Origin: an uncultured Bacteroidales bacterium
Lineage (GTDB): Bacteria > Bacteroidota > Bacteroidia > Bacteroidales > F082
Assembly: GCA_946185535.1 (NCBI GenBank)
Contig: CAMHJX010000002.1
Coordinates: 163,006 to 227,005 of the forward strand
Direction: 5' to 3'
DNA: 64,000 nucleotides
In this document: piece after piece, positions 1-64,000 of the stretch
Layout: every line of letters starts with the position of its first letter
Numbering within the stretch: the first letter of the stretch is position 1
Program-made: the position numbers and the translations under genes
The notes under the pieces: model-generated
What the model saw: the letters and a program-made list of their open reading frames with translations, nothing else
Told to the model about the DNA's origin: nothing
Databases searched by the model: none

Positions 1-1021
1 CGGCAATACGGGCGGCCTCGGCTTCAGCAGCCAAGCGTGCAGCCTCTGCCTCAGCAGCCAAACGTGCGGCTTCCTGCTCTGCGGCAATTCTTGCAGCCTC
101 TTCTGCATCCTGTTCGGCAATGAGCTGGTCGAGGCGACCGATCATGTCTGTTGCGTAGGCGTCGCCCGCGACGACGGCAAGGGCACTCTGATACTGTGCC
201 TTGGCTTCTCTGTAAGCTTTGTTTTCGTATAGTTGGTCGGCAGCGGCAATGATGCCGTTGTATTGGTCGGTCACGCCCTTAGCTGCTTGGTATTCGTTGC
301 GCTTGGCATTGGCTTCTATGTCGTTGGGAAAGAGCTCAAGGGCTTGGTCGAGTTTGCCGATGGCAGCATCGTAGTTTTTGCGCAGTCCGAACTGTCGGGC
401 TTCCTCCATGAGGTTGTCGAACCGGGTTACCTTTTCAGTGTAGAGCTGTTTTTTCTGTCTGGCCTCGGCTAGTTTCTCCTTGGGCAGTTTGTCGTTGGGG
501 AAAATCTCGATGGCGGTTTCAAATTGCATGATGGCAGCGTCGAAGTTATCTTCGGCCAGCAAGCTCTCACCTTGGCTCATGGCGGTGTCGAAGGCGTCTT
601 GTTTGTCCTGACGCTCTTTCAAAATGGCACGCACGGCCTCGGCCTGACCGCTAACATATTTATCGTTGGGGAAAACTTTCAAGGCTTGCTCATATTCAGC
701 CAAAGCCTCTTCGTATTTCTGTTGTCCAAAGTACTGGTCGCCAGCATCCAGATGAGCATAGAACACTTCCTGTCGGGCACCGTCTTCCTGAATCTTCTTC
801 ACGGTTTCGTCCAACTTCTTTTTGGCTGTCGGGTCGTTCGCCTTTTGCTTCAACGCCATCTCGTAGTAGGTCTTCGCACTGATGTAGTCCTTGGCCGTGA
901 ACTTGTCGTTGCCTTTCTTCATCAGCGACTCGTACGACTCGGCATTTTGGGCTTGGACGAAATTGGTACTCAAAAGGAGCGAAGCACCAAACAACAGGGT
1001 AAATATGAGTTTTTTATTCAT
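1..1021 (-). CDS. Secreted TPR protein with Ala/Glu-rich tail (3' end cut by window edge)
   Basis: The ATG is at 1021 and 340 codons run off the window start without a stop. Residues 1-24 form a signal peptide (basic MNKK, hydrophobic core, VQA cleavage site), so the product is exported. Residues about 30-290 are TPR-like helical pairs, visible as repeated AL-V/E-FPND motifs about 70 residues apart. From about residue 300 the sequence turns into A/E/R-rich repeats (EAARLAAEAEAA) expected to form a long charged helix. Similar Bacteroidota proteins continue into an OmpA-like or other C-terminal domain, but that part is not in the window. It lies downstream of lolD on the same strand, separated by a repeat element, so cotranscription is uncertain. 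Function unknown beyond a likely scaffold or envelope role. Confidence 0.85.
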   Translation of the reverse strand, partial: MNKKLIFTLLFGASLLLSTNFVQAQNAESYESLMKKGNDKFTAKDYISAKTYYEMALKQKANDPTAKKKLDETVKKIQEDGARQEVFYAHLDAGDQYFGQQKYEEALAEYEQALKVFPNDKYVSGQAEAVRAILKERQDKQDAFDTAMSQGESLLAEDNFDAAIMQFETAIEIFPNDKLPKEKLAEARQKKQLYTEKVTRFDNLMEEARQFGLRKNYDAAIGKLDQALELFPNDIEANAKRNEYQAAKGVTDQYNGIIAAADQLYENKAYREAKAQYQSALAVVAGDAYATDMIGRLDQLIAEQDAEEAARIAAEQEAARLAAEAEAARLAAEAEAARIA

Positions 1022-1023
1022 GA

Positions 1024-1158
1024 GCAAATTCAAAATTCAAAATTCAAGATTTAAAAATTGTGAATGGTGATTTGAATATTAATATCCATAACGAGAATTG
1101 GCTTATTATATTGTAAGATAAGAACTGATAATTTTGAATCTTTAAATCTTCAATCTTA
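1024..1158. repeat. Inverted-arm element made of AT-rich words
   Basis: The left arm (about 1024-1056) is a run of the word AAATTCA with variants. The right arm (about 1128-1158) is built from the complementary word TTTGAATCT with variants, so the transcript could fold into an imperfect hairpin. It fills the lolD to TPR-gene gap. The same construction recurs at 23881-23980, and with other words at 40388, 44097 and 61848. Confidence 0.6.
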
Positions 1159-1160
1159 AA

Positions 1161-1811
1161 TCAAACAATTCTTCCGTCTTTGATAGTAATAGTGCGATCT
1201 GACATGGCGGCCAATGTCGGGTTGTGTGTGACAATGACAAAAGTTTGGTCCATTTCGTCGCGGAGGCGGAAGAAAAGTTTGTGCAGTTCTTCTGCCGATT
1301 TCGAGTCGAGATTCCCCGAAGGTTCGTCGGCCAGCACCACCGCGGGTTGGTTGATGAGAGCGCGTGCCACGGCGATGCGTTGCTGCTCGCCACCCGAAAG
1401 CTCGGAAGGCTTGTGGGTCTTTCTGTCGGTAAGATTCAGGTATTCAAGTAGTTTCTCGGCTCTCTCGGTGGCTTCTTTCTTGCCCATACCGCCAATGTAG
1501 GCAGGAATGCAGATGTTTTCGATGGCAGTGAACTCAGGCAGCAGGTGATGAAACTGGAACACGAAACCGATTTTCTGGTTGCGGAAGGCGGCCAATGCCG
1601 TTTCGTTCAATTTGCTGACTTCGGTGCCGTCAATGAACAATTGTCCGCGGTCCGCTTTGTCCAAGGTACCGATGATGTGGAGTAGGGTGGACTTGCCCGC
1701 ACCCGAAGCACCAACGATGCTCACGATTTCCTTTTTGTTGATGTGGAGGTCGATGCCTTTGAGCACTTCGAGGCTGCCGTAGGATTTATGAATGCCTGTC
1801 GCTTGAATCAT
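1161..1811 (-). CDS. lolD: LolD-type ABC transporter ATP-binding protein
   Basis: 216 residues, the normal size for LolD/MacB-family ATPases. Walker A GASGAGKS is at residues 34-41, the Q-loop near [10 protein letters not shown] (83-92), the ABC signature LSGGEQQR at 138-145 and Walker B VVLADEP at 158-164 followed by SGNLDSKS. The N-terminus ([16 protein letters not shown]) and the [10 protein letters not shown] segment are typical of LolD, which powers release of lipoproteins from the inner membrane with LolC/E permeases. No permease gene is adjacent, which is usual in Bacteroidota. A TAATTTTG promoter box lies 20 bp upstream of the start, divergent from the uvrB promoter. A MacB- or FtsE-type assignment is possible but less likely. 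Confidence 0.85.
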
Positions 1812-1830
1812 ACCTTGTCGTATTAGGCTG

Positions 1831-1838
1831 CAAAATTA
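1831..1838 (-). promoter_or_regulatory. -7 box TAATTTTG for lolD
   Basis: Reads TAATTTTG on the minus strand, matching the Bacteroidota TAnnTTTG consensus, 20 bp before the lolD ATG. Confidence 0.6.
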
Positions 1839-1851
1839 CGAAAAATATGTG

Positions 1852-1859
1852 TATCTTTG
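1852..1859 (+). promoter_or_regulatory. -7 box TATCTTTG for uvrB
   Basis: TATCTTTGC 26 bp before the uvrB ATG at 1885. Because it lies inside the longer open frame that starts at 1849, it supports the downstream start. Confidence 0.65.
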
Positions 1860-1884
1860 CAGTCTTTGCAAAACGATATTGATT

Positions 1885-3897
1885 ATGGATTTCAAACTAG
1901 TCTCTGATTTTCAGCCTACTGGCGACCAGCCCGAAGCCATCAAGCAGTTGGTGGATGGCTTGAACCGTGGCGACCATGCACAGACATTGCTTGGCGTGAC
2001 GGGTTCGGGCAAGACGTTCACCATTGCCAATGTGTTGGCTCAGGTGAATCGTCCCGCTTTGGTGTTGAGCCATAACAAGACATTGGCTGCTCAGCTTTAT
2101 GGCGAGTTCAAACAGTTTTTCCCTGAGAACGCGGTGAATTATTTCGTTTCCTATTACGACTATTACCAGCCCGAGGCGTTCATTCCCGCCACCAATACCT
2201 ATATTGAAAAGGATCTAGCCATCAACATGGACATCGACAAGATGCGTTTAGCGACGACTTCTGCCTTGCTTTCTGGTCGGCGTGATATTATCGTAGTTTC
2301 CTCTGTATCATGTCTTTATGGTATTGGCAATCCAGATGATTTCGGCAAGAATATCATCTATTTGGAGCGCGGAATGAAAATCAGCCGCGATGAGGTGGCC
2401 AAGGCTTTGGTTGGGGCATTGTATGTGCGCAACGAGATTGAGTTCACGCAGGGTAAATTTAGGGTAAAAGGTGAGACAATGGATGTGTTTCCCGCCTATG
2501 CCGATTATGCCTACCGCATCGTTTTTTGGGATGATGAAATCGACAGTCTGGAAATGCTTAATCCCGTGACGGGGAGAAAGATGGAGGAGCTCTCTGAATT
2601 GACCATCTTCCCCGCCAACATCTTTGTGACTTCACAAAGTAAGTTGAACTCTGCTGTGGCGGAAATACAAGATGATATGTTCAAGCAGGCCGAGTATTTC
2701 CGCGAGATTGGAAAGAACTTGGAAGCCAAGCGCTTGGAAGACCGTGTCAATTATGATATCGAGATGATGAAGGAACTGGGCTATTGCTCTGGCATTGAGA
2801 ACTACTCGCGTTATTTTGACGGACGCAGTCCAGGGACGAGGCCGTTCTGCCTGCTTGATTATTTCCCTGACGATTTCATCACCATCATCGACGAGAGCCA
2901 TGTGACCATTCCACAGATTCGTGGCATGCATGGCGGCGACCGTTCGCGCAAGCAGACCTTGGTGGAATATGGCTTCCGTTTGCCGTCGGCATTGGATAAT
3001 AGACCTTTGCAGTTTGATGAGTTTGAGGCGCTTACGGGACAGACCATCTATGTCAGTGCCACACCCGCTGACTTTGAGTTGCAGCAAAGCGATGGTGTAT
3101 ATGTGGAGCAGCTAATTCGTCCCACTGGCTTGCTCGATCCTGTGATTGAAGTGCGCCCCAGTTTGAATCAAGTAGATGACCTCATTGATGAGATCCACAA
3201 AGTGACGGAGAAGAACCAGCGTGTGTTGGTCACCACCTTGACGAAACGCATGGCCGAGGAACTGAATACCTATCTCAACGGCTTGAAAATCAAGACACGG
3301 TACATTCACTCCGATGTGGACACCATGGAGCGTGTGGAGATCCTGCAAGGTCTGCGTATGGGCGATTTCGACGTCTTGGTGGGTGTGAACCTTTTGCGTG
3401 AGGGTCTGGACCTGCCCGAAGTTAGCCTTGTGGCTATTCTTGATGCCGACAAGGAGGGTTTTCTTCGTTCGGAGCGTTCCTTGGTGCAGACCGCAGGCCG
3501 TGCTGCGCGTAATGCCGAGAGCAAGGTCATCATGTATGCTGATACGATTACCGACTCGATGCGCAAGACCATTGATGAAACCGCTCGCCGTCGTGCCAAG
3601 CAAATGGCCTACAACGAGGCTCACGGCATTGTGCCAAAGACCATTGTTAAGGCTATCGACAACTCGTTAGGTACCTTGAAAGGCCAGCCTGCGCCGGTGT
3701 CCTATTCGCAAACAGGTGATGCCACGATGGCGGCAGAAGGCCGAACTGAATATAGGTCGAAGGAGCAGATACAGAAAGCCATCCAGCAGGCCAAGAAGAA
3801 CATGGAGAAGGCCGTCAAGGAAATGGATTTCCTGGCAGCCGCCAAGTTCAGGGATGAAATGCTTCAGTTGCAGATTGAGATTGAGAGAATGCAATAG
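1885..3897 (+). CDS. uvrB: Excinuclease ABC subunit UvrB
   Basis: 670 residues, the family length. UvrB is the DNA-loading helicase-like subunit of nucleotide excision repair; it receives damaged DNA from UvrA and recruits UvrC. Visible: the N-terminal FQPTGDQPEAI motif, Walker A GVTGSGKT at 37-44, the beta-hairpin core SYYDYYQPEAF near 89-99 that clamps damaged DNA, the DESH helicase motif, the C-terminal helicase motif LREGLDLPE and QTAGRAARN, and a terminal UVR coiled-coil motif (AAKFRDEMLQLQ) for UvrC contact. The open frame begins 12 codons earlier, but those codons overlap the promoter box, so 1885 is chosen. recQ follows after 2 bp, implying a repair operon. Confidence 0.97.
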   Translation: MDFKLVSDFQPTGDQPEAIKQLVDGLNRGDHAQTLLGVTGSGKTFTIANVLAQVNRPALVLSHNKTLAAQLYGEFKQFFPENAVNYFVSYYDYYQPEAFIPATNTYIEKDLAINMDIDKMRLATTSALLSGRRDIIVVSSVSCLYGIGNPDDFGKNIIYLERGMKISRDEVAKALVGALYVRNEIEFTQGKFRVKGETMDVFPAYADYAYRIVFWDDEIDSLEMLNPVTGRKMEELSELTIFPANIFVTSQSKLNSAVAEIQDDMFKQAEYFREIGKNLEAKRLEDRVNYDIEMMKELGYCSGIENYSRYFDGRSPGTRPFCLLDYFPDDFITIIDESHVTIPQIRGMHGGDRSRKQTLVEYGFRLPSALDNRPLQFDEFEALTGQTIYVSATPADFELQQSDGVYVEQLIRPTGLLDPVIEVRPSLNQVDDLIDEIHKVTEKNQRVLVTTLTKRMAEELNTYLNGLKIKTRYIHSDVDTMERVEILQGLRMGDFDVLVGVNLLREGLDLPEVSLVAILDADKEGFLRSERSLVQTAGRAARNAESKVIMYADTITDSMRKTIDETARRRAKQMAYNEAHGIVPKTIVKAIDNSLGTLKGQPAPVSYSQTGDATMAAEGRTEYRSKEQIQKAIQQAKKNMEKAVKEMDFLAAAKFRDEMLQLQIEIERMQ

Positions 3898-3899
3898 TT

Positions 3900-5822
3900 A
3901 TGTCCGCCGCCACCCGAGCCATATTACAGCAGTATTGGGGCTATCCCAGTTTCCGCCCGCTCCAGGAGGACATCGTGGACTCGGTGATGGCAGGGAAGGA
4001 TACGCTCGCTTTGTTGCCCACGGGCGGCGGCAAGAGCATCTGCTTTCAGGTGCCAGCCATGGCGATGGAGGGTTTATGCCTCGTCATCACTCCGCTCATC
4101 GCGCTGATGAAGGACCAAGTGGCACACCTTGTGGACAAAGGCATTCCAGCAGCTGCCATTTATTCAGGGATGCACCCCGATGCCTTGGAATTAGCTTATA
4201 ATCAAGCGGCATACGGGCGACTGAAGTTCTTGTATGTCTCGCCTGAGCGCCTGCAAACGGATGCCTTTATCGAGGCTCTGAAGCGGATGAAGGTTTGCTT
4301 GCTGGCTGTTGATGAGTCACATTGCATCTCACAGTGGGGATATGACTTCCGTCCTCCTTATTTGAAGATTGCCGACATTCGACCTTATATGCCAAAGACA
4401 CCTGTCTTGGCCTTGACTGCCACTGCAACAGCCAAAGTAGTCGATGACATCCAATTTCGCCTCGGCTTCAAAGAAAAAAATGTCTTCCAAAGCAGTTTTG
4501 AACGCAAGAATGTGACTTACAATGTGTATCAAGAGGCCGACAAATACGGTGTGTTGCGCCGTAAGTTGGAAGCTATGACAGAGGGCAGCGCCATTGTGTA
4601 TGTACGCAACCGCAAGCGCACACAGGTCATTTCTGATTGGCTCAACTCGGTGGGTATTAGTGCCACTTTCTATCATGCTGGATTGGATGCCAAGACTCGC
4701 GATGAGCGTCAAGATCTATGGATGAAAGGTAAGGTGAAGGTTATTGCCGCTACTAATGCTTTCGGTATGGGTATCGACAAGCCTGATGTGCGTCTTGTTA
4801 TCCACATGGATCTGCCCGATAGTATTGAGGCCTACTTCCAGGAGGCGGGTCGCGCAGGCCGTGACCTCAAGCCTTCTGAGGCTTTCTTGCTTGTTTCGCC
4901 TGCCGATGTTACTAAGTTGCAGGAGAACCTAACGCAATCGTTCCCTGAGTTGGAGCGCATTAAATTGATTTATAACGCCTTGGGTAACTATTTCAATATT
5001 CCTGTTGGGGCAGGAGAGAACATATCCTATCCTTTTGTCATCAGCGACTTCGCTAATCGTTACGACTTCTCTGTCGTTGAGGTGTTCCACACTTTGAAAA
5101 TCCTTGAAAAAGAAGGCTTTCTGTTGCTCTCCGACAGCTTTGATGAGCCTTCCAAGGTGATGATCAAGGCCTCGCGCGATGACATTTATGGCTTTCAGGT
5201 CAACAATCCACAATACAGCGAACTGATTAAGTGTATGTTGCGTAGTTTGCCTGGCGTGCTTACCGATTTCGTGAAAATCAACGAGGAAGTTCTGGCCAAA
5301 AAGACCGGACTAGCTTCGGACAAAGTCGTTGAGCAGTTGAAAAAGCTGGAATCTTACCAGTTCCTTTCCTACGCACCACGCAACGACAAACCACAAGTGC
5401 TGTTTTTATCGGAGTTTGTTGATTCCAAGCATTTTGGTCTTTCAAAAGAGAACTATTACGACCGAAAAAAAGATGCAGAGGAGCGTGTGAAGGCGGTCAT
5501 CGACTTCGTGAACAACAATGAGGAATGCCGAAGTGTGCAGTTGCTGCGTTATTTCAACGAGAAGACAAGGAAGAATTGTGGCCGTTGTGATGTGTGTTTG
5601 AAGCAGGGTCAACACCGTGTCCCATATGATTCGGTAGAAGAGCGGGTGCAGAGCGTGATGCGTGAGACGGGTCAGCCAATGAAGTACATTCTATCCCAAT
5701 GTAGCGATATGGAAGAGTCGCAGGTGTTGGATGCAATACGGTTTCTAATTGATAATGATGTGCTTCAGTATGAGAAGGATGGTACGATCAAGAAAAAGTG
5801 CAACAAAAAAAGCCGTCAATGA
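3900..5822 (+). CDS. recQ: RecQ-family ATP-dependent DNA helicase
   Basis: 640 residues. 3'-5' DNA helicase of recombination and fork repair. Walker A LPTGGGKS is at 39-46, DESH at 138-141, the aromatic-rich loop HCISQWGYDFRP directly after, and the C-terminal motif EAGRAGRD. The zinc-binding cysteines (C543, then C560, C563, C566 in CGRCDVC) lie near the C-terminus, after a roughly 170-residue helical/winged-helix stretch, and no HRDC domain follows. This is the arrangement of the second Bacteroidota RecQ type, not of E. coli RecQ. It starts 2 bp after uvrB. The rho-independent terminator at 5805-5835 overlaps its last codons. Confidence 0.93.
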   Translation: MSAATRAILQQYWGYPSFRPLQEDIVDSVMAGKDTLALLPTGGGKSICFQVPAMAMEGLCLVITPLIALMKDQVAHLVDKGIPAAAIYSGMHPDALELAYNQAAYGRLKFLYVSPERLQTDAFIEALKRMKVCLLAVDESHCISQWGYDFRPPYLKIADIRPYMPKTPVLALTATATAKVVDDIQFRLGFKEKNVFQSSFERKNVTYNVYQEADKYGVLRRKLEAMTEGSAIVYVRNRKRTQVISDWLNSVGISATFYHAGLDAKTRDERQDLWMKGKVKVIAATNAFGMGIDKPDVRLVIHMDLPDSIEAYFQEAGRAGRDLKPSEAFLLVSPADVTKLQENLTQSFPELERIKLIYNALGNYFNIPVGAGENISYPFVISDFANRYDFSVVEVFHTLKILEKEGFLLLSDSFDEPSKVMIKASRDDIYGFQVNNPQYSELIKCMLRSLPGVLTDFVKINEEVLAKKTGLASDKVVEQLKKLESYQFLSYAPRNDKPQVLFLSEFVDSKHFGLSKENYYDRKKDAEERVKAVIDFVNNNEECRSVQLLRYFNEKTRKNCGRCDVCLKQGQHRVPYDSVEERVQSVMRETGQPMKYILSQCSDMEESQVLDAIRFLIDNDVLQYEKDGTIKKKCNKKSRQ

Positions 5823-5835
5823 TGACGGCTTTTCT
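5805..5835. terminator. Bidirectional rho-independent terminator between recQ and HU gene
   Basis: Perfect 7-bp stem GCCGTCA/TGACGGC (5812-5818 and 5823-5829) with a 4-nt loop, an A-run before and a T-run after, so it can serve both converging genes. The recQ stop codon falls inside the loop. Confidence 0.85.
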
Positions 5836-5854
5836 TTGTTTTTGAAATATTGTC

Positions 5855-6118
5855 TTATTTCAGGATGTTTGCTGCTGGTTTGAACTTCACAACTTTCTTT
5901 GCAGCAATCTTAATGGTCTTGCCAGTTCTGGGGTTGCGGCCTTGTCTTGCAGGACGCTTGGTAACTGCGATGGTACCAAAACCTACGAGAGCGACTTTTC
6001 CGTCCTTTTTCAGTTCGTCTTTAGTGACATCCATGATGGCATCGATAGCCTTTCTTGCATCAACCTTGGTCATGCCGGCCTTTTCGGCGACAGCGTTGAT
6101 TAATTCTACTTTATTCAT
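5855..6118 (-). CDS. HU-family DNA-binding protein
   Basis: 87 residues; nucleoid protein that bends DNA as a dimer. Typical start MNKVELINAVAEKAG, the dimer helix pair, VGFGTIAVTKRPARQGRNP beta arm (about 45-65) with the conserved RNP motif whose proline intercalates into DNA, and the basic end KVVKFKPAANILK. It is monocistronic, with its own TACCTTTG promoter at 6154-6161 and a shared terminator downstream. Confidence 0.96.
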   Translation of the reverse strand: MNKVELINAVAEKAGMTKVDARKAIDAIMDVTKDELKKDGKVALVGFGTIAVTKRPARQGRNPRTGKTIKIAAKKVVKFKPAANILK

Positions 6119-6153
6119 ATTAGTTTATAATTAGTGGTTAAACTTTTACCCGA

Positions 6154-6161
6154 CAAAGGTA
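6154..6161 (-). promoter_or_regulatory. -7 box TACCTTTG for HU gene
   Basis: Minus-strand TACCTTTG with a TTG -33 element 18 bp further upstream (6180-6182), a good match to the Bacteroidota promoter pattern. Confidence 0.65.
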
Positions 6162-6253
6162 ATGTATTTTTGTAAAATACAAGTGTTTTTTGAAAAAAAT
6201 GTGCGATTTTTATCAAAAAAACCGAAAATTTCATGAAAAAGGGACTATTTTCC

Positions 6254-7225
6254 TCATTTCAAAGTGGTTTTCCAGCTGCCATTGAGTTGTATTCCCCTTA
6301 AAAAATCGTCAATCGGCATGGCTTTTTTTCCAGCTTGCTGCACTTGTTTCAGATGGATGAATCCGTCCGATAATGCGATTTTCAGATATTTTTTGTTGTC
6401 GGAGACCACGCTGCCTGGCACAACATTAGGGATGCAGCTTTCGATTTCAGCGGCGTAGACTTTCATGTCAATGGTTTCACCATTTTCGGACTGCAGTTGG
6501 GTGTGTGCGGCAGGGTAGGGTGACAAACCGCGAATGTGGTTGTAGACGGTCAGGCAGTCACTGCTCCAATCTATATTGCAAAACTCTTTGGTAATCTTGG
6601 GAGCGGGTTTCAAGGGTTGGTTTTCTGACAGTTCTTCTTGTGGCAAAGCTTGGACGTTGCCATCTTCTATCTTCTTAATGGTCTCAACGACGACTTTGTT
6701 GCCTAACAGCATCAACTCGTCATGGAGCTCTCCGGCGGTTTCTTCGGGACGGATGTTGACTTTCTCACGCATGATGATGGCACCTTTGTCGATTTCCTCG
6801 TTGAGGAAGAAGGTGGTGAGTCCCGTCTCGGTCTCTCCATTGATGATGGCGAAGTTGATGGGTGCTGCACCACGATATTGGGGCAGGAGGGAAGCATGAA
6901 GGTTAAAAGTGCCCAGTTCGGGCATCTGCCAAACCACGGCGGGCAACATCCTGAAAGCCACAACGATGAATAGGTCAGCTTGGTATGAAGCCAATTGTTC
7001 CAAAAACGTCGGATCTTTTAGCTTTTCTGGTTGGAGCAAAGGCAGGTCGTGTTCCAAAGCGGTTTGCTTCACGTCTGAATATTGGATCTTCCGACCGCGA
7101 CCGGCGGGTTTGTCGGGCATGGTAACCACGACCGCCACTTCGTAGCCGGCTTTAAGGATGGCTTCCAGTTGCGATGCGGCGAATTCGGGGGTGCCGAAAT
7201 AGGCGATTCTGATGTTCTTTTTCAT
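6254..7225 (-). CDS. fmt: Methionyl-tRNA formyltransferase
   Basis: 323 residues. Transfers a formyl group from 10-formyl-THF to initiator Met-tRNA. Seen: GTPEFAA near residue 11, the folate-site signature with catalytic N108 and H110 (FNLHASLLPQYRGAAP), D146 in EEIDKGA, and a C-terminal OB-like domain (GLSPYPAAHT, IHLKQVQQAGKK). Length matches the family. A terminator for the upstream gene lies between it and the TPR gene, so it probably has its own start of transcription or relies on read-through. Confidence 0.95.
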   Translation of the reverse strand: MKKNIRIAYFGTPEFAASQLEAILKAGYEVAVVVTMPDKPAGRGRKIQYSDVKQTALEHDLPLLQPEKLKDPTFLEQLASYQADLFIVVAFRMLPAVVWQMPELGTFNLHASLLPQYRGAAPINFAIINGETETGLTTFFLNEEIDKGAIIMREKVNIRPEETAGELHDELMLLGNKVVVETIKKIEDGNVQALPQEELSENQPLKPAPKITKEFCNIDWSSDCLTVYNHIRGLSPYPAAHTQLQSENGETIDMKVYAAEIESCIPNVVPGSVVSDNKKYLKIALSDGFIHLKQVQQAGKKAMPIDDFLRGIQLNGSWKTTLK

Positions 7226-7235
7226 AACTAATTGT

Positions 7236-7268
7236 CAAAAAAATGCCTGACCTTTCTGGGCCAGGCAT
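7236..7268 (-). terminator. Rho-independent terminator of the membrane TPR gene
   Basis: On the minus strand ATGCCTG pairs with CAGGCAT (7262-7268 with 7243-7249), followed by seven T residues. It sits between the TPR gene and fmt. Confidence 0.8.
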
Positions 7269-7291
7269 CCTTATTTATATTGACCCTTAAA

Positions 7292-8020
7292 TCATTTCAT
7301 CTTCTCTTCGAGATAGGCAATGGTCTTCGTGATTTCGAAAGCTTCATTGCTGTTCGGATAGTCTTTTTTCAGGGTCTTGTAGGTCTCCAGGGCCTTGGCA
7401 TAGTTGCCCATGATTTCGTAGGTCATGCCCAACTTGACGAGGTGCATCGGTGAAGTGAAATCATTGGCGTTCTTCTTGGCGGCCTTTTCGTAATAGGCAA
7501 CAGCGTTTTGCTGGTCGCCGAGTTCAAGATAGCAGTCGGCAATGAGACCTAAAGCCAAAGGAGACAACACCTTGTCGTCGTTGGTGTATTTCTTGAGGTA
7601 TTCGATGGCGTTGTTGTAGTCACCTTGTTTCAGATAGCAAAGGCCCGCGTAATAGGCAGCGAGCTTACCAGCCTTGGTGGAACCATACTCGTTGACGATG
7701 CTGAGGAATCCGACTTTTTCGCCGTCTCCGTTCAGGGCAGTGGTGTAGTCTTCGTTCTGCATGTAATAAGAGGCGAAGTCAACGGCTTGTGTGGCCTTCT
7801 CCTCGAAACTGATTTCACTCGGGAAACTCAGGTTCTTGGCAGTTTCGTTCTTTTTTGCCTTATACCTGCTGAAGCCATAGATGGAAAAAGCGATGACCAA
7901 CAGGGCAATAAGAATAATCCACAGGGTTTTTTGGTTGTTTTCAATCCAAAGTTCGGTTTTGCTTAAGGCTTCTTCAACGTTTTCGAGCCTTTCATCTCCT
8001 TGTTTTGTGTTCTGTGCCAT
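7292..8020 (-). CDS. Membrane-anchored TPR protein (YfgM-like layout)
   Basis: 242 residues: a cytoplasmic N-terminus of about 30 residues, one membrane segment (about 33-52, LWIILIALLVIAFSIYGF), then TPR repeats from about 80 to the end (LAAYYAGLCYLKQGDYNNAIEYL, IADCYLELGDQQNAVAYYEKA, GMTYEIMGNYAKALETYKTL). The layout resembles YfgM/ancillary SecYEG TPR proteins, which face the periplasm and chaperone exported proteins. That role is inferred from topology only. Transcribed from the TACTTTTG box at 8042-8049 and closed by its own terminator. Confidence 0.85.
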   Translation of the reverse strand: MAQNTKQGDERLENVEEALSKTELWIENNQKTLWIILIALLVIAFSIYGFSRYKAKKNETAKNLSFPSEISFEEKATQAVDFASYYMQNEDYTTALNGDGEKVGFLSIVNEYGSTKAGKLAAYYAGLCYLKQGDYNNAIEYLKKYTNDDKVLSPLALGLIADCYLELGDQQNAVAYYEKAAKKNANDFTSPMHLVKLGMTYEIMGNYAKALETYKTLKKDYPNSNEAFEITKTIAYLEEKMK

Positions 8021-8041
8021 ATCAATTCAAAATTTTGCGTG

Positions 8042-8049
8042 CAAAAGTA
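8042..8049 (-). promoter_or_regulatory. -7 box TACTTTTG for membrane TPR gene
   Basis: Minus-strand TACTTTTGC, 21 bp before the ATG at 8020, back to back with the trmH-like gene promoter. Confidence 0.6.
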
Positions 8050-8100
8050 CGCTTTTTCGGCTTACCTTCAGCCGTTTTTTTGTAATTTTTTCTTTTTTCG

Positions 8101-8108
8101 TATTTTTG
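8101..8108 (+). promoter_or_regulatory. -7 box TATTTTTG for SpoU methyltransferase gene
   Basis: TATTTTTGC with a TTG -33 element 18 bp upstream (8080-8082). It places transcription start just before the ATG at 8135 and rules out the longer frame opening at 8000. Confidence 0.7.
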
Positions 8109-8134
8109 CACCTCTTAATGAAATTGTAAAGCTC

Positions 8135-8890
8135 ATGAAGAAATCCATCGTGTATGACGGAAGGGAGTGGCAGAACCTTGAATTTCAACAGAATGCAGCC
8201 CTTGATATAGCCATGCTTGAGTTCCTCACGCAGTTCATTACTGACGAACGCAGGCAACGTTTTGAGGATATTCTCGATTTTCGCACAAGGCATCTCACGG
8301 TCGTCCTTGAGGACATTTTTCAGCCACACAATGCCAGCGCAGTGTTGCGCAGTTGTGAGCTCAGAGGTATCCAGGACGTGCATATCGTGGAGAACAACAA
8401 CCATTACGATGTCAATCCGGATGTGGTGCTGGGCAGCACCAAGTGGCTCAACATGTACTATTATGAAAAAGGTGAGTTTAATACTCCCGATGCCTATCAA
8501 CAGTTGCATGATAAGGGCTATAAGATTGTGGCCACTTGTCCGCACCGCGATGATTTCACGCCCGATACTTTGCCGCTCGACCAACCGGTAGCCTTGGTCT
8601 TCGGTACGGAAAAGCTTGGCCTCTCGGATTATGCCGTCGAGCATGCCGACATGCATGTCCGCATCCCGATGTATGGCTTCACGGAGAGCTACAATATCAG
8701 CGTTTCTGCGGCCTTGCTGTTGTACACGCTGACCAACCGCCTCCATGCTTCTACCGATATCAACTGGCACCTCACAGAGGCGGAACGCAATGCGTTGCGC
8801 CTTGTTTGGACACGCCGCTCGTTGAGTCGTATTCGACAATATGACCGTAAGTTTGCCGAGTTGCATCCTGAATTTTTTACTGAACCTTAG
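8135..8890 (+). CDS. SpoU/TrmH-family RNA 2'-O-methyltransferase
   Basis: 251 residues from the ATG at 8135. Methylates a ribose 2'-OH, most likely of tRNA (TrmH-like); the exact nucleotide cannot be read from sequence. SPOUT knot motifs are present: N-x-A-A/S-x-x-R as NASAVLRSCE, LVFGTEKLGLS, and the last knot motif IPMYGFTESYNISVSAALLLY. A C-terminal basic helical extension (RRSLSRIRQYDRK) could bind RNA. Monocistronic. Confidence 0.9.
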   Translation: MKKSIVYDGREWQNLEFQQNAALDIAMLEFLTQFITDERRQRFEDILDFRTRHLTVVLEDIFQPHNASAVLRSCELRGIQDVHIVENNNHYDVNPDVVLGSTKWLNMYYYEKGEFNTPDAYQQLHDKGYKIVATCPHRDDFTPDTLPLDQPVALVFGTEKLGLSDYAVEHADMHVRIPMYGFTESYNISVSAALLLYTLTNRLHASTDINWHLTEAERNALRLVWTRRSLSRIRQYDRKFAELHPEFFTEP

Positions 8891-8942
8891 GTGCAATATG
8901 CTTTAATTTTTGTCGTTTTCATATAATAACGGCAAAATTTTG

Positions 8943-8950
8943 TACTTTTG
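8943..8950 (+). promoter_or_regulatory. -7 box TACTTTTG for poly-Asn lipoprotein gene
   Basis: TACTTTTGC 20 bp before the ATG at 8971. No well-spaced TTG -33 element was found. Confidence 0.55.
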
Positions 8951-8970
8951 CGCTGAAATTTGATTAGAGA

Positions 8971-9294
8971 ATGAAAAAGTTATTGTTTGTCATACTTGCC
9001 TTGGCGATAATGGTCTTGCCTTCGTGCAAAAAAACGCGTTATTGCCGTTGCACCACCGTCCAGAATGAGGAAGTGGTGAATTTGGGTGAGGAGTATTACA
9101 CTATCGAGGACAACTCTTCGTGTTCCGACAAGTCGAAGGAAATCGTGGGCTGGGGACAGGTCATCTGCTACGAAGTGTCGGAGTACGAGGTGACGGGTGT
9201 GGAACACCATTGGTGGGATGACATTTTTGGCAACAATAACAACAATAACAACAATAACAACAATAACAACAACAATAACGGTAACAAGCCATAA
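8971..9294 (+). CDS. Small lipoprotein with poly-asparagine tail
   Basis: 107 residues. SPII signal with lipobox LPSC (Cys19). The mature part has several Cys residues (YCRC, SSCSD, ICYE) and ends with 16 consecutive Asn residues followed by GNKP. Function unknown; the tract is encoded by a 9-bp tandem repeat and looks length-variable. The stop codon is in frame with the next gene, 6 bp upstream of its TTG start, so the two form one transcription unit. A TACTTTTG box lies at 8943-8950. Confidence 0.8.
   Translation: MKKLLFVILALAIMVLPSCKKTRYCRCTTVQNEEVVNLGEEYYTIEDNSSCSDKSKEIVGWGQVICYEVSEYEVTGVEHHWWDDIFGNNNNNNNNNNNNNNNNGNKP
9232..9279 (+). repeat. In-frame AACAATAAC microsatellite
   Basis: Five copies of the 9-mer AACAATAAC, with one extra AAC between the fourth and fifth, encoding 16 Asn in the lipoprotein tail. 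A slippage-prone tract whose changes keep the reading frame. Confidence 0.9.
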
Positions 9295-9300
9295 TCGGGG

Positions 9301-10215
9301 TTGTCATATTCTCTCGGTAAATCGGTTTTGAAGGTCCTGCTGGGCCTTGTGTTCATCGTGTCGGCGGTTCTGAAACTGATCGGCATGGATTCCTTCGAGA
9401 TTTACATTTACAGTTATCATTTCTTTAGTCTTAACGCCTCTTTCATTGTAGCTCGCTTGGCCATCATCCTTGAATTGGTTTTGGGCATCGGCTTGGTTTC
9501 CCATACATTGCATAAGATGTATTGGTGGGGGAGTATGGCCATGCTTGGTGGCTACACCTTATTATTAATATATGCCCTAACTCTTGGACGCACCGACAGC
9601 TGCCATTGCTTTGGCGACTTCTTGCAACTCGACCCTAAGCAAAGCCTTATTAAAAACGCAGTGCTGATGCTGTTTTTCCTGCTGATTTACAAGATGGAAA
9701 GTTGGAAGACACCATTCCGCTGGTTGATACTCATCCTCGCTGTTATGTCTTCGAGCATTGCGGTTTTCGTTATCTCGCCTCCTGACAATCTGACTTCAAA
9801 TGCTGATCCAGAGCAGAACCTCCAAGTGGAGCTTTTCGATGCTATGCTTGACGATGCTCCATTGGATAGCCTCAACCTACACATGGGCAAGCAGGTGGTT
9901 TGCTTTTTCTCGACCTCTTGCGACTATTGCCAAATGGCGGCACGCAAACTCTCTTTGATGCAGCAATTCTACGGCTTCCCGAAAGGAAACATCACCTATC
10001 TTTTTATGGGCAACGAGGAAAGTATTGCAAAGTTTTACGAGGAATCGGGCTCGGCACAGTATTGCGATGTACTCTATCCCGATGTGTCGCGAATGTTGAA
10101 AGCCATCAATGGAAACTTCCCCGTCGTAGTGTTATTGGAGGATGGAGAAGTAGTGTTTGAATATGGTTTTCGCAATATGGACGAGGACGAGATCAAGACG
10201 TTTATGGCCTTCTGA
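9301..10215 (+). CDS. MauE/DoxX-like membrane protein with C-terminal thioredoxin fold
   Basis: 304 residues. Five predicted membrane segments lie between residues 9 and 157, with a CHCFG motif near residue 100 as in MauE-like proteins. A thioredoxin-like domain follows with active-site pair C207-D-Y-C210 and a later cis-Pro candidate (NFPVVVLLEDGE). Such proteins likely pass electrons across the membrane to a periplasmic thioredoxin-type domain for disulfide exchange (inference). The start is a TTG; the next ATG (codon 29) would delete the first membrane helix, so TTG is preferred. The 3' end overlaps the convergent C69 peptidase gene by 14 bp. Confidence 0.85.
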   Translation: MSYSLGKSVLKVLLGLVFIVSAVLKLIGMDSFEIYIYSYHFFSLNASFIVARLAIILELVLGIGLVSHTLHKMYWWGSMAMLGGYTLLLIYALTLGRTDSCHCFGDFLQLDPKQSLIKNAVLMLFFLLIYKMESWKTPFRWLILILAVMSSSIAVFVISPPDNLTSNADPEQNLQVELFDAMLDDAPLDSLNLHMGKQVVCFFSTSCDYCQMAARKLSLMQQFYGFPKGNITYLFMGNEESIAKFYEESGSAQYCDVLYPDVSRMLKAINGNFPVVVLLEDGEVVFEYGFRNMDEDEIKTFMAF

Positions 10216-11923
10216 ACTGATCCCCCGTCTCTTCAATCACGGCCTTTTTCCATGAATCGGGATATCCTGGTTGTTTAGGTTTGGCAGGATAGCCGTATCC
10301 GTTGCGTTTGAACTGTCCGTTTTCTTCTTGCTTCACGTTACTGTCAAGGTATTTGACCAACAGGTAATTGTCTAATTCTTTCCATGTGGCCACGGTGTTG
10401 TGCCCCGCTTGGTTGGAGAAGTCGGTGAGGTAGGCGATGGCCTGTTTCGGGTCTTGCGCATAGAGGCTCAAGGCCTGTGAGTCGGCGTAGTTGACCTGCT
10501 CTTGATAGCCGCTTTCCAACTCGTTTTGCACGGCTTGGATGTCGTCGATGACGCGGTTGTAGAACAGGTATTTGAAATGTGCCAGTCGGTTGAAGACCCA
10601 GAAGGCGGCATTCTCGCTGTAGGTCAGCATGTCGCCGTTGCCCACACGGTATTCAATCGGCACCTCGCTAATGGAGCAGTAGAAGGGCGTGTAGACCGTC
10701 GAGTTGGTGTCGTCGACGCCGAACCAGATGATGCCTCCGATGGGGTTAGGCAACCACGAACGGCTTTGGGCGATGAAGGAAAAACCCGTCTGCACCACCT
10801 CGATGCTGCGCTCGTTGAGGTAAGGCTTGCTATCGTATTCCCAATACAAGGGGTTGAAGCGGAAAGGCGAGCCGAAAGGTCCTGCTCCCACGTCTTTGGT
10901 CTTGTCAAGCTCGGTGCCTTGGAAGTGGTCGCGCTGGAACGCCATCATGTCGCTAAGGCTGATTTTGCGGTTGGGCTTGATGTAAAGAGGCATACGATGC
11001 GTCAAGTCCTTGCCTGTGACATAGCCCCAGTATTCGTCCATGCCGTCGCAGACCTTGTTGAACATGGTCCACACGCGGAGGTCGCACACGCGGGCGGCGC
11101 TGAAGTCAACGGGGGCATAGGCGGCCGAGAAATCAAAGTCCTTGTCCTTGCCGCTGAAGTAGCCCATGCGACGGGCGAAGTCGATGATGTCGTGCTTGTA
11201 AATCACCTCAACTTCCTCGTTATATAGTTTCTTCCAGTCCTTGTCGGTGATGGAGGTCTTACCGTTGCGCAAGGGGAAGGTGGTGATGCGTGCGGCGTTG
11301 GCATGACCGCTCACATAACCGTCAGGGATGCGGATGGCCACCCACACGGCGCCTCGGTCGGCGTTGATGGTGTCGCCAGTCTTGGTCAACTGTGGGGTGT
11401 AGCCCTTCGGCATGATTTCCATATACCACACCTCGTTGGCGTCGCTGATGCTGAACGACTCGCCGTCGGAGCCGTAGCCGTAGGCATCCACCAAGTCGGC
11501 CATGATTTTGATGGCTTCACGAGCCGAGCGGCTGCGCTCCAAGGCGATGAACATAAGACTGCCATAATCCACGATGCCAGTCGGGTCCATTAGCTCCTCG
11601 CGACCGCCAAAGGTGGTCTCGCCAAGGGCGACTTGGTTCTCGTTGATGTAGCCCACCACTTGGTAGGTATGGGGAGGTTGGGGCACACTGCCACGGGGTG
11701 CGTTGGTGCCGCGGTCGTAGCACACGCGCATGCTGCCCGCCGGCCAGTCGGCGGCAGGGGTGAAGTAGAGCTCGCCATAGCGAATGTGCGAATCGGCGCA
11801 ATAGCTGATGAAGTTGGAGCCATCTACGCTGGCGCCTTTGGTGATCAAGAAATTGGTGCAGGCCTGCGATTTCCCGAAGGCGACAAGCAGGACGAAAATA
11901 AGGAGGGTTTTGATGCTTTTCAT
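10202..11923 (-). CDS. Secreted C69-family dipeptidase
   Basis: 573 residues. A signal peptide (1-21) is followed directly by Cys22 in ACTNFLITKGASVDGS; in family C69 this Cys becomes the N-terminal nucleophile after processing. Also seen: the GYINENQVALGETTFGGR segment and the region around ERSRSAREAIKIMADLVDAYGYGSDGESF, typical of PepD/C69 enzymes. Probably a periplasmic or surface dipeptidase. Promoter TATTTTTG at 11943-11950. The 3' end overlaps the MauE-thioredoxin gene tail-to-tail. Confidence 0.92.
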   Translation of the reverse strand: MKSIKTLLIFVLLVAFGKSQACTNFLITKGASVDGSNFISYCADSHIRYGELYFTPAADWPAGSMRVCYDRGTNAPRGSVPQPPHTYQVVGYINENQVALGETTFGGREELMDPTGIVDYGSLMFIALERSRSAREAIKIMADLVDAYGYGSDGESFSISDANEVWYMEIMPKGYTPQLTKTGDTINADRGAVWVAIRIPDGYVSGHANAARITTFPLRNGKTSITDKDWKKLYNEEVEVIYKHDIIDFARRMGYFSGKDKDFDFSAAYAPVDFSAARVCDLRVWTMFNKVCDGMDEYWGYVTGKDLTHRMPLYIKPNRKISLSDMMAFQRDHFQGTELDKTKDVGAGPFGSPFRFNPLYWEYDSKPYLNERSIEVVQTGFSFIAQSRSWLPNPIGGIIWFGVDDTNSTVYTPFYCSISEVPIEYRVGNGDMLTYSENAAFWVFNRLAHFKYLFYNRVIDDIQAVQNELESGYQEQVNYADSQALSLYAQDPKQAIAYLTDFSNQAGHNTVATWKELDNYLLVKYLDSNVKQEENGQFKRNGYGYPAKPKQPGYPDSWKKAVIEETGDQFRRP

Positions 11924-11942
11924 TGGTGAAATACTTTTGGGG

Positions 11943-11950
11943 CAAAAATA
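11943..11950 (-). promoter_or_regulatory. -7 box TATTTTTG for C69 peptidase gene
   Basis: Minus-strand TATTTTTGCC 19 bp before the ATG at 11923. Confidence 0.6.
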
Positions 11951-11991
11951 CTATTTTTATGGTCTGATGCAAAAAAGTCGTTTGAAATTGT

Positions 11992-11999
11992 TATTTTTG
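11992..11999 (+). promoter_or_regulatory. -7 box TATTTTTG for DUF4419 gene
   Basis: TATTTTTGC 16 bp before the ATG at 12016; divergent from the C69 peptidase promoter. Confidence 0.6.
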
Positions 12000-12015
12000 C
12001 AAAAAAATAAGCCCA

Positions 12016-13779
12016 ATGAAAAAATATCTTTCATTCGTGTTATTGATGGTACTATGGGGAATCGCTTTTCCATTGCAGGCTCAAGTTACCATCAAGATAG
12101 AGAGATTGTCCAAGCCAGATTCCTTGTTGCCTGTTCAATCTCCAAAAGACATTTTCAAGACTTTTATAGAAGAAGATGCCGGCTTGACTAAGTATGCCAT
12201 AGAACACAAAGGTATTCATGTGGATTATGGCCTGTTGGCTTTGAAAGTTGATGCAGATAGCCTTGTTACATTTGGCAGTCATTCTTTTATCTCAGGTATG
12301 CGAGAGGCATATTGGCACCATCGTCCGATAACATTGTCTCCGGATATGATTTGGGTATTGATAGCCCAAGGCTTTTCTCATCATGTGAATGCCAATGCCG
12401 AGGCTTTGCGCGACCGCATGGTTGATTTCGAAGGAAAAAAAGAGTTGACTTGTATTTGTGATGTTGAGTTTATCGAGCAGATTGATTGGGAAAAGGCCGT
12501 TGATTCGTTTTCGATAAAGATAGCGGAGAATACCAAAGGTGATATCGCGGAAATCATCAAGGCGGATTTCTCCACCACTACACAGGTCGAAAGAATTGCT
12601 TCGGAAATCACGCTTATGAGCGCGGTTAAGGATTATTTTGTGTTCACGGCGGCTATGATTGGCTGTGGTATTCCGTATGTCGTTTTGGAGGGAACACCGG
12701 ATGACTGGCAGCGTGTGTATGACAAAGCGATGCAATTGAGGGATTATGACTTGGAATGGTGGATTGATGAGCTTGAACCTGTTCTGAGACAGATTGTTGC
12801 TTCTTCAAAAGGCGAAACTAACAAACGGTTCTGGAGGAATATGTTTCGGGTGCATACCAAGAAAGCGTATGGCAGCCCTGAATGTCTCGATGGTTGGATG
12901 GCCAAGTTTTTCCCATATAATCGTTATGAAGAAAGGCTGCCGTTGGATACGCTATATTTAAACAATATAGATCGTTTGCCGGATGAGATGGTTAAGGTGG
13001 ATGCCAGAGTGTTCAACATGATGACAGGAGAGGATACCCCTGTGGAATTGTGGGCGGGTTTTGTTGGACTTGCACAAAACAACGAGAATTATATGCTAAC
13101 GCCTAAGATGGGCTGGATGGTGCGAGTGAAAGATGTTGGTAATGAGGTCCAGAAACTGAAAATGGAAAATGAAGAAGGTTATTCCTTGCGTTTTGTTCAG
13201 AATCTTCCTGTTGCCTTGCGCCAATTCGATACCATTCCCATTCGAAAACTTGAGATCGATTTTAGGGAAAAACCGTATTTCCCCGAATGGTTTTGGGATT
13301 TAAACATTGAGCAGTTGAGGGTAGAGGGAAAAATAAGCGAGGAAGAACGACGTAATCTGTTGCAACATTTTGATGATGTCACCTTGGACAATGCTTGGTA
13401 TTTCAATACTGGGGACGGTTGGGTTGCTCATGTAAAAAATGGCAATGTCTTTGAACAGATTGAAGGGTTGAAACATGTCAAGCTGTTGTGCCTTAATGCT
13501 ACGATAATCGGACATGAAAATGATCTGTTTTATAGGCCAATTGGCGTTGGACCTGATTGGGAGCCTTTGAATATCGAGATGCCGGATTCATGGGAAGAAG
13601 TGCAAGTGGATTCCGTTTATGTACGGCTGAATGAATCGGAAAATGCTCCGCTGGAATTGTTGAAAAAGCAGCTTCCTAAGGCAGTCTTTAAAACAGGTTA
13701 TGACCATTCTTTCCTATCATCCATAATGTCATTGCAGGGAAGACTTAGAAAAGAGCAAAGTCAAAAGCATAAAAAGTAG
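12016..13779 (+). CDS. Secreted DUF4419 protein
   Basis: 587 residues with a signal peptide (about 1-22, ending FPLQAQ). The region from about 75 to 330 matches the DUF4419 pattern: GSHSFISGMREAYWHHRPITLSPDMIWVLIAQGFSHHVN, then VLEGTPDDWQRVYDKA and the acidic/Trp-rich part AYGSPECLDGWMAKFFPY. A C-terminal half follows with IRKLEIDF...IEQLRVEG and LKHVKLLCLNAT, possibly a degenerate leucine-rich arrangement. The molecular function of DUF4419 is unknown. It has its own promoter and precedes rarA, which also has its own. Confidence 0.85.
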   Translation: MKKYLSFVLLMVLWGIAFPLQAQVTIKIERLSKPDSLLPVQSPKDIFKTFIEEDAGLTKYAIEHKGIHVDYGLLALKVDADSLVTFGSHSFISGMREAYWHHRPITLSPDMIWVLIAQGFSHHVNANAEALRDRMVDFEGKKELTCICDVEFIEQIDWEKAVDSFSIKIAENTKGDIAEIIKADFSTTTQVERIASEITLMSAVKDYFVFTAAMIGCGIPYVVLEGTPDDWQRVYDKAMQLRDYDLEWWIDELEPVLRQIVASSKGETNKRFWRNMFRVHTKKAYGSPECLDGWMAKFFPYNRYEERLPLDTLYLNNIDRLPDEMVKVDARVFNMMTGEDTPVELWAGFVGLAQNNENYMLTPKMGWMVRVKDVGNEVQKLKMENEEGYSLRFVQNLPVALRQFDTIPIRKLEIDFREKPYFPEWFWDLNIEQLRVEGKISEEERRNLLQHFDDVTLDNAWYFNTGDGWVAHVKNGNVFEQIEGLKHVKLLCLNATIIGHENDLFYRPIGVGPDWEPLNIEMPDSWEEVQVDSVYVRLNESENAPLELLKKQLPKAVFKTGYDHSFLSSIMSLQGRLRKEQSQKHKK

Positions 13780-13787
13780 TATTTTTG
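13780..13787 (+). promoter_or_regulatory. -7 box TATTTTTG for rarA
   Basis: TATTTTTGC overlapping the stop codon of the DUF4419 gene, 16 bp before the rarA ATG. Confidence 0.55.
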
Positions 13788-13803
13788 CGCAAAATATTCA
13801 TCA

Positions 13804-15087
13804 ATGCAATCCACCATCCCATTAGCGGAACGCCTGCGCCCGACCTCGCTCGACGACTATATCGGGCAGAAGCATATCATCGGCGAACATGCCGTGCTGC
13901 GCCGTGCCATTGAGACGGGACGCGTGCCTTCCATGATCTTCTGGGGACCGCCTGGTGTGGGCAAGACGACATTGGCCTATATCATCTCCAAGCAGGTCAA
14001 ACGACAGTTTTTCCAGCTGAGCGCCGTCAGTAGTGGCGTGAAAGAGGTGCGCGAGGTCATCGACCGCGCACGAATGGCTCCCGAAGCACCTATATTATTT
14101 ATCGATGAAATCCATCGTTTCAGCAAATCGCAGCAGGACTCGCTGCTCGGTGCGGTGGAGCGTGGCTTGGTCACCTTGATTGGTGCGACGACGGAGAATC
14201 CCTCGTTTGAGGTCATCTCGCCCTTGCTGTCACGTTGTCAGGTGTATGTGTTGAAGTCATTGGAGAGGGAAGACCTTGAAATCCTTTTGGCGAAGGCCGT
14301 GAAGGCATTGGAGTACGATTTTGGCAAGAAAATCACCGTCAAGGAGCCTGAGGCCTTGATGAAAATCAGTGGTGGTGATGGGCGCAAGTTACTCAACGCC
14401 ATTGAATTGGTCGTCACCTCGTTGAACGATTTGGACATGACTGCCGAAGAGTTGGTCATTACCAACGATTTCACCACCGATTGCATCCAGAGCAACCTCG
14501 TGAAATACGACAAGCAGGGAGAGATGCACTATGACGTCATTTCGGCCTTCATCAAAAGTATGCGCGGCAGCGACCCCAATGCGGCCTTGTATTACCTTGC
14601 CCGCATGATCGAGGCAGGGGAGGACCCCTTGTTCATCGCCCGTCGCATGCTCATCCTTGCGTCGGAGGATATCGGCAACGCTAACCCCAATGCCTTACTG
14701 TTGGCCAATGCTTGCTTCGATGCGGTCAACAAAGTCGGTTGGCCAGAGAGCCGCATTATCTTGTCGCAAACCGTCACTTATTTGGCCTCATCGCCCAAGA
14801 GCAACGCTGCCGTGGTGGCCATTGATGCGGCGCAGGCTTTGGTGCGTGAAACGGGCGACCTGCCCGTGCCTTTGTACCTGCGCAATGCCCCAACGAAACT
14901 GATGAAGGACCTTGGTTACCACGATGGTTACAAGTACGCCCATGCGTATGAGGGCAACTTCGTGGAACAAGAATTTTTGCCAACTGAAATTTCTGGCACG
15001 GTTTTATATGTGCCACAAGATAACCCTCGCGAACGGGAATTGCGCAAGAATTTGAGGGAGAAATGGAAGGAGAAGTATGGGTATTAG
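13804..15087 (+). CDS. rarA: Replication-associated recombination protein RarA (MgsA)
   Basis: 427 residues, standard family size. AAA+ ATPase related to clamp loaders, acting at stalled replication forks. Residues 8-25 hold the typical AERLRPTSLDDYIGQKH start, Walker A GPPGVGKT at 48-55, Walker B ILFIDEIHRF at 97-106 and the sensor GATTENPSFEVISPLLSRC, where the Arg finger region lies. The C-terminal part has SDPNAALYYLARMIEAGEDP and a helical tetramerisation domain. No other replication genes are adjacent. Confidence 0.96.
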   Translation: MQSTIPLAERLRPTSLDDYIGQKHIIGEHAVLRRAIETGRVPSMIFWGPPGVGKTTLAYIISKQVKRQFFQLSAVSSGVKEVREVIDRARMAPEAPILFIDEIHRFSKSQQDSLLGAVERGLVTLIGATTENPSFEVISPLLSRCQVYVLKSLEREDLEILLAKAVKALEYDFGKKITVKEPEALMKISGGDGRKLLNAIELVVTSLNDLDMTAEELVITNDFTTDCIQSNLVKYDKQGEMHYDVISAFIKSMRGSDPNAALYYLARMIEAGEDPLFIARRMLILASEDIGNANPNALLLANACFDAVNKVGWPESRIILSQTVTYLASSPKSNAAVVAIDAAQALVRETGDLPVPLYLRNAPTKLMKDLGYHDGYKYAHAYEGNFVEQEFLPTEISGTVLYVPQDNPRERELRKNLREKWKEKYGY

Positions 15088-15092
15088 TGTAT

Positions 15093-15126
15093 AGTTAGGA
15101 GTTGTTCAGTTAGGAGTTGGGAGTTT
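15093..15126. repeat. TTAGGAG word array
   Basis: Short array of the word TTAGGAGTT with variants. A much longer array of the same words lies at 48511-48655, and complementary traces are at 33985-34030 and 36355-36375. Confidence 0.5.
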
Positions 15127-15140
15127 GATACTGAGAGTAG

Positions 15141-15195
15141 GCCAAGCCCCGTTGGGGCGACAGATAATAAGCAGGCGGTGTAAACCCCTGCGTAA
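15141..15195. repeat. Two-hairpin REP-like element (CCCCGTTGGGG)
   Basis: GCCCC/GGGGC with a GTT loop (15146-15158), then a second small stem GCAGG...CCTGC (about 15171-15191). It resembles short palindromic repeats scattered through Bacteroidota genomes; only one copy is obvious here. Confidence 0.5.
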
Positions 15196-15207
15196 AAAAG
15201 AATAAAA

Positions 15208-15960
15208 ATGAGTGAAACAACCAACGAAAAAAACACCCAGAGTCTAACCCTGTGGAACAGGGTGCTGGCCACCAGCGTGAAGATGCCTTTTGTGAAGGTG
15301 GATCGCGACGAGTTCTTGACCAAGGAACTGTCGAAATTCTGCACCCCGATGGAGGTGATTACAGCCATCAACGAGAGTCCATTGAATGTCCTGACCAAAA
15401 AGGAGATTGACAAACTGGCCAACCAATGCATCAGCTATCACCTGACCATGGTGAGTGGCACATCGGCGTTGATGGGCTTACCAGGAGGCTGGTGGATGGC
15501 AGGCACAATCCCTACCGACTTGGTTCAGTTTTACGGTCATATCCTCTCGTTGCTGCAGAAGATCCTCTATCTCTACGGCTGGCCGCCGTTGACTGACGCC
15601 AAGAATCAATTGGATGAAGAATCGCTCAACATCATGACTTTGTTTGTCGGTGTAGCGATGGGCAATAAGCTAGCTGTGGAGGCCATAGGTAAGGTTGTTT
15701 CCCAAGTCTCGAAGACAGCGAGTATCAAGATTTCGGAGACAGTCATGGCAAAGTACGCCATTAAGATTGCGCAATGGATTGGCGTCAGCATGACCAAGGA
15801 AGGTTTTGCCAAAGGTGTAGGAAAGGTGATACCTTTAGTTGGTGCGCCTATCTCGGCCACTATTACTTATTACACCTTCCGCCCCATGGCACGTCGGCTC
15901 AAGAAGCACCTTGACGAGTTGTATGAGATGCGCCACTTCTCGATTAAACGTATCGAATAA
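15208..15960 (+). CDS. EcsC-family-like protein
   Basis: 250 residues. No signal peptide. The segment from about 75 to 130 (TSALMGLPGGWWMAGTIPTDLVQFYGHILSLLQKILYLYGWP) has the Gly/Pro-rich helical pattern and the terminal YGW of EcsC-family proteins, and the C-terminal half is hydrophobic, with a Gly-rich FAKGVGKVIPLVGAPISATITYYTF stretch that may insert into or associate with membrane. EcsC proteins have no settled biochemical function. A repeat element separates it from rarA, and a strong bidirectional terminator follows. Confidence 0.6.
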   Translation: MSETTNEKNTQSLTLWNRVLATSVKMPFVKVDRDEFLTKELSKFCTPMEVITAINESPLNVLTKKEIDKLANQCISYHLTMVSGTSALMGLPGGWWMAGTIPTDLVQFYGHILSLLQKILYLYGWPPLTDAKNQLDEESLNIMTLFVGVAMGNKLAVEAIGKVVSQVSKTASIKISETVMAKYAIKIAQWIGVSMTKEGFAKGVGKVIPLVGAPISATITYYTFRPMARRLKKHLDELYEMRHFSIKRIE

Positions 15961-15978
15961 GTTGGGAACGCCAATAAA

Positions 15979-16025
15979 AACAAAACACGTCCATAGATGA
16001 GGGAATGACATGGACGTGTTTTGTT
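15979..16025. terminator. Bidirectional terminator between convergent genes
   Basis: Long near-perfect stem ACAAAACACGTCCAT (about 15980-15994) paired with ATGGACGTGTTTTGT (16010-16024), with A- and T-rich flanks. It serves the EcsC-like gene and the 79-residue gene. Confidence 0.85.
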
Positions 16026-16039
16026 GGTGTTGTAAAGAA

Positions 16040-16279
16040 TCAGTGCTTAAACTCTGACAGGTACATGTCGTGCAGCTGATTGTCGGGCGTTTGTAGGATA
16101 GCCTTATAGTTCAGCTTCTTTTCGTTCATGAGCCAGTCGACATATTCGTCTACAAAATCCTTGATTTCGGATTGGTTCATCTTGATGTAAACCAAGTTGA
16201 GCTTGGCTTTTGCTTCGGTTTCAGAGAGGCCGTCGTTCATGATGATGGCTTCAGTGAGCTTGTCCATGAATTTTCCCAT
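16040..16279 (-). CDS. Small protein of unknown function (79 aa)
   Basis: Charged, helical 79-residue protein (MGKFMDKLTEAIIMNDGLSETEAKAK...). No signal peptide or recognised motif. Reality as a gene is supported by a TATATTTG promoter at 16308-16315, an ATG at the expected distance, good codon use and a terminator right after the stop. Function not recognised. Confidence 0.7.
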   Translation of the reverse strand: MGKFMDKLTEAIIMNDGLSETEAKAKLNLVYIKMNQSEIKDFVDEYVDWLMNEKKLNYKAILQTPDNQLHDMYLSEFKH

Positions 16280-16307
16280 AGTATGATTTGTTTTGCGTTT
16301 TAGGTTG

Positions 16308-16315
16308 CAAATATA
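16308..16315 (-). promoter_or_regulatory. -7 box TATATTTG for the 79-aa protein gene
   Basis: Minus-strand TATATTTGC, 29 bp before the ATG at 16279. Confidence 0.55.
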
Positions 16316-16400
16316 AGGGAAAAAATCGTTTCTGTCAAGAGAAAAAGAGATAAAAAATCAATTTTTTTCATCAAAGGGCTTGCATATTCCAAAAAAAATG

Positions 16401-16408
16401 TATTTTTG
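16401..16408 (+). promoter_or_regulatory. -7 box TATTTTTG ahead of a probable small RNA
   Basis: TATTTTTGC with a TTG -33 element 18 bp upstream (16380-16382). No open frame begins downstream before the terminator at 16487-16520. Confidence 0.6.
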
Positions 16409-16411
16409 CAG

Positions 16412-16520
16412 CGGTTCTTATCATAAAGACCTGTAGCCGAGTGGCTACAAGTAAAAGGTTTCATAAATTTTGGTTTTTGGTTCTTGAAAATCCTGACTTT
16501 AGTCGGGATTTTCTTGTTTT
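16412..16520 (+). ncRNA. Candidate small noncoding RNA
   Basis: A full promoter ends at 16408 and a rho-independent terminator begins at 16487, with no plausible coding frame between. The predicted transcript of about 100 nt has a perfect 5' hairpin TGTAGCC-GAGT-GGCTACA (16432-16449), an AU-rich single-stranded middle, and the terminator hairpin. It does not match tRNA, tmRNA, SRP or RNase P. The stretch from 16280 to 16662 holds nothing else except a second TATTTTTG box ahead of the next gene. It could instead be an attenuated leader of the 16663 gene. Confidence 0.45.
16487..16520 (+). terminator. Rho-independent terminator of the small RNA
   Basis: AAAATCC-GAC...GTC-GGATTTT stem with a TTTA loop followed by a T-rich tail. 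Confidence 0.75.
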
Positions 16521-16577
16521 GGGGTATCAGTAGGTCATTTTTTTTGCTTTTGAAGGTGAAAAATGTTGAATAGTTCT

Positions 16578-16585
16578 TATTTTTG
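16578..16585 (+). promoter_or_regulatory. -7 box TATTTTTG for the 16663 gene
   Basis: TATTTTTGC about 80 bp before the ATG, giving a long AT-rich leader. The -33 spacing is poor. Confidence 0.45.
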
Positions 16586-16662
16586 CACCATAAAAGAAAA
16601 CCTTACATTTAGGTGTTTATTTTAGCTTTGTTATTTGTTAAGATGTTTAAAATCAAAATATT

Positions 16663-17745
16663 ATGGATCCTGTTGACTCAGTAATGATAGTCGTTGAAAT
16701 CAGATGCCAAGACAAGTTTGGGAATATTATTGATGAATTCAAGTTGGATGCTTCCGATGGACAAGACCAGCTGAAAATAGAGGGCAACAAACTGCATGTT
16801 CCTGAGAATTATTCCAAAGCAATAGTGCTGGATGTTTTGCCGAGAGGAGACAAATTCGAAAAGGAACGGGTTGAGTTTTTGCTGAGTGATGTCTTGGAAA
16901 ACATTTATACAGTCGTTTTGGAACCCGTACAGTATAAAGTGATTTTCAGAATCGGAAATACCGATTATGAGGCCACGGAAACCATGAATCCTTCTACGGC
17001 AAGAACGAAATGGGGTGCATATGATTACGAGATTAATAATACGACCAGGACCATTTATATTAGGGTTTATGGAAAACCGGTGATGAAGATGAACCATGAA
17101 CACCTTCATACCGTGGTGGAGAGACCTTCTCTTTTTAGAAGCATTGGAAGACGCTTCCCTGGCAAGAGGAAGTGGTTGCTTTTGCTGCTTTTGCTGCTCA
17201 TTGGATATGGTATTTACGCTGGCGTTTCCAAGTTTGTCTACAAAAAAACGCCATGGCCATTCAAGGCGAAGACTTTTGTACAGACAAATGCCCCAACCAT
17301 TGTTTGGGATGAGCCCCAAGAAGAAGCTGAAGTTCAGGCAGAAGTGGAAAAGACTCCAACTCAAAATGAAGAAATGCCATCGAATGATGCTCAGGCAATT
17401 GACAAGGTAGCGGATCTTGATTGTCAGCATGACATTGATTATTTGAAGCTGGAGAAGAGATGGAATGAAGATAGTCTTAGATCGGAGGACTATAAGTCGT
17501 TGTTTAATGCATTTAAAGAAGGTGACGTTGATAGGGTGATCCAATTAAAAGAATCGTTATTCGATAGTGTCAACATCCAGAAAGATTTCCAGAAAATTGT
17601 CGATGGTCTTGTCAAGTTCAAAGAGGCAGATGACCAGAAAAAACTGAAGATGTCGAAGGAAGAGATGATCAGGCTAAGCAAGCATGGTTCGTTTGAAATC
17701 GGAGAGTTGGGTTATAGCATTCATGTAATTGGCAAGAGGAATTGA
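16663..17745 (+). CDS. Single-pass membrane protein of unknown function
   Basis: 360 residues, no N-terminal signal. Residues 1-150 are beta-rich (VEIRCQDKFGNIIDEF..., VVLEPVQYKVIFRIG...), then a basic patch (RRFPGKRKW) leads into a Leu-rich membrane segment (about 170-188). An acidic, Glu-rich linker follows (EEAEVQAEVEK) and a helical C-terminal domain (about 240-360). The positive charges before the segment suggest the N-terminal domain is cytoplasmic. The layout is like that of a signalling or anchoring protein, but no family was recognised. Confidence 0.75.
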   Translation: MDPVDSVMIVVEIRCQDKFGNIIDEFKLDASDGQDQLKIEGNKLHVPENYSKAIVLDVLPRGDKFEKERVEFLLSDVLENIYTVVLEPVQYKVIFRIGNTDYEATETMNPSTARTKWGAYDYEINNTTRTIYIRVYGKPVMKMNHEHLHTVVERPSLFRSIGRRFPGKRKWLLLLLLLLIGYGIYAGVSKFVYKKTPWPFKAKTFVQTNAPTIVWDEPQEEAEVQAEVEKTPTQNEEMPSNDAQAIDKVADLDCQHDIDYLKLEKRWNEDSLRSEDYKSLFNAFKEGDVDRVIQLKESLFDSVNIQKDFQKIVDGLVKFKEADDQKKLKMSKEEMIRLSKHGSFEIGELGYSIHVIGKRN

Positions 17746-17800
17746 TTTTAGCGCAAAATTTGAGTCCGTTGACACGGGGGTGACACGTTTGGGGCAAAAG

Positions 17801-17840
17801 AAAAATCCGTAGCTTGTTTTTCAGCAAGTTACGGATTTGT
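17801..17840 (-). terminator. Terminator of the tRNA operon
   Basis: On the minus strand AAATCCGTAACTTG pairs with CAAGCTACGGATTT (17824-17837 with 17803-17816), one mismatch, followed by a T-rich tail. It lies directly 3' of tRNA-Glu. Confidence 0.75.
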
Positions 17841-17844
17841 TTTG

Positions 17845-17916
17845 TAGCCCATAGCGGAATCGAACCGCTGTTTTAAGTGTGAGAAACTTACGACCTAACC
17901 GCTAGTCGAATGGGCC
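17845..17916 (-). tRNA. tRNA-Glu (anticodon CTC)
   Basis: 72 nt cloverleaf read on the minus strand: acceptor GGCCCAT/ATGGGCT, D stem GACT/GGTC, anticodon stem TAAGT/ACTTA with loop TTCTCAC (anticodon CTC), T stem AGCGG/CCGCT with loop TTCGATT. The 3' CCA is not encoded. It recognises GAG. Cotranscribed with tRNA-Arg 31 bp upstream. Confidence 0.88.
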
Positions 17917-17947
17917 AAAAAAAGGTTCTTTTTGCGGAACCTTTGTG

Positions 17948-18021
17948 TGAACTAGGCGGGAGTCGAACCCACAACCGCCTGATCCGTAGTCAGGGACTCT
18001 ATCCAATTGAGCTACTAGTCC
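17948..18021 (-). tRNA. tRNA-Arg (anticodon ACG)
   Basis: 74 nt cloverleaf on the minus strand: acceptor GGACTAG/CTAGTTC, D stem GCTC/GAGT, anticodon stem CCTGA/TCAGG with loop CTACGGA (anticodon ACG, read as ICG after deamination), T stem GTGGG/CCCGC with TTCGACT loop. No encoded CCA. Reads CGN codons. Confidence 0.93.
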
Positions 18022-18038
18022 AGTCGTTTTTGACACTG

Positions 18039-18046
18039 CAAAAGTA
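18039..18046 (-). promoter_or_regulatory. -7 box TACTTTTG for the tRNA operon
   Basis: Minus-strand TACTTTTGC 18 bp before the first base of tRNA-Arg. Confidence 0.6.
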
Positions 18047-18183
18047 CAGCTTTTTTCATTCATGCAAGCAAAAATTCATGAAAATTTTTGTTGTTTTTCA
18101 CAAATATTTGATAATCAAATTGATATTTTTGTTCCAAGGAATGCGATTTCGATGCTTTCTTGTGAATGCAATCGCTTTTTTGC

Positions 18184-18191
18184 TATCTTTG
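18184..18191 (+). promoter_or_regulatory. -7 box TATCTTTG for pepE
   Basis: TATCTTTGC with a TTG -33 element 21 bp upstream (18160-18162) and the ATG 28 bp downstream. Confidence 0.65.
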
Positions 18192-18218
18192 CGCCATCGT
18201 TAACCAACATTTTACACT

Positions 18219-18992
18219 ATGAGATTATTACTGATCAGCAATTCGACCAATTTCGGTGAAAATTATCTGGCTTGGGCCTCGACCCAAATCGAGTTGTTCT
18301 GCTTGCAGAACCATATTAATAAGGATAGCCGTATCATCTTCGTGCCTTTCGCTGGCGTCAACATCGGCGGCATGGTCTATCCTGAGAGCTATGACGCTTA
18401 CGAGTCGAAAGTGAGGAATGTGTTCCGCACCAAGTTCGGCTTGGAGAACTTCACTTCTGTTCATCATTTCGATGACAAGGTGAAAGCTGTACGTGAGGCC
18501 GACTGCATCGTGGTGGGCGGTGGCAACACCTTCCACCTGGTGGCCGAGATGCATCGCTATGGTTTGATGGATGCCATTCGGGAGCGTGCCCTCGCCGGTG
18601 TGCCTTACATGGGCTGGAGTGCAGGTTCCAATGTGGCTTGCCCGACGCTTTGCACTACCAATGACATGCCGATTGTACAACCGGCTTCTTTCAAGTGCCT
18701 CAATCTGGTGCCGTTCCAAATCAACCCGCATTATCTCGACCCACATCCTGAAATCGACAAGATGATCAAACATGGTGGCGAGACGCGTCAGGACCGTATC
18801 AACGAGTATCTGGCCGTCAACCAGGATATGACGGTGGTTGGCTTGCGCGAGGCTACTGCCCTTTGGGTGGTCGACGAAAAGATGTGGCTGAAGGGCGGCA
18901 AGAAGATGATTGTGATGCGCTACGGCAAAGAATCGGTCGAGATTGACCCGAATTCAGATGTCACTTTCTTGTTAGGTGGACAGAACGCATAA
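18219..18992 (+). CDS. pepE: Dipeptidase E (family S51, Asp-specific)
   Basis: 257 residues, slightly longer than the E. coli enzyme. Cleaves N-terminal Asp from dipeptides in the cytoplasm. The glutamine-amidotransferase-like fold shows the nucleophile Ser134 in GWSAGSN, VVGGGNTFHL near 98-107, and a C-terminal QINPHYLDPHPE segment with candidate catalytic His171. No signal peptide. Own promoter; a nested inverted-repeat element follows the stop. Confidence 0.92.
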   Translation: MRLLLISNSTNFGENYLAWASTQIELFCLQNHINKDSRIIFVPFAGVNIGGMVYPESYDAYESKVRNVFRTKFGLENFTSVHHFDDKVKAVREADCIVVGGGNTFHLVAEMHRYGLMDAIRERALAGVPYMGWSAGSNVACPTLCTTNDMPIVQPASFKCLNLVPFQINPHYLDPHPEIDKMIKHGGETRQDRINEYLAVNQDMTVVGLREATALWVVDEKMWLKGGKKMIVMRYGKESVEIDPNSDVTFLLGGQNA

Positions 18993-19011
18993 AAAGGCAT
19001 ACGTGCTAAAG

Positions 19012-19141
19012 GAGATTCCCTTCGGGAATGGAATTGCAATTATTTTGTAAACAGCGGCGGCAAGTAACGCTTACGTATGGAAGACGTTATAAGCCGCCGC
19101 TGGTAATATTACCAACATTCTCCATTCCCGTAGGGAATCTC
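19012..19141. repeat. MITE-like nested inverted repeat
   Basis: The outer arms GAGATTCCC...GGGAATGG (19012-19032) and the complementary arm (19121-19141) are about 20 bp and each is itself palindromic. An inner arm pair CAGCGGCGGC / GCCGCCGCTG lies at 19052-19061 and 19093-19102. It is about 130 bp with no open frame. No clear target-site duplication was found. Confidence 0.6.
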
Positions 19142-19194
19142 AATTGTTAATACAATCGGATTCGTTCGGTTAGAGAAAAAACGGATTCAATCGG

Positions 19195-20568
19195 TTAGAG
19201 AAAAACTTCGAGGTCTTCAAAGACCACGAGGCGACGGTCGAGGTGGACAACTTTTTGTCCACCTTTTTCGCCTTTGATAAGGTAGATGTTGGCCTCATCG
19301 CCTAAGATGTCGCGGAAGGCCTTGCGAATGCGCGAGAGATTGGCGTTCATGGTGGAGCCGATGAAGTCGGTGAGGTTGTCAATGGCTTTCTTGAGCAGCT
19401 CTTCGTCACCGTAGGTGGAGATATGGCTGTAAATCTTGTATAGTTCTGACTTGTGGTCGTTTAGGTAATTGAGCGAGAGGCCGTCTTCGTGGATAAGGAA
19501 GAAGATGTAAAGTGCCTTGCAAAGGGCGGGCATTTTCACTTCGGTGTTGTTGCGGTCGGTGAGGAAGATGTCGCCTTTCCGGGTGATGAACAGGCGGCTG
19601 ACTTCATGCAGCCCATCGTATTTCAGCAAGATGTCGAGGATGATTTTGTGGAATCCGGTGTAATGGAGTTCTTCTTTGGACTCCGTCTCGTTTTTCGAAA
19701 TTAGTTTTTTGAAAAAAGCCTTCTCTCTCTCGTTTTCAATGGGTGGGTTGATTTTCAAGATGTTGGTGTTGAGTTGAATGAGCCGCTCCAAGGTTAGCAA
19801 AGGTGCGTCGCCAGTTTCAAGGATGAGGAAATCCTGGTCAATGCTCGACTTCATGTTGCCAATCTTGAGGAAAAATGAAGGCTCGCTGATTTTCAATCCG
19901 TTGGCGTTGAGGTAATTCAGGAAAATTTCTTTGGAAAGAAACACGCTGTCGAGTTTTGGGAGATGCTTGTCGATGAGGTCGAGTTGGGCTTCCGAAAGGG
20001 TAGGCTCGATGTAGCTGAGTGTGTTGCGGAAGGTCTTTTTCTTGCTTTTGAGGTCGTCAATGGCCTTGGGGAGGTAGAAAAACTCTCGTTGTGTTTGGCG
20101 TAGCAGCTCACAAATGGCGTCATAGTCGCGCTTGATGCTGGCATTGATTTTCCTATTATAGCTAGGCTCAACATAAAGGACGGCATTGCGTGTGTCGAAG
20201 CTGAGGCTGGGGATGGAGACGAAATTGGCATTGAGGTCTTGGGTTTCAGGCAGTTCGATGCTAATGGAGAGGAGTAGTGCAGTAATCAGCAGCGACTCTG
20301 AAGGGTCAAGGGAGTCATCGGAAAGGGAAAGCTGTTGAAACACCCGAAGGATGGCAATTTTCTCTTGGTTGCCAAGACTCCTTAACATGTTGACGGCTTC
20401 GGAAAGGCTGAGGTTAGTCGCTTTTTTCCGACTGGTGAGCGTGATATTGAAAAGTGCATACACCTGTTGCAGGAAATCAATCTCTCCTTGGTTGACGATG
20501 CCGTCACACTGAACGAGGTCGGAAAGCACCTTGGCCAAAGCGGTCTTATGTATCTCCTTGAATTTCAT
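19195..20568 (-). CDS. TerB-like protein with C-terminal winged-helix-like domain
   Basis: 457 residues, no signal peptide. Residues 8-100 resemble a TerB fold: LAKVLSDLVQCDGIVNQGEIDFL, including the acidic DG(I)V..GE metal-site-like pattern seen in TerB-like helical domains. A long middle region (about 100-340) is unrecognised. The last 110 residues (LSLNYLNDHKSELYKIY...NLSRIRKAF...YLIKGEKGGQKVVHLDRRLV) look like an OmpR/PhoB-type winged helix: a helix pair, a recognition-like helix LSRIRKAFRDIL and a terminal beta hairpin. A cytoplasmic regulator or sensor is inferred, not shown. Confidence 0.7.
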   Translation of the reverse strand: MKFKEIHKTALAKVLSDLVQCDGIVNQGEIDFLQQVYALFNITLTSRKKATNLSLSEAVNMLRSLGNQEKIAILRVFQQLSLSDDSLDPSESLLITALLLSISIELPETQDLNANFVSIPSLSFDTRNAVLYVEPSYNRKINASIKRDYDAICELLRQTQREFFYLPKAIDDLKSKKKTFRNTLSYIEPTLSEAQLDLIDKHLPKLDSVFLSKEIFLNYLNANGLKISEPSFFLKIGNMKSSIDQDFLILETGDAPLLTLERLIQLNTNILKINPPIENEREKAFFKKLISKNETESKEELHYTGFHKIILDILLKYDGLHEVSRLFITRKGDIFLTDRNNTEVKMPALCKALYIFFLIHEDGLSLNYLNDHKSELYKIYSHISTYGDEELLKKAIDNLTDFIGSTMNANLSRIRKAFRDILGDEANIYLIKGEKGGQKVVHLDRRLVVFEDLEVFL

Positions 20569-20631
20569 TGTCTTGTCTTTTCAATTTTGGGTTGTAACCT
20601 TGCAACCTCTTTTCAGTTTTGAGGGAGGTTG

Positions 20632-20639
20632 TATTTTTG
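20632..20639 (+). promoter_or_regulatory. -7 box TATTTTTG ahead of the Ca2+ ATPase gene
   Basis: TATTTTTGC 49 bp before the ATG at 20689; the -33 spacing is not ideal. Confidence 0.5.
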
Positions 20640-20657
20640 CCGCTGTTTTTTTCAGTG

Positions 20658-20665
20658 CAAAAATA
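20658..20665 (-). promoter_or_regulatory. -7 box TATTTTTG for the TerB-like gene
   Basis: Minus-strand TATTTTTGC about 90 bp before the ATG at 20568. It overlaps the divergent ATPase promoter region. Confidence 0.5.
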
Positions 20666-20688
20666 ACAAAAATTGATAAACAAGCAGA

Positions 20689-23463
20689 ATGGCACGTAAT
20701 TATAAGAATGGTTTAACCCAGGAAGAAGTTGAGGAAAGTCGCAAAAAGTATGGCGACAATGTGTTGACCCCGCCCAAAAAAGACCCGCTTTGGAAACAGT
20801 TTCTTGAGAAGTTTTCCGATCCCATCATACGCATCTTGTTGATAGCTTTGTTGCTGTCGGTTGCAGTCTCTTTGTACCAGTTGTTTACGGGTAGTGAGGG
20901 ACTCTCGGTGCTTTTGGAGCCTTTGGGCATTTTCGTAGCAGTGATGTTGGCCACCACGGTGGGCTTTGTCTTTGAGGTGAGTGCCAACAAGAAGTTCGAC
21001 ATCCTGAATCAGACTGAAGACGAGACGATGGTGACGGTGTATCGCGATGGACTAGTGCAACGCATCGAGCGCAAGGATGTCGTGGTGGGCGATACGGTGA
21101 TACTGAATACGGGTGACGAGATTCCCGCTGATGGCACTTTGATGGAAGCCGTAGCCATGCGGGTCAACGAGTCAGACCTGACAGGTGAGCCTTCGTGCAG
21201 CAAAACCACCGATCCAGAAGAGTTCAAAGAAGAAGCGACTTATCCTTCCAACTATGTCTGCCGTGGCTGTACGGTGATGGAAGGCCATGGTGTTTTTGTG
21301 GTTGAGAAGGTGGGCGACGACACGGAGTGGGGCAATGTGTATCGCGGCGCGCAAATCGACAATAAGGTGAAGACGCCGCTTAATGAGCAGCTTGACAAAT
21401 TGGGTAATGGCATTACGATTGCCAGTTATGTCATCGCTGGTTTGATTGGAGTCTTGCGCATGGTGATGTATTTCGTTTATGCCGACGATGGCCCGTTCAA
21501 TTGGATGGACTTTGCCCGCTATACGCTTAATACTCTTATGATTGCAGTCACTGTGATAGTGGTGGCCGTACCAGAAGGCTTGCCCATGAGTGTTACTTTG
21601 AGTTTGGCTTTGAGCATGAAGAGAATGCTGGAAACCAACAACTTGGTTCGCAAGATGCATGCTTGCGAGACCATGGGCGCGGCAACGGTGATTTGTACCG
21701 ACAAGACGGGCACGCTCACCAAAAACCGCATGAGTTTGGGCGATAGCCTCATATTCGGCTTGCAGAATGGCCAAATTGACAATTCAGAGGTCGGACACCT
21801 GATGTCTGAGGGCATTGCCATCAACTCTACGGCTTTCCTTGACTATAGTGATAAGAAAAAGGTGAAGGTAATTGGTAATCCTACTGAAGGCGCTTTGCTG
21901 CTTTGGCTTTTCGACAACAATGTGGACTTTGTCAGGATTCGTGACAATGTCAAGATTGTCAAGCAGTTGCCGTTTACGACGAAATACAAGTACATGTGTA
22001 CGGTGGTCAAGACTGCGTTTTCGGGCGAGTATATTTTGTATGTGAAAGGTGCGCCCGAAATACTGCTGAAGCGTTGCGCTACGGTCAGGAAGGCTGATGG
22101 CGAGGCTGGCATTGCTTGGGTGAAGCAGGAGGTTGAAGATAAGCTGCTGGAATACCAGAACAAGGCCATGCGTACGCTGGGCTTTGCCTATAAGTACATC
22201 ACAGAAGAAGATTTGGATACGGTGTTTGCTCCCAAAGGAAAACTGCAAGTCGAGGATTTATGCTTCCTTGGCGTCGTGGGTATCATTGACCCCATTCGCG
22301 ACGATGTGGCCGACTCTGTTAAGAGTTGTCTTGATGCGGGTATCGGCATCAAGATTGTGACGGGCGACACGCCTGGCACGGCAAGGGAGATTGGCCGACA
22401 AGTGGGGCTTTGGAACGAGGATGACGACATTGAGCGACAGATGATCACGGGTAAGCAGTTTAACCTGTTGACCGACGACGAAATCAAGGAACGCATCGAT
22501 GATTTGAAAATCATGTCGCGTGCCCGTCCTTCCGACAAGGAACGCTTGGTGCGTCTGTTGCAGGAAAGGGGAGAGGTGGTGGCCGTGACGGGCGATGGCA
22601 CCAACGATGCGCCTGCCTTGAACCGAGCCCAAATCGGGCTTTCGATGGGTGACGGCACCTCGGTGGCCAAGGAAGCCAGTGACATCACCATCCTCGACAA
22701 CTCGTTCAAGAGCATAGCCCGTGCTGTGATGTGGGGGCGTTCGCTCTACCATAACATCCAGCGTTTTATCCTGTTCCAGATGACCATCAATGTGGCGGCT
22801 TGCCTCATCGTGCTGCTCGGTGCAGTGATGGGTTATGCTTCGCCACTCACCGTGACGCAGATGCTTTGGATTAACCTCATCATGGACACCTTTGCTGCCA
22901 TGGCTTTGGCATCCTTGCCTCCAGATAAAAGTGTGTTGAATGAGAAGCCCCGTGCGCGTGACGCCTTTATTATCACCAAAGACATGGGCAGGCGTATTTT
23001 TGGCGTGGGATTGCTTTTTGTAGCCATTTTGTTCGGATTCATCCAGTATTTCATGCACTGCCATGTCGACTCATTGTCGGAATTCTCCATTCGCGATTAT
23101 GCTTTGAGCTATTTCAATTTCCATCATGAGAGTGGAGGATTCACGCCTAAGGAATTGTCCCTGCTCTTTACCATCTTCGTCTTTATGCAGTTTTGGAACA
23201 TCTTCAACGCCAAGGCATATCATACTATGGACTCTGCGTTTAAGGGCTTGCTCAACAGAGACATAAGACGCGGTTTTGGTATCACCGTATTAATAATTGC
23301 TCTCGGCCAAGTGTTCATTATCTCTTTCGGTGGTGAAATGTTTAATGTGGTTCCTTTGCCTTTCGATGAGTGGGTACGCATCATCATTGGAACCTCACTG
23401 ATTTTGTGGCTTGGTGAGCTGGAGCGATGGGTGCATAGGGTGAAAACAGCCAAAAAGAATTGA
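20689..23463 (+). CDS. Calcium-translocating P-type ATPase (PMCA-like)
   Basis: 924 residues. Exports Ca2+ at the cost of ATP. Cation-ATPase N-terminal domain (1-60), actuator domain with ESDLTGEP (the usual TGES has Pro in place of Ser, but the catalytic Glu is kept), VVAVPEGLPMSVTLSLA in the fourth membrane segment with a Ca2+-site PEGLP, phosphorylated Asp338 in ICTDKTGTLT, the KGAPEILLKRC nucleotide-binding motif, TGDGTNDAPAL hinge, and a C-terminal six-helix domain with LWINLIMDTFAAMALA. These motifs identify a type IIB-like Ca2+ pump; Mn2+ transport cannot be excluded. It is not obviously in an operon. Confidence 0.94.
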   Translation: MARNYKNGLTQEEVEESRKKYGDNVLTPPKKDPLWKQFLEKFSDPIIRILLIALLLSVAVSLYQLFTGSEGLSVLLEPLGIFVAVMLATTVGFVFEVSANKKFDILNQTEDETMVTVYRDGLVQRIERKDVVVGDTVILNTGDEIPADGTLMEAVAMRVNESDLTGEPSCSKTTDPEEFKEEATYPSNYVCRGCTVMEGHGVFVVEKVGDDTEWGNVYRGAQIDNKVKTPLNEQLDKLGNGITIASYVIAGLIGVLRMVMYFVYADDGPFNWMDFARYTLNTLMIAVTVIVVAVPEGLPMSVTLSLALSMKRMLETNNLVRKMHACETMGAATVICTDKTGTLTKNRMSLGDSLIFGLQNGQIDNSEVGHLMSEGIAINSTAFLDYSDKKKVKVIGNPTEGALLLWLFDNNVDFVRIRDNVKIVKQLPFTTKYKYMCTVVKTAFSGEYILYVKGAPEILLKRCATVRKADGEAGIAWVKQEVEDKLLEYQNKAMRTLGFAYKYITEEDLDTVFAPKGKLQVEDLCFLGVVGIIDPIRDDVADSVKSCLDAGIGIKIVTGDTPGTAREIGRQVGLWNEDDDIERQMITGKQFNLLTDDEIKERIDDLKIMSRARPSDKERLVRLLQERGEVVAVTGDGTNDAPALNRAQIGLSMGDGTSVAKEASDITILDNSFKSIARAVMWGRSLYHNIQRFILFQMTINVAACLIVLLGAVMGYASPLTVTQMLWINLIMDTFAAMALASLPPDKSVLNEKPRARDAFIITKDMGRRIFGVGLLFVAILFGFIQYFMHCHVDSLSEFSIRDYALSYFNFHHESGGFTPKELSLLFTIFVFMQFWNIFNAKAYHTMDSAFKGLLNRDIRRGFGITVLIIALGQVFIISFGGEMFNVVPLPFDEWVRIIIGTSLILWLGELERWVHRVKTAKKN

Positions 23464-23492
23464 AAATCTTGTTTTTGTGCTTTAAAAAGTTG

Positions 23493-23500
23493 TATCTTTG
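23493..23500 (+). promoter_or_regulatory. -7 box TATCTTTG for the lipocalin-like gene
   Basis: TATCTTTGC with a TTG element 21 bp upstream (23469-23471), 27 bp before the ATG. Confidence 0.6.
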
Positions 23501-23527
23501 CCGCTCCAAATCAAAAAGGAGTAAGAA

Positions 23528-23875
23528 ATGAACAAACGATTGATTATCTTTGCTTTATGCGGATTGATGGGCTTGGTTTTCGCTTCATGTTCCCGTCCTT
23601 CCATTGTCGGAACCTGGGTTGAACCTGCTGTTGAAGGCAGTTATTTGGGTGAAGTGGGCTTCACTTTGCTTGAAAATGGCGAAGTGGTGTCCATCAATAC
23701 GGGTTTCAGGGAATACAAGAGCTGGGAAAAGGTTGGGGACAAGCTGATTCTCAACGGTGTGACCAATGGAACTACCCAGTCCAGTTTTGCCGATACCAAC
23801 AACATCATCTCCCTTAACGATAGCCTGCTCGTCATCGGACAAGACGGGTATTCAGTGACGTATCATAGGAAATAA
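23528..23875 (+). CDS. Lipocalin-like lipoprotein
   Basis: 115 residues. SPII signal with a lipobox FASC near residue 21. The mature part starts IVGTWVEP and continues as short beta strands (EVGFTLLENGEVVSI, YKSWEKVGDKLILNG, DSLLVIGQDGYSVTYHRK), the layout of small Bacteroidota lipocalin-like proteins. Its ligand is unknown. It is probably anchored in the periplasm or outer membrane. Confidence 0.8.
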   Translation: MNKRLIIFALCGLMGLVFASCSRPSIVGTWVEPAVEGSYLGEVGFTLLENGEVVSINTGFREYKSWEKVGDKLILNGVTNGTTQSSFADTNNIISLNDSLLVIGQDGYSVTYHRK

Positions 23876-23880
23876 AGTTG

Positions 23881-23980
23881 ATTCAAAATTCAATATTTAA
23901 AATTTTAAATTGCGCAAAGCGTCAAAAAACATAAAATCTTGAATCTTTGAATCATTAAATTTTGAATCTTTAAATATTTA
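23881..23980. repeat. Inverted-arm element made of AT-rich words
   Basis: Left arm of AAATTCAA-type words (23881-23910) and right arm of TTGAATC-type words (23938-23980), separated by a GCGCAAAGCG-containing spacer. It is the second copy of the architecture at 1024-1158. It occupies the whole gap to arcC. Confidence 0.6.
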
Positions 23981-23983
23981 ATA

Positions 23984-24922
23984 ATGAGTAAATTAGCAGT
24001 CGTCGCTTTCGGCGGTAACGCTTTATTGAGAAGCGGACAAAAAGGAACATGCCAGGAACAAATGCAAAATGTGGCTGACACTTGCCAGTCGTTGCTGCCT
24101 TTCCTGAAACAAGGTTATAATTTGGTCATCGGCCACGGCAACGGTCCCCAAGTGGGCAATGTGTTGCTTCAGAATGAGGCTGGTTCGCAGATGTTTGGTC
24201 TGCCGGCCATGCCGATGGATGTGTGTGGCGCCGAGACCCAAGGCCAAATCGGTTACATGATTGAGATGGGTCTTGAAAAGGTGATGGTGAAGGAAAACAT
24301 CGACCGTAATGTGGTCACTTTCGTGACACAGGTGCTCGTCGACAAGGACGACCCGATGTTCAAGAATCCCACCAAGCCCGTTGGACCTTATTATACCGAA
24401 GAAGAGGCCGAGGCTTACGCCAAAGAGACAGGTGCTGTTTATAAGGCAGATCCCAAAGGCAAAGGCTGGCGTAAAGTGGTTGCATCTCCCAAACCTATTG
24501 ACATCCAAAATATTAAGCTGGTCAAGCGTTTGGCCGAGGAAGGCAATATTGTCATCACGGTAGGTGGCGGTGGTATCCCCGTCATCTTGAAAGATGGTGT
24601 GCATGTAGGCGTTGAGGCGGTCATCGACAAGGACCTCGCTTCGGCCATGACAGCTATCAAGATCGGCGCTGACGAGTTTTACATCCTCACCGATGTGCCG
24701 AAGGTGTACATCAACTTCCGCAAGGAAAACGAGAAGGCTCTCGACACCATCACTGTGGCTGAGGCCAAGCAGTATCTGGAGGCTGGTCATTTCACCGAGG
24801 GTAGTATGGCTCCCAAAATCAGGGCCGCTATCTTGTTCGTGGAAGCCACTGGTCACGAGGCCATCATCACCGAAGCTACGAAGCTCGGCGACCCGACCTG
24901 CGGAACGAGAATCGTCAAATAA
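23984..24922 (+). CDS. arcC: Carbamate kinase
   Basis: 312 residues, family length. Makes ATP and carbamate from carbamoyl phosphate and ADP, normally the last step of arginine or agmatine fermentation. Seen: AFGGNALL near residue 8, VIGHGNGPQVGN (about 48-59), the TVGGGGIPV motif, VIDKDLAS and EFYILTDVPKVYINF, and the terminal GTRIVK. No arcA/arcB neighbours are in the window, so the carbamoyl-phosphate source is not evident. A terminator follows. Confidence 0.96.
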   Translation: MSKLAVVAFGGNALLRSGQKGTCQEQMQNVADTCQSLLPFLKQGYNLVIGHGNGPQVGNVLLQNEAGSQMFGLPAMPMDVCGAETQGQIGYMIEMGLEKVMVKENIDRNVVTFVTQVLVDKDDPMFKNPTKPVGPYYTEEEAEAYAKETGAVYKADPKGKGWRKVVASPKPIDIQNIKLVKRLAEEGNIVITVGGGGIPVILKDGVHVGVEAVIDKDLASAMTAIKIGADEFYILTDVPKVYINFRKENEKALDTITVAEAKQYLEAGHFTEGSMAPKIRAAILFVEATGHEAIITEATKLGDPTCGTRIVK

Positions 24923-24948
24923 AGCAAAACTTATTTATGCAGTATATT

Positions 24949-24985
24949 GGACTGCGGAGCCGAAGCTTCGCAGTCTTATTTATGC
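24949..24985. terminator. Terminator after arcC
   Basis: Stem GACTGCG/CGCAGTC with an inner AGC/GCT pairing around CGAA, and TTATTTAT downstream. It also overlaps the end of the convergent transferase gene. Confidence 0.65.
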
Positions 24986-25546
24986 CGTGTAGGCCACGGT
25001 CCAAGCGTAGTTTTTCTCGCGGTTGACCTGGGTTTCCAATCGGTAGCCTTCACCGTCAAGGATACAGTGCAGGTCGTCGATGAGGCCCGTGCCGCGTAGT
25101 TTCACCACAGCTTCTTTCTTGGTCCAGTATTGGGTGAATGCCTCAACGGGGTTGGCAGATGAACGGATCCATTCCGCTTCGAAAGGGTTCATCGTTTTCT
25201 TGACCAAGGCCAAGTTGCTCTTGCGGAAATACTCAATATCGATGCCGACAGGGGAGAAGTCGACCACCACAGCGATACCGTTTTTGCAATGGCTGAGGTT
25301 GAAATGAACATTGGTGTGGTGAACCAAATATGGTTTCCCGTGTTCATTTTGCCACATTTCCAAGTTGTTGATTCCCAAAGGTCTTAGAAGATCTTTCAGC
25401 ATGAGCCACGACTTGAGGCAAGCGAATTGTCCGAACAAATGCTTGTATTTTAAGGCTTCGATGCGCCTTTGCTCGTCCACTAAAGGAAGCATCCGTTGCA
25501 CCTCAGCCTCTGTAACTTGGGCCATATCGTCGAAAATGGAAATCAT
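24980..25546 (-). CDS. 4'-phosphopantetheinyl transferase superfamily protein
   Basis: 188 residues from the ATG at 25546. Transfers phosphopantetheine from CoA to a carrier-protein serine. The three superfamily motifs are visible: VHFNLSHC (N-terminal half), VGIDIE (Mg2+ site) and WTKKEAVVKLRGTGL. Sfp-type two-half architecture. The frame stays open 13 codons further upstream, but the TATTTTTG promoter lies inside that extension, so MISIFDD is the likely start. Convergent with arcC and divergent from the acyl-CoA synthetase; its carrier-protein target is not in the window. Confidence 0.88.
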   Translation of the reverse strand: MISIFDDMAQVTEAEVQRMLPLVDEQRRIEALKYKHLFGQFACLKSWLMLKDLLRPLGINNLEMWQNEHGKPYLVHHTNVHFNLSHCKNGIAVVVDFSPVGIDIEYFRKSNLALVKKTMNPFEAEWIRSSANPVEAFTQYWTKKEAVVKLRGTGLIDDLHCILDGEGYRLETQVNREKNYAWTVAYTA

Positions 25547-25562
25547 GGGACTTTTGTCGGTG

Positions 25563-25570
25563 CAAAAATA
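25563..25570 (-). promoter_or_regulatory. -7 box TATTTTTG for the phosphopantetheinyl transferase gene
   Basis: Minus-strand TATTTTTGC only 16 bp before the ATG at 25546, with a TTG element 22 bp upstream. It implies a very short leader and decides the start codon. Confidence 0.6.
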
Positions 25571-25708
25571 ATCATTCTTGCACAAACGATGTCAAATAAA
25601 TTTTCATTGACAAAATCACCTTGTTTGTTCAAAAAATCACCCCTCGTTTGGATAAAATAAAGTGTTGAATGAAATTAGTCTTATTTTCGCATCAATTTTT
25701 CAGTGGAT

Positions 25709-27532
25709 ATGGAAAAGACTTCATACAATGGGAAAACGGTTCAGGCCTATCCTGACATACCGCCCCGCACTTTCGACCTTCTGCCGAGATTTGTGGAGAA
25801 ATATGGTAAGAAAAAGACCATGTTTGCCTGCAAGGTTGACGGAGAATGGAAGAAGTATATCAGCCGCGATTTCGTGAAGATGACCGATACCATCAGCCAA
25901 GGCTTGATAGGCTTGGGCGTGGGTAAGGGCGACCGCGTGGCTGTGATTTCGAACAACTGCCCGCAATGGAACATGGTGGACTTTGCCGTGCAGCAGATTG
26001 GTGCCATCCTTGTGCCTATCTATCCCACCGTGCGCCAAAGCGATTTCGAACATATTCTCAACCATGCCGAGCCTAAGATTGTCTTTGTGGAAGGCTCGCT
26101 TTTGCATAACAAGGTCAAGGGAATTCTTGAGACCATGTCAGAGCGCCCCAAAGAGTTTACTTTCAATCCGGTGGTAGGCATGATGACCTTGCGCGGATTG
26201 ATGGTCTCGGTCAAGATTGACAAGAAGAGCCTCGCCAATCTGCAGGCGCACAAGGATGCCGTCAACCCAGAAGATGTGGCTACAATTATCTATACTTCAG
26301 GTACTTTGGGCACTCCCAAAGGTGTCATGTTGACGCATTACAACCTGATGAGTTGCGTGGCCCATTATGGTCCTCACTATCCCGTGCCAAGTTCGCACAA
26401 GGTGGTGAGTTTCCTGCCCTTGTCGCATATCTATGAGCGTTCGGTGCTTTACACACACTTGTATCTTGGCAACTCGACCTACTATGTGGAGAACTTCGGC
26501 ACCATCATGCGCGACATCGCCGACATCAAGCCTGAGCACTTCACTACGGTGCCCCGCGTCATCGAAAAGGTATATAACGGTATCATTCGCAAGGGCGACA
26601 AACTGAAAGGTGCGAAGAAACGTATCTTTTTGTGGGCTTTCAAATTGGCTGAGCGTTACGATGAGACCGGCGTAAAGAAGAATAGAGCCTATAGATTTAA
26701 GCTGTATTGGGCCAATAGGTTAGTCTTCAAAGATGTCCGCAAGGCTTTTGGCGGTCGTTTGGAGTTCATCATCTCCGGTGGTGCCAGTTTGCAGCCGCGT
26801 TTGGTGCGCTTGTTTGCCGCCATGGACATCCCGATTGTGGAAGGTTATGGCTTGACAGAGACCTCTCCGGTGATTGCCACCAATAGTTTGGCCTTGGGTG
26901 TCATCAAGGCGGGAACCGTGGGCGTGCCTTGTAGTAGCGTGCAGTTCAAGATCGACCCAGAGTCGGGCGAGATTCTTGTGAAAGGCTCTCCGGTGATGAA
27001 GGGCTATTACAAGGACGAGGAGCAGACCAAGATTGCCATTGACGAAGAAGGCTATTTTCACACGGGCGACATCGGTGAGTTTGATGAGGATGGCCTGCTG
27101 AAAATCACAGGTCGCATGAAAGAAATCTTCAAGGACTCGATGGGCAAGTACATCTCGCCAGCCTTGATCGAAAACCGTTTTATGGAATCACCGTTCGTCA
27201 ACAGCATCATGGTGGTGGGTGAGAACCAGAAGTTTGCCGCCGCCTTGATTGTACCCAACTTTGAGCATCTGAAGACTTGGTGCGAAGAGAATCACATTCC
27301 ATATACTACCAATGCTGAAATGGTGAAGAACAAGGCTGTGAATGACCGTTTCCGCAAGGAGGTCGATAGTTACAACAAGTTCTTTGGCGACTACGAAAAG
27401 GTGAAGCGTTTCGAACTGGTCGACCGAGAGTGGACCATCGATGAAGGTGAGGTGACCCCCAGCCTAAAGATCCGTCGCAAAATCATCGCCGAGCATTTCA
27501 AAGATTTGATTGAGGGAATGTTTGCGGAATAA
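25709..27532 (+). CDS. Long-chain acyl-CoA synthetase (AMP-forming)
   Basis: 607 residues from the ATG (a GTG two codons earlier is also possible). Activates fatty acids to acyl-CoA. The AMP-binding P-loop is YTSGTLGTPKGVMLTH near residue 195; the YGLTETSPVI motif, GYFHTGDIGEFDEDG and the FACS-type linker ITGRMKEIFKDSMGKYISP follow. Resembles FadD15/Bacteroidota long-chain CoA ligases. The upstream -7 element (TATTTTCG at 25682) is a weak match. It ends 1 bp before the convergent SNF2 gene. Confidence 0.93.
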   Translation: MEKTSYNGKTVQAYPDIPPRTFDLLPRFVEKYGKKKTMFACKVDGEWKKYISRDFVKMTDTISQGLIGLGVGKGDRVAVISNNCPQWNMVDFAVQQIGAILVPIYPTVRQSDFEHILNHAEPKIVFVEGSLLHNKVKGILETMSERPKEFTFNPVVGMMTLRGLMVSVKIDKKSLANLQAHKDAVNPEDVATIIYTSGTLGTPKGVMLTHYNLMSCVAHYGPHYPVPSSHKVVSFLPLSHIYERSVLYTHLYLGNSTYYVENFGTIMRDIADIKPEHFTTVPRVIEKVYNGIIRKGDKLKGAKKRIFLWAFKLAERYDETGVKKNRAYRFKLYWANRLVFKDVRKAFGGRLEFIISGGASLQPRLVRLFAAMDIPIVEGYGLTETSPVIATNSLALGVIKAGTVGVPCSSVQFKIDPESGEILVKGSPVMKGYYKDEEQTKIAIDEEGYFHTGDIGEFDEDGLLKITGRMKEIFKDSMGKYISPALIENRFMESPFVNSIMVVGENQKFAAALIVPNFEHLKTWCEENHIPYTTNAEMVKNKAVNDRFRKEVDSYNKFFGDYEKVKRFELVDREWTIDEGEVTPSLKIRRKIIAEHFKDLIEGMFAE

Positions 27533-27533
27533 C

Positions 27534-30500
27534 TTAGTTTTGCCCCACCAAAAATTTCAAGTCATCGATTGTCATGGCACGGCTGACGTTGCTGCCCGAA
27601 AGGAGAGAGTCGGCCAAATCGCGCTTGGTCTTGTGGAGGCGTAGGATTTTCTCTTCGATGGTGTGGCGCGAAATCAAGTGATACACGGTCACGTTTTTGT
27701 TTTGCCCGATGCGATAGGCTCGGTCGGTGGCTTGCTGCTCGATGGCGGGATTCCACCATGGATCCAAGTGGATGACGTAGTTGGCATTGGTCAGGTTGAG
27801 ACCTAATCCACCAGCTTTTAGGCTGATGAGGAAGACTGGCACCAAGCCGTGCTGGAAGTCGGCTACCATCTTCTCGCGCTTGCGGATAGGAGTAGAGCCG
27901 TCCAAATAGAACAGTTTGTCTTTGCCGATACGTTCTTCAATTTGGGTTTTAGCCATGCCAAGAAACGAGGTGAACTGACTGAAAACCAATACGCTGTTTT
28001 TCGACTTGACGATTTCTTCCACCAAATCGACGGCGGCGGCGATTTTCGTGGAACCCAATTTCCAGCCTTTTTCGATGAGACTGATGGAACAGGCGGCTTG
28101 GCGCAATTTGGTGATTTGTGCCAAAATGTTCACATCCACCTTGTCCTCCGATTGCAAGGCTTGCTCGGTGGCTTCGCGCAGGGTTTCGTAGGCAGTGATT
28201 TCGGCATCGGTCAGTTGGATGTCACGAGTGATTTCGGTCTTTTCAGGAAGTTCCTCGATGACTTCTGCCTTGGTGCGTCGAAGCATGAAGGGGGTAATCA
28301 TCCGCTTGAGTTGTGCGCGCCGTTCCTCTTCGCCGTCTCGCTCGATGGGGATGATGTATTTGTTCATGAAACTATCGAAGGTGCCGAGAAGTCCTGGGTT
28401 GAGGAATTGGAACAAGTTCCAGAGTTCCGAGAGGTAGTTCTGGATAGGCGTGCCCGTGAGGATGACGCGATTCTCGGCTTTGAGTTTCATGGCTGAAGAT
28501 GACATCTTGGTGCCACGGTTCTTGATGGTGTGGGCTTCGTCGAGGCAAACGATATTCCACTGGAGCTTGGTAAGGGATTCTTCTTCGCGGACGAGCAGTC
28601 CGTAGGTGGTGAGTACTACGTCATAGGCTTTGGCGTTGTCAAGCAGGGTGTCGCGGTCGGAAGATTCGTTGAGAATCTTGACTTCCAGAGAAGGGGAAAA
28701 ACGAGCTAATTCGTTGGCCCAGTTGAGCATGACAGAAGCTGGACAAACCACCAGCGAAGGCCCTTTGGCAGCTTTGTAGAGCAGGAAAGCGATGGTTTGA
28801 ACGGTCTTGCCCAAGCCCATGTCGTCGGCGAGGCAGGCACCTGCGCCCCATTCCGACAGCCTTACCATCCATTTGAAACCTTCGCGCTGATAGTCACGCA
28901 GTTCGGCTTGCAACGTGTTCGGAATGGCGATTTTCATCTTGGCGGCTTTCTCGATTTTTTTGACGAGGGTATCCATTCCTTTGTCGGCTTTGAGGCTGCC
29001 GTCAGTATTATGTACGATTTCAGCCAAGGCTCCCACCTGATAGAAGGGAATTCGCACCTTCCCGTGGTTTTGTTGGGCAAGGCCTTCCAATCGGCGCAGG
29101 TATTTGGCTAACTGCTCGGTGATGGCGATGTAGTCCGTCTCGTTCAGTTTGACGAAACGTTCTTTGTAAATTCCCTGCGAAATCAGGTTGAGGAAATCTA
29201 GGGCCGACATGTTGTTGCCATCGAACGTAATGTTGCCTTCCACCTCGAACCAGTTTTCCTTTGAAACGAGGTTAATGTTGACCCTGTCTTTGCTCAGTTT
29301 GGCCTTCAGGTTCAGCTTTTTGCCTTCGGGCCACTCTATCTCGAAGCGGTCGGAATGGTCGCTAACGAATTCGAGGAGTCCGAGAAGGCTTTCCGGCTCC
29401 ATTTCAGCTTGGTTCACGGAAACCGAAGTGAGCAATTCGTCTTGTATAAACCCTTTGATTTCCATGAGGTTGGCTTTTTCGGTCTCGAGGTTGCGCGACA
29501 CTTGGAAGCGTTCTCCGTCGGCTTCATCGAACACCGTTTCTTGTCCCATGCCAGGCATGAGGCGGAGTTTGCCGCCTTCAAGGGGTTGGGCGAGGATGCT
29601 TAACATGAAAGTATCTTTATCGGGTACAACGCGCAGGAGCAGGCGCGTAAGACCTACCTTTTTCTGCAAAGTGGAGCCGCCTTCCAGCAGATCCGAGTGG
29701 ATTTCGACCTTGTCTGAAATCTGTTCGATGAATTGGATCAGTTTCGATTCAGCTTGTTTGGGAAACATGCCCAAGTTGGTCAGCGTTTCGATGATTTTCC
29801 GCTCGAAGTCAGTGAGTTTGAATACGGTGAAATGGGTCTTGTTATCGCGACGGATGAGTATTGGGCTCGCTTTTTCGCGGACAAATTCATCTTTTTCAGG
29901 CACATTGGTCTTGACTACAAAGCCGTTTTTCGCTTTCTCGATGGCGATGAAGGGCTTTTCTTCGACGATTTCCACGGGTTGTCGTCCTTTTGTACTGTTG
30001 ATGAACACGCGGTCGGAGCCTACAAGTTGCGGAATGGCATAGCGTCCGTAAATGGAATAATAGCTATAGGAGCGTGAGGCTGCGGCTATCTTCTTGTCGG
30101 TCTCGTCCATGCTATCCAGTTCTTGACGCATGAATTTGTCGGTTGAGATGCGTGTCCCGACGCTCCAAGCGCCACTTTTTAGCCGATGTTGTTCAAGTGG
30201 CTCCATCGATTCGTATTCGCTCATGATATAGATGATTCGCGTGTCGCGTTGGTCTGGATTGTTGGCTTTTTCTTTGGAAACGGCAACTTGTGCAGTCAGG
30301 TTCTCGATTACGCTTTCCCAATGCTCTTTCCTGTGAATCGAAAACAGGATGGGCTTGCCGCCAAAGCGTTCTTCAAGTTCTTGTTGGTCAGTGGTTTTGT
30401 AATAAGGCGATAGCTCATGGCGCAGCAAGGCGCATTTTGGGTTGGTCGTGCTTTTGAAGAGGCCTTTCTTGACCTCGTCAGTAAGGCCGAAATACTGGGT

Positions 30501-31571
30501 CAACAGCGCAGCAAGGTGTCTCGAAATGGTGAGTGCACGGAACGATGAAAGACAGTATTCTATATCGCTTTTGAGACGTTTGTCGTCTTCCGTGTTGATG
30601 ATTTGGTTGATGATGATGCGGCATGGGTAGTAGTCGGCATCGTTGGTTACCGACTTGTTGAGGAATTGGATGGCTTTCTTGTTAGTGGCAGGGGTGTTTG
30701 TCTTTGCATAATATAGAATAAGGTAGAAGTCGAGCAAGGGATTCTCGAAAAGGTTCTTGTTTTCAGTAGTTTTGTTGCGTAGTTTCAGCGAAGCCTCGAA
30801 CTGCTTGCCGGCAGCTTCCATGTCGCAGCGGTAAAGTGATAGGATGGCATCGATGCAAAGTGTCCAATAGGTTGGCATGTTGGATTTCCAAACGGGCTTC
30901 GTGCCTTCAAATAGGAATCGATAGGCCGTCAAAAGGTCTGAAAAATTGTCTTTTGCTTTAGGCTCTAAAGTGCCATAGTATTCGATGATGTCTTCCAAGT
31001 CGTCCAACTGTTTTTCGTCCCAAGCCTCATGGAAGAGCATGTTGTCAAGTCGGTCATGCAGCAGTTGCTCCATTTGTTGCGGATTGAGACTTGCGAAGGC
31101 GGGCATAAATTCTTTGTGGCCGAAAAGAGGCTCCAAATAGGGTATGGGGCTACGCGTCCATTCTGGAAACAAGTGTATGTTAGAGATGAGTTTTGGGTCT
31201 TGGGTTTGGATGGCCTTGGCGATGCGCCAAAGAAAACCGAAAATTCCAGGAGGTTGGGTGTAGAGGCTTTCCAAATACTCAACGTATTCGGGATGGTTTT
31301 TCAAAAGACGCAGGACAATGGCGAAATAATATTGTGGATTGGTATTTCCGTATGGATTCCAAAAGCGGGATCCTAATGTAATTAAGCCAAGTCGGTTTAA
31401 CCTTTTTGTGATGTCACGAGCCTTCAACAAATTGAATCCTTGCTGTCTGCAAATGAATTCCATCGTTCTTTCTTGAAGGCCAGAGTCGAGGTAAGTGATG
31501 AGGCCGAGGATGAAGAATTCTTCTTCGTCGAGTTTGGCCGGAAGAGGCAGAAGGCTTTCCAAGTTGGTCAT
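27534..31571 (-). CDS. Large SNF2-family helicase with unrecognised N-terminal region
   Basis: 1345 residues. The C-terminal third is a complete SNF2 ATPase: AELRDYQREGFKWM near 888, the P-loop ADDMGLGKTVQTI, DEAH in VCLDEAHTIKN near 1008, LTGTPIQNYLSELW, and the second lobe with LVFSQFTSFL, LISLKAGGLGLNL and QATDRAYRIGQ. The N-terminal 880 residues are mostly alpha-helical and carry no motif I recognise. SNF2 enzymes translocate on duplex DNA and remodel bound proteins; the bacterial role is open. No methylase or nuclease partner is adjacent, so a defence island is not supported. Promoter TACCTTTG at 31614-31621. Confidence 0.9.
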   Translation of the reverse strand: MTNLESLLPLPAKLDEEEFFILGLITYLDSGLQERTMEFICRQQGFNLLKARDITKRLNRLGLITLGSRFWNPYGNTNPQYYFAIVLRLLKNHPEYVEYLESLYTQPPGIFGFLWRIAKAIQTQDPKLISNIHLFPEWTRSPIPYLEPLFGHKEFMPAFASLNPQQMEQLLHDRLDNMLFHEAWDEKQLDDLEDIIEYYGTLEPKAKDNFSDLLTAYRFLFEGTKPVWKSNMPTYWTLCIDAILSLYRCDMEAAGKQFEASLKLRNKTTENKNLFENPLLDFYLILYYAKTNTPATNKKAIQFLNKSVTNDADYYPCRIIINQIINTEDDKRLKSDIEYCLSSFRALTISRHLAALLTQYFGLTDEVKKGLFKSTTNPKCALLRHELSPYYKTTDQQELEERFGGKPILFSIHRKEHWESVIENLTAQVAVSKEKANNPDQRDTRIIYIMSEYESMEPLEQHRLKSGAWSVGTRISTDKFMRQELDSMDETDKKIAAASRSYSYYSIYGRYAIPQLVGSDRVFINSTKGRQPVEIVEEKPFIAIEKAKNGFVVKTNVPEKDEFVREKASPILIRRDNKTHFTVFKLTDFERKIIETLTNLGMFPKQAESKLIQFIEQISDKVEIHSDLLEGGSTLQKKVGLTRLLLRVVPDKDTFMLSILAQPLEGGKLRLMPGMGQETVFDEADGERFQVSRNLETEKANLMEIKGFIQDELLTSVSVNQAEMEPESLLGLLEFVSDHSDRFEIEWPEGKKLNLKAKLSKDRVNINLVSKENWFEVEGNITFDGNNMSALDFLNLISQGIYKERFVKLNETDYIAITEQLAKYLRRLEGLAQQNHGKVRIPFYQVGALAEIVHNTDGSLKADKGMDTLVKKIEKAAKMKIAIPNTLQAELRDYQREGFKWMVRLSEWGAGACLADDMGLGKTVQTIAFLLYKAAKGPSLVVCPASVMLNWANELARFSPSLEVKILNESSDRDTLLDNAKAYDVVLTTYGLLVREEESLTKLQWNIVCLDEAHTIKNRGTKMSSSAMKLKAENRVILTGTPIQNYLSELWNLFQFLNPGLLGTFDSFMNKYIIPIERDGEEERRAQLKRMITPFMLRRTKAEVIEELPEKTEITRDIQLTDAEITAYETLREATEQALQSEDKVDVNILAQITKLRQAACSISLIEKGWKLGSTKIAAAVDLVEEIVKSKNSVLVFSQFTSFLGMAKTQIEERIGKDKLFYLDGSTPIRKREKMVADFQHGLVPVFLISLKAGGLGLNLTNANYVIHLDPWWNPAIEQQATDRAYRIGQNKNVTVYHLISRHTIEEKILRLHKTKRDLADSLLSGSNVSRAMTIDDLKFLVGQN

Positions 31572-31613
31572 GTTGTCTGATGTTGGGGGATGGCGTTGTC
31601 AAATGTTGAACTG

Positions 31614-31621
31614 CAAAGGTA
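31614..31621 (-). promoter_or_regulatory. -7 box TACCTTTG for the SNF2 gene
   Basis: Minus-strand TACCTTTGC 42 bp before the ATG at 31571. Confidence 0.55.
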
Positions 31622-31692
31622 AAGGTTTTCGTGCAAACATACATTACAAAAGTTGCCTAGTTGGATGTTTTTGACTTTTCAAGTAAAGTTTG

Positions 31693-31700
31693 TACCTTTG
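31693..31700 (+). promoter_or_regulatory. -7 box TACCTTTG for the antiporter pair
   Basis: TACCTTTGC with TTG at exactly 19 bp upstream (31671-31673), 20 bp before the ATG at 31721. One of the best promoters in the window. Confidence 0.75.
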
Positions 31701-31720
31701 CAGACCAAATTTGTTACTTT

Positions 31721-34030
31721 ATGGAATCTTTACCCGCAATATTCTCTGACCTTGCTCTAATTCTCGTTACCGCAGGTGTTACAACTGTGATTTTCAAATG
31801 GTTGAAACAGCCCTTGGTTTTGGGCTATATCATTGCTGGTCTGCTCATTGGACCTTATTTTCCTTGGTTCCCAGTCATCAACGACCATGAAAGCGTTGAG
31901 ATTTGGAGCGAAATTGGTATGGTCTTCTTGCTGTTTGCCATTGGTCTGGAATTCAGTTTCAAGAAGCTGAGGAAACAGGCTGGTACAGTAGGCATCACTG
32001 CACTCACAGAACTAATCTCCATGTGTATCATCGGCTTTTTGCTCGGTAAGGTGATGGGCTGGTCGCAGATGGACAGCATCTTTCTGGGTGCCATGCTTTC
32101 CATGTCGTCCACCACCATCATCGCCAAGGCTTTCGATGACTTGAAGATGAAGGGGGAGCGTTTTACGGGGAGTGTTATTGGCGTTCTGGTGGTTGAAGAT
32201 TTGGCAGCCATTTTGATGATGGTGGTGCTTTCTACCATGGCGGTCAGTGCGACCTTGGATGGGAAGGAATTGATGATGAGTGTGGTGCGCCTTGTCTTCT
32301 TCCTTTTGGTGTGGTATGTCGGTGGCGTGTTTCTCATCCCGACCATCCTCAAATGGGCGCGCAAGTTCATGTCGGAAGAGACTTTGACAGTGTTTGCTGT
32401 CGGCCTGTGTTTCTTTATGGTATGGCTCGCCAACAAGGCGGGTTTCTCATCGGCTTTGGGTGCCTTCATCATGGGTTCCATTTTGGCTGAAACGCTTGAG
32501 GCTGAGATGATTCACAAGCTCACCACTCCTATCAAGAACTTGTTTGGAGCCGTGTTCTTTGTTTCGGTCGGTATGATGGTCAATCCGGCCATCTTGGTAC
32601 AATATTGGTGGCAGATTTTGGTCATCACTATTGTCGTGGTCGTGCTGAAGTCATTGAGTTCAGGTCTGGGTATGCTGTTTTCGGGCGATAACCTCTACAA
32701 TGCCGTTCGTGCGGGCATGTGTTTTGGCCAAATCGGTGAGTTCTCGTTCATTATTGCCACGGTGGGTATGAGTTTTGGCGTCATCGATGATTTCTTGTAT
32801 CCCATCATTGTTTCGGTGTCCATCATCACCACTTTCCTCACTCCTTATATGATTAAGGGCGGCGAGCCGCTATTCCACTGGATTGAAAAGAAAGTGCCTG
32901 ATAGCTGGAAAAACGGCTTTGGAAGTAAGGAAAAAGCCGTCAAGTCTACGAATGGTGAGGAAATGACGATGAAGGCTTATCTTTTGAGCCAACTGAAGAA
33001 CTTGGTGCTGTATGCTTCCATCATCATTGCCTTGATGCTGGTTTGCTTCTCGCTTTGTAGGTTTATTGAAGAATATGTGCCTCAGCCTATTGGTGGTTTG
33101 GTTTCGCTGGCTGTCACCCTGTTGGTCATGTCACCCTTCTTGTGGGCGGTGGCCTTTAAGCATGGCATGAAAAAGACTACTGGAAAACTGATGGCTGAGA
33201 GTCGGTTCAACAAAAACTCCATCAAGTTGATTTTCATCTTGCGCATCATCCTTGTTTGGGGTGTTACGGTCAACGTTCTCAACCATTATTTGGGTACTGG
33301 GTTTTGGGATAGTCTTGGCCTGCAAAATGCACCACACCACCTGATAGCATTGGGTCTGGCAGTCATTTATGTCATTGTTCTTCGTGTGATTACGCCTGTG
33401 ATGCATTGGTATGAGACCATTGAGCGTCGTTTCCTCGAAAACATGAACAAACGCGACACGTTGAAGTCGTTCGTGTTACCCGAGGTGCTGCAGGAGAATT
33501 TCACTATGGAGAAGATGGCTTTGAGTCCAAAGAGCCAATATGTCGGCAAACGCATACGCGAGACCGACTTTCGCCCAACCTATGGGGCTAGTGTAGTGTG
33601 TGTTGACCGAGCTGATGAGATCATCGACCTGCCTCGCCGCGACTTCATATTGTATCCTGCCGATGAGGTGACTTTCATCGGTACCGAAGAGCAGCTTGCC
33701 AAGCTTAGGCCGTTCGTCGAGGTGGAAGATGATGTGCTGATCAAGGAACGTCCTGAGAGCGATGTCGATATCCATAACTCAGTGGTGGGCCCGAACAGCC
33801 GTTATGCCGGTGTCTCCCTTCATGATTCCGACTTGCTCAATCGCTTCAATGTCATGGTAATTGCCATTCAACGCGACGATGAATTCTTCCTTAATCCTCA
33901 AGCTTCATTCGTGTTCCAACATGGCGATATAGTTTGGTTTGTCTCTACCGAAACCAACGCCAAAGCCTTGATGCAATACGCCTACGGAACTGAACAACTG
34001 TCAACTGAACAACCGATAACTGATAACTGA
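31721..34030 (+). CDS. CPA2-family cation/proton antiporter, copy 1
   Basis: 769 residues from the ATG at 31721; the frame extension upstream covers the promoter. Na+/H+-exchanger-type membrane domain (about residues 1-400) with GLLIGP, FAIGLEFSF, SSTTIIAKAF and GQIGEFSFI, then further membrane helices (about 440-590). Two tandem RCK-C (TrkA-C)-like domains follow (about 610-690 and 695-760), without the Rossmann TrkA-N domain. Such transporters exchange K+ or Na+ for H+. The following paralogue starts 5 bp downstream. The last dozen residues (EQLSTEQPITDN) come from a repeat-like DNA tract. Confidence 0.9.
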   Translation: MESLPAIFSDLALILVTAGVTTVIFKWLKQPLVLGYIIAGLLIGPYFPWFPVINDHESVEIWSEIGMVFLLFAIGLEFSFKKLRKQAGTVGITALTELISMCIIGFLLGKVMGWSQMDSIFLGAMLSMSSTTIIAKAFDDLKMKGERFTGSVIGVLVVEDLAAILMMVVLSTMAVSATLDGKELMMSVVRLVFFLLVWYVGGVFLIPTILKWARKFMSEETLTVFAVGLCFFMVWLANKAGFSSALGAFIMGSILAETLEAEMIHKLTTPIKNLFGAVFFVSVGMMVNPAILVQYWWQILVITIVVVVLKSLSSGLGMLFSGDNLYNAVRAGMCFGQIGEFSFIIATVGMSFGVIDDFLYPIIVSVSIITTFLTPYMIKGGEPLFHWIEKKVPDSWKNGFGSKEKAVKSTNGEEMTMKAYLLSQLKNLVLYASIIIALMLVCFSLCRFIEEYVPQPIGGLVSLAVTLLVMSPFLWAVAFKHGMKKTTGKLMAESRFNKNSIKLIFILRIILVWGVTVNVLNHYLGTGFWDSLGLQNAPHHLIALGLAVIYVIVLRVITPVMHWYETIERRFLENMNKRDTLKSFVLPEVLQENFTMEKMALSPKSQYVGKRIRETDFRPTYGASVVCVDRADEIIDLPRRDFILYPADEVTFIGTEEQLAKLRPFVEVEDDVLIKERPESDVDIHNSVVGPNSRYAGVSLHDSDLLNRFNVMVIAIQRDDEFFLNPQASFVFQHGDIVWFVSTETNAKALMQYAYGTEQLSTEQPITDN
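33985..34030. repeat. AACTGA word array inside the antiporter 3' end
   Basis: Tandem degenerate words (GAACTGAACAACTGTCAACT, then repeated GATAACT) forming the last codons of antiporter copy 1. The same word type occurs in intergenic arrays elsewhere, e.g. reverse-complemented at 48511-48655. Confidence 0.55.
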
Positions 34031-34035
34031 TAGCC

Positions 34036-36324
34036 ATGGAATCCTTACCCGCATTATTCTCCGACCTTGCTTTAATACTTGTCACTGCAGGTATTACAAC
34101 AGTGATTTTCAAATGGTTGAAGCAGCCTGTGGTACTGGGCTATATTATTGCCGGTTTCCTCATTGGTCCCAACTTCGAGTGGTTCCCTGTCATCAACGAC
34201 CACACGAGTGTGGAGACGTGGAGCGAAATTGGTATGGTGTTCATGCTGTTTGGTATCGGTTTGGAGTTCAGTTTCAAGAAGCTGAAGAAAGTGGGAGGGA
34301 CGGTCGGCATCACCGCTTTGACCGAGTTGGTGACGATGTGCCTAGTGGGTTTCCTGTTAGGTAAGGTGCTGGGGTGGTCGCAGATGGACTGCATTTTCCT
34401 CGGCGCCATGTTGTCGATTTCCTCCACGACGATTATCGCCAAAGCATTCGACGACATGAAGTTGCATCGTGAAAAATTCAGCGGCAATGTCATCGGTGAG
34501 TTGGTGGTGGAAGACTTGGAGGCTGTCTTGCTGATGGTCATCTTGTCCACCTTGGCGGTAAGTAAGACCTTCGATGGCATGCAGTTGGTTACCAGTATGT
34601 TGAAACTTGGTTTCTTCCTGTTGATATGGTTCATCGGTGGTATCTTCATTGTGCCGACCGTGCTGCGATGGTCGCGTAAGTTCATGTCGGAAGAGACCTT
34701 GACCGTATTTGCGGTGGGCTTGTGTTTCATGATGGTCGTCTTGGCTAATGTGGCTGGTTTCTCATCGGCCTTAGGCGCGTTCATCATGGGTTCCATCTTG
34801 GCAGAAACCCTTGAGGCTGAGATGATTCATAAGCTGACAACTCCCATCAAGAACCTGTTTGGTGCCATCTTCTTTGTCTCGGTCGGTATGTTGGTCGACC
34901 CGAAGATTTTGGTGGATTATTGGTGGCAGATTCTTGTGGTGACGGTGGTTTTGCTGCTCTTCAAGCCTTTGAGCAATGTCATCGGTCGGTTGTTGGCAGG
35001 TTTGGGACTTAAACAATCCATTCAAGGCGGTTTTTGTTTCTGCCAGATCGGTGAGTTTTCCTTCATCATTGCCTCATTGGGTTTGAGCTATGGTGTCATT
35101 GACGAGTTCTTGTATCCCATCATCGTTTCGGTGTCTATCATAACGACTTTCATCACGCCTTACGCCATCAAGGCAGCGGTTCCGACTTATCGTTGGCTGA
35201 GTGGGCATTTCCCCGAGGGTTGGTTGAATCATTTGGAGAGCAACGACCGAGGCATCAAGGTGAAGAGCGGCAAGAAGGTGAATATGGCCAGTTTCATGGG
35301 CCGACAATTTAAGCATATCATCATCAATGTTGCCATTGTCATAGCGGTGCTGTTCATCTGCTTCTGGATTGGCTCCGAGGTCATGAAATATGTGCATGGC
35401 ATTTGGGGTATCGCCATCAGCGCGGCTATCACTTTGGTGCTGGTTTCGCCTTTCCTGTGGGCTATCGGCTTCAGGCATACCTTGGTCAAGACCACGCACA
35501 AGCTGATGGAAAACAGCCGATTCAATAAAACCTTGATTTTGAGTATCTTCATCTTGCGTTTCATTATTGTATGGGTGGTAGCTGCTGGTGTCATGCGGCA
35601 TTTCTTCAATGCGGCTTTTTGGTCGCATTTGGGCGTTGGAGCTCCCTATTTCCATTTCATCAATATCGCCATGGCCTTTGGCTATACGATCATGCTTCGT
35701 GTCATGAGTCCCGCGATGAAGTTCTACAAACGCATTGAGGATAACTTCCAAGGTAACCTCAACAAGCGTCAGTCGACGCAGGTGTTTGCCATCCCCGAAA
35801 TCTTGCAGGAGAACTGCCACTTGCAGAAGATGACCTTGAGCCCTGACAGTGTATATTCTGGAAAACTGATCAAAGAGACCGATTTTCGTGACAATTATAA
35901 TGTGAGTGTGGTCAGCGTGGAGCGCGGCAAACAGCTGTATGAGTTGCCTAGGTCTGACTTCCAATTGTTTCCTTTCGATAAGATTACCTTTGTGGGGCAT
36001 GAAGATCACCTCCGGTTGATGGTGGGCAAGGTGGAAGTCTTCGACGATGCGCTCATCCAGGAGCATGAGGAGAGTGAGGTGGATTTGTACAATGTGCAGG
36101 TGCGTCCCAATAGTCCATATGTGGGCGTTGCTCTCAAGGATTCGGGCTTGGCCGAGAATTTCGATGCCATGATTATCGCCATTGAACGTGATGGACATTT
36201 CATCTTGAATCCTTCGGCTCGGATTGCCTTCCAACCCGCTGATTTGGTGTGGTTTGTGGCGCAGAAGGACAAGGCTGAGATATTGATGAATTATAATCCG
36301 GATACAATTTCTAACTCACAATAG
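34036..36324 (+). CDS. CPA2-family cation/proton antiporter, copy 2
   Basis: 762 residues, colinear with copy 1 along its full length (same MESLPALFSDLALILVTAGITTVIFKWLKQP beginning, split between the two with conservative changes), so the pair is a tandem duplication. GQIGEFSFI and SSTTIIAKAF are conserved. A notable difference: copy 1 has VVEDLAAILMM where this copy has VVEDLEAVLLM, adding a charge next to the transport-site acidic residue. Two RCK-C-like domains close the protein. Ends in SNSQ without the repeat-derived tail of copy 1. A palindromic repeat follows. Confidence 0.9.
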   Translation: MESLPALFSDLALILVTAGITTVIFKWLKQPVVLGYIIAGFLIGPNFEWFPVINDHTSVETWSEIGMVFMLFGIGLEFSFKKLKKVGGTVGITALTELVTMCLVGFLLGKVLGWSQMDCIFLGAMLSISSTTIIAKAFDDMKLHREKFSGNVIGELVVEDLEAVLLMVILSTLAVSKTFDGMQLVTSMLKLGFFLLIWFIGGIFIVPTVLRWSRKFMSEETLTVFAVGLCFMMVVLANVAGFSSALGAFIMGSILAETLEAEMIHKLTTPIKNLFGAIFFVSVGMLVDPKILVDYWWQILVVTVVLLLFKPLSNVIGRLLAGLGLKQSIQGGFCFCQIGEFSFIIASLGLSYGVIDEFLYPIIVSVSIITTFITPYAIKAAVPTYRWLSGHFPEGWLNHLESNDRGIKVKSGKKVNMASFMGRQFKHIIINVAIVIAVLFICFWIGSEVMKYVHGIWGIAISAAITLVLVSPFLWAIGFRHTLVKTTHKLMENSRFNKTLILSIFILRFIIVWVVAAGVMRHFFNAAFWSHLGVGAPYFHFINIAMAFGYTIMLRVMSPAMKFYKRIEDNFQGNLNKRQSTQVFAIPEILQENCHLQKMTLSPDSVYSGKLIKETDFRDNYNVSVVSVERGKQLYELPRSDFQLFPFDKITFVGHEDHLRLMVGKVEVFDDALIQEHEESEVDLYNVQVRPNSPYVGVALKDSGLAENFDAMIIAIERDGHFILNPSARIAFQPADLVWFVAQKDKAEILMNYNPDTISNSQ

Positions 36325-36328
36325 TCTG

Positions 36329-36358
36329 GCGGCTGCCACACTGTGACAGCCCTACAAC
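36329..36358. repeat. Palindromic REP-like element, copy 1
   Basis: GGCTGCCAC-ACT-GTGACAGCC hairpin (one mismatch) followed by CTACAAC. It matches one arm of the longer element at 52281-52351. It could terminate antiporter transcription. Confidence 0.6.
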
Positions 36359-36376
36359 TGGTAACTCCTAACTAAA

Positions 36377-38449
36377 ATGATAGTCTGTATTGCCGAAAAG
36401 CCAAGTGTCGCCCGCGACATTGCCAAGGTGCTTGGAGCCAACACTGCCCATGAGGGTTATATGGAAGGCAACGGTTACCAGGTGACTTGGACTTTCGGAC
36501 ATCTTTGTACCCTGAAAGAGCCTCATGACTACACTGACCAATGGAAGGCGTGGGCTTTGAGTCGGTTGCCGATGATTCCGCAACGGTTTGGTATTAAATT
36601 GATTGCGGACAAAGGCGTGGAGAAACAATTCAAAGTCATTGAATCCTTGTTTCAGAAGGCTGATGAAATCGTAAACTGTGGTGATGCCGGCCAAGAGGGT
36701 GAGCTTATCCAGCGTTGGGTGATGCAAAAAGCCGCTGTAAAGTGTCCTGTGAAACGCCTTTGGATTTCTTCCTTGACCGAGGAATCCATCAAGGAAGGCT
36801 TCAAGACCTTGAAGGATCAATCTGATTATCAGACGCTTTATGAAGCAGGTCTCTCGCGTGCCATCGGCGACTGGTTGCTTGGCATGAACGCCACTCGTCT
36901 CTACACCTTGAAATATGGCCAAAACCGGCAGGTGCTGTCCATCGGAAGGGTTCAAACGCCTACTTTGGCGCTGATTGTCAACCGTTACCACGAAATCGTC
37001 AACTTCAAGCCTGAAGCTTATTGGGTGCTGTCAACCATTTATAGGGATACCACTTTTACCGCCACTAAAGGAAAATATGGTTCCGTTGAGGATGGTCAAA
37101 AGGACTTGCAGAGCGTGGAAGGAAAGGAGTTCACCGTGACCGACATCTCCACCAAGAAAGGCACTGAAGCTCCGCCGAGGCTGTATGACTTGACCTCGCT
37201 GCAGGTGGAATGCAACAAGAAATACAACTTGTCCGCCGACCAGACTTTACAGACCATCCAGAGCCTATACGAGAAGAAATACACCACCTATCCGCGCGTC
37301 GACACCACCTACCTGAGCGACGACATCTATCCCAAGTGCCCCGACATCTTGGCGAAACTGACCAACTATGCCGAATACACCGCGCCTTTGGCGGGCAAGA
37401 AACTGCCCAAGAGCAAGAAAGTGTTCGACAACAGCAAGGTCACCGATCACCATGCCATCATCCCGACGGGTGTGGTACCGACGGGGTTGTCGTTCGCCGA
37501 GGAGAAGGTCTACGACGAGGTGTGCCGCCATTTCATCGCCGTGTTCTATCCCGACTGCAAATTTGCCACCACGACGGTTATGGGCAAGGTGGAAGACGTG
37601 GAGTTCAAGACTTCGGGCAAGCAGATATTAGAGCCAGGATGGCGCGAGGTCATCAAGCCGGTGAAGCAGGAAGAGGACCCTTCGATAGGCTTAGGGACCA
37701 AAGAAGTGCAGGAGGATGAGGAGAAGACCTTGCCCATCTTCACTAAAGGTGAACATGGACCGCATCAGCCGCAGCTGGCTGAGAAATGGACCTCGCCACC
37801 GAAGCCATACACTGAAGCCACTTTGTTGCGTGCTATGGAAACGGCAGGTAAGTTGGTTGACGATGAGTCGTTGCGCGAGGTGATGAAGGAGAATGGCATT
37901 GGGCGGCCTTCTACACGAGCAGCCATCATCGAGACGCTGTTCAAACGCAATTATATCAAGAAGGTACGCAAAAGTTTGGAACCAACGCCTACGGGCATCG
38001 AATTGATCGGCCTCATACATGAGGACTTGCTGAAGAGCGCCGAGCTGACGGGTATCTGGGAGAAGAAACTCCGTGAGATTGAGCAGCACAAATACGAGGC
38101 GCGGCAGTTCCTCGATGAGCTGAAGCAGATGGTGACGGAGATTGTCACCACCGTGATGTTGGACAACAGCAACCGTCGCGTGGCGGCGGCTGTGGTGGAG
38201 GAGAAACCGAAGAAGGCGACAACTAAGAAAACCACATCTAAACAGAAGAAAGCCGCGGAAGGCATAGATTCCAGTCAGCGCGCTGGCCAGCGTGGTAATG
38301 ACATGCCTTCCATGGCACCAGCAACACCCACTGAAGCCATTATTGGCCAGCCGTGCCCGCTATGCGGCAAGGGGCATATTATAAAAGGAAAGACCGCATA
38401 CGGCTGCTCCGAGTGGCGGAATGGCTGTGGATGGAGGAAGGCGTTTTGA
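36377..38449 (+). CDS. topB: DNA topoisomerase III
   Basis: 690 residues. Type IA topoisomerase that decatenates and unlinks single strands, often working with RecQ (encoded at 3900 here). TOPRIM at the N-terminus (MIVCIAEKPSVARDIAKVLG, and the acidic VNCGDAGQEGELI), RVQTPTLALIV, the catalytic Tyr region YTTYPRVDTTYLSDD (about 297-311), and ENGIGRPSTRAAIIETL. After a Lys/Thr-rich linker, a C-terminal zinc ribbon with CPLCGKG and a second Cys pair (YGCSEWRNGCGW). Standard family size. Confidence 0.95.
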   Translation: MIVCIAEKPSVARDIAKVLGANTAHEGYMEGNGYQVTWTFGHLCTLKEPHDYTDQWKAWALSRLPMIPQRFGIKLIADKGVEKQFKVIESLFQKADEIVNCGDAGQEGELIQRWVMQKAAVKCPVKRLWISSLTEESIKEGFKTLKDQSDYQTLYEAGLSRAIGDWLLGMNATRLYTLKYGQNRQVLSIGRVQTPTLALIVNRYHEIVNFKPEAYWVLSTIYRDTTFTATKGKYGSVEDGQKDLQSVEGKEFTVTDISTKKGTEAPPRLYDLTSLQVECNKKYNLSADQTLQTIQSLYEKKYTTYPRVDTTYLSDDIYPKCPDILAKLTNYAEYTAPLAGKKLPKSKKVFDNSKVTDHHAIIPTGVVPTGLSFAEEKVYDEVCRHFIAVFYPDCKFATTTVMGKVEDVEFKTSGKQILEPGWREVIKPVKQEEDPSIGLGTKEVQEDEEKTLPIFTKGEHGPHQPQLAEKWTSPPKPYTEATLLRAMETAGKLVDDESLREVMKENGIGRPSTRAAIIETLFKRNYIKKVRKSLEPTPTGIELIGLIHEDLLKSAELTGIWEKKLREIEQHKYEARQFLDELKQMVTEIVTTVMLDNSNRRVAAAVVEEKPKKATTKKTTSKQKKAAEGIDSSQRAGQRGNDMPSMAPATPTEAIIGQPCPLCGKGHIIKGKTAYGCSEWRNGCGWRKAF

Positions 38450-38487
38450 AATTTTCCTTGAGCACTTGGATTATTGAAACTATGTTG

Positions 38488-38495
38488 TATTTTTG
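38488..38495 (+). promoter_or_regulatory. -7 box TATTTTTG for the phosphoribosyltransferase-like gene
   Basis: TATTTTTGC with TTG 19 bp upstream (38466-38468), 20 bp before the ATG at 38516; excludes the longer frame from 38474. Confidence 0.75.
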
Positions 38496-38515
38496 CAGTT
38501 GTAAACACACACACT

Positions 38516-39319
38516 ATGGGCGTAACATACGACAACGAGAATCAAATGTTCGTGTTCGACTTCGAGCATGATGGGAAGGAGGATATCGTCAACTTGACAG
38601 GTGACGGCTACCAAGTAGAAGCTTTTGGCAAATGCTTCTATTATGGCTATGAGTTCTCTGACCAAGTGGATAGCAATGTGCGTAGTGCGTTCATCAAGTA
38701 TGTGAAGTTTAATGACAACTTGCAGAACAGCCCCGAATTGACTCAGTTCATCAAAAAGGCTGTGGACAATCTTGACAAGAAGATCAACCTGTATGATTAC
38801 AACTTGGTGGTGATGCCGGAGTCATCAAGCGAAGTTAATCGGTATATGCTTCGTTATATTTATCGTTTCGCCCAACCGACCTTGAGGAAAATGGAACTGG
38901 TGAAGGCTTTGCCGTCGAGCATCTCCTTTGATATGGACGCCTATCAGGAACAGTATCTTGATGATGTACTGGAAGACGGTCGTCCACGTTATACCGAAGC
39001 GCAGAAGGAAGAAGTTAAACGATCCATCAATAAGATGCTTGATCTTATTCATCAGAAAGATTATTTCACCATTGCCAAGGATGTGAAGAAAAGCCGTTTC
39101 CGTCCCTATATGATGGAATTTCTGAAATTCGCTTCTGAAGCTGATGAAAAACTATGCGCTTCCATCCGTCAGCAAAATGTGTTGATTATTGATGATGTGA
39201 CTACAAGCGGTTCTACCTTGAACGAGATTCTAAGGACGCTTCGTATCCTCAATGAGGACAACGAAATCACAATCTTCAGCCTTATCGGCAGAAGAGACCT
39301 GATGGCCGATGCTGTTTAG
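38516..39319 (+). CDS. Phosphoribosyltransferase-like protein
   Basis: 267 residues. The C-terminal part has a classic PRPP-binding motif: NVLIIDDVTTSGSTLNE, with the two acidic residues and the TTSGST loop. The N-terminal 150 residues (beginning MGVTYDNENQMFVFDFEHDGKEDIVNLTGDG) are not a known nucleotide-salvage enzyme, so the substrate is unknown; the enzyme could also be a regulatory PRTase homologue. No signal peptide. A secreted lipoprotein gene begins 22 bp after its stop. Confidence 0.8.
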   Translation: MGVTYDNENQMFVFDFEHDGKEDIVNLTGDGYQVEAFGKCFYYGYEFSDQVDSNVRSAFIKYVKFNDNLQNSPELTQFIKKAVDNLDKKINLYDYNLVVMPESSSEVNRYMLRYIYRFAQPTLRKMELVKALPSSISFDMDAYQEQYLDDVLEDGRPRYTEAQKEEVKRSINKMLDLIHQKDYFTIAKDVKKSRFRPYMMEFLKFASEADEKLCASIRQQNVLIIDDVTTSGSTLNEILRTLRILNEDNEITIFSLIGRRDLMADAV

Positions 39320-39341
39320 CCAAATTCCAGTGATTATTGAT

Positions 39342-40340
39342 ATGAAACGTCAGTTGCTTATAGTAGCATTGCTAGCCTTTATGCTCCCCGCCTGCAACAC
39401 CAGGCGCAGCCATGACGTGGACTTCTATTACTGGAAGTCGAAGTGCGAGATAGGGGAGACGGAGTGTGCGTATTTTGGCCAGTTAGAAAGCAAGCGTTTG
39501 TTTGTCCGCCTCTTCGATGTGGATGTCGAAAGCGGAAAGGCGGTGGTCGTGGGACCGATACAGGCTTTTTCGAAAAAGCAACTGCCGAACGACAGCACTA
39601 AAGTGATACCTGTGGTGTTCATCACCAACCCGACGTTCTTGGATTATGTGGGCGACTCGGCAGTCGACAGACTTGCGGCGAATGTCAACTCAACGATAGA
39701 ACATATTATGGAGGCAGCTGGTGTCGCCTACAATGAGATCCAAATCGACTGCGATTGGACGCAACGCACCAAAGAACCTTATTTTCGTTTCTTGAAGCAA
39801 CTTGCCGACCAATCGGGTTGCAGCATCAGCTGCACGTTGCGCCTGCACCAGATTCGTGACCGTCAGAAGACGGGTGTGCCGCCTGTCAGTAGGGGCAGCC
39901 TGATGTGCTATGCCACTTCAAGCCCGATGGAAGGCGACACCCACAACTCCATCCTCGACTTGGAGCTACTGAAAGCCTATACGGCAAATATCGATGAATA
40001 CCCGCTTGACTTTGATGTTGTTTTGCCAATCTACTCCTGGGGTGTCGTGACCAACCATGTGGGCGAGGTGAAGCTCATCAACGGACTGACTGAGGATGAC
40101 TTGTCAACCTCCATGTTTGAGAAAAAGGCTGACCACCTCTATTTGATCAAAGAGGACGGCTTCCTCCAAGGCATGTATGTCAACCGTGGCTTCACCGTGA
40201 AAATTGAAGACATCACGCCAGAGCTACTCGCCGAGGCGAAACAATACCTTGATCACCAAATCGGCAGGGACTTTCCATGGGTGTATTTCCATCTGAGTCA
40301 AGGGTTTCTGACCCGATATAGTATGGACAATTTAAAATAA
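39342..40340 (+). CDS. Lipoprotein of unknown function, possible TIM-barrel fold
   Basis: 332 residues from the ATG at 39342 (a longer frame from 39309 would overlap the previous gene). SPII signal with lipobox LPAC (Cys18). Segment EIQIDCDWTQRTKEPYFRFLKQL, followed by ISCTLRLHQI, SLMCYA and DFDVVLPIYSW, has the strand-by-strand pattern of TIM-barrel proteins such as DUF3142 members; this is a fold guess only. It may be expressed with the 766-residue secreted protein downstream; an inverted-repeat element lies between them. Confidence 0.75.
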   Translation: MKRQLLIVALLAFMLPACNTRRSHDVDFYYWKSKCEIGETECAYFGQLESKRLFVRLFDVDVESGKAVVVGPIQAFSKKQLPNDSTKVIPVVFITNPTFLDYVGDSAVDRLAANVNSTIEHIMEAAGVAYNEIQIDCDWTQRTKEPYFRFLKQLADQSGCSISCTLRLHQIRDRQKTGVPPVSRGSLMCYATSSPMEGDTHNSILDLELLKAYTANIDEYPLDFDVVLPIYSWGVVTNHVGEVKLINGLTEDDLSTSMFEKKADHLYLIKEDGFLQGMYVNRGFTVKIEDITPELLAEAKQYLDHQIGRDFPWVYFHLSQGFLTRYSMDNLK

Positions 40341-40387
40341 GTAGATGAGCAAATTCAGTTTACATAAAAGACTCGAGACTGTGTATG

Positions 40388-40462
40388 GCAGTTAGCTATC
40401 AGCAATCAGCAATCAGCCCAGGGCAACCGAGCTGATAGCTGATTGCTGACGGCTGATAGCTA
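40388..40462. repeat. Inverted-arm element made of CTGATAG/CAATCAG words
   Basis: Left arm GCTATCAGCAATCAGCAATC (about 40388-40413); right arm built of GCTGATAG and GATTGCTGA words (about 40431-40462). The arms can pair to give a long imperfect hairpin. The same words recur at 44097-44172. Confidence 0.65.
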
Positions 40463-40493
40463 CACAAGTCCCAAAGTCAAAAACAATATAGTA

Positions 40494-40501
40494 TAATTTT
40501 G
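40494..40501 (+). promoter_or_regulatory. -7 box TAATTTTG ahead of the 766-aa secreted protein gene
   Basis: TAATTTTG 19 bp before the ATG at 40521. Confidence 0.5.
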
Positions 40502-40520
40502 AACAATTACTTAAAACCTT

Positions 40521-42821
40521 ATGAATATGCGTAAAAGACTTCTGCTTGTTGCCCTTGTGCTTATGGCATTTTGGGGCAAGACCTTTGCTTGTGGAGGTTG
40601 GGATGATTTCGACCAGACCTATTACAACCTCTTCGCTCAGGAAATCATGAAAGACCCGCGTTACCATCCATTCCTGTTGACCTACGACAGCCGCTATTAC
40701 CCTGGCGAAACGCTTCGCAATGGCAACATCGAGGAGTGGCAAAAGTACTTGGGGCTGAGCTATGAAGACACCTATTATCTGGTGTTCAAATCCACCCGCG
40801 ATGACCTTCAAAAACTCACCAAAGGCAAGACCGCTTCCGACAAGAAATTGGCTTTTGCCACACCTGAGTTCGTGAAGCAACACAAACAGGCACTGCTCTA
40901 TCTTGCCTACACCAAATACCTGGAACCTTACATGCGTATCATCCCCGATACTGAGAGTGAGGTCTACATGTGGTATTGGGATGAGCAATATGAGCACAAC
41001 GCCGGTGACTTGGACTATGAAAAGGTGAAAACGGTGCTCACCAAGAGCTGGAATGCCGAAAGCGACAACGAACTTAAATTGCGCTATGGCTATCAGCTGG
41101 TCAGGTTGGCGCATTACACACGGCGCTTTAAAGAGGCTGTTCAACTGTTTGACCAGTATGTGAAGCCGCTGAACATGCGCACCGAGATGTATTACTACGC
41201 TTTGAGTCAGAAAGCGGGTGCCTTGCGTGGCATGGGCGAGACCGAGAAGGCCAACCGTGAGTTCATCCATGTGTTCACCAACTCCCTCGACTTGAAGACC
41301 GTGGCCTACAGCTCTATGACCTTTGGCTGGGAATCTGAAATCAACTTTGAAGATTTCGTGGCTGGTGCCGCCGACGACAATGAGCGCAACGACATCTATT
41401 TCATGATGGGTTATGGCGATTTCAACAATCCCGTCAACGAGATTGAGAAAATCATTGCCAACGATCCCAATGCTATTCAAGCCATGGTGCTGATGGTGCG
41501 CGCCATCAATAAGATTGAGCGTGAACTGTTGGGTGAGTATTACGATTATGATATGGTCTCCCAATCGCGTTACCCCTATTGGGATGAGGACAAGGAAGAG
41601 AACCTTCGTCCGTTCTTCAATCAGGCCATGAGGGTGTGCGACAGACAGTGTGAGCAGGCCAAAGACCATAACTTCTGGAACTTGGCTTCCTCGTATCTGC
41701 ATTTCCTGAACAAGGATTTCGACATCGCTAGCAGCCAGTTGGGCAAAGTGAAGTCGAACGATGCGCTATATAAGACCATGGTGCGTAACCTGACTGCTTA
41801 TATCGACATCTGCCGTCAGCCTAAGATCACTTCCGACGAGGAGCGCCGACTTTTTGCCGAATACCGCGATTTGTTTACTGCAACGAATAGCGTGTTGTAT
41901 GATAATCAGTATGTTTTTAACGACTATTTTCTTGGAGGTAAGACCTTCGTCGATGAAGTGCTGACCAACCGTTATGCCTTGCAGGGTGAAAAGGCCAAGT
42001 CGTTTTTGGTGATGCATCATCTGACTGCTATCGAAGGCGCACCTAATGACAAATTGCTTGATGAGATCCAAGCCTTTTTGAACAAGAAAAAGAAGACTCC
42101 CTTGGAGGAAAATCTTGCAGAACTCAGGACAGTCGGTTTGGACAATTACAACAATTACATTGCTTATGTAAAAGGTGTGTTACGCCTGACCGAAGGCGAC
42201 TTCAAGGCGGCCAAACCGCTGTTCGACAAACAGACCCGCCTGACGGAATCGAAACGCATCTTTGGCCATAACATCAGGGTGTGGTATAGTGGCGAGGAGA
42301 ATGTCATCATGCGCGACGATTACCTCTATGAGTTCCCCTGCATTCACGACAAGATGAATGAGGCCGAAGTAACCGATGCTTTGATGCAGTTGCAGAAAAT
42401 CGGCGAAAAGCATAATGGGGATGAATCGGCAAAAGCCAACTATCTGATTGGTAATTTTTTCTATAATGTCAGCCTGACGGGTTATTACCGCCATTATCTC
42501 CGCTTCGACAAGAACAATGGTTTCAACTATGAGAAGTTTGGTTTTGATGCTGAATCTTATCAGAACACGGTGCAGGTGTCGAACACTTATTTGGATAAAG
42601 CCATGAAAGAGGCTTCAGACCCCGAACTGAAGGCTCACATCGCATTCGCATTAGCGAAGAATGCCCAACAGGATTTGGAAAGACAAGGATTCGATGAAAT
42701 CCAATCTGTTTCAGACCCTCATTATCGTGAGTTTGAAAAGTATGAGCAGACGGCTTACTTCAAGACGGTGCTTTCCAATTGCTTGTATTACAGGGCTTAT
42801 TACACTACTTACGCCAGATAA
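40521..42821 (+). CDS. Large secreted protein of unknown function, TPR-like repeats
   Basis: 766 residues with a signal peptide (about 1-24, MRKRLLLVALVLMAFWGKTFA), then ACGGWDD. From about 190 to the end the sequence is all-helical with TPR-like pairs (RLAHYTRRFKEAVQLFDQYV, YYYALSQKAGALRGMGETEKANREF, VRNLTAYIDICRQ, YVKGVLRLTEGDFKAAKPLFDKQ). No catalytic motif was recognised. Probably a periplasmic scaffold. Neighbouring lipoprotein at 39342 may be its partner. Confidence 0.8.
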   Translation: MNMRKRLLLVALVLMAFWGKTFACGGWDDFDQTYYNLFAQEIMKDPRYHPFLLTYDSRYYPGETLRNGNIEEWQKYLGLSYEDTYYLVFKSTRDDLQKLTKGKTASDKKLAFATPEFVKQHKQALLYLAYTKYLEPYMRIIPDTESEVYMWYWDEQYEHNAGDLDYEKVKTVLTKSWNAESDNELKLRYGYQLVRLAHYTRRFKEAVQLFDQYVKPLNMRTEMYYYALSQKAGALRGMGETEKANREFIHVFTNSLDLKTVAYSSMTFGWESEINFEDFVAGAADDNERNDIYFMMGYGDFNNPVNEIEKIIANDPNAIQAMVLMVRAINKIERELLGEYYDYDMVSQSRYPYWDEDKEENLRPFFNQAMRVCDRQCEQAKDHNFWNLASSYLHFLNKDFDIASSQLGKVKSNDALYKTMVRNLTAYIDICRQPKITSDEERRLFAEYRDLFTATNSVLYDNQYVFNDYFLGGKTFVDEVLTNRYALQGEKAKSFLVMHHLTAIEGAPNDKLLDEIQAFLNKKKKTPLEENLAELRTVGLDNYNNYIAYVKGVLRLTEGDFKAAKPLFDKQTRLTESKRIFGHNIRVWYSGEENVIMRDDYLYEFPCIHDKMNEAEVTDALMQLQKIGEKHNGDESAKANYLIGNFFYNVSLTGYYRHYLRFDKNNGFNYEKFGFDAESYQNTVQVSNTYLDKAMKEASDPELKAHIAFALAKNAQQDLERQGFDEIQSVSDPHYREFEKYEQTAYFKTVLSNCLYYRAYYTTYAR

Positions 42822-42829
42822 AGTAAAAT

Positions 42830-42868
42830 GTTAAGGGCGTACGGGTCGGAACCTGTACGCCCTTAATC
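42830..42868. terminator. Bidirectional terminator between the 766-aa protein gene and pncB
   Basis: Stem TAAGGGCGTAC/GTACGCCCTTA (42832-42842 and 42855-42865) between convergent genes; moderate T-tail. Confidence 0.7.
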
Positions 42869-42884
42869 TATCTTTGGAGAAGGA

Positions 42885-44078
42885 TTATTCGATTTCCAGC
42901 GTCTTCTTGCAAATCTCAATCTCGCCTGGGTCGCCGGTGTATTTGCCGAGGTCGTCGCTGAGCTTGACCACCTTCTTCCAAGTACGTTTCTCCGTAATCT
43001 TAGCTGCTGTGAGCTTCACCACGATGTTCATGGCCTTCACATTGTCGACGTCGCAGGTGAGGTGGGTGCCGATGCCGAACGAGTCTTGCATGCGACCTGC
43101 CACGGCTTCATGGATGGCGATGGCCTCATCCACATTAAGACCATTGCTGAAGATGATGGACTTCTGCGCTGGGTCTATGCCCAGTTCCTTGTATTTGTTG
43201 ATGATTTCCTCTAAAGCCTCGTAGTTGTCACCGCTGTCGACGCGCAGACCGTCAAACAACTTGGCGTGCAGGGTGGTGAAGTTCTGGAAGAAGGCCTTGC
43301 GGGTGTAGGTGTCGTAGAGGAACACACCCAAGCTGCCGGCATACACCTCTTGCCAGTAATCCATGGCGAGGTAGTTGGCTTCATTGTAACCATAGAGCGA
43401 ACAAGTCTCGATGAACTGGTGGCTCATGGTGCCGATAGGGGTGAGGTCGTATTTCATAGCCAGCAGCACATTAGAGGTACCAACGAAACAAGTCTTGGTG
43501 AACTGCTTTTGTGCCTCAATGAAGCTGCGGATGACCAAGTCTTGGTGCTCGAACGAGAAACGACGCCGTGTGCCGAAGTCGCTAAATTTCACGCCATTGC
43601 CGATGAGGCGGATGCCCTTGGCGTATGACTTTTGGTATTCCTTCTCGGCATCGTAGTGCTCAAATTCGCCTTTCAGCTCATGCATCATTTCGGAGACCGT
43701 GGCCAAGATGGGCATCTCCCAAAACACGGTGCGCCACAGCAGTCCCGTGACGGTGATGTTCAGGTGTCCTTCCTCGTCTTGGCTCACCTCGACTTCCGAC
43801 GGGCGCATGTGGAAGCCTTTCAGGAAGGTAAAGAACCATAGCGGGAAATAGTAACATTTCCGTTTCATGAAACGCACTTCCTCGTCGGTGATTTTGATGT
43901 TGCCGTAAAGGTCAAATTGTTCTCTCAGTTTCTCGGCGAAACCCTTGGGATATACTGTGTTATTGCGGTCTACGAAGGTGTATTGTCCCATAGCGCGGGG
44001 GAACTTTTGCAGGTAGGCATAGCATACGCTGAAGGTGTAGAGGTCGTTGTCTAACAGGCTGGTGATGATTTGTCGCAT
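42885..44078 (-). CDS. pncB: Nicotinate phosphoribosyltransferase
   Basis: 397 residues, family size. Makes nicotinate mononucleotide from nicotinate and PRPP in NAD salvage. Seen: N-terminal SLLDNDLYTFSVCYAYL, the GTRRRFSFEHQD segment containing the Arg/His active-site region, VGTSNVLLAMKYDLTPIGTMSHQFI, and DGLRVDSGDNYEALEEI with the conserved DSGD. The end of the protein falls 20 bp from the bidirectional terminator. Confidence 0.95.
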   Translation of the reverse strand: MRQIITSLLDNDLYTFSVCYAYLQKFPRAMGQYTFVDRNNTVYPKGFAEKLREQFDLYGNIKITDEEVRFMKRKCYYFPLWFFTFLKGFHMRPSEVEVSQDEEGHLNITVTGLLWRTVFWEMPILATVSEMMHELKGEFEHYDAEKEYQKSYAKGIRLIGNGVKFSDFGTRRRFSFEHQDLVIRSFIEAQKQFTKTCFVGTSNVLLAMKYDLTPIGTMSHQFIETCSLYGYNEANYLAMDYWQEVYAGSLGVFLYDTYTRKAFFQNFTTLHAKLFDGLRVDSGDNYEALEEIINKYKELGIDPAQKSIIFSNGLNVDEAIAIHEAVAGRMQDSFGIGTHLTCDVDNVKAMNIVVKLTAAKITEKRTWKKVVKLSDDLGKYTGDPGEIEICKKTLEIE

Positions 44079-44096
44079 GGTGTATTCTTTTTTTGG

Positions 44097-44172
44097 CTGT
44101 TAGCTGTTAGCAATCAGCTTTCAGCTTGGTTTTACCGTAGCTGATAGCTGACTGCTGATGGCTGATAGCTGA
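44097..44172. repeat. Inverted-arm element, second CTGATAG copy
   Basis: Left arm GCTGTTAGCTGTTAGCAATC, right arm of GCTGATAG/ACTGCTGATG words, around a GGTTTTACCG loop. The word set is the same as at 40388-40462, but the loops differ. It fills the gap between pncB and the phosphate operon. Confidence 0.65.
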
Positions 44173-44173
44173 T

Positions 44174-44821
44174 TCATAACTTACTAATAATACTCCTAAT
44201 CTTATCCGATATATACTTCACTGAATTGGTGGTGTTTTCAAGGACTTGCACAAGGTCTTTCCGTTTGATGATTTCCGTTAGGGTGTAGCCATTGTTGAAC
44301 AGTTTGCTGATATAACTGCCGTATAGTACATCGCTTTCGTTTTCCAAAGTTTTGATTTCCTGACAGAGGCGGTTGATTTCCTTGCGATTATCCAACATGT
44401 TGGGCATGTCAGCGATGATGGTGCTGAGGTTTTCGGCGGCGAACATGATGTTGTCCGCCATGGTGGTGAGGTCTTCATCAACGGCGAGGAAACGGCGGGT
44501 GAGGATGATGTTGGCTGAGTCGTCGATGCGGTCAAGGAAGGTGTCCATCATCTCGGCGAGTTCGTGCACATCATCGCGGTCGAAGGGGGTGAGCACGGTG
44601 GCGAAGAGCTGGCTGTAGAAGTCGCGTAGCACCTTGTCGCCTTCGGTCTCACAGACCTTGATGTCTTTTCTCAAGGCTTCGAGCTGGTCGAGGTCGGTCT
44701 CCAAAAGCATTTGTCTCAAAAGCGTGGCAGCCTTGTCAATGTATGCTGCCTGTTGCTGGTAGAGCGGGTAGAACTTGGTTTCCTTGGGGACGAAAAACTG
44801 GAAGAAACTGTTGAGACTCAT
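44174..44821 (-). CDS. DUF47 (PhoU-like) protein, downstream copy
   Basis: 215 residues, all-helical, no signal peptide. DUF47 pattern: FDRDDVHELAEMMDTFLDRIDDSANII (about 95-121), CQEIKTLENESDVLYGSYISKLF, and the terminal VLENTTNSVKYISDKIRSII. DUF47 proteins resemble PhoU and are encoded beside PiT transporters, where they are thought to modulate uptake. Last gene of the operon, 4 bp after the transporter. Confidence 0.9.
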   Translation of the reverse strand: MSLNSFFQFFVPKETKFYPLYQQQAAYIDKAATLLRQMLLETDLDQLEALRKDIKVCETEGDKVLRDFYSQLFATVLTPFDRDDVHELAEMMDTFLDRIDDSANIILTRRFLAVDEDLTTMADNIMFAAENLSTIIADMPNMLDNRKEINRLCQEIKTLENESDVLYGSYISKLFNNGYTLTEIIKRKDLVQVLENTTNSVKYISDKIRSIISKL

Positions 44822-44825
44822 GGCA

Positions 44826-45896
44826 TTAATTGACTAAGAGGTGAAACAACAGGTTCAATATGCCGCCGATGACCAACGGCACGGGGATGGTAAGGATCCA
44901 TGACAGGACGATGCGCTTGGCAGTGACCCATTTCACGGACTTCATGCCGTCGGTGAGGCCTACGCCAATGACGCCGCCGGTGATGGTGTGCGTGGTACTG
45001 ACGGGGATACCCATGAATGAGGTGGCAATCAAGGTGGTGGCACCGGCAAACTCAGCTGAGAAACCACGGATTGGCGTGATTTTGGCCAAACCACCGCCCA
45101 TGGTCTTGATGACGTTCTTGCCGCCAATCAAGATACCCAACGACATGATGATATAACAAACCACAGCGAGGATGTCGGGGATGTGGAAGTTTTGGCTGCT
45201 GTCGTAGAAATTGCTAATGAACTCTTGCATCTGTGGGCTGACACCTTTTGTGGTGAATACGCTGGCCATCAGAACAGCGATGATACCCATGGTCTTGGGC
45301 GCGTCGTTGGAGCCGTGGCCGATACAAAAGGCCGCTGTGGAAAAATGTTGTAATATCTTGAAAATCTTGTCAACCCGTTTCCGCTGGCTGTTTTTGAAAA
45401 TCCTCAGTAAGAAGCATTCAAGGAAGAAACCCAAAAACAGACCAATCAATGGGGATAATACGATGAATGCCAGCGTGATGATGATGGGTGTCATGTGTAG
45501 CACACTACTGCCATTGACAAACCAAGCGGCTCCAATGATACCGCCGATGAGGGCGTGCGAGGTGGAGATGGGCATGCCGCTCTTGGTGCAGACAGCCACC
45601 CAAATGGCAGCCCCAACCAACGCGGACAAGATGAGGTAGGGGTCGATGACGGCTTGGTCGGCGAAGTTAGCCATGGTGTTACCCACAGCAAACTGCTGGT
45701 TGAACACCAAACGGATGATGATGAATGCGGTGAACTCCCAGAACGAAGCCCAAAGGATGGCCTGCATGGGCGTCATTACCTTAGTGGCGATGATGGTGGA
45801 GATGGAGTTGGCCGCGTCGTTCATGCCATTGAGGAAGGTGAAGACGAAGGCCAGCAAAATGGACAGGATGATGGCTATGGTCAGTAGGTTCATCAC
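44826..45896 (-). CDS. PiT-family inorganic phosphate transporter
   Basis: 356 residues, about ten membrane segments. The two inverted-repeat signatures of the family are seen: GMNDAANSISTIIATKVM (about 24-41) and GHGSNDAPKTMGII (about 200-213), plus SGMPISTSHALIGGIIGA and MGIPVSTTHTITGGVIGVG. Imports phosphate (or metal phosphate) with H+ or Na+. Its start overlaps the stop of the upstream DUF47 gene by 4 bp (ATGA), so the two are translationally coupled. Confidence 0.95.
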   Translation of the reverse strand: MMNLLTIAIILSILLAFVFTFLNGMNDAANSISTIIATKVMTPMQAILWASFWEFTAFIIIRLVFNQQFAVGNTMANFADQAVIDPYLILSALVGAAIWVAVCTKSGMPISTSHALIGGIIGAAWFVNGSSVLHMTPIIITLAFIVLSPLIGLFLGFFLECFLLRIFKNSQRKRVDKIFKILQHFSTAAFCIGHGSNDAPKTMGIIAVLMASVFTTKGVSPQMQEFISNFYDSSQNFHIPDILAVVCYIIMSLGILIGGKNVIKTMGGGLAKITPIRGFSAEFAGATTLIATSFMGIPVSTTHTITGGVIGVGLTDGMKSVKWVTAKRIVLSWILTIPVPLVIGGILNLLFHLLVN

Positions 45897-46543
45897 GATT
45901 CTTTTATTAAAAGGCTTTTAACGGTACCGGTCACTTCCTTGGCGCGGTCGGTGGTGTCTTCCACCACTTGGGCGATCTCCTTGTATTTCAGCAGCTCTAT
46001 CTCGTCCTTTTCGTTCTCGAAGAGGTAAGAGATGTAGTCGCCATAGATGTCGTCGACGGCGTGCTCAATAAGGGTGACTTTTTGGCATAAATCGCTGATT
46101 TGTTGGTGGTTTTTCCCGAGGTCGTCGAGCAAGCCAAACACATCCATGATGATGGTGGCATCTTCGTGGATGTTGTCGACGATTTCCTTGATCTGCTTGT
46201 CGATCTTCTTGGGGTTGTACATCAGGATGGTCTTGGCCGAGTGGTTGATGAAGTCGAGGAACTTGTCGAGGTCCATGGCCAAGGCATTCATGTCCTCGCG
46301 GTCGAAGGGCGTGACGAAGGCCTCGTTCAGCTCGATGTAGAACTCGCGCAGCAGCTCGTCGCCGGTGGTCTCTTGTTTCTTGATCATGCGGGTGAGTAGC
46401 TTGCGTTCCTCAGGATCGTCGCTTTTGACCAGCTCCTTGAGGTATTTGGCGGCAATTTGCGCCGTCTCTGCCTGCTTGGCGTAGGTGGGGAAGAAGTGCT
46501 TTTCGCGGTTGCTTCCTTTGGTGAAAAGGTTGTTCAGTGCCAT
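45893..46543 (-). CDS. DUF47 (PhoU-like) protein, upstream copy
   Basis: 216 residues. FDREDMNALAMDLDKFLDFINHSAKTI is the DUF47 core, and the C-terminal YKEIAQVVEDTTDRAKEVTGTVKSLLIKES matches the downstream copy in arrangement. First gene of the phosphate operon; promoter TATCTTTG at 46570-46577. The two copies differ enough to suggest separate roles. Confidence 0.9.
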   Translation of the reverse strand: MALNNLFTKGSNREKHFFPTYAKQAETAQIAAKYLKELVKSDDPEERKLLTRMIKKQETTGDELLREFYIELNEAFVTPFDREDMNALAMDLDKFLDFINHSAKTILMYNPKKIDKQIKEIVDNIHEDATIIMDVFGLLDDLGKNHQQISDLCQKVTLIEHAVDDIYGDYISYLFENEKDEIELLKYKEIAQVVEDTTDRAKEVTGTVKSLLIKES

Positions 46544-46569
46544 TTTCGAAATGGGTTTGAATTTTGGGG

Positions 46570-46577
46570 CAAAGATA
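46570..46577 (-). promoter_or_regulatory. -7 box TATCTTTG for the DUF47-PiT-DUF47 operon
   Basis: Minus-strand TATCTTTGCC 26 bp before the ATG. No Pho-box-like direct repeats were recognised. Confidence 0.6.
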
Positions 46578-46638
46578 ATGAAAAATAAAACGGATTTCTT
46601 TTTTCAGACTAAAATTTTGATGGTGTCCTCTCTATTTG

Positions 46639-46646
46639 TAAATTTG
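46639..46646 (+). promoter_or_regulatory. -7 box TAAATTTG for the PEGA/beta-barrel gene
   Basis: TAAATTTGC with TTG exactly 19 bp upstream (46617-46619), 30 bp before the ATG. Confidence 0.7.
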
Positions 46647-46676
46647 CAGCCTGAAATAGAGATTCATTGATGAGAG

Positions 46677-48512
46677 ATGAGATTAAGGTTTTTACTTTTA
46701 TTGGCATTCACCGCTTTGGTTTGGACACTGAAAGCCCAAGACTACAAGGTGCTTAGCATGGAATCGTTGCCGCTTGACATGACGGCGCGCGAGCATATCA
46801 AGCAAGACGAGCGCGGACGGCAATGCGCTGTGCTACGTATCGCTACGCAGCATATCACACCCGAACAGCGCACAGGCTTCCATTTCGAGTGCGACCTCGC
46901 TTCGTTTGCGGTGGAACGCCAGATTGTTGACGGCGAGATTTTGGTGTGGGTTTCGCCAGGGATGAAAACTTTGAAGATTCGTCATGCCACATTGGGCCGA
47001 TGGGATTTGCATACAGCCAATTATGGCATTACGGTTGAGGCATTGCATACCTATAAGATTGTGCTTCAAGGAACGTCTACGTCACCCGATAACCCGATTA
47101 CCAAGCAATTCCTCGTGTTTGATATTACCCCCAAAGACGCTATGCTGACGGTGAACGGTACCCCATGGCCTGTGATTGACGGCATTTCGCAAAAGATGGT
47201 CGATTTCGGGACCTACGAATACCGCATAGAGGTCAAGGACTATCATGCGATTTCGGGGAAAGTGGATGTGTTTGACCCTGACAATAAGGTTACTGTAAAG
47301 AAAAGCCTTGCCCCCGCCTTCGGATACCTGAAGATTGAGGGAGATAGGGACGTTCTATCCAAGGCTTCGGTATATATCGATAATGCCAACGGCTCCGATG
47401 CTTTGCAGTCTCCGCAAAGACTGGGCAGCGGGCAACACGAGGTCCGTATCCTGCATCCCATGTACCAAGCCTACCAACAGTCGGTGACCATTAAGGACAA
47501 CGAAACCTACACCTTGAAGGTAAATCTCAACGCCAACTTTGCCAACGTGACTTTGAAAGTGGATGCCGATGCCGAGATTTGGGTGAACGGCGAGAAAAAG
47601 GGAATCCGCAGTTGGACGGGTAACCTTGAGGCGGGTAGCTACATCGTGGAGTGCCGCATGAAAGACTGTAAACCTACACGGGAGGAGAGAAACATCACTG
47701 CCGACATGAGTGGACAGACTTTGACCTTGCCAGTGCCACAGCCCCTCACAGGGATGCTGGTGCTGAATTCCACGCCGGCCATGGCTGAGATTTATATTGA
47801 TGGCGAACGCAAGGGCGAGACCCCGATGCGCATCAACAAACTCAATGTGGGCAAGCATAGTCTGCGTTTGGTGAAGGAAGGTTACAAGCCTTTAAACAAG
47901 TCATTTAACATAGAGGATGGCAAGACTTTGGAATTGGAAGAGAAAATGGAGGCCGAAGTGCCAGTGGTTGTGAAGCCCGAAAAGCCCGAGAAAGAGGAAA
48001 AGCTTAATCCTGAGAAAGAAAAGCCTGCGAAGCCCACCCCGCCAAGTGTGTGGTTTGCCACGGCGAATGCCGCCTATTCCTTCGCACCGCAGGCCTCGTT
48101 TGGCTTCAGCTTAGGGCAAGTGAAGAAGTTCGGTTGGTTCCTTTCAGCCATGAGCAATTTCGACTTTAAAGCAATGCAATATCACTACGTTGCCGATGCC
48201 AATGGCTTTATTGATGGTGAGTACCCGTATTATGCGGAATCATGCTGTACACGCATTTCTGTGCTGGGTGGCATTGTATATAAGGTGATAGAGCCGTTGT
48301 ACCTTCGTGCAGGCGTGGGCTATGGGCAGCGTGTGAAGAGTTGGTACATCTCTGACGGTCGGTTGGTGAAGATGTCGGACGACAGTTGGACGGGTGTGGA
48401 TGTCTCGCTTGGAGCGCAGGTGCATTTGAAAGGTTTTGTTCTCAGCCTTGAGGCGGTGACAACGAGCTTTAAGGACGTGGAGGGGAAAGTGGGAGTGGGG
48501 TATGCGTTTTAG
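46677..48512 (+). CDS. PEGA-domain protein with C-terminal beta-barrel-like region
   Basis: 611 residues. Signal peptide 1-20 (LVWTLKAQ). A Bacteroidota-specific N-terminal beta domain (about 25-120, starting at MESLPLDMTARE) and at least three PEGA-like modules follow: residues about 125-210, 215-290 (ANFANVTLKVDADAEIWVNGEKKGI) and 360-430 (GMLVLNSTPAMAEIYIDGERKGETP...GKHSLRLVKEGYKP). After a Lys/Glu/Pro linker (about 435-460), the last 150 residues alternate hydrophobic strands and end in VGVGYAF with terminal Phe, typical of outer-membrane barrels. Likely an outer-membrane protein that binds the cell wall or glycans by its PEGA part (inference). Paralogue of 62037. Confidence 0.85.
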   Translation: MRLRFLLLLAFTALVWTLKAQDYKVLSMESLPLDMTAREHIKQDERGRQCAVLRIATQHITPEQRTGFHFECDLASFAVERQIVDGEILVWVSPGMKTLKIRHATLGRWDLHTANYGITVEALHTYKIVLQGTSTSPDNPITKQFLVFDITPKDAMLTVNGTPWPVIDGISQKMVDFGTYEYRIEVKDYHAISGKVDVFDPDNKVTVKKSLAPAFGYLKIEGDRDVLSKASVYIDNANGSDALQSPQRLGSGQHEVRILHPMYQAYQQSVTIKDNETYTLKVNLNANFANVTLKVDADAEIWVNGEKKGIRSWTGNLEAGSYIVECRMKDCKPTREERNITADMSGQTLTLPVPQPLTGMLVLNSTPAMAEIYIDGERKGETPMRINKLNVGKHSLRLVKEGYKPLNKSFNIEDGKTLELEEKMEAEVPVVVKPEKPEKEEKLNPEKEKPAKPTPPSVWFATANAAYSFAPQASFGFSLGQVKKFGWFLSAMSNFDFKAMQYHYVADANGFIDGEYPYYAESCCTRISVLGGIVYKVIEPLYLRAGVGYGQRVKSWYISDGRLVKMSDDSWTGVDVSLGAQVHLKGFVLSLEAVTTSFKDVEGKVGVGYAF

Positions 48513-48655
48513 TTGAGAGTTTAGTGTTTAGAGTTTAGAGTCAGTGGAAAGTTTAGAGTTTATAGTTTTTAGTTAGGAGTTGTTCAGTTGTTCAGTTGGG
48601 AGTTAGGAATGTGGAGTTAGGAGTTAGGAGTTAGGAATTAGGAATTAGGAGTATA
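48511..48655. repeat. TTAGAGT/TTAGGAG word array
   Basis: A dense array: first GTTTAGAGTTTAGAGT words, then TTAGGAGTTAGGAGTTAGGA words. There is no open frame. This stretch plus 48656-48796 (an isolated TGAATTTT arm at 48762-48790) fills the 284-bp gap before the large lipoprotein gene. No clear promoter box was found in it. Confidence 0.7.
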
Positions 48656-48796
48656 GGGATGTGGAAAGGGGCGGTTCATCTGTATTAATCCGCAGCAAAG
48701 CTGTAAAATTACAACTCGAAAACATCTGTAAAATCCGTGAAATCTGTAGTTAAATAAGAACTTGAATTTTGAATTTTAAATCTTGAATCCAGATAT

Positions 48797-51700
48797 ATGA
48801 AAAAACCAAACATAATCTTGTTGCTCCTCATGGTGTTGGCTTGCTTGGCGGCTTGCCATAAGGATAAGGAAATGAATGCAAAGGATCCCGTTGTGTCGAA
48901 TGTGGAAATGACGGCTTCTGAGACCCAAGCTCGTTTTTCGTGGCAGGTTGACTTTGCCGGGCAGTTTCAGACGGGCGTGGAGGTGAGCCAAAGCGAAAAC
49001 ATGGTCGACTTGAGGCGCGTGGAAGCCTCGAAAGAGGAGGACAAGTTTGTGGCCGTTGTTGACAGCCTTACGGAGGGAAAGAAATATTATTATCGTATTG
49101 TGGTGTGGAACAAGTTCGGTAGTTATGAAGAAATGGTGAAGGATTTTACAACTGCAAAGACTTTCTCCATCCATGTTGAGGCGAGCGAAGGAGGTACGGC
49201 TGCTGGAGGCGGAACCTTTGCCGAGGGCGACACCTGCACAGTGGTTGCCACGGCCAACGTGGGCTATAACTTTGTGAACTGGACGGAGAACGGAAGCCAA
49301 GTCTCTGCCGATGCGGATTACAGCTTTGCGGTGACGGGCAACAGAAGCCTTGTGGCCAACTTCACCTCGCAGGAATACACGATTACGGCCACTGCCGAGC
49401 CTGAAGAAGGCGGCTCAGTGAACGGTAGCGGTGGCTACAACAATGGCGACGAATGTACTTTGAGGGCCACGGCTAATGATGGCTACGAATTCCTGAATTG
49501 GACCAAGGAGGATGGAACCATTGTCTCCACAGATCCTGTTTATGCTTTTACCGTGACCGAAACGGCAGCGTTTGTGGCGCATTTCCAAGCCATCATTTAT
49601 ACGATTTCTGCTTCTGCTTACCCCGAAAATGGCGGCACGGTTACTGGTGGCGGTGATGACTTTCATTATGGTGATGAATGTTCGTTGACGGCCACGGCTG
49701 CTTCTGGCTATAGATTCGTGAATTGGACAAATGATGACACCGTAGTTCATGGGGAACCTACCTATTCGTTCCCAGTGACTGAGTCGGGGGTATATGTGGC
49801 ACATTTCGAAGAGATTGCCTTTGACCTTGATGTTTCTGCCCAACCGACGGTAATAGCCCAAGGCGGCAGTTCCCAGCTTAACGCAGCAGCTTCGGGAGGC
49901 ACTGGCAGCTTCAGTTATAGCTGGACTCCCAATGCTTCATTGAATGATGCTTCAATCTATAATCCTGTTGCTTCGCCTACCACAACCACTACCTACACCT
50001 GCACGGTCACAAGTGGCGGACAAACGGGAAGTGGTAGCTGTACCGTCAAAGTGGTATGCCCTCCAACTGACCTTACGGCAACTGTGCAAAACACCAACAA
50101 CGTACATTTGAATTGGACCACAGCCAATCCAGCCGATAGTTACAACGTGTATAGAAACGACACGCTGATTGGGCAGGGGGTAACCAACACCAATTATGAT
50201 GACAACGGTCTCAGCTCGGGAACCTATCATTATCGGGTGTCGGCTGTGTATCAGGGTGTTGAGTCGCCCAAATCAAATGAAGCATCGGCTACCATTTATA
50301 ACTCGTTGAGCGTTACGGCTTCGGCCAATCCTGTTACCATACCAGAGGGCGGTAGCTCTACGTTGACGGCCACTGCCACGGGCGGAGATGGCAATTACAC
50401 CTACAGTTGGACACCTTCAACGGGGTTGAACAATACCCATATCCAGTCGCCTACAGCTACACCAAGCTCGACAACGACCTACACTGTCACGGTTGAGAGT
50501 AATGGGCAGACCGTTTCGGACGATGTTACTGTGAACGTGGTGAAAGCCCCTACGAATCTCACAGCAACGGTGCAAAATACCAACAACGTGCATTTGAGTT
50601 GGAATGCAACCACACCTGCCGACAGTTACAATGTGTACAGAGACAACACAATGATTGCGCAAGGGATAACCAATACCAACTACAATGACAACGGTCTCAG
50701 TTCGGGAACCTATCATTATCGAGTGTCGGCTGTGTATCAAGGCGTTGAGTCACCCAAGTCAAATGAGGCTTCGGCTACCATCTACGCTTCGTTGAGCGTT
50801 ACGGCTTCGGCCAATCCCGTCACTATACCTTTTGGAAGTAGCTCCACGTTGACGGCCTCTGCCACGGGCGGAGATGGCAATTATACCTACAGTTGGACAC
50901 CTTCAACAGGATTGAACAATACCCAAATCCAGTCGCCTACGGCCACCCCGAGCTCTACAACGACCTACACTGTCACGGTTGGGAGCAACGGTCAGACCGC
51001 TTCGGATGCCGTTACCGTGAATGTGGTGAAGGCACCAACGGGACTAGCTGCCACGGTGAATGGCAATAATGTGCATCTTACATGGAATCATGCCAACCCA
51101 CATACAAGCTACAAGGTGTACAGAGACAACACGGTGATTGCGCAGAATATCACAGCTACAAGCTATGATGATAATAACCTTAATTGGGGAACAACCTATA
51201 ATTATCAGGTTTCCACTGTATATTTGGGAGTGGAGTCGCCAAAATCGAATACTGCGCAGGCGGTTATTCCTTCCCAAGTTCCCACAGGCGCGATAGACGG
51301 CAAGTTCACCATAAACAGTAGCGGCGCCAAGGTGTACTTCTCGAATGGTAACCTGCAATACATTGGCAGTTCCAGTACGCCTTGGAAGTTTGCCGACCAC
51401 CAGTGGGAGGTGATAGGCACAAGCCAAGGCAACACATCCCAAACCACCACTCGCGACCTCTTCGGCTGGGGCACAAGCGGGTGGAGCGGTAGCGGTGCCA
51501 CATACTATCGCCCATGGGATACCGACAACAGCAACGGCAGTTTGTACGGGCCTCCTGGTAATTATAACCTGACAGGCACATACGCCAATGCGGACTGGGG
51601 CGTGTACAACCAGATAAGCAATGCTGCAAGTGGATGGCGTACATTGACGAAGGATGAGTGGGTGTATGTGTTTCAAGGTCGCAGCGGAGCCTCATCGAAA

Positions 51701-52051
51701 TACGGGCATGGCAAGGTGAATGGTGTGAACGGCATGATTCTGCTCCCCGACGAGTGGACGCTGCCCTCGGGCTTGAGTTTTACCGCAGGAAATAGCAACT
51801 GGGCGAACGTTTACACGACGGTACAGTGGGCACAGATGGAGCAGAACGGCGCAGTCTTCCTTCCTGCCGCTGGCCGCCGCCTTGGGACTTCGGTCCTCAA
51901 TGTGGGCAGCTTCGGCTACTACTGGTCGGCTTCGTACTGCAGTAGCGACAACGCGTACGGCGTGTACTTCGGCGATTCGTATCTGGGTCCGCAGAGCGGC
52001 CTCAACCGTTACTCCGGTCAATCTGTACGCTTGGTTCGCTCCGCTCAGTAG
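48797..52051 (+). CDS. Modular surface lipoprotein with C-terminal lectin-like, DGR-target-like domain
   Basis: 1084 residues. SPII signal with lipobox LAAC (Cys20). Then an FN3-like domain (about 32-118), three divergent InlB B-repeat-like modules (about 122-192, 193-262, 264-335; each with GYxFxNWT and VAxF), and alternating PKD/Ig-like and FN3 modules (about 337-835; VTASANPVTIP, SYSWTPSTGLN, YHYRVSAVYQGVESPKSN). From about 836 (GKFTINSSGAKVYFSNGNLQY) a C-type-lectin-like domain begins: DLFGWGTSGW, YANADWGVYNQISN, GWRTLTKDEWVYVF, AVFLPAAGRR, GYYWSASY (1040-1047) and the end SVRLVRSAQ. This C-terminal pattern is that of Bacteroidota diversity-generating-retroelement targets. No reverse transcriptase is in the window. 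Confidence 0.9.
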   Translation: MKKPNIILLLLMVLACLAACHKDKEMNAKDPVVSNVEMTASETQARFSWQVDFAGQFQTGVEVSQSENMVDLRRVEASKEEDKFVAVVDSLTEGKKYYYRIVVWNKFGSYEEMVKDFTTAKTFSIHVEASEGGTAAGGGTFAEGDTCTVVATANVGYNFVNWTENGSQVSADADYSFAVTGNRSLVANFTSQEYTITATAEPEEGGSVNGSGGYNNGDECTLRATANDGYEFLNWTKEDGTIVSTDPVYAFTVTETAAFVAHFQAIIYTISASAYPENGGTVTGGGDDFHYGDECSLTATAASGYRFVNWTNDDTVVHGEPTYSFPVTESGVYVAHFEEIAFDLDVSAQPTVIAQGGSSQLNAAASGGTGSFSYSWTPNASLNDASIYNPVASPTTTTTYTCTVTSGGQTGSGSCTVKVVCPPTDLTATVQNTNNVHLNWTTANPADSYNVYRNDTLIGQGVTNTNYDDNGLSSGTYHYRVSAVYQGVESPKSNEASATIYNSLSVTASANPVTIPEGGSSTLTATATGGDGNYTYSWTPSTGLNNTHIQSPTATPSSTTTYTVTVESNGQTVSDDVTVNVVKAPTNLTATVQNTNNVHLSWNATTPADSYNVYRDNTMIAQGITNTNYNDNGLSSGTYHYRVSAVYQGVESPKSNEASATIYASLSVTASANPVTIPFGSSSTLTASATGGDGNYTYSWTPSTGLNNTQIQSPTATPSSTTTYTVTVGSNGQTASDAVTVNVVKAPTGLAATVNGNNVHLTWNHANPHTSYKVYRDNTVIAQNITATSYDDNNLNWGTTYNYQVSTVYLGVESPKSNTAQAVIPSQVPTGAIDGKFTINSSGAKVYFSNGNLQYIGSSSTPWKFADHQWEVIGTSQGNTSQTTTRDLFGWGTSGWSGSGATYYRPWDTDNSNGSLYGPPGNYNLTGTYANADWGVYNQISNAASGWRTLTKDEWVYVFQGRSGASSKYGHGKVNGVNGMILLPDEWTLPSGLSFTAGNSNWANVYTTVQWAQMEQNGAVFLPAAGRRLGTSVLNVGSFGYYWSASYCSSDNAYGVYFGDSYLGPQSGLNRYSGQSVRLVRSAQ
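50095..51066 (+). repeat. Two direct repeats of about 486 bp inside the lipoprotein gene
   Basis: The FN3 plus Ig-like unit is repeated with a 486-bp (162-codon) period: CAACAACGT at 50095 recurs at 50581, and a more diverged copy starts about 51067. Copies share long near-identical DNA, so unit gain or loss by recombination would keep the frame. Confidence 0.85.
51914..52051 (+). other. Candidate variable region of a diversity-generating retroelement target
   Basis: The final 45 codons (residues 1040-1084) have constant GYYWSASY, N-R-Y and SVRLVR anchors. Between them are many codons ending in C or T at positions where related genes usually carry AAC or AAT (here GAC, TAC, GGC, GAT, TAT, GGT, AGC, CTC, TCC). 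That is the pattern left by adenine-directed mutagenic retrohoming. No template repeat was located in the window, so this is inferred. Confidence 0.4.
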
Positions 52052-52064
52052 CTGCTTCTTGTGT

Positions 52065-52105
52065 CCCCACCCACGGGCAACGCCCTCCGTTTTTCGGGGG
52101 TGGGG
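52065..52105 (+). other. GC-rich branched hairpin just after the lectin-domain gene
   Basis: Outer stem CCCCACCC (52065-52072) with GGGTGGGG (52098-52105), enclosing two small hairpins, GGGC-AAC-GCCC (52075-52085) and CCG-TTTTT-CGG (52087-52097). It begins 13 bp after the stop. It may be a terminator, although no T-run follows, or a structure like the hairpins found downstream of variable regions in retroelement targets. Confidence 0.5.
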
Positions 52106-52195
52106 ATAAGGCAAAAAACATTATTTGGAAAGCGGGCGCAAGGGGAGATTGTTGTATTTTTGGGGCGGGGAAAACTTCTTGAATAGATGCGGGAT

Positions 52196-52262
52196 TCGAA
52201 AAAAAACACCCCGTTCTCCCGAATTTGCAAATTCGGGAGGCTATAATATCAGCATTTGCAAT
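52196..52262. repeat. Palindromic dispersed element (CTCCCGAATTTG)
   Basis: CTCCCGAATTTG and its exact reverse complement form a perfect 24-bp palindrome at about 52216-52239, preceded by an A-run and CACCCCGTT. A related sequence (CACCCATTCTCCCAAATTTG) lies at 63929-63955. No open frame here is credible. Confidence 0.55.
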
Positions 52263-52280
52263 GCGGGAAAACAACGATAA

Positions 52281-52351
52281 GCGGCTGCCGTGGTACGACA
52301 GCCCTACAGCCCAACGGTGGGGTTGTAGGACTGTCACACCGTGGCAGCCGC
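52281..52351. repeat. Palindromic REP-like element, full-length copy
   Basis: About 29-bp imperfect inverted arms (GCGGCTGCCGTGGTACGACA... and ...CACCGTGGCAGCCGC) around a short spacer containing CCCAACGGTGGGG. One arm matches 36329-36358. With the hairpin at 52065 and the palindrome at 52216 it fills the 309-bp gap between the lipoprotein gene and the DUF2442/XRE gene. Confidence 0.65.
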
Positions 52352-52360
52352 AGTGCCGTT

Positions 52361-52759
52361 TTACACCGCCACCAACTCTTGCCCCACGGCATGAATGGTG
52401 TCGAGAATCATATCCATTCGGGCTTTGCTGGCTTTCTTCTTTCCGCTGATATACTGTGCCATCAGGCTTTGGGAGATGCCCATCCTTCGGGCCAAAGCCG
52501 ATACATTTAGTTCAGGGTGCGACATGAACAGTTTATAGAGCGGCGAAGGTTCTTGCTTGTCGAAAAACCCCTCAAAACTCAAATCTTCGTCCAACGTCTC
52601 CCAATGGATTCCGAATTCGTCATAGTCGTAGTCATTTAATTGCTCAACCGAGGCGTCTTTTAGTCTCGGATAATCGTCAAACAATTCGTAAGCCTCTCTG
52701 CCGTCCTCTGTCCGAATCCAGACAGCCGTTTGGGTCAGCCAAATCTTTTCTATTTTCAT
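52361..52759 (-). CDS. DUF2442 plus XRE-type helix-turn-helix protein (antitoxin-like)
   Basis: 132 residues. N-terminal DUF2442-like part (about 1-65: IEKIWLTQTAVWIRTEDGREAYELFDDYPRLKDAS, WETLDEDLSFEGFF), then an XRE HTH (about 78-122: LNVSALARRMGISQSLMAQYISGKKKASKARMDMI). Reads like an autoregulating antitoxin. It follows the DUF4160 gene by 16 bp; such pairs recur in bacteria and are suspected toxin-antitoxin modules, though not proven for this family here. Confidence 0.85.
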   Translation of the reverse strand: MKIEKIWLTQTAVWIRTEDGREAYELFDDYPRLKDASVEQLNDYDYDEFGIHWETLDEDLSFEGFFDKQEPSPLYKLFMSHPELNVSALARRMGISQSLMAQYISGKKKASKARMDMILDTIHAVGQELVAV

Positions 52760-52775
52760 GGTTATTTCCTCCTTC

Positions 52776-53015
52776 TTATTTGTTGTTGTTGAAAAACATG
52801 TTCCAATGTTGGGCTATGGTCTCTGCGTTCTCTTCAACAATGGCCTCAATCATCTTCAATTCCGCTGGTTTGAAACCTAGGTTTTCGACAAGTTCTATTG
52901 GAAATAGATTAAACTTCGCTTTTGCTCCTCCTTTCACCACATGCACATGAATTGGTGAGTGGTCATTGGAATAAAACAGGAATCGGTATCCGAACAGTGT
53001 GAAAATGGTTGGCAT
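52776..53015 (-). CDS. DUF4160 protein (toxin-like partner)
   Basis: 79 residues from the ATG at 53015: MPTIFTLFGYRFLFYSNDHSPIHVHV, the typical DUF4160 pattern (FGYRFxFYSxDHxPxHVHV), then KAKFNLFPIELVENLGFKPAELKMIEAIVEEN. The frame is open 16 codons further up, but the TAATTTTG promoter lies inside that part. The family function is not established; the tight pairing with a DUF2442/XRE gene suggests a toxin-antitoxin-like role. Confidence 0.82.
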   Translation of the reverse strand: MPTIFTLFGYRFLFYSNDHSPIHVHVVKGGAKAKFNLFPIELVENLGFKPAELKMIEAIVEENAETIAQHWNMFFNNNK

Positions 53016-53032
53016 GTCTTTCAAATTTTCTG

Positions 53033-53040
53033 CAAAATTA
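53033..53040 (-). promoter_or_regulatory. -7 box TAATTTTG for the DUF4160 gene
   Basis: Minus-strand TAATTTTGC 17 bp before the ATG at 53015; decides that start. Confidence 0.55.
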
Positions 53041-53063
53041 GGTAATATTTTTATTACCTGCAA

Positions 53064-53312
53064 CTATTTTGCACAAAATAATTCATCAAGGTTACATATA
53101 AGGCAAACGTGCCACCATGGGCTTGTCATCTGCTGCGGGTGGGTTGGTGTAGGGCTGCCTCAAGGTTGTTGAGCTTGTCGAAGCATTGCAGCAGCCGCAG
53201 GATTAATGGGAAATTCGTGGTGGATTAATGGTGATTCGTGTTTGTTATGTTTGGTGTTGGGTGGCAGGATGAATTATGAGGAATGTAGTTTTTTGCGTCT
53301 CTATTTGTAGAT
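53064..53312. other. Intergenic stretch with degenerate repeats
   Basis: About 250 bp without a credible gene. It holds GCAGCAGCC-rich sequence around 53133-53200 with partial self-complementarity, and a tandem pair GATTAATGG...ATTCGTG at about 53200-53240. No promoter box is recognised, and nothing else is seen. Confidence 0.5.
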
Positions 53313-53780
53313 TCAATTCGTTTCCCAATCATCCAATACATCCTCTTCCATCGCCATCTGTTCCTCCACCCGCTCAAGGGCGTAACTGGAATAGGCATCG
53401 TGGAAGCGAAGGTCGAAGGCGTTGAGCTGGTCGAGCTCATAATAGCGCGGTACGATGCCCCTGATCCTCAGTTTGTGGGTCATCATGATGGCATTATCGT
53501 AGGCTTCCCAGCTGAAAGGTGTGGCCTCTTCTTCCGTGAGGTCGTCGTCAACGTCCCAAGTATGCCCGGTGCCATTGGCATCGAAACGGTAAAAAACGTG
53601 TCCGTCTTTCTGCCAAAGCCCGATGAGCATCTCCTTGTTGGCAGGGCTGGCGTGCAGCGTGCGCGGGTCGATGGTCTCGGGATAATAAGCCGTTGGACGC
53701 AGCAGGAAATAGAGGGTAATGCCTATGGCCAATGCCACGGCGGCTATGATAAGGATGATGATCCAGCGTTTCTTGTTCAT
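53313..53780 (-). CDS. Membrane-anchored protein of unknown function (155 aa)
   Basis: 155 residues from the ATG at 53780 (a TTG three codons earlier overlaps the previous stop). A single N-terminal membrane anchor (about 6-26, IILIIAAVALAIGITLYFLL) is followed by a soluble domain with MLIGLWQKDGHVFYRFDANGTGHTWDVDDD and a beta-rich PRYYELDQLNAFDLRFHDAY. The IGLW...YRFDANGTG pattern is that of a lipocalin-like small sheet; this is only a suggestion. Translationally linked to the transglutaminase-like gene upstream (6-bp spacing). Confidence 0.75.
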   Translation of the reverse strand: MNKKRWIIILIIAAVALAIGITLYFLLRPTAYYPETIDPRTLHASPANKEMLIGLWQKDGHVFYRFDANGTGHTWDVDDDLTEEEATPFSWEAYDNAIMMTHKLRIRGIVPRYYELDQLNAFDLRFHDAYSSYALERVEEQMAMEEDVLDDWETN

Positions 53781-53785
53781 GGCGT

Positions 53786-55261
53786 TCAATTGATTTTAAC
53801 GATTTCGTGGTTGACGTTGGCGTATTTCGGCATGACGGTGCCGATGGTGGCATTCTGGTAGGTTGGGTCACACACCATATAGCGTTTGCCGTTGTGGATG
53901 ACGCTTCTGCCGGCCAGTTGCGCATCTTCACCAAAGCATATCGCAGTGGCCAAATGGTCGTCATAAAGCACGCCGATGATGTCGTAGCCTACAAACCTTT
54001 TCACCATCCAGGCAAAGAGCGCACAACGGTCTTCGCAGTCGCTGAAAGGCAAGCCGATGGTCTCTTCGGGGAAATAGTATTTCTCGCGTCCATGGTATTG
54101 CTCATCGATTTTGTAGACAAAAGCGGTTTGCACAAAATTGAGCAGGATGTCGACCAATTGAACCTTGTTGTAATGTTCGCTCAACGTGCCAATGGTTTCA
54201 GCCAACACCGTCTCAGTCTCTTTCGACACGGGGGCGTTGAAGTAGACGGGGAACACCGTGGTAGGGATGTCGTCGTAATAGCGCAGGTGCGAGGTGGAGT
54301 AGGGCAATGTGATGTCCATGTCTGCCTTGTTGAGGTGCAGTTTGCGCGACTTGTCGCATGCGGCAATGTTGAGCGACTTCTTGAAGTCGAGCCCGATTTC
54401 CTTCAAGCCGCTTTGGTCGGCTTTTTCATCATACGAATAAACGCTTTCGCCTTGCATTCCATTGCCATACACCGCATAGTATTTGGTGCCGTTGATGCGG
54501 AAGAAGGTTTTTGAGTACACTTCTTTGCTGTTGTCCAAGGCAAGCAGGAGCAGGAGCTGGTTGCTTTTTGAGCCTCGTCCCACCCTGGCCTTGAAGCCGT
54601 GGCTGTGCAGCATATAGAAGGCGAACAGCACGCGGTCGTTTACGTTGGCGTAGATTTTTTCAGTAATGGCACGAAGCAAGACGAAATAGCCCCATTCGTT
54701 CAATCCCATCTGGACGACGGCTTCGTCCAACTGCCGTTGAAGAATGTGGTCGGCATCATTTTGATGAAGGGTAGTATAGTATTTCGAGACCTGTCTTTCC
54801 CTGACGCCATTTGATGAGACCCTAAGTGCTTTTGGGACCTTAAATACCATGTCGCGACCGTAGAAGTTGATTTTGATTGTACTTGAAGGGTCCGTGCTAT
54901 GGTCGAAGACCGAGTTTTTGTTCTCGGGTTCGTTCTCGAAGATAGGGCTTTCGCTGTCCAACGAGGGAGCCTCCACGTCGATGATGCCCGATTGGACCGT
55001 TATGGAAGGCATGACTTCGGGCTTTTGCTTCGAATAAGCCCCAGATTGTCCGGCGAAGCTTTGGTATTCGCTCCAAGCTTGGGCCAAGAAGGCTTCGAAT
55101 TCGCTATTCGCTTGGGCTACGAAGTCGTCATATTCTTTTTGCGCCTGATCCTTGAATCTTTCATAGCTGTTCTGGATAGAGGAGCTGTCGTTTTGGGCAC
55201 TTAATCCTAAAGGTATCATTGCCAAACCGATGAATATGATAAGGAGTGTTTTTGCTCTCAT
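53786..55261 (-). CDS. Secreted transglutaminase-like protein, copy 1
   Basis: 491 residues. Signal peptide about 1-22 (LGLSAQ). Residues 25-75 are a charged amphipathic coiled-coil with a repeated Y/F pattern (YERFKDQAQKEYDDFVAQANSEF). The C-terminal domain shows a papain/transglutaminase-type triad: Cys409 (or C413) in FSDCEDRCALFAW, His436 in DDHLATAICF and Asp465 in MVCDPTYQNATIG. Middle region 140-380 has LNEWGYFVLLRAI and LLNFVQTAFVYK. Could cleave or cross-link peptides in the periplasm; activity is not shown. Divergent from copy 2, with a shared promoter region. Confidence 0.85.
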   Translation of the reverse strand: MRAKTLLIIFIGLAMIPLGLSAQNDSSSIQNSYERFKDQAQKEYDDFVAQANSEFEAFLAQAWSEYQSFAGQSGAYSKQKPEVMPSITVQSGIIDVEAPSLDSESPIFENEPENKNSVFDHSTDPSSTIKINFYGRDMVFKVPKALRVSSNGVRERQVSKYYTTLHQNDADHILQRQLDEAVVQMGLNEWGYFVLLRAITEKIYANVNDRVLFAFYMLHSHGFKARVGRGSKSNQLLLLLALDNSKEVYSKTFFRINGTKYYAVYGNGMQGESVYSYDEKADQSGLKEIGLDFKKSLNIAACDKSRKLHLNKADMDITLPYSTSHLRYYDDIPTTVFPVYFNAPVSKETETVLAETIGTLSEHYNKVQLVDILLNFVQTAFVYKIDEQYHGREKYYFPEETIGLPFSDCEDRCALFAWMVKRFVGYDIIGVLYDDHLATAICFGEDAQLAGRSVIHNGKRYMVCDPTYQNATIGTVMPKYANVNHEIVKIN

Positions 55262-55331
55262 GATGACGTGTACTTTGTTTGTTCACCCTATTAGAGGATG
55301 CCATGCGGAAATATTAGTCCGAAAATTTGTG

Positions 55332-55339
55332 CAAAAATA
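55332..55339 (-). promoter_or_regulatory. -7 box TATTTTTG for transglutaminase-like copy 1
   Basis: Minus-strand TATTTTTGC about 70 bp before the ATG at 55261. Confidence 0.55.
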
Positions 55340-55424
55340 ATAAACCGAATCAAAAAGTCTAAAACAAAACGGCTAAAACAAGGTTTTTTGGATGCAAAAA
55401 AATTTTTTGTTCAAAAAAATGGAC

Positions 55425-55432
55425 TAATTTTG
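55425..55432 (+). promoter_or_regulatory. -7 box TAATTTTG for transglutaminase-like copy 2
   Basis: TAATTTTGC about 45 bp before the ATG at 55477; divergent from the copy 1 promoter. Confidence 0.55.
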
Positions 55433-55476
55433 CCCCCTGATAGTCTCTATGTTTTCGTATTCTAAAATTGAATTGT

Positions 55477-57009
55477 ATGAAACGATTGACATTGTTAGGA
55501 TTGGCACTTTTCGTGGTGGCCACCTTAAACGCCCAAGTCGAAGACGACTGGCTGAAAAAAATGAAAGAAGAGCAGAAAGACGCTCTCAAGGAGTTTGAGG
55601 AATTCAAACAACACGCTTATCAAGAGTATGAGAATTTCCGTAAGCAAGCCAATGAGGAGTATGCAAGGTTTATGGAAGAAGCTTGGAAGAGCTTTGATAT
55701 CCAACCTGCCGAGGAACCGCCGGCGAAACCCAAGCCCCTCGTTCCGTTGGTTGACAACATAGATCCGAAGCCTGCACCGACCCTCGATCCCAAACCTAAT
55801 ACCCGACCTGCCAGGGAGACTGTCAGGGTGCCTGATCCATTGGTGCTAACGGAGATTCCTAGACCTGAATTGAGTCAAGTGGAGCGCCCCAAGCCTATAG
55901 AACCTATTGTTCCGAGTGCAGTTCCCATGACGGCGGCACAAAACGTGTACCTGTATGGTTCGTCCTTCTCTTTCCATCTGGATAACTATGAAACGCCGAC
56001 GTTGAAGGATGCCTCGGAAAAGAGTGTGGCCAAGATGTGGAAACAGTTGTCGGATCCAAGCTATGACTACCTCATTGCCGAATGCCTGCAACAGCGCGAG
56101 AGCCGCAACTTGTGCGACTGGGCTTACGTCAAGCTCACTCAGCAGGTGGCCGAGAAACAGTTTGGCAAGGACACCAACGAGGCAATCGTGATGCAGATGT
56201 ATCTGCTCACGCAGTCGGGATACAAGATGCGCATCGGCCGCGATAATGCCAATCATCTGATGCTGCTGATGGGCTCGAAGGAAAAGATTTTCCGTTATCA
56301 GTATTTCCAGAATGGCGGTATTAAGTTTTATATCCTTGACAGGAAGTACAACAGCAAGAGCCTGCACGTTTTTGACCATGCCTTCCCTGGGGAAAAGTCG
56401 CTTTCGCTTGCCTTGACCCAACCCAACTTGCAGGTGGAGAAGACGGAAGAGAGAACCATCAAGTCGAAGCGCTATCCTAGCTTGTCGGTAAAGGTGCAAA
56501 CCAACCGCAACCTGATTGACTTCTACAACGATTATCCCATCAATTTCAACTGGCATTATTATTCATTGGCTTCGCTGAGTCCAGCAATCAAAGATTCGCT
56601 CTATCCAGCCTTGCGCAAGGCCATTGAAGGGAAGACTGACCTGGAGGCAACAAATATCCTGCTGAATTTTGTGCAGACGGGCTTCCAGTATCAGACCGAC
56701 CAGGAGCAGTTTGGCTACGAGCGTCCGCTTTATCCCGACGAGACCTTCTTCTATCCTTATTGCGACTGCGAGGACCGATCCATTCTGTTCTCCTGCTTGG
56801 TGCGTGAGTTGTTGGGTCTTGATGTGGTGTTGCTTGACTATCCCATTCATATCGCCACGGCCGTCTGTTTCAATGAGCCTGTGGAGGGCGACTATCTGGT
56901 CGTGGACGGCAAGAACTATATCATCAGCGACCCGACCTATATTGGTGCCGTGGTGGGACAATGTGCTCCAAAATACAAGACGGTTAGTCCCAAAGTGATC
57001 AAGTTTTAA
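55477..57009 (+). CDS. Secreted transglutaminase-like protein, copy 2
   Basis: 510 residues from the ATG at 55477 (a TTG three codons earlier is less likely). Signal peptide about 1-19 (VATLNAQ). Coiled-coil 30-75 (EEFKQHAYQEYENFRKQANEEY) and a Pro-rich linker (85-140). Triad residues Cys431 (PYCDCEDRSILFSC), His458 (DYPIHIATAVCF) and Asp485 (IISDPTYIG) are all present, so this copy keeps the expected active site. The closest relative is copy 3, with which it shares a 71-bp identical DNA tract at the catalytic Cys. Has its own promoter and no terminator before copy 3. Confidence 0.87.
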   Translation: MKRLTLLGLALFVVATLNAQVEDDWLKKMKEEQKDALKEFEEFKQHAYQEYENFRKQANEEYARFMEEAWKSFDIQPAEEPPAKPKPLVPLVDNIDPKPAPTLDPKPNTRPARETVRVPDPLVLTEIPRPELSQVERPKPIEPIVPSAVPMTAAQNVYLYGSSFSFHLDNYETPTLKDASEKSVAKMWKQLSDPSYDYLIAECLQQRESRNLCDWAYVKLTQQVAEKQFGKDTNEAIVMQMYLLTQSGYKMRIGRDNANHLMLLMGSKEKIFRYQYFQNGGIKFYILDRKYNSKSLHVFDHAFPGEKSLSLALTQPNLQVEKTEERTIKSKRYPSLSVKVQTNRNLIDFYNDYPINFNWHYYSLASLSPAIKDSLYPALRKAIEGKTDLEATNILLNFVQTGFQYQTDQEQFGYERPLYPDETFFYPYCDCEDRSILFSCLVRELLGLDVVLLDYPIHIATAVCFNEPVEGDYLVVDGKNYIISDPTYIGAVVGQCAPKYKTVSPKVIKF

Positions 57010-57071
57010 TATTCTTTAGAAGAAAAAAGCTGAAAAATCAGCAATGTTGCCTGCTCTGTCAAAAGAAAGCG

Positions 57072-57079
57072 TATTTTTG
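57072..57079 (+). promoter_or_regulatory. -7 box TATTTTTG for the copy 3/sigma operon
   Basis: TATTTTTGC with TTG 22 bp upstream (57047-57049), 31 bp before the ATG at 57111; excludes the frame opening at 57084. Confidence 0.65.
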
Positions 57080-57110
57080 CAAGTTGAAAAACGATAATAA
57101 CACATTAGTT

Positions 57111-58637
57111 ATGAGACGATATTTATTATTAGGTTTGACCATGCTCATGGTATTCTCGTTGAAAGCCCAAGTGGAAAAAGAGGGTGACTTCGAAAAAATG
57201 AAAAAGGAATCTCAAGATTTGTTTGAGCAATTCAAGGAGCAGGCCAACAAGGAATTTGAGGATTTCCGTAAAAAGGCCAATGACGAGTATGCCCGTTTCA
57301 TGGAAGAAGCTTGGACGCCCTACACTGTCAAGGATGCGGAAGAGATTCCGATGGAGCCTAAGCCGATCATCACCTATGAGCATGAAGCTCGTGTGACCAA
57401 TTCCAAGATCGAGTACGATGTCATCAAGGATGTCCCTACGGATCGTCTGCCCAGCCAACGGTTGCCTTTGGCCTCGATATCCAATGAAGACCTTGAACTG
57501 GTCGGTCAGCCTGAGCCCTTGGATCCCATCATGGCTACTTTTGATGCCAGCACAACCATGCAGTCGCTTTCGCTTTATGGCTCTGCAATCAAGGTGCGCG
57601 TTGAGCCTGAACCCAAGAAGCCCATCAAGCTTAAGAATCTCACGGAGAAGAGCATAGCTAGAATGTGGAAGAAGCTGTCGTGTCCCTATTATGACAATAT
57701 TGTCGCAGAATGCTTGAGGCAAAGGAAGGCCTGTAACCTGTGCGATTGGGCCTACGTGAAGCTGACGGAAAAGATGGCCAACAAGTATTTCGGTGAAGGT
57801 ACAAACGAGTCGATAGTGCTGCAAATGTACATCTTGGTTCAGTCGGGCTATCAGATGCGTATTGCCATGGCCGAAAACCGCTTGACCTTGTTGATGGGTT
57901 CGAATGAGAAAATCTATGGATACAAGTATTGTGAGATGGAAGGTATACAATACTATATCATCGACAGGTCGCTTGAAGACAAGTCGATGCTGATATTTGA
58001 CAGGGCTTTCCCACAAGAGAAGTCGCTCTCGTTGGCTTTGGTGCAGCCTAGGTTTAGCCTTGAAAGAACTGAAAAACAGACCTTCTCGGCACAAGACTAT
58101 CCGGAGATTACGGTTACAGTTGAAACGAACAAGAACCTCTTGGATTTCTATAACGACTATCCAGTTTCCGGCCAATGGAATTACTATTCACACGCTTCGT
58201 TGAGCGAATGCGTGAAGCGTGACTTGTATCCGGTGTTGCAAAAGGCGATAGAGGGAAAGAAGGAAGTGGAGGCAGTCAACATGTTGCTAAACTTTGTCCA
58301 AACGGGATTCGGATATTCTTCCGACCAAGATCAGTTTGGCTACGAGCGTCCGCTTTATCCCGACGAGACCTTCTTCTATCCTTATTGCGACTGCGAGGAC
58401 CGTTCCATCTTGTTCTCCTGTTTGGTGCGCGAGTTGGTAGGTCTCGATGTGGTGCTGCTGAGTTATCCTTCGCATGTGACAACGGCTGTGCGTTTCAACG
58501 AGCCGGTGAAAGGCGATTACCTAACGGTTGGGGACGAGAAATATGTGATCTGTGAACCTACTTGCCTTGCTGGAGCACCTGTTGGCTTTAGTGCTGACAA
58601 GTTCAAGGAGAAGAAGCCCGTTGTCATGCGTATGTAA
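57111..58637 (+). CDS. Secreted transglutaminase-like protein, copy 3 (altered acid residue)
   Basis: 508 residues from the ATG at 57111. Signal peptide about 1-20 (MVFSLKAQ). Coiled-coil 28-70 (LFEQFKEQANKEFEDFRKKANDEY). Cys428 (YCDCEDRSILFSC) and His455 (SYPSHVTTAVRF) are kept, but the Asp of DPTY is Glu (CEPTC, Glu482), a change that may weaken or alter activity. First gene of a likely operon: the next starts are 51 bp, 2 bp and 1 bp downstream. Confidence 0.87.
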   Translation: MRRYLLLGLTMLMVFSLKAQVEKEGDFEKMKKESQDLFEQFKEQANKEFEDFRKKANDEYARFMEEAWTPYTVKDAEEIPMEPKPIITYEHEARVTNSKIEYDVIKDVPTDRLPSQRLPLASISNEDLELVGQPEPLDPIMATFDASTTMQSLSLYGSAIKVRVEPEPKKPIKLKNLTEKSIARMWKKLSCPYYDNIVAECLRQRKACNLCDWAYVKLTEKMANKYFGEGTNESIVLQMYILVQSGYQMRIAMAENRLTLLMGSNEKIYGYKYCEMEGIQYYIIDRSLEDKSMLIFDRAFPQEKSLSLALVQPRFSLERTEKQTFSAQDYPEITVTVETNKNLLDFYNDYPVSGQWNYYSHASLSECVKRDLYPVLQKAIEGKKEVEAVNMLLNFVQTGFGYSSDQDQFGYERPLYPDETFFYPYCDCEDRSILFSCLVRELVGLDVVLLSYPSHVTTAVRFNEPVKGDYLTVGDEKYVICEPTCLAGAPVGFSADKFKEKKPVVMRM

Positions 58638-58688
58638 TCTAATAGGCTGTTCATCAAGAGCCGAAGTATAATATAGTTGAGAAGGAAT

Positions 58689-59711
58689 ATGAAAACATTA
58701 CTTGTCGGAAAAATGAGATGGATTGTCATGGCATGCCTTGTTGCATATGGGGGCATGCTATCGGCACAGATGGTGCAATATGGATATGTGGTTGAAATGA
58801 ATTCGGGCGGGCGGGTGCTCCCCAATGTGGCCGTTTCCATTCCTATGGCGCACGACTGTCAGCCTACGGCAAGTGATGCATTCGGATTGTTCCGTCTCAG
58901 TTTCGGCGAGCATAAGGTGGGCGACGTGGTCATGGGTCTCAGCGCACGCAAATATGGGTATGAACTGGTCAACAAACACATCATTGAAGGCTATACCTTG
59001 ACCGACCGCGACTCGCTTCGCATCGTCATGGCGCCTGTCGAAAAGCTGAAAGAAGCGCGTGAACAGTATTATGCCCTGCTTGAAACCGCCAGCATTCAGC
59101 GCTATGACTCCACAGTGGCCTACCTGAATGTCCAATATGCCCAGCAAGTCATCACCAAGCCAGAACTGGACTATTGGCAGTCGCTGGCCGAAGCCGAGCT
59201 GAAAGTCGCCTATCAAAACTTGGACGAGTATGCCGACCGTATGGCACGCATCAATGCCGACGATCTGGATGAGAATTCACTACCAATTTACGACAGACTA
59301 ATATCAGGTGATGCTGAGTCGGGCTTGGCACTCATCGGTGACTTGCCGGAGAGCAGCGTGATGGATGATTATCTTGTTTTCACGGGTACCTATCCTATGA
59401 CGAATCCTGAAGTGTATGTTGCAGCAAGCAATTATGACCTGCTCAACATCCCCGATTCGCTCTATGCTGATGTGGTCGCCTTTGCTGGATACAACGACAG
59501 GTATGAGACCAGTTTCATGGCCAACGGACTGCATTATGCCCAAAGTTGCCGTCATCTCGGCATCATATTCTTGAGTCTGAATGACACTGTTTTGGCAGCC
59601 GATTGTTTCCGAAAGGCGTTGAAGATGTATGAGCTGCTGAACGAAATGAATGACGGCTATTATCAAGAGCAGGTCGAAGAGTTGCAACGCCTAATCAAAA
59701 GCCTCGAATAG
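58689..59711 (+). CDS. Secreted carboxypeptidase-regulatory-like/TPR protein
   Basis: 340 residues; the ATG at 58689 follows an AAGGAA ribosome-binding site, and TTG at 58677 is the alternative. Signal peptide about 1-27 (YGGMLSAQ). Residues about 28-110 form a carboxypeptidase-D regulatory-like beta domain (YGYVVEMNSGGRVLPNVAVSIP...SDAFGLFRLSF). The remainder is helical (EQYYALLETASIQRYDSTVAYL, AYQNLDEYADRMARINADD), ending in a TPR-like pair (YAQSCRHLGIIFLSLNDTVLAADCFRKALKMYE). Probably a periplasmic component of the signalling operon. Stop is 2 bp before the sigma-factor start. Confidence 0.82.
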   Translation: MKTLLVGKMRWIVMACLVAYGGMLSAQMVQYGYVVEMNSGGRVLPNVAVSIPMAHDCQPTASDAFGLFRLSFGEHKVGDVVMGLSARKYGYELVNKHIIEGYTLTDRDSLRIVMAPVEKLKEAREQYYALLETASIQRYDSTVAYLNVQYAQQVITKPELDYWQSLAEAELKVAYQNLDEYADRMARINADDLDENSLPIYDRLISGDAESGLALIGDLPESSVMDDYLVFTGTYPMTNPEVYVAASNYDLLNIPDSLYADVVAFAGYNDRYETSFMANGLHYAQSCRHLGIIFLSLNDTVLAADCFRKALKMYELLNEMNDGYYQEQVEELQRLIKSLE

Positions 59712-59713
59712 TC

Positions 59714-60301
59714 ATGCGCGAGAGGAACAAAGCCTATTTCGACAGCTTGAGCGACAAGGAATTGGTCGACTTGCTCCTTGCCAATGATGAAGAGGCAATA
59801 GAGTATTTGTTCTTTATCCGCTGCAATGGGATGTTTGCCCACATCGCTTGCAGCATTTTCCAATCGCAGACCATCAAGGAGGAATTAATCACTGATTTTT
59901 ATTTGTTTCTCAGCGAAAACGACTGGAGTAGGTTGCGTCAGTTTGAGTTCAAGGCAGGCCTGAACACTTGGCTGACAGTGATTGCGGCAAGATTTTTCAA
60001 AAAAATACGCATTTCTCAGACTAAATTAGTCGTGATAGACCCTCAATTGATTGTCGAAACCCAAAAGAACGAGGCGGACGACTACGACATCATCAATGAG
60101 ATGAGCCGCCTCGAACTTTACCAAGCCATCAACAGGCTGTCGAAACCTCGCGAACGTTACGCCCTACTGGCCGACCTGACGGGCAAACGTGCCGAAGACA
60201 TCGCCGCCGAGATGGGATGCACGGTAGCGGCAGTGTACAACCTGACCAAAAAAGCCAGGTTGGAATTGAAGACAATAATGCAAGAAAGGAAGGAAGCGTA
60301 A
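59714..60301 (+). CDS. ECF-type RNA polymerase sigma factor
   Basis: 195 residues. Sigma region 2 (about 15-95: DKELVDLLLANDEEAIEYLFF..., LNTWLTVIAARFFKKI) and region 4 with a helix-turn-helix (about 130-190: INRLSKPRERYALLADLTGKRAEDIAAEMGCTVAAVYNLTKKARLELKTIM). Group IV sigma factors direct RNA polymerase to a small regulon in response to an envelope signal and are held by the cotranscribed anti-sigma. Follows the upstream secreted protein by 2 bp and precedes the anti-sigma-like gene by 1 bp. Region 2 is somewhat degenerate, so low activity is possible. Confidence 0.9.
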   Translation: MRERNKAYFDSLSDKELVDLLLANDEEAIEYLFFIRCNGMFAHIACSIFQSQTIKEELITDFYLFLSENDWSRLRQFEFKAGLNTWLTVIAARFFKKIRISQTKLVVIDPQLIVETQKNEADDYDIINEMSRLELYQAINRLSKPRERYALLADLTGKRAEDIAAEMGCTVAAVYNLTKKARLELKTIMQERKEA

Positions 60302-60302
60302 C

Positions 60303-61763
60303 ATGAAAAACGAACCCATGCAAATCACCGATGAATTGATTGCCCGTTATCTCGAAGGCAAAGCGACTGACGAGGAAAGGAAGGCAGTAGAGGCTTACCT
60401 GATGGAGAACGAGGAGGAGATGGACATCCTTTTCGCTGCCCGCGCCGAGATGGCCTATCAGGACGACATCGCCCATCAGTCGGTGTTTGCCCGTTCCATG
60501 ATCGAGTATGACGAATATGCGCTAGCGGCAGCGTCGGAAAAGATGGACTGTGCCATCAAGGCGCAACAGATGGTGCTGCGCAACTACGGCATCGAAGTGA
60601 GCACGGAGGAACTGACTGCCTTGGCCAAGAAGCAAGGCTGGTTTGAAGAAGGGAAGGGCAGCGCCTTCGACTTCGTGGGTGAGTTGCTCAACCATTATGG
60701 CGTTGAATCCGTGCAGATGCGCAATGCAGGTGTCTATCACATCATGCATGAACTGAGCCAAGGCCATAAGATCATCGTTGGCGTTGATGCCGATGCGGCA
60801 GAAACAGCGGAAGCCCAGCACGTGATGCTTGTGGCCGGCATCGACACCACCGACCCCAACAATCTGAAAGTGGTGGTGCGTGACCCCTCACATCCCGAGC
60901 AAGACAATACCTATTCGGCCAATGAGTTCATGGAACGCTGGAAGCATACGGGCTGTTTCATGGTGTCAACCAAGCAGGCTGCTCCTTTGTCGGCCAATCC
61001 TGAGATGCAGAACTTCGACTACCAGCTGGGTTATGTGCGTAAGTTTGCTGATGTGGCTTATGAGGAAATCATCAAGCGGCTGGCTGAGGATGGGTATATA
61101 CAAGGCGGCCCTTTGACCCTTCGAGAGGCCTCAGGGACCACAGGCTCAGGGACCGCGAAAAGGCTTAAGTTCTATATCTTTGGAGTTTTAGCATTGCTTT
61201 TGTTAGGTGGAATCGGGTATTATTGTTGGCGTGTTTCGACTCCTTTGCAGATGAAAATCAACGTTACTGAAGACAAGAACTACAGCATACCTTCACTGCC
61301 CTTCACGGAAGGTACTTTGCAATGCGAATATGCCGACAATGCGGTGCAAACCCTTAAGGTGGGGGGCGACAATGCCACCGTGTTCCTCAATGAGATACCC
61401 TATAAATACAGGAATTCCGATGTGCATGTCGTTTTTGATGCAGAGGGCTACCGAACTATCGATACCGTAGTAAAGGTTCAAAAATCCTTAAACCTCAGTC
61501 TGAAACGCAACAACGACTTGGGCGTGGTGTTTGGTCGTGTGGTCGATTTTGAGACGGAGCAGCCCATTGAAGGTGCAACGATTTCGCTTCAGGACATGAC
61601 CGCGCAGACCGATGCCTTCGGGCAGTTCAGGATAGAGATCCCCTTTGCCAAGCAGGACAAGACCCAGCGGGTGCAAGTCACAAAGGAGGGCTATCAAGTG
61701 TGGGAAGGCCTGTACCGGCCTTCGGCCACCGACCCGTGGTACGTGGTGTTGTCAAGGAATTGA
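60303..61763 (+). CDS. Membrane protein: anti-sigma-like N-terminus, C39-like peptidase fold, periplasmic beta domain
   Basis: 486 residues. Residues 6-40 (QITDELIARYLEGKATDEERKAVEAYL) match the N-terminus of Bacteroidota anti-sigma factors. Residues 80-225 resemble a C39-type cysteine peptidase: Cys83 in MDCAIKAQQMVLRNYG, His173 in AQHVMLVAGID and Asp194 in VVRDPSHPEQ; the usual Gln before the Cys is absent. One membrane helix (289-308) is preceded by basic residues, putting the peptidase domain in the cytoplasm. The exterior 310-486 part contains a carboxypeptidase-regulatory-like module (about 405-486: GVVFGRVVDFETEQPIEGATI). It would hold the sigma factor and may regulate it by proteolysis (inference). 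Confidence 0.82.
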   Translation: MKNEPMQITDELIARYLEGKATDEERKAVEAYLMENEEEMDILFAARAEMAYQDDIAHQSVFARSMIEYDEYALAAASEKMDCAIKAQQMVLRNYGIEVSTEELTALAKKQGWFEEGKGSAFDFVGELLNHYGVESVQMRNAGVYHIMHELSQGHKIIVGVDADAAETAEAQHVMLVAGIDTTDPNNLKVVVRDPSHPEQDNTYSANEFMERWKHTGCFMVSTKQAAPLSANPEMQNFDYQLGYVRKFADVAYEEIIKRLAEDGYIQGGPLTLREASGTTGSGTAKRLKFYIFGVLALLLLGGIGYYCWRVSTPLQMKINVTEDKNYSIPSLPFTEGTLQCEYADNAVQTLKVGGDNATVFLNEIPYKYRNSDVHVVFDAEGYRTIDTVVKVQKSLNLSLKRNNDLGVVFGRVVDFETEQPIEGATISLQDMTAQTDAFGQFRIEIPFAKQDKTQRVQVTKEGYQVWEGLYRPSATDPWYVVLSRN

Positions 61764-61847
61764 AAGCTTGATAAGTAGATGAGGAAGTTGGGGTTTTATA
61801 AAAGGCTATAGGACAGCGACTTGTGATAATAATCATTTCAGGCCTCT

Positions 61848-61950
61848 AGCTTTTGGCCTCTGGCTTCTGGCAGCTTATCGAAAAGCTGAAGAGCTTATAT
61901 CCATCATTGAGCTGCCAGTAGCCAATGGCCAGTAGCCAAAAGCCATATCA
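61848..61950. repeat. Inverted-arm element made of GGCTTCTG/CAGTAGCC words
   Basis: Left arm of GCTTTTGGCCTCTGGCTTCT words (about 61848-61872); right arm GCCAGTAGCCAATGGCCAGT, then AGCCAAAAGCC (about 61913-61945), complementary to it. The spacer contains AGCTTATCG-AAAAGCTGAAGAGC. It lies in the 273-bp gap before the PEGA/TPR gene, with a promoter at 62011. Confidence 0.65.
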
Positions 61951-62010
61951 ATAGTCAAAAAATGATATAAGTTGATTTTGATCCGTTGTATGATTTTAGA
62001 CCAAAAGCAT

Positions 62011-62018
62011 TATTTTTG
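62011..62018 (+). promoter_or_regulatory. -7 box TATTTTTG for the PEGA/TPR gene
   Basis: TATTTTTGC with TTG 22 bp upstream (61986-61988), 18 bp before the ATG at 62037. Confidence 0.65.
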
Positions 62019-62036
62019 CGCCATATTTCTTAAGTT

Positions 62037-63863
62037 ATGAAAAGATTTACTCTAGTTATTATATTCTTTATAGTTAGCATTTGCGGTGCCTTTGCCCAAA
62101 ACATTTCAGTGAAGTCCTTCAAGTCCCTGCCGATGGACTTGACGGCTTCGAGCCTCGAAGGAAAGCGCGTTGACCAGAACGGGGATGTAGCGGCATTGAT
62201 TAAAGTGGTGACTACCGAGACGGGCTTTGTCTTTGAAGGCGGCACCTTGGGCATCGTCGACACGAAACAGACCCCTGGCGAGGTGTGGGTGTGGGTGCCA
62301 CGGGCGGCACGAAAAATCACCATCAAGCACCCGCAACTTGGGGTGTTGAGGGATTACTACTACCCCGTGGAGATAGAGGCCGAGCGCACCTACGAGATGG
62401 TGCTGACCACGGCGAAGATTGAAACCATCGTGAAGGAAGAGGTGCGGATGCAGTATCTCGCCTTCCAGATCTCGCCTCCGAATGCCACACTTGTGGTGGA
62501 CGAAAAATACTGGGACGTGGAAGCCGACGGAAGTGCCCAGGATTATGTCAACTTTGGCACCTACTCTTGGCGCGTTGAAGCACCAAATTATCATTCGGAT
62601 GCCGGTCGCGTGACCGTTGATGACCCTAATAACGCCAAAATTGTGCCCGTCACGCTGCAACCCAACTTCGGTTGGATTGAGGTGGCAGGATCGGGCAATT
62701 TGAAGGATGCCAGCGTGTATGTCGACAATGTTTTGATAGGTCGTGCTCCATGCAAAAGTGAAGCCCTGAAGAGTGGAAAACACACCGTGCGCATCACCAA
62801 GAAAATGTACGCCACCTACACAGAGTCGGTGAATGTTGCCGACAACGAGACCACCCGCCTTGCCCCCTCGCTGGCTGCCGACTTCGCCGAAGTGACCCTC
62901 ACGGTGGATGCCGATGCCGACATCTACGTGAATGACGAACGCAAAGGCATACGCACGTGGACAGGTCCCTTAGGCAGCGGTACCTACAAGATAGAGTGTA
63001 AGCAGGCCAACCACGAAACCAGCACGACAACCAAGGAGATTACAGCCGCCATGGAGGGACAAACCATCACCCTGCCAGCGCCGCGCCCCATCTACGGCTC
63101 GCTGAACGTGGAGAGCACGCCTAATTTCTGCAATCTTTACATTGATGGCAAGGATATGGGAACTACCCCCAAGTCCATTGCTGAAATCCTCATTGGCCAA
63201 CATACTGTCGTATTCACAAAAGACGGTTACGACCAACAAATTGAAACCGTCACCATCGCCGAAGGCTTAAGGACACAATTGAAAGCCACTTTGAACAAGA
63301 CCCCCGAAAGACCCGCCCCCCAAGCCAACAAACCCACCAACAGTTCAAACGGCCAAAAAACATCTACAAACTCACAAGCGGACCTCAATGCACTTTACCA
63401 AAAAATCAATGCGGCATTGGAGGCTGGTAAAGTCATGTCGATATTGAATGACCTCCTAGAATTGGACAGCTACGAACATAACGACCCGAGTGTCCCATAT
63501 ATCTTGGGTACCTTATATGGTGATCCTATTAATAGAATCTACGACCCCAACAAGGCCATCGCTTCTTATCAAAAAGCCTTACGTATCAACCCCAACTACT
63601 ATAATGCCAATTATAATCTTGGTGTCCTCTACATCACTTTGGCCAATGAACTAATAGCACAAGCCAACGATATCACCGGTGTCTCGAAAGCCGAAATGGA
63701 ACAATACGATAACCTGTTTACCCAATCTGACGACAAGCTCCGTACAGGACTCCCCTATTTGGAGAAAGCTTACCAACTGCAACCGTCCGAAGACGTCAAA
63801 ACGGTGCTTCTCGCCATATACAGAAAACTCAAGATGGACTCCAAACTTAAAGGGTTGAAATAA
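62037..63863 (+). CDS. PEGA-domain protein with C-terminal TPR repeats
   Basis: 608 residues. Signal peptide about 1-20 (CGAFAQ). N-terminal beta domain (SLPMDLTASS), then PEGA-like modules: about 120-200 (ISPPNATLVVDEKYWDV), about 215-285, and 345-415 (GSLNVESTPNFCNLYIDGKDMGTTP...GQHTVVFTKDGY). A Pro/Ser/Asn-rich linker (425-455) leads to a TPR domain (about 460-608, with DPNKAIASYQKALRINPNYYNANYNLG). The first 420 residues are paralogous to 46677; there the C-terminus is barrel-like instead. Likely envelope-associated. Confidence 0.87.
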   Translation: MKRFTLVIIFFIVSICGAFAQNISVKSFKSLPMDLTASSLEGKRVDQNGDVAALIKVVTTETGFVFEGGTLGIVDTKQTPGEVWVWVPRAARKITIKHPQLGVLRDYYYPVEIEAERTYEMVLTTAKIETIVKEEVRMQYLAFQISPPNATLVVDEKYWDVEADGSAQDYVNFGTYSWRVEAPNYHSDAGRVTVDDPNNAKIVPVTLQPNFGWIEVAGSGNLKDASVYVDNVLIGRAPCKSEALKSGKHTVRITKKMYATYTESVNVADNETTRLAPSLAADFAEVTLTVDADADIYVNDERKGIRTWTGPLGSGTYKIECKQANHETSTTTKEITAAMEGQTITLPAPRPIYGSLNVESTPNFCNLYIDGKDMGTTPKSIAEILIGQHTVVFTKDGYDQQIETVTIAEGLRTQLKATLNKTPERPAPQANKPTNSSNGQKTSTNSQADLNALYQKINAALEAGKVMSILNDLLELDSYEHNDPSVPYILGTLYGDPINRIYDPNKAIASYQKALRINPNYYNANYNLGVLYITLANELIAQANDITGVSKAEMEQYDNLFTQSDDKLRTGLPYLEKAYQLQPSEDVKTVLLAIYRKLKMDSKLKGLK

Positions 63864-63897
63864 ACCAGGCCTAGGAAAACCAACTAACAGAAAAAAA

Positions 63898-64000
63898 ATG
63901 AAACAAATCACAGCGTTACTGCTAATATTGCACCCATTCTCCCAAATTTGCAATCACGAGCGGTCGAAAGACATGCAAAAGTACCAAAAATACATAAAAG
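63898..64000 (+). CDS. Possible start of a secreted protein (3' end outside window)
   Basis: ATG at 63898 opens a 34-codon frame to the edge, beginning MKQITALLLILHPFS, a plausible signal peptide. But the segment 63929-63955 also matches the dispersed palindromic element at 52196, so the frame may be accidental. No promoter box was seen. Confidence 0.3.
   Translation, partial: MKQITALLLILHPFSQICNHERSKDMQKYQKYIK

Follow-up and report, generated by a model that had tools for sequence, protein, structure and literature searches.

The locus examined here lies in a 64,000-nucleotide stretch of genomic DNA (referred to as the window) from an uncultured gut bacterium of the Bacteroidales and raises the question of why a predicted membrane anti-sigma factor should carry a cysteine-peptidase-like domain of the C39 type, and whether that domain releases the sigma factor. 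Release of sigma from known membrane anti-sigma factors usually depends on separate proteases or on binding partners. The initial annotation proposed that secreted transglutaminase (TG)-like and carboxypeptidase-regulatory proteins feed a signal to the anti-sigma protein and that the C39 domain could act in release. This interpretation is partly supported: the conservation of the gene order and of Cys83 was borne out, the anti-sigma profile evidence is borderline, and the role of C39 as the release step has lost ground.

Organization of the operon

Four open reading frames (ORFs) run head to tail on the + strand with spacings of 51, 2 and 1 bp, as originally described. They comprise a TG-like gene (57111-58637) and a second gene (gene 2, 58689-59711), both with signal-like N-termini, followed by an ECF-type sigma factor gene (59714-60301), assigned by Pfam and a profile of relatives, and the gene of a 486-residue predicted membrane anti-sigma factor with an embedded C39 domain (60303-61763), assigned by Pfam and architecture. 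Another TG-like gene on the same strand (55477-57009), whose product also has a signal-like N-terminus and is 55% identical to that of the 57111 gene, ends 101 bp upstream of it (searches with this gene used the start 55483, two codons short). Since a promoter-like motif precedes the 55477 gene, the transcription unit probably contains five genes and starts there rather than at 57111; the four genes and gaps originally listed thus stand, whereas the unit itself was probably drawn one gene too short. Conservation of the gene order had been named as a test of the proposal, and the order is kept in all seven C39-bearing genomes among 99 congeners searched, which shows that the association is not due to chance. 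The sigma gene adjoins the anti-sigma gene in the window and its six orthologs (7/7), and the anti-sigma/C39/helix architecture is also found in two proteins of other families.

By sequence, the sigma factor belongs to the ECF type, which has regions 2 and 4 and no region 3. Region 4 was detected by Pfam above the cut-off (Sigma70_r4_2, 7.3e-7), and a profile of 18 relatives aligned nearly full length (positions 8-190) with the ECF chains SigH (4.5e-8) and sigma-E (1or7, 3.1e-6), which are approximately 190 residues long; Pfam region 2 was undetected in the window protein taken singly.

The envelope-type members are less easily classified. In the TG-like proteins, Cys428 and His455 are invariant (11/11), and the third triad residue of the 57111 protein appears by eye to be Glu. 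None of the 11 matched Transglut_core at 0.05 (E values were 0.16 for the 57111 protein and 0.12 for another of the three in the window), a transglutaminase profile search of the organism's own genome found none of the three genes, and a TG-like profile gave no relevant match in the PDB. The original label 'transglutaminase' is therefore a weak one, resting on the Cys-His-Asp(Glu) motif and sub-threshold scores. The proposed carboxypeptidase-regulatory protein was misplaced, in that Pfam locates CarboxypepD_reg in the anti-sigma protein and gives no such match in gene 2. The latter shares its N-terminal part with a caspase-domain protein encoded elsewhere in the genome and has a sub-threshold C-terminal TPR match.

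The predicted anti-sigma protein and its C39 domain

Several segments could be delimited in the product of the 60303-61763 gene (all coordinates on the + strand). A probable anti-sigma domain without zinc ligands (residues 1-57, 60303-60473) is followed by a linker with the motif SVFARSMI (residues 60-67, 60480-60503), the C39-type domain (residues 73-228, 60519-60986) with Cys83, His173 and Asp194-Pro195, and a highly conserved segment (residues 229-266, 60987-61100). As initially reported, there is a single membrane helix, located at approximately residues 287-312 (61161-61238), with a best 19-residue Kyte-Doolittle mean of 1.93 at residue 290; a full-length AlphaFold model (pLDDT 52.5) was used only for hints about this helix. 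The external part (61239-61760) includes CarboxypepD_reg (residues 409-467, 2.9e-8, above the curated cut-off), and NCBIfam gave nothing decisive for the protein. The linker pattern, which was devised after looking at the sequences, occurs in 9/9 membrane-helix (TM)-type C39 proteins, 0/16 C39-less relatives, and 0/27 other C39 proteins.

Assignment of residues 1-57 as an anti-sigma domain is probable and draws more on genomic context than on profiles. The family matched by most relatives was zf-HC2 (12 of 17 at E ≤ 1, best 6e-4), which scored 0.16 against the whole window protein and 0.0059, below the cut-off, against residues 1-57, so that the profile test set for this domain came out borderline. 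Two related fusions, L143 and L144, show by eye an H-x3-C-x2-C pattern in this domain; zf-HC2 matched L143 at 0.0082, again below the cut-off, and did not match L144. Among ASD-only profile matches, 23/32 had a sigma ORF within approximately 1.5 kb (19/22 in the phylum survey and 4/10 in the order survey, one of the 23 being the window genome's own paralog), against 0/4 for other C39-only matches, the sole control for this count. The 18 sigma proteins behind the sigma HMM used here came in part from loci that were then scanned (including L009, L010, L062-L066, L068 and L073). That the domain is not an anti-sigma domain at all is very improbable given these neighbors, even though it has no significant single-protein profile match and its best PDB rows are orotate phosphoribosyltransferases (19 residues, E 0.0017), the anti-sigma chains ChrR and DdvA appearing in the same listing at a non-significant E of 0.9-1.3.

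The C39 assignment is firmer, with Peptidase_C39_2 (PF13529, 1.1e-6) and Peptidase_C39 (PF03412, 4.1e-5) both above curated cut-offs and a domain profile matching 3erv at 2.9e-5. Cys83, His173 and Asp194 had been correctly placed and are invariant in 7/7 orthologs; across 36 aligned relatives, which are chosen loci rather than all matches (as in the trees; L069:5365-6201 was excluded), Cys and His are kept in 36/36 and Asp or Asn in 35/36, so that the conservation expected of Cys83 held well beyond the orthologs. The domain is under strong purifying selection: six comparisons against the window gave dN/dS of 0.009-0.13, several of the dS estimates approaching saturation, and whenever an estimate was obtainable for the anti-sigma and external parts, C39 had the lower ratio. 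Between L043 and L046, by contrast, it is the anti-sigma part (dN 0.050/dS 0.75) that is more constrained than C39 (0.094/1.04).

One position departs from the exporter pattern. The Gln six residues before the Cys, presumed to form the oxyanion hole, is present in 10/10 Hsp70/dynamin-type relatives and the outgroup, whereas it is missing in 9/9 TM-type proteins (all seven window-type orthologs have Ala, and of the two other-family proteins L135 has Asp and the other Ser) and in 16/16 rows of the RyR group, in which L142 and L143 were included although too short to hold the RyR part. C39-like domains that bind instead of cutting exist, HlyB being an example, and HlyB was the top row when a low-confidence model of the domain was compared structurally. 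It is thus possible, if doubtful, that this C39 no longer cuts and instead works by binding or thiol sensing, so that a cytosolic ligand or the redox or electrophile state would modulate the affinity of the anti-sigma domain. However, rows within 1 Z are tied, and this comparison does not separate C39 rows from those of other papain-like families such as calpain and staphopain, while the window clade keeps the Cys, the His and the Asp-Pro pair. In CvaB, colicin V secretion was almost unaffected when Ala took the place of Gln26, suffered severely from charged residues at this position, and was lost altogether without Asp121 or Pro122 (PMC3335142); in LahT, the Gln lies 4.3 Å from the oxygen and a His may serve in its place (PMC6363468). 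Since CvaB tolerates Ala, the Gln is here treated as not strictly defining and the Ala of the window protein does not decide activity, whereas activity in L135, with its Asp, is disfavored.

Promoter-like motif and candidate regulon

Upstream of the operon and of other genes, most of whose products have signal-like N-termini by eye, lies a two-block motif, RGACTAAW-N16-CWCTA. In the window, it occurs as GGACTAAT-N16-CTCTA at 55421-55449 (+), 27 nt before the ATG at 55477; at 55292-55320 (-), 30 nt before a divergent TG-like gene (53786-55261, -), a probable regulon member whose product has a signal-like N-terminus and is 24% identical to that of the 57111 gene; and at 46606-46634 (+), 42 nt before a gene for a PEGA-domain protein (46677-48512), another probable member. 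The motif was recognized by eye in 24 upstream sequences and then searched, initially with CWCTA and, for carrier counts and own-genome gene distances, with YWCTA; these distances run to the first codon of the longest ORF that starts no more than 250 nt away. At least two copies were found in 9/11 operon carriers versus 5/88 other genomes. Without the 12 training sites, there were 29 copies in the 11 carriers versus 27 in the 88 others, and a reversed control pattern gave 23 and 228, respectively. The two carriers without a copy (G065 and G049) have sigma factors closer to that of a paralogous, caspase-encoding operon. The organism's own genome has nine matches, one of them inside a sigma gene. 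In several copies, TAATTTTG is also compatible with the -7 box that housekeeping promoters have in this phylum. The concentration of the motif in operon carriers suggests that the operon is autoregulated by its sigma factor.

The motif-linked products look envelope-type (PEGA, BspA repeats, FGE-sulfatase domain), which bears on two further readings. In the C39 of PCAT transporters, the domain lies on the cytosolic side before the membrane helix, and the window C39 has the same side and order. Together with the signal-like N-termini of most motif-linked products, this would fit a C39 that cuts other substrates at the inner membrane, such as peptide signals or exported proteins, the anti-sigma fusion only localizing it or reporting its substrate. 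We consider this unlikely, as the fusion of C39 to anti-sigma-like domains recurs; in addition, a strict pattern for Gly-Gly leader ORFs had no match around 12 related loci or across window positions 50001-64000, a weak point as three control stretches were also empty. Self-cleavage at a double Gly before the helix was rejected, GG being present only in the window copy of seven.

Somewhat less likely still is a conflict or cell-death system in which the sigma factor controls TG-like and caspase proteins and the C39 derives from Hsp70/dynamin/DO-GTPase clusters; the envelope character of the motif-linked genes speaks against it. In its favor, one product of the paralogous operon has a caspase domain (Peptidase_C14, 1.3e-15), C39 relatives cluster with dynamin-like, Hsp70-like and DO-GTPase genes (Pfam finds both Dynamin_N and DO-GTPase in L140), including on a plasmid from a cyanobacterium, and EACC1, a conflict-system component, matches one of 17 anti-sigma fragments at 0.012. 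Phage records gave no match and plasmids one C39 match, and viral contigs contained no relative of A5. The sigma and caspase neighbors resemble the conflict-system ECF sigma factors beside caspase/EACC2 genes described in PMC8195603, a paper in which the term C39 is absent; unlike those systems, no convincing EACC or TRADD-N domain was found here.

A proposed switch with an accessory C39 domain

Four congeners keep the same order of TG-like gene, gene 2, sigma and anti-sigma genes without C39. A single clade of C39-bearing proteins, and hence a single gain, is rejected (p-AU 2.8e-7; 1.65e-4 without two long rows, the tree tool having given a long-branch warning), and repeated loss rather than regain is the simplest reading. 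Because of these operons and this rejection, C39 is probably a modulator of the switch and not its core, and its proposed role as the sigma-releasing step is weakened.

With modest confidence, we favor a membrane anti-sigma switch with an accessory, in-cis C39 peptidase and an own-promoter regulon. The sigma factor would be held inactive by the anti-sigma protein until the external beta domain, perhaps along with the co-expressed envelope proteins, detects a signal in the envelope; once released, it would transcribe its own operon and a few mostly envelope-type genes from RGACTAAW-N16-CWCTA promoters. C39 may be an ancestral module, placed in the cytosol between the anti-sigma domain and the helix, and most likely acts as a cysteine peptidase whose cleavage site is close to the conserved linker (residues 60-67); the cut would take the anti-sigma domain off the membrane and make sigma release faster or irreversible. 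C39-less relatives would have to free sigma by another route.

As in class I pairs (sigma-E/RseA, SigW/RsiW and RskA types), the partner of the ECF sigma factor is encoded next to it, has a single membrane helix and begins with a small helical domain, and class I factors have zinc and non-zinc versions (PMC7406223); in contrast, C39 here lies between the anti-sigma domain and the helix, and the class I profile match is below the cut-off. Dma1-3 of Bacteroides thetaiotaomicron, also in Bacteroidota, likewise have an N-terminal sigma-binding domain, one helix and an adjacent ECF sigma factor, whereas they carry a long disordered tether and a C-terminal beta-barrel (PMC13088901); the window protein has a compact external part of approximately 174 residues ending in CarboxypepD_reg, plus the cytosolic C39. 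The C39 itself resembles those of exporters (ComA, PCAT1, CvaB, LahT) and HlyB in its Cys-His-Asp-Pro pattern, profile, cytosolic position before a membrane helix and, at low confidence, model; it differs in lacking a transporter/ATPase part, in its fusion to an anti-sigma-like domain and in the replaced Gln. Judging from the opening parts of abstracts, no protein joining an anti-sigma domain to C39 is apparent in the literature searched.

Helix-less C39 relatives, most with an anti-sigma-like N-terminus, have a sigma gene in the locus in 22/26 cases, suggesting a wider use of C39 in transcription control that is unreported in the literature searched. More tentatively, the protein may be a self-cleaving switch without a site-1/site-2 cascade whose anti-sigma/C39 unit is reused in soluble form (the Hsp70/dynamin/DO-GTPase and RyR/M48 clusters), amounting to a general protease-gated sigma control in Bacteroidales; if so, one protein would sense, cut itself free and release sigma. 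A built-in, conserved protease-type domain that is present or absent in close relatives of like gene order amounts to a natural experiment in which switches with and without it can be compared, and the regulon can be tested through the predicted promoter.

Operon layout and gene order

Re-reading of the open reading frames (ORFs) bore out the four-gene layout of the initial annotation, which comprises, on the forward strand, a transglutaminase-like (TG-like) gene (57111-58637), gene 2 (58689-59711), an ECF-type sigma factor gene (59714-60301) and a gene whose product joins a probable anti-sigma domain (ASD, residues 1-57) to a C39-type domain (60303-61763), with intergenic distances of 51, 2 and 1 bp. 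Two more TG-like genes lie upstream of this set, one additional (55477-57009) and one divergent (53786-55261). The 486-aa final protein matches Pfam C39 over cut-offs, in agreement with the peptidase fold proposed earlier, as well as CarboxypepD_reg, also over cut-offs, and contains a single hydrophobic helix according to hydropathy; signal-like N-termini were judged by eye. The sigma factor has a Pfam region 4 match, and an 18-member sigma profile matched solved ECF sigma factors almost end to end. Upstream of the TG-like cluster, the product of 48797-52051 is a large protein that gave InlB-like, fn3 and SprB-type repeat matches.

Among 99 congeneric genomes, the C39 form was present in seven, including the window's own, and the proposed order TG-like - gene 2 - sigma - anti-sigma recurs in all seven. 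Two proteins belonging to other families within the order, encoded at L135 and L139, show the same domain order, and a sigma ORF adjoins each; a gene-2-like N-terminus is encoded upstream at L135, and no TG-like gene or gene 2 was recognised at the L139 locus. The same gene order without C39 was found in four congeners (L051, L053, L054 and L055), the TG-like ORF being short in L053 and interrupted by a contig end in L055. Of these four, L051 and L054 alone cluster with C39 carriers in the tree; L053 and L055 cluster with caspase-type paralogs. A paralog lacking C39 (60% identity across residues 287-485) is present in the window's genome, in an operon that encodes a caspase-domain protein. Sigma/anti-sigma operons with a caspase-domain protein and without C39 were observed at L009 (5766-8364), L047-L052 and L151. 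At L061, on a contig edge, the anti-sigma-like and C39 parts appear by eye to be split into two neighbouring ORFs (1-423 and 443-1249).

Probable anti-sigma domain and the wider C39 family

The N-terminus had been described as anti-sigma-like, for which profile support is borderline and the counts of sigma neighbours provide better support. In 50 loci pooled from a phylum survey (29 of 392 genomes matching) and an order survey (20 of 294), two of which (L111 and L132) belong to the window's own genome, a sigma ORF was located within approximately 1.5 kb in 23 of 32 ASD-only matches and 12 of 14 matches taking in the C39 part, and in none of the four other C39-only matches.

A match spanning the C39 part was detected in 12 of 294 genomes of the order survey, the window's included. 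Two further groups are without a membrane helix: across their 26 rows the best hydropathy means range from 0.70 to 1.43, versus 1.93-2.71 in nine membrane-type rows. Most loci of the first helix-less group cluster with dynamin-like, Hsp70-like or DO-GTPase genes (L010, L062, L063, L136, L140, L141, L144, L145 and L147), with a sigma ORF in 7/10; several of these C39 proteins bear an anti-sigma-like N-terminus. One of these loci (L147) lies on a plasmid of the cyanobacterium Anabaena sp. 90 alongside Hsp70 and dynamin genes, and L145 has an ORF (10086-10442) of repeated FNSTLVQLD units that resembles a CRISPR-type array translated as protein. The second group mostly consists of RyR-domain fusions, assigned by Pfam in L066, by BLAST in L133, L134, L137 and L138, and by eye elsewhere; a sigma ORF is found in 15/16, four of them weak, and an M48 peptidase sometimes adjoins. 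Its helix-less anti-sigma-like - C39 - RyR proteins (L064-L073, L133, L134, L137 and L138) include some with a zinc ribbon and several in which the triad Asp is replaced by Asn; most of these loci have a sigma ORF, and some of the proteins are encoded next to an M48 gene.

Constraint, possible catalysis and history of the C39 domain

In six comparisons with the window, C39 dN/dS was 0.009-0.13, with several dS values close to saturation, and was lower than in the anti-sigma and external parts where estimable; in the L043-L046 pair, the anti-sigma part is under stronger constraint than C39. The post-C39 segment had values of 0-0.044 where estimable, and the pre-helix linker evolves fast (0.34-1.5). 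The Cys whose conservation mattered to the proposed peptidase is invariant, as is the His, in 36/36 aligned rows; the third triad position is Asp or Asn in 35 and Phe in one. Gln at -6 is missing from the membrane and RyR groups. As reported for CvaB, changing Gln26 to Ala barely affects secretion, and changes of Asp121 or Pro122 abolish it (PMC3335142). Since CvaB tolerates Ala in place of this Gln and the window protein retains Asp194-Pro195, it is plausible from these residues that its C39 domain is an active peptidase. Against a low-confidence predicted model of C39 alone, C39 domains and papain-like enzymes made up most of the best structural rows.

A tree built from 36 C39 domains places all nine membrane-type rows in one group (support 100/100) and the 16 RyR rows in another (98/99); the Hsp70/dynamin type does not form a single group. 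A second tree was built from the anti-sigma and helix/external parts of 25 rows, with C39 columns excluded, and drew a long-branch warning from the tree tool. C39 presence requires four changes on it, L051 and L054 are nested among C39 carriers (group support 96/90), and a single clade of carriers was rejected (p-AU 2.8e-7; 1.65e-4 minus two long rows). Recombinational exchange could also account for the presence and absence of C39; the simplest reading of these sequences is that C39 had one origin, followed by repeated loss.

Promoter-like motif and the presumed regulon

A two-block motif, RGACTAAW-N16-CWCTA, read by eye from 24 upstream sequences (12 training sites), is common to upstream regions otherwise unlike in sequence. 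The window's genome has nine copies versus one of the reversed pattern. The window has three exact copies, two of which are training sites, and four copies at ≤1 mismatch (expected 0.21; 0/100 shuffles reach four). When all 99 genomes were searched for the YWCTA form, 41 copies fell in the 11 operon carriers versus 27 in the 88 others (29 versus 27 without the 12 training sites); these 88 include genomes having the caspase-type operon alone. For the reversed control the counts are 23 and 228, respectively, which indicates that operon carriers are not merely richer in such patterns.

In the collected loci, 31 of 33 distinct sites are 21-77 nt 5′ of an ORF start, the exceptions being L152 (within a sigma gene) and L047. 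Motif-linked products include TG-like, PEGA, BspA-repeat and FGE-sulfatase-domain proteins, a family of ~210 aa (no Pfam match in the single member tested), a protein that matches LPP20 below threshold, and a small protein, encoded after caspase operons, that matches HTH below threshold. The motif was observed 5′ of this small gene in L048, L049, L050, L052 and L151. No motif at ≤1 mismatch was found upstream of the PEGA/TPR gene directly 3′ of the operon (62037-63863), unlike the PEGA gene at 46677. The motif also occurs in the C39-less carriers G078 and G007, and the presumed sigma target would therefore be independent of C39.

The initial annotation had suggested that C39 could act in sigma release or sense the sigma factor. 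Its action may lead to release, but a core role is disfavoured, since otherwise equal operons exist without C39, which argues that it tunes the switch rather than constituting it. On the best reading, a membrane anti-sigma factor would control an autoregulated envelope regulon, with C39 as an accessory, probably catalytic, cis-acting module of that factor.
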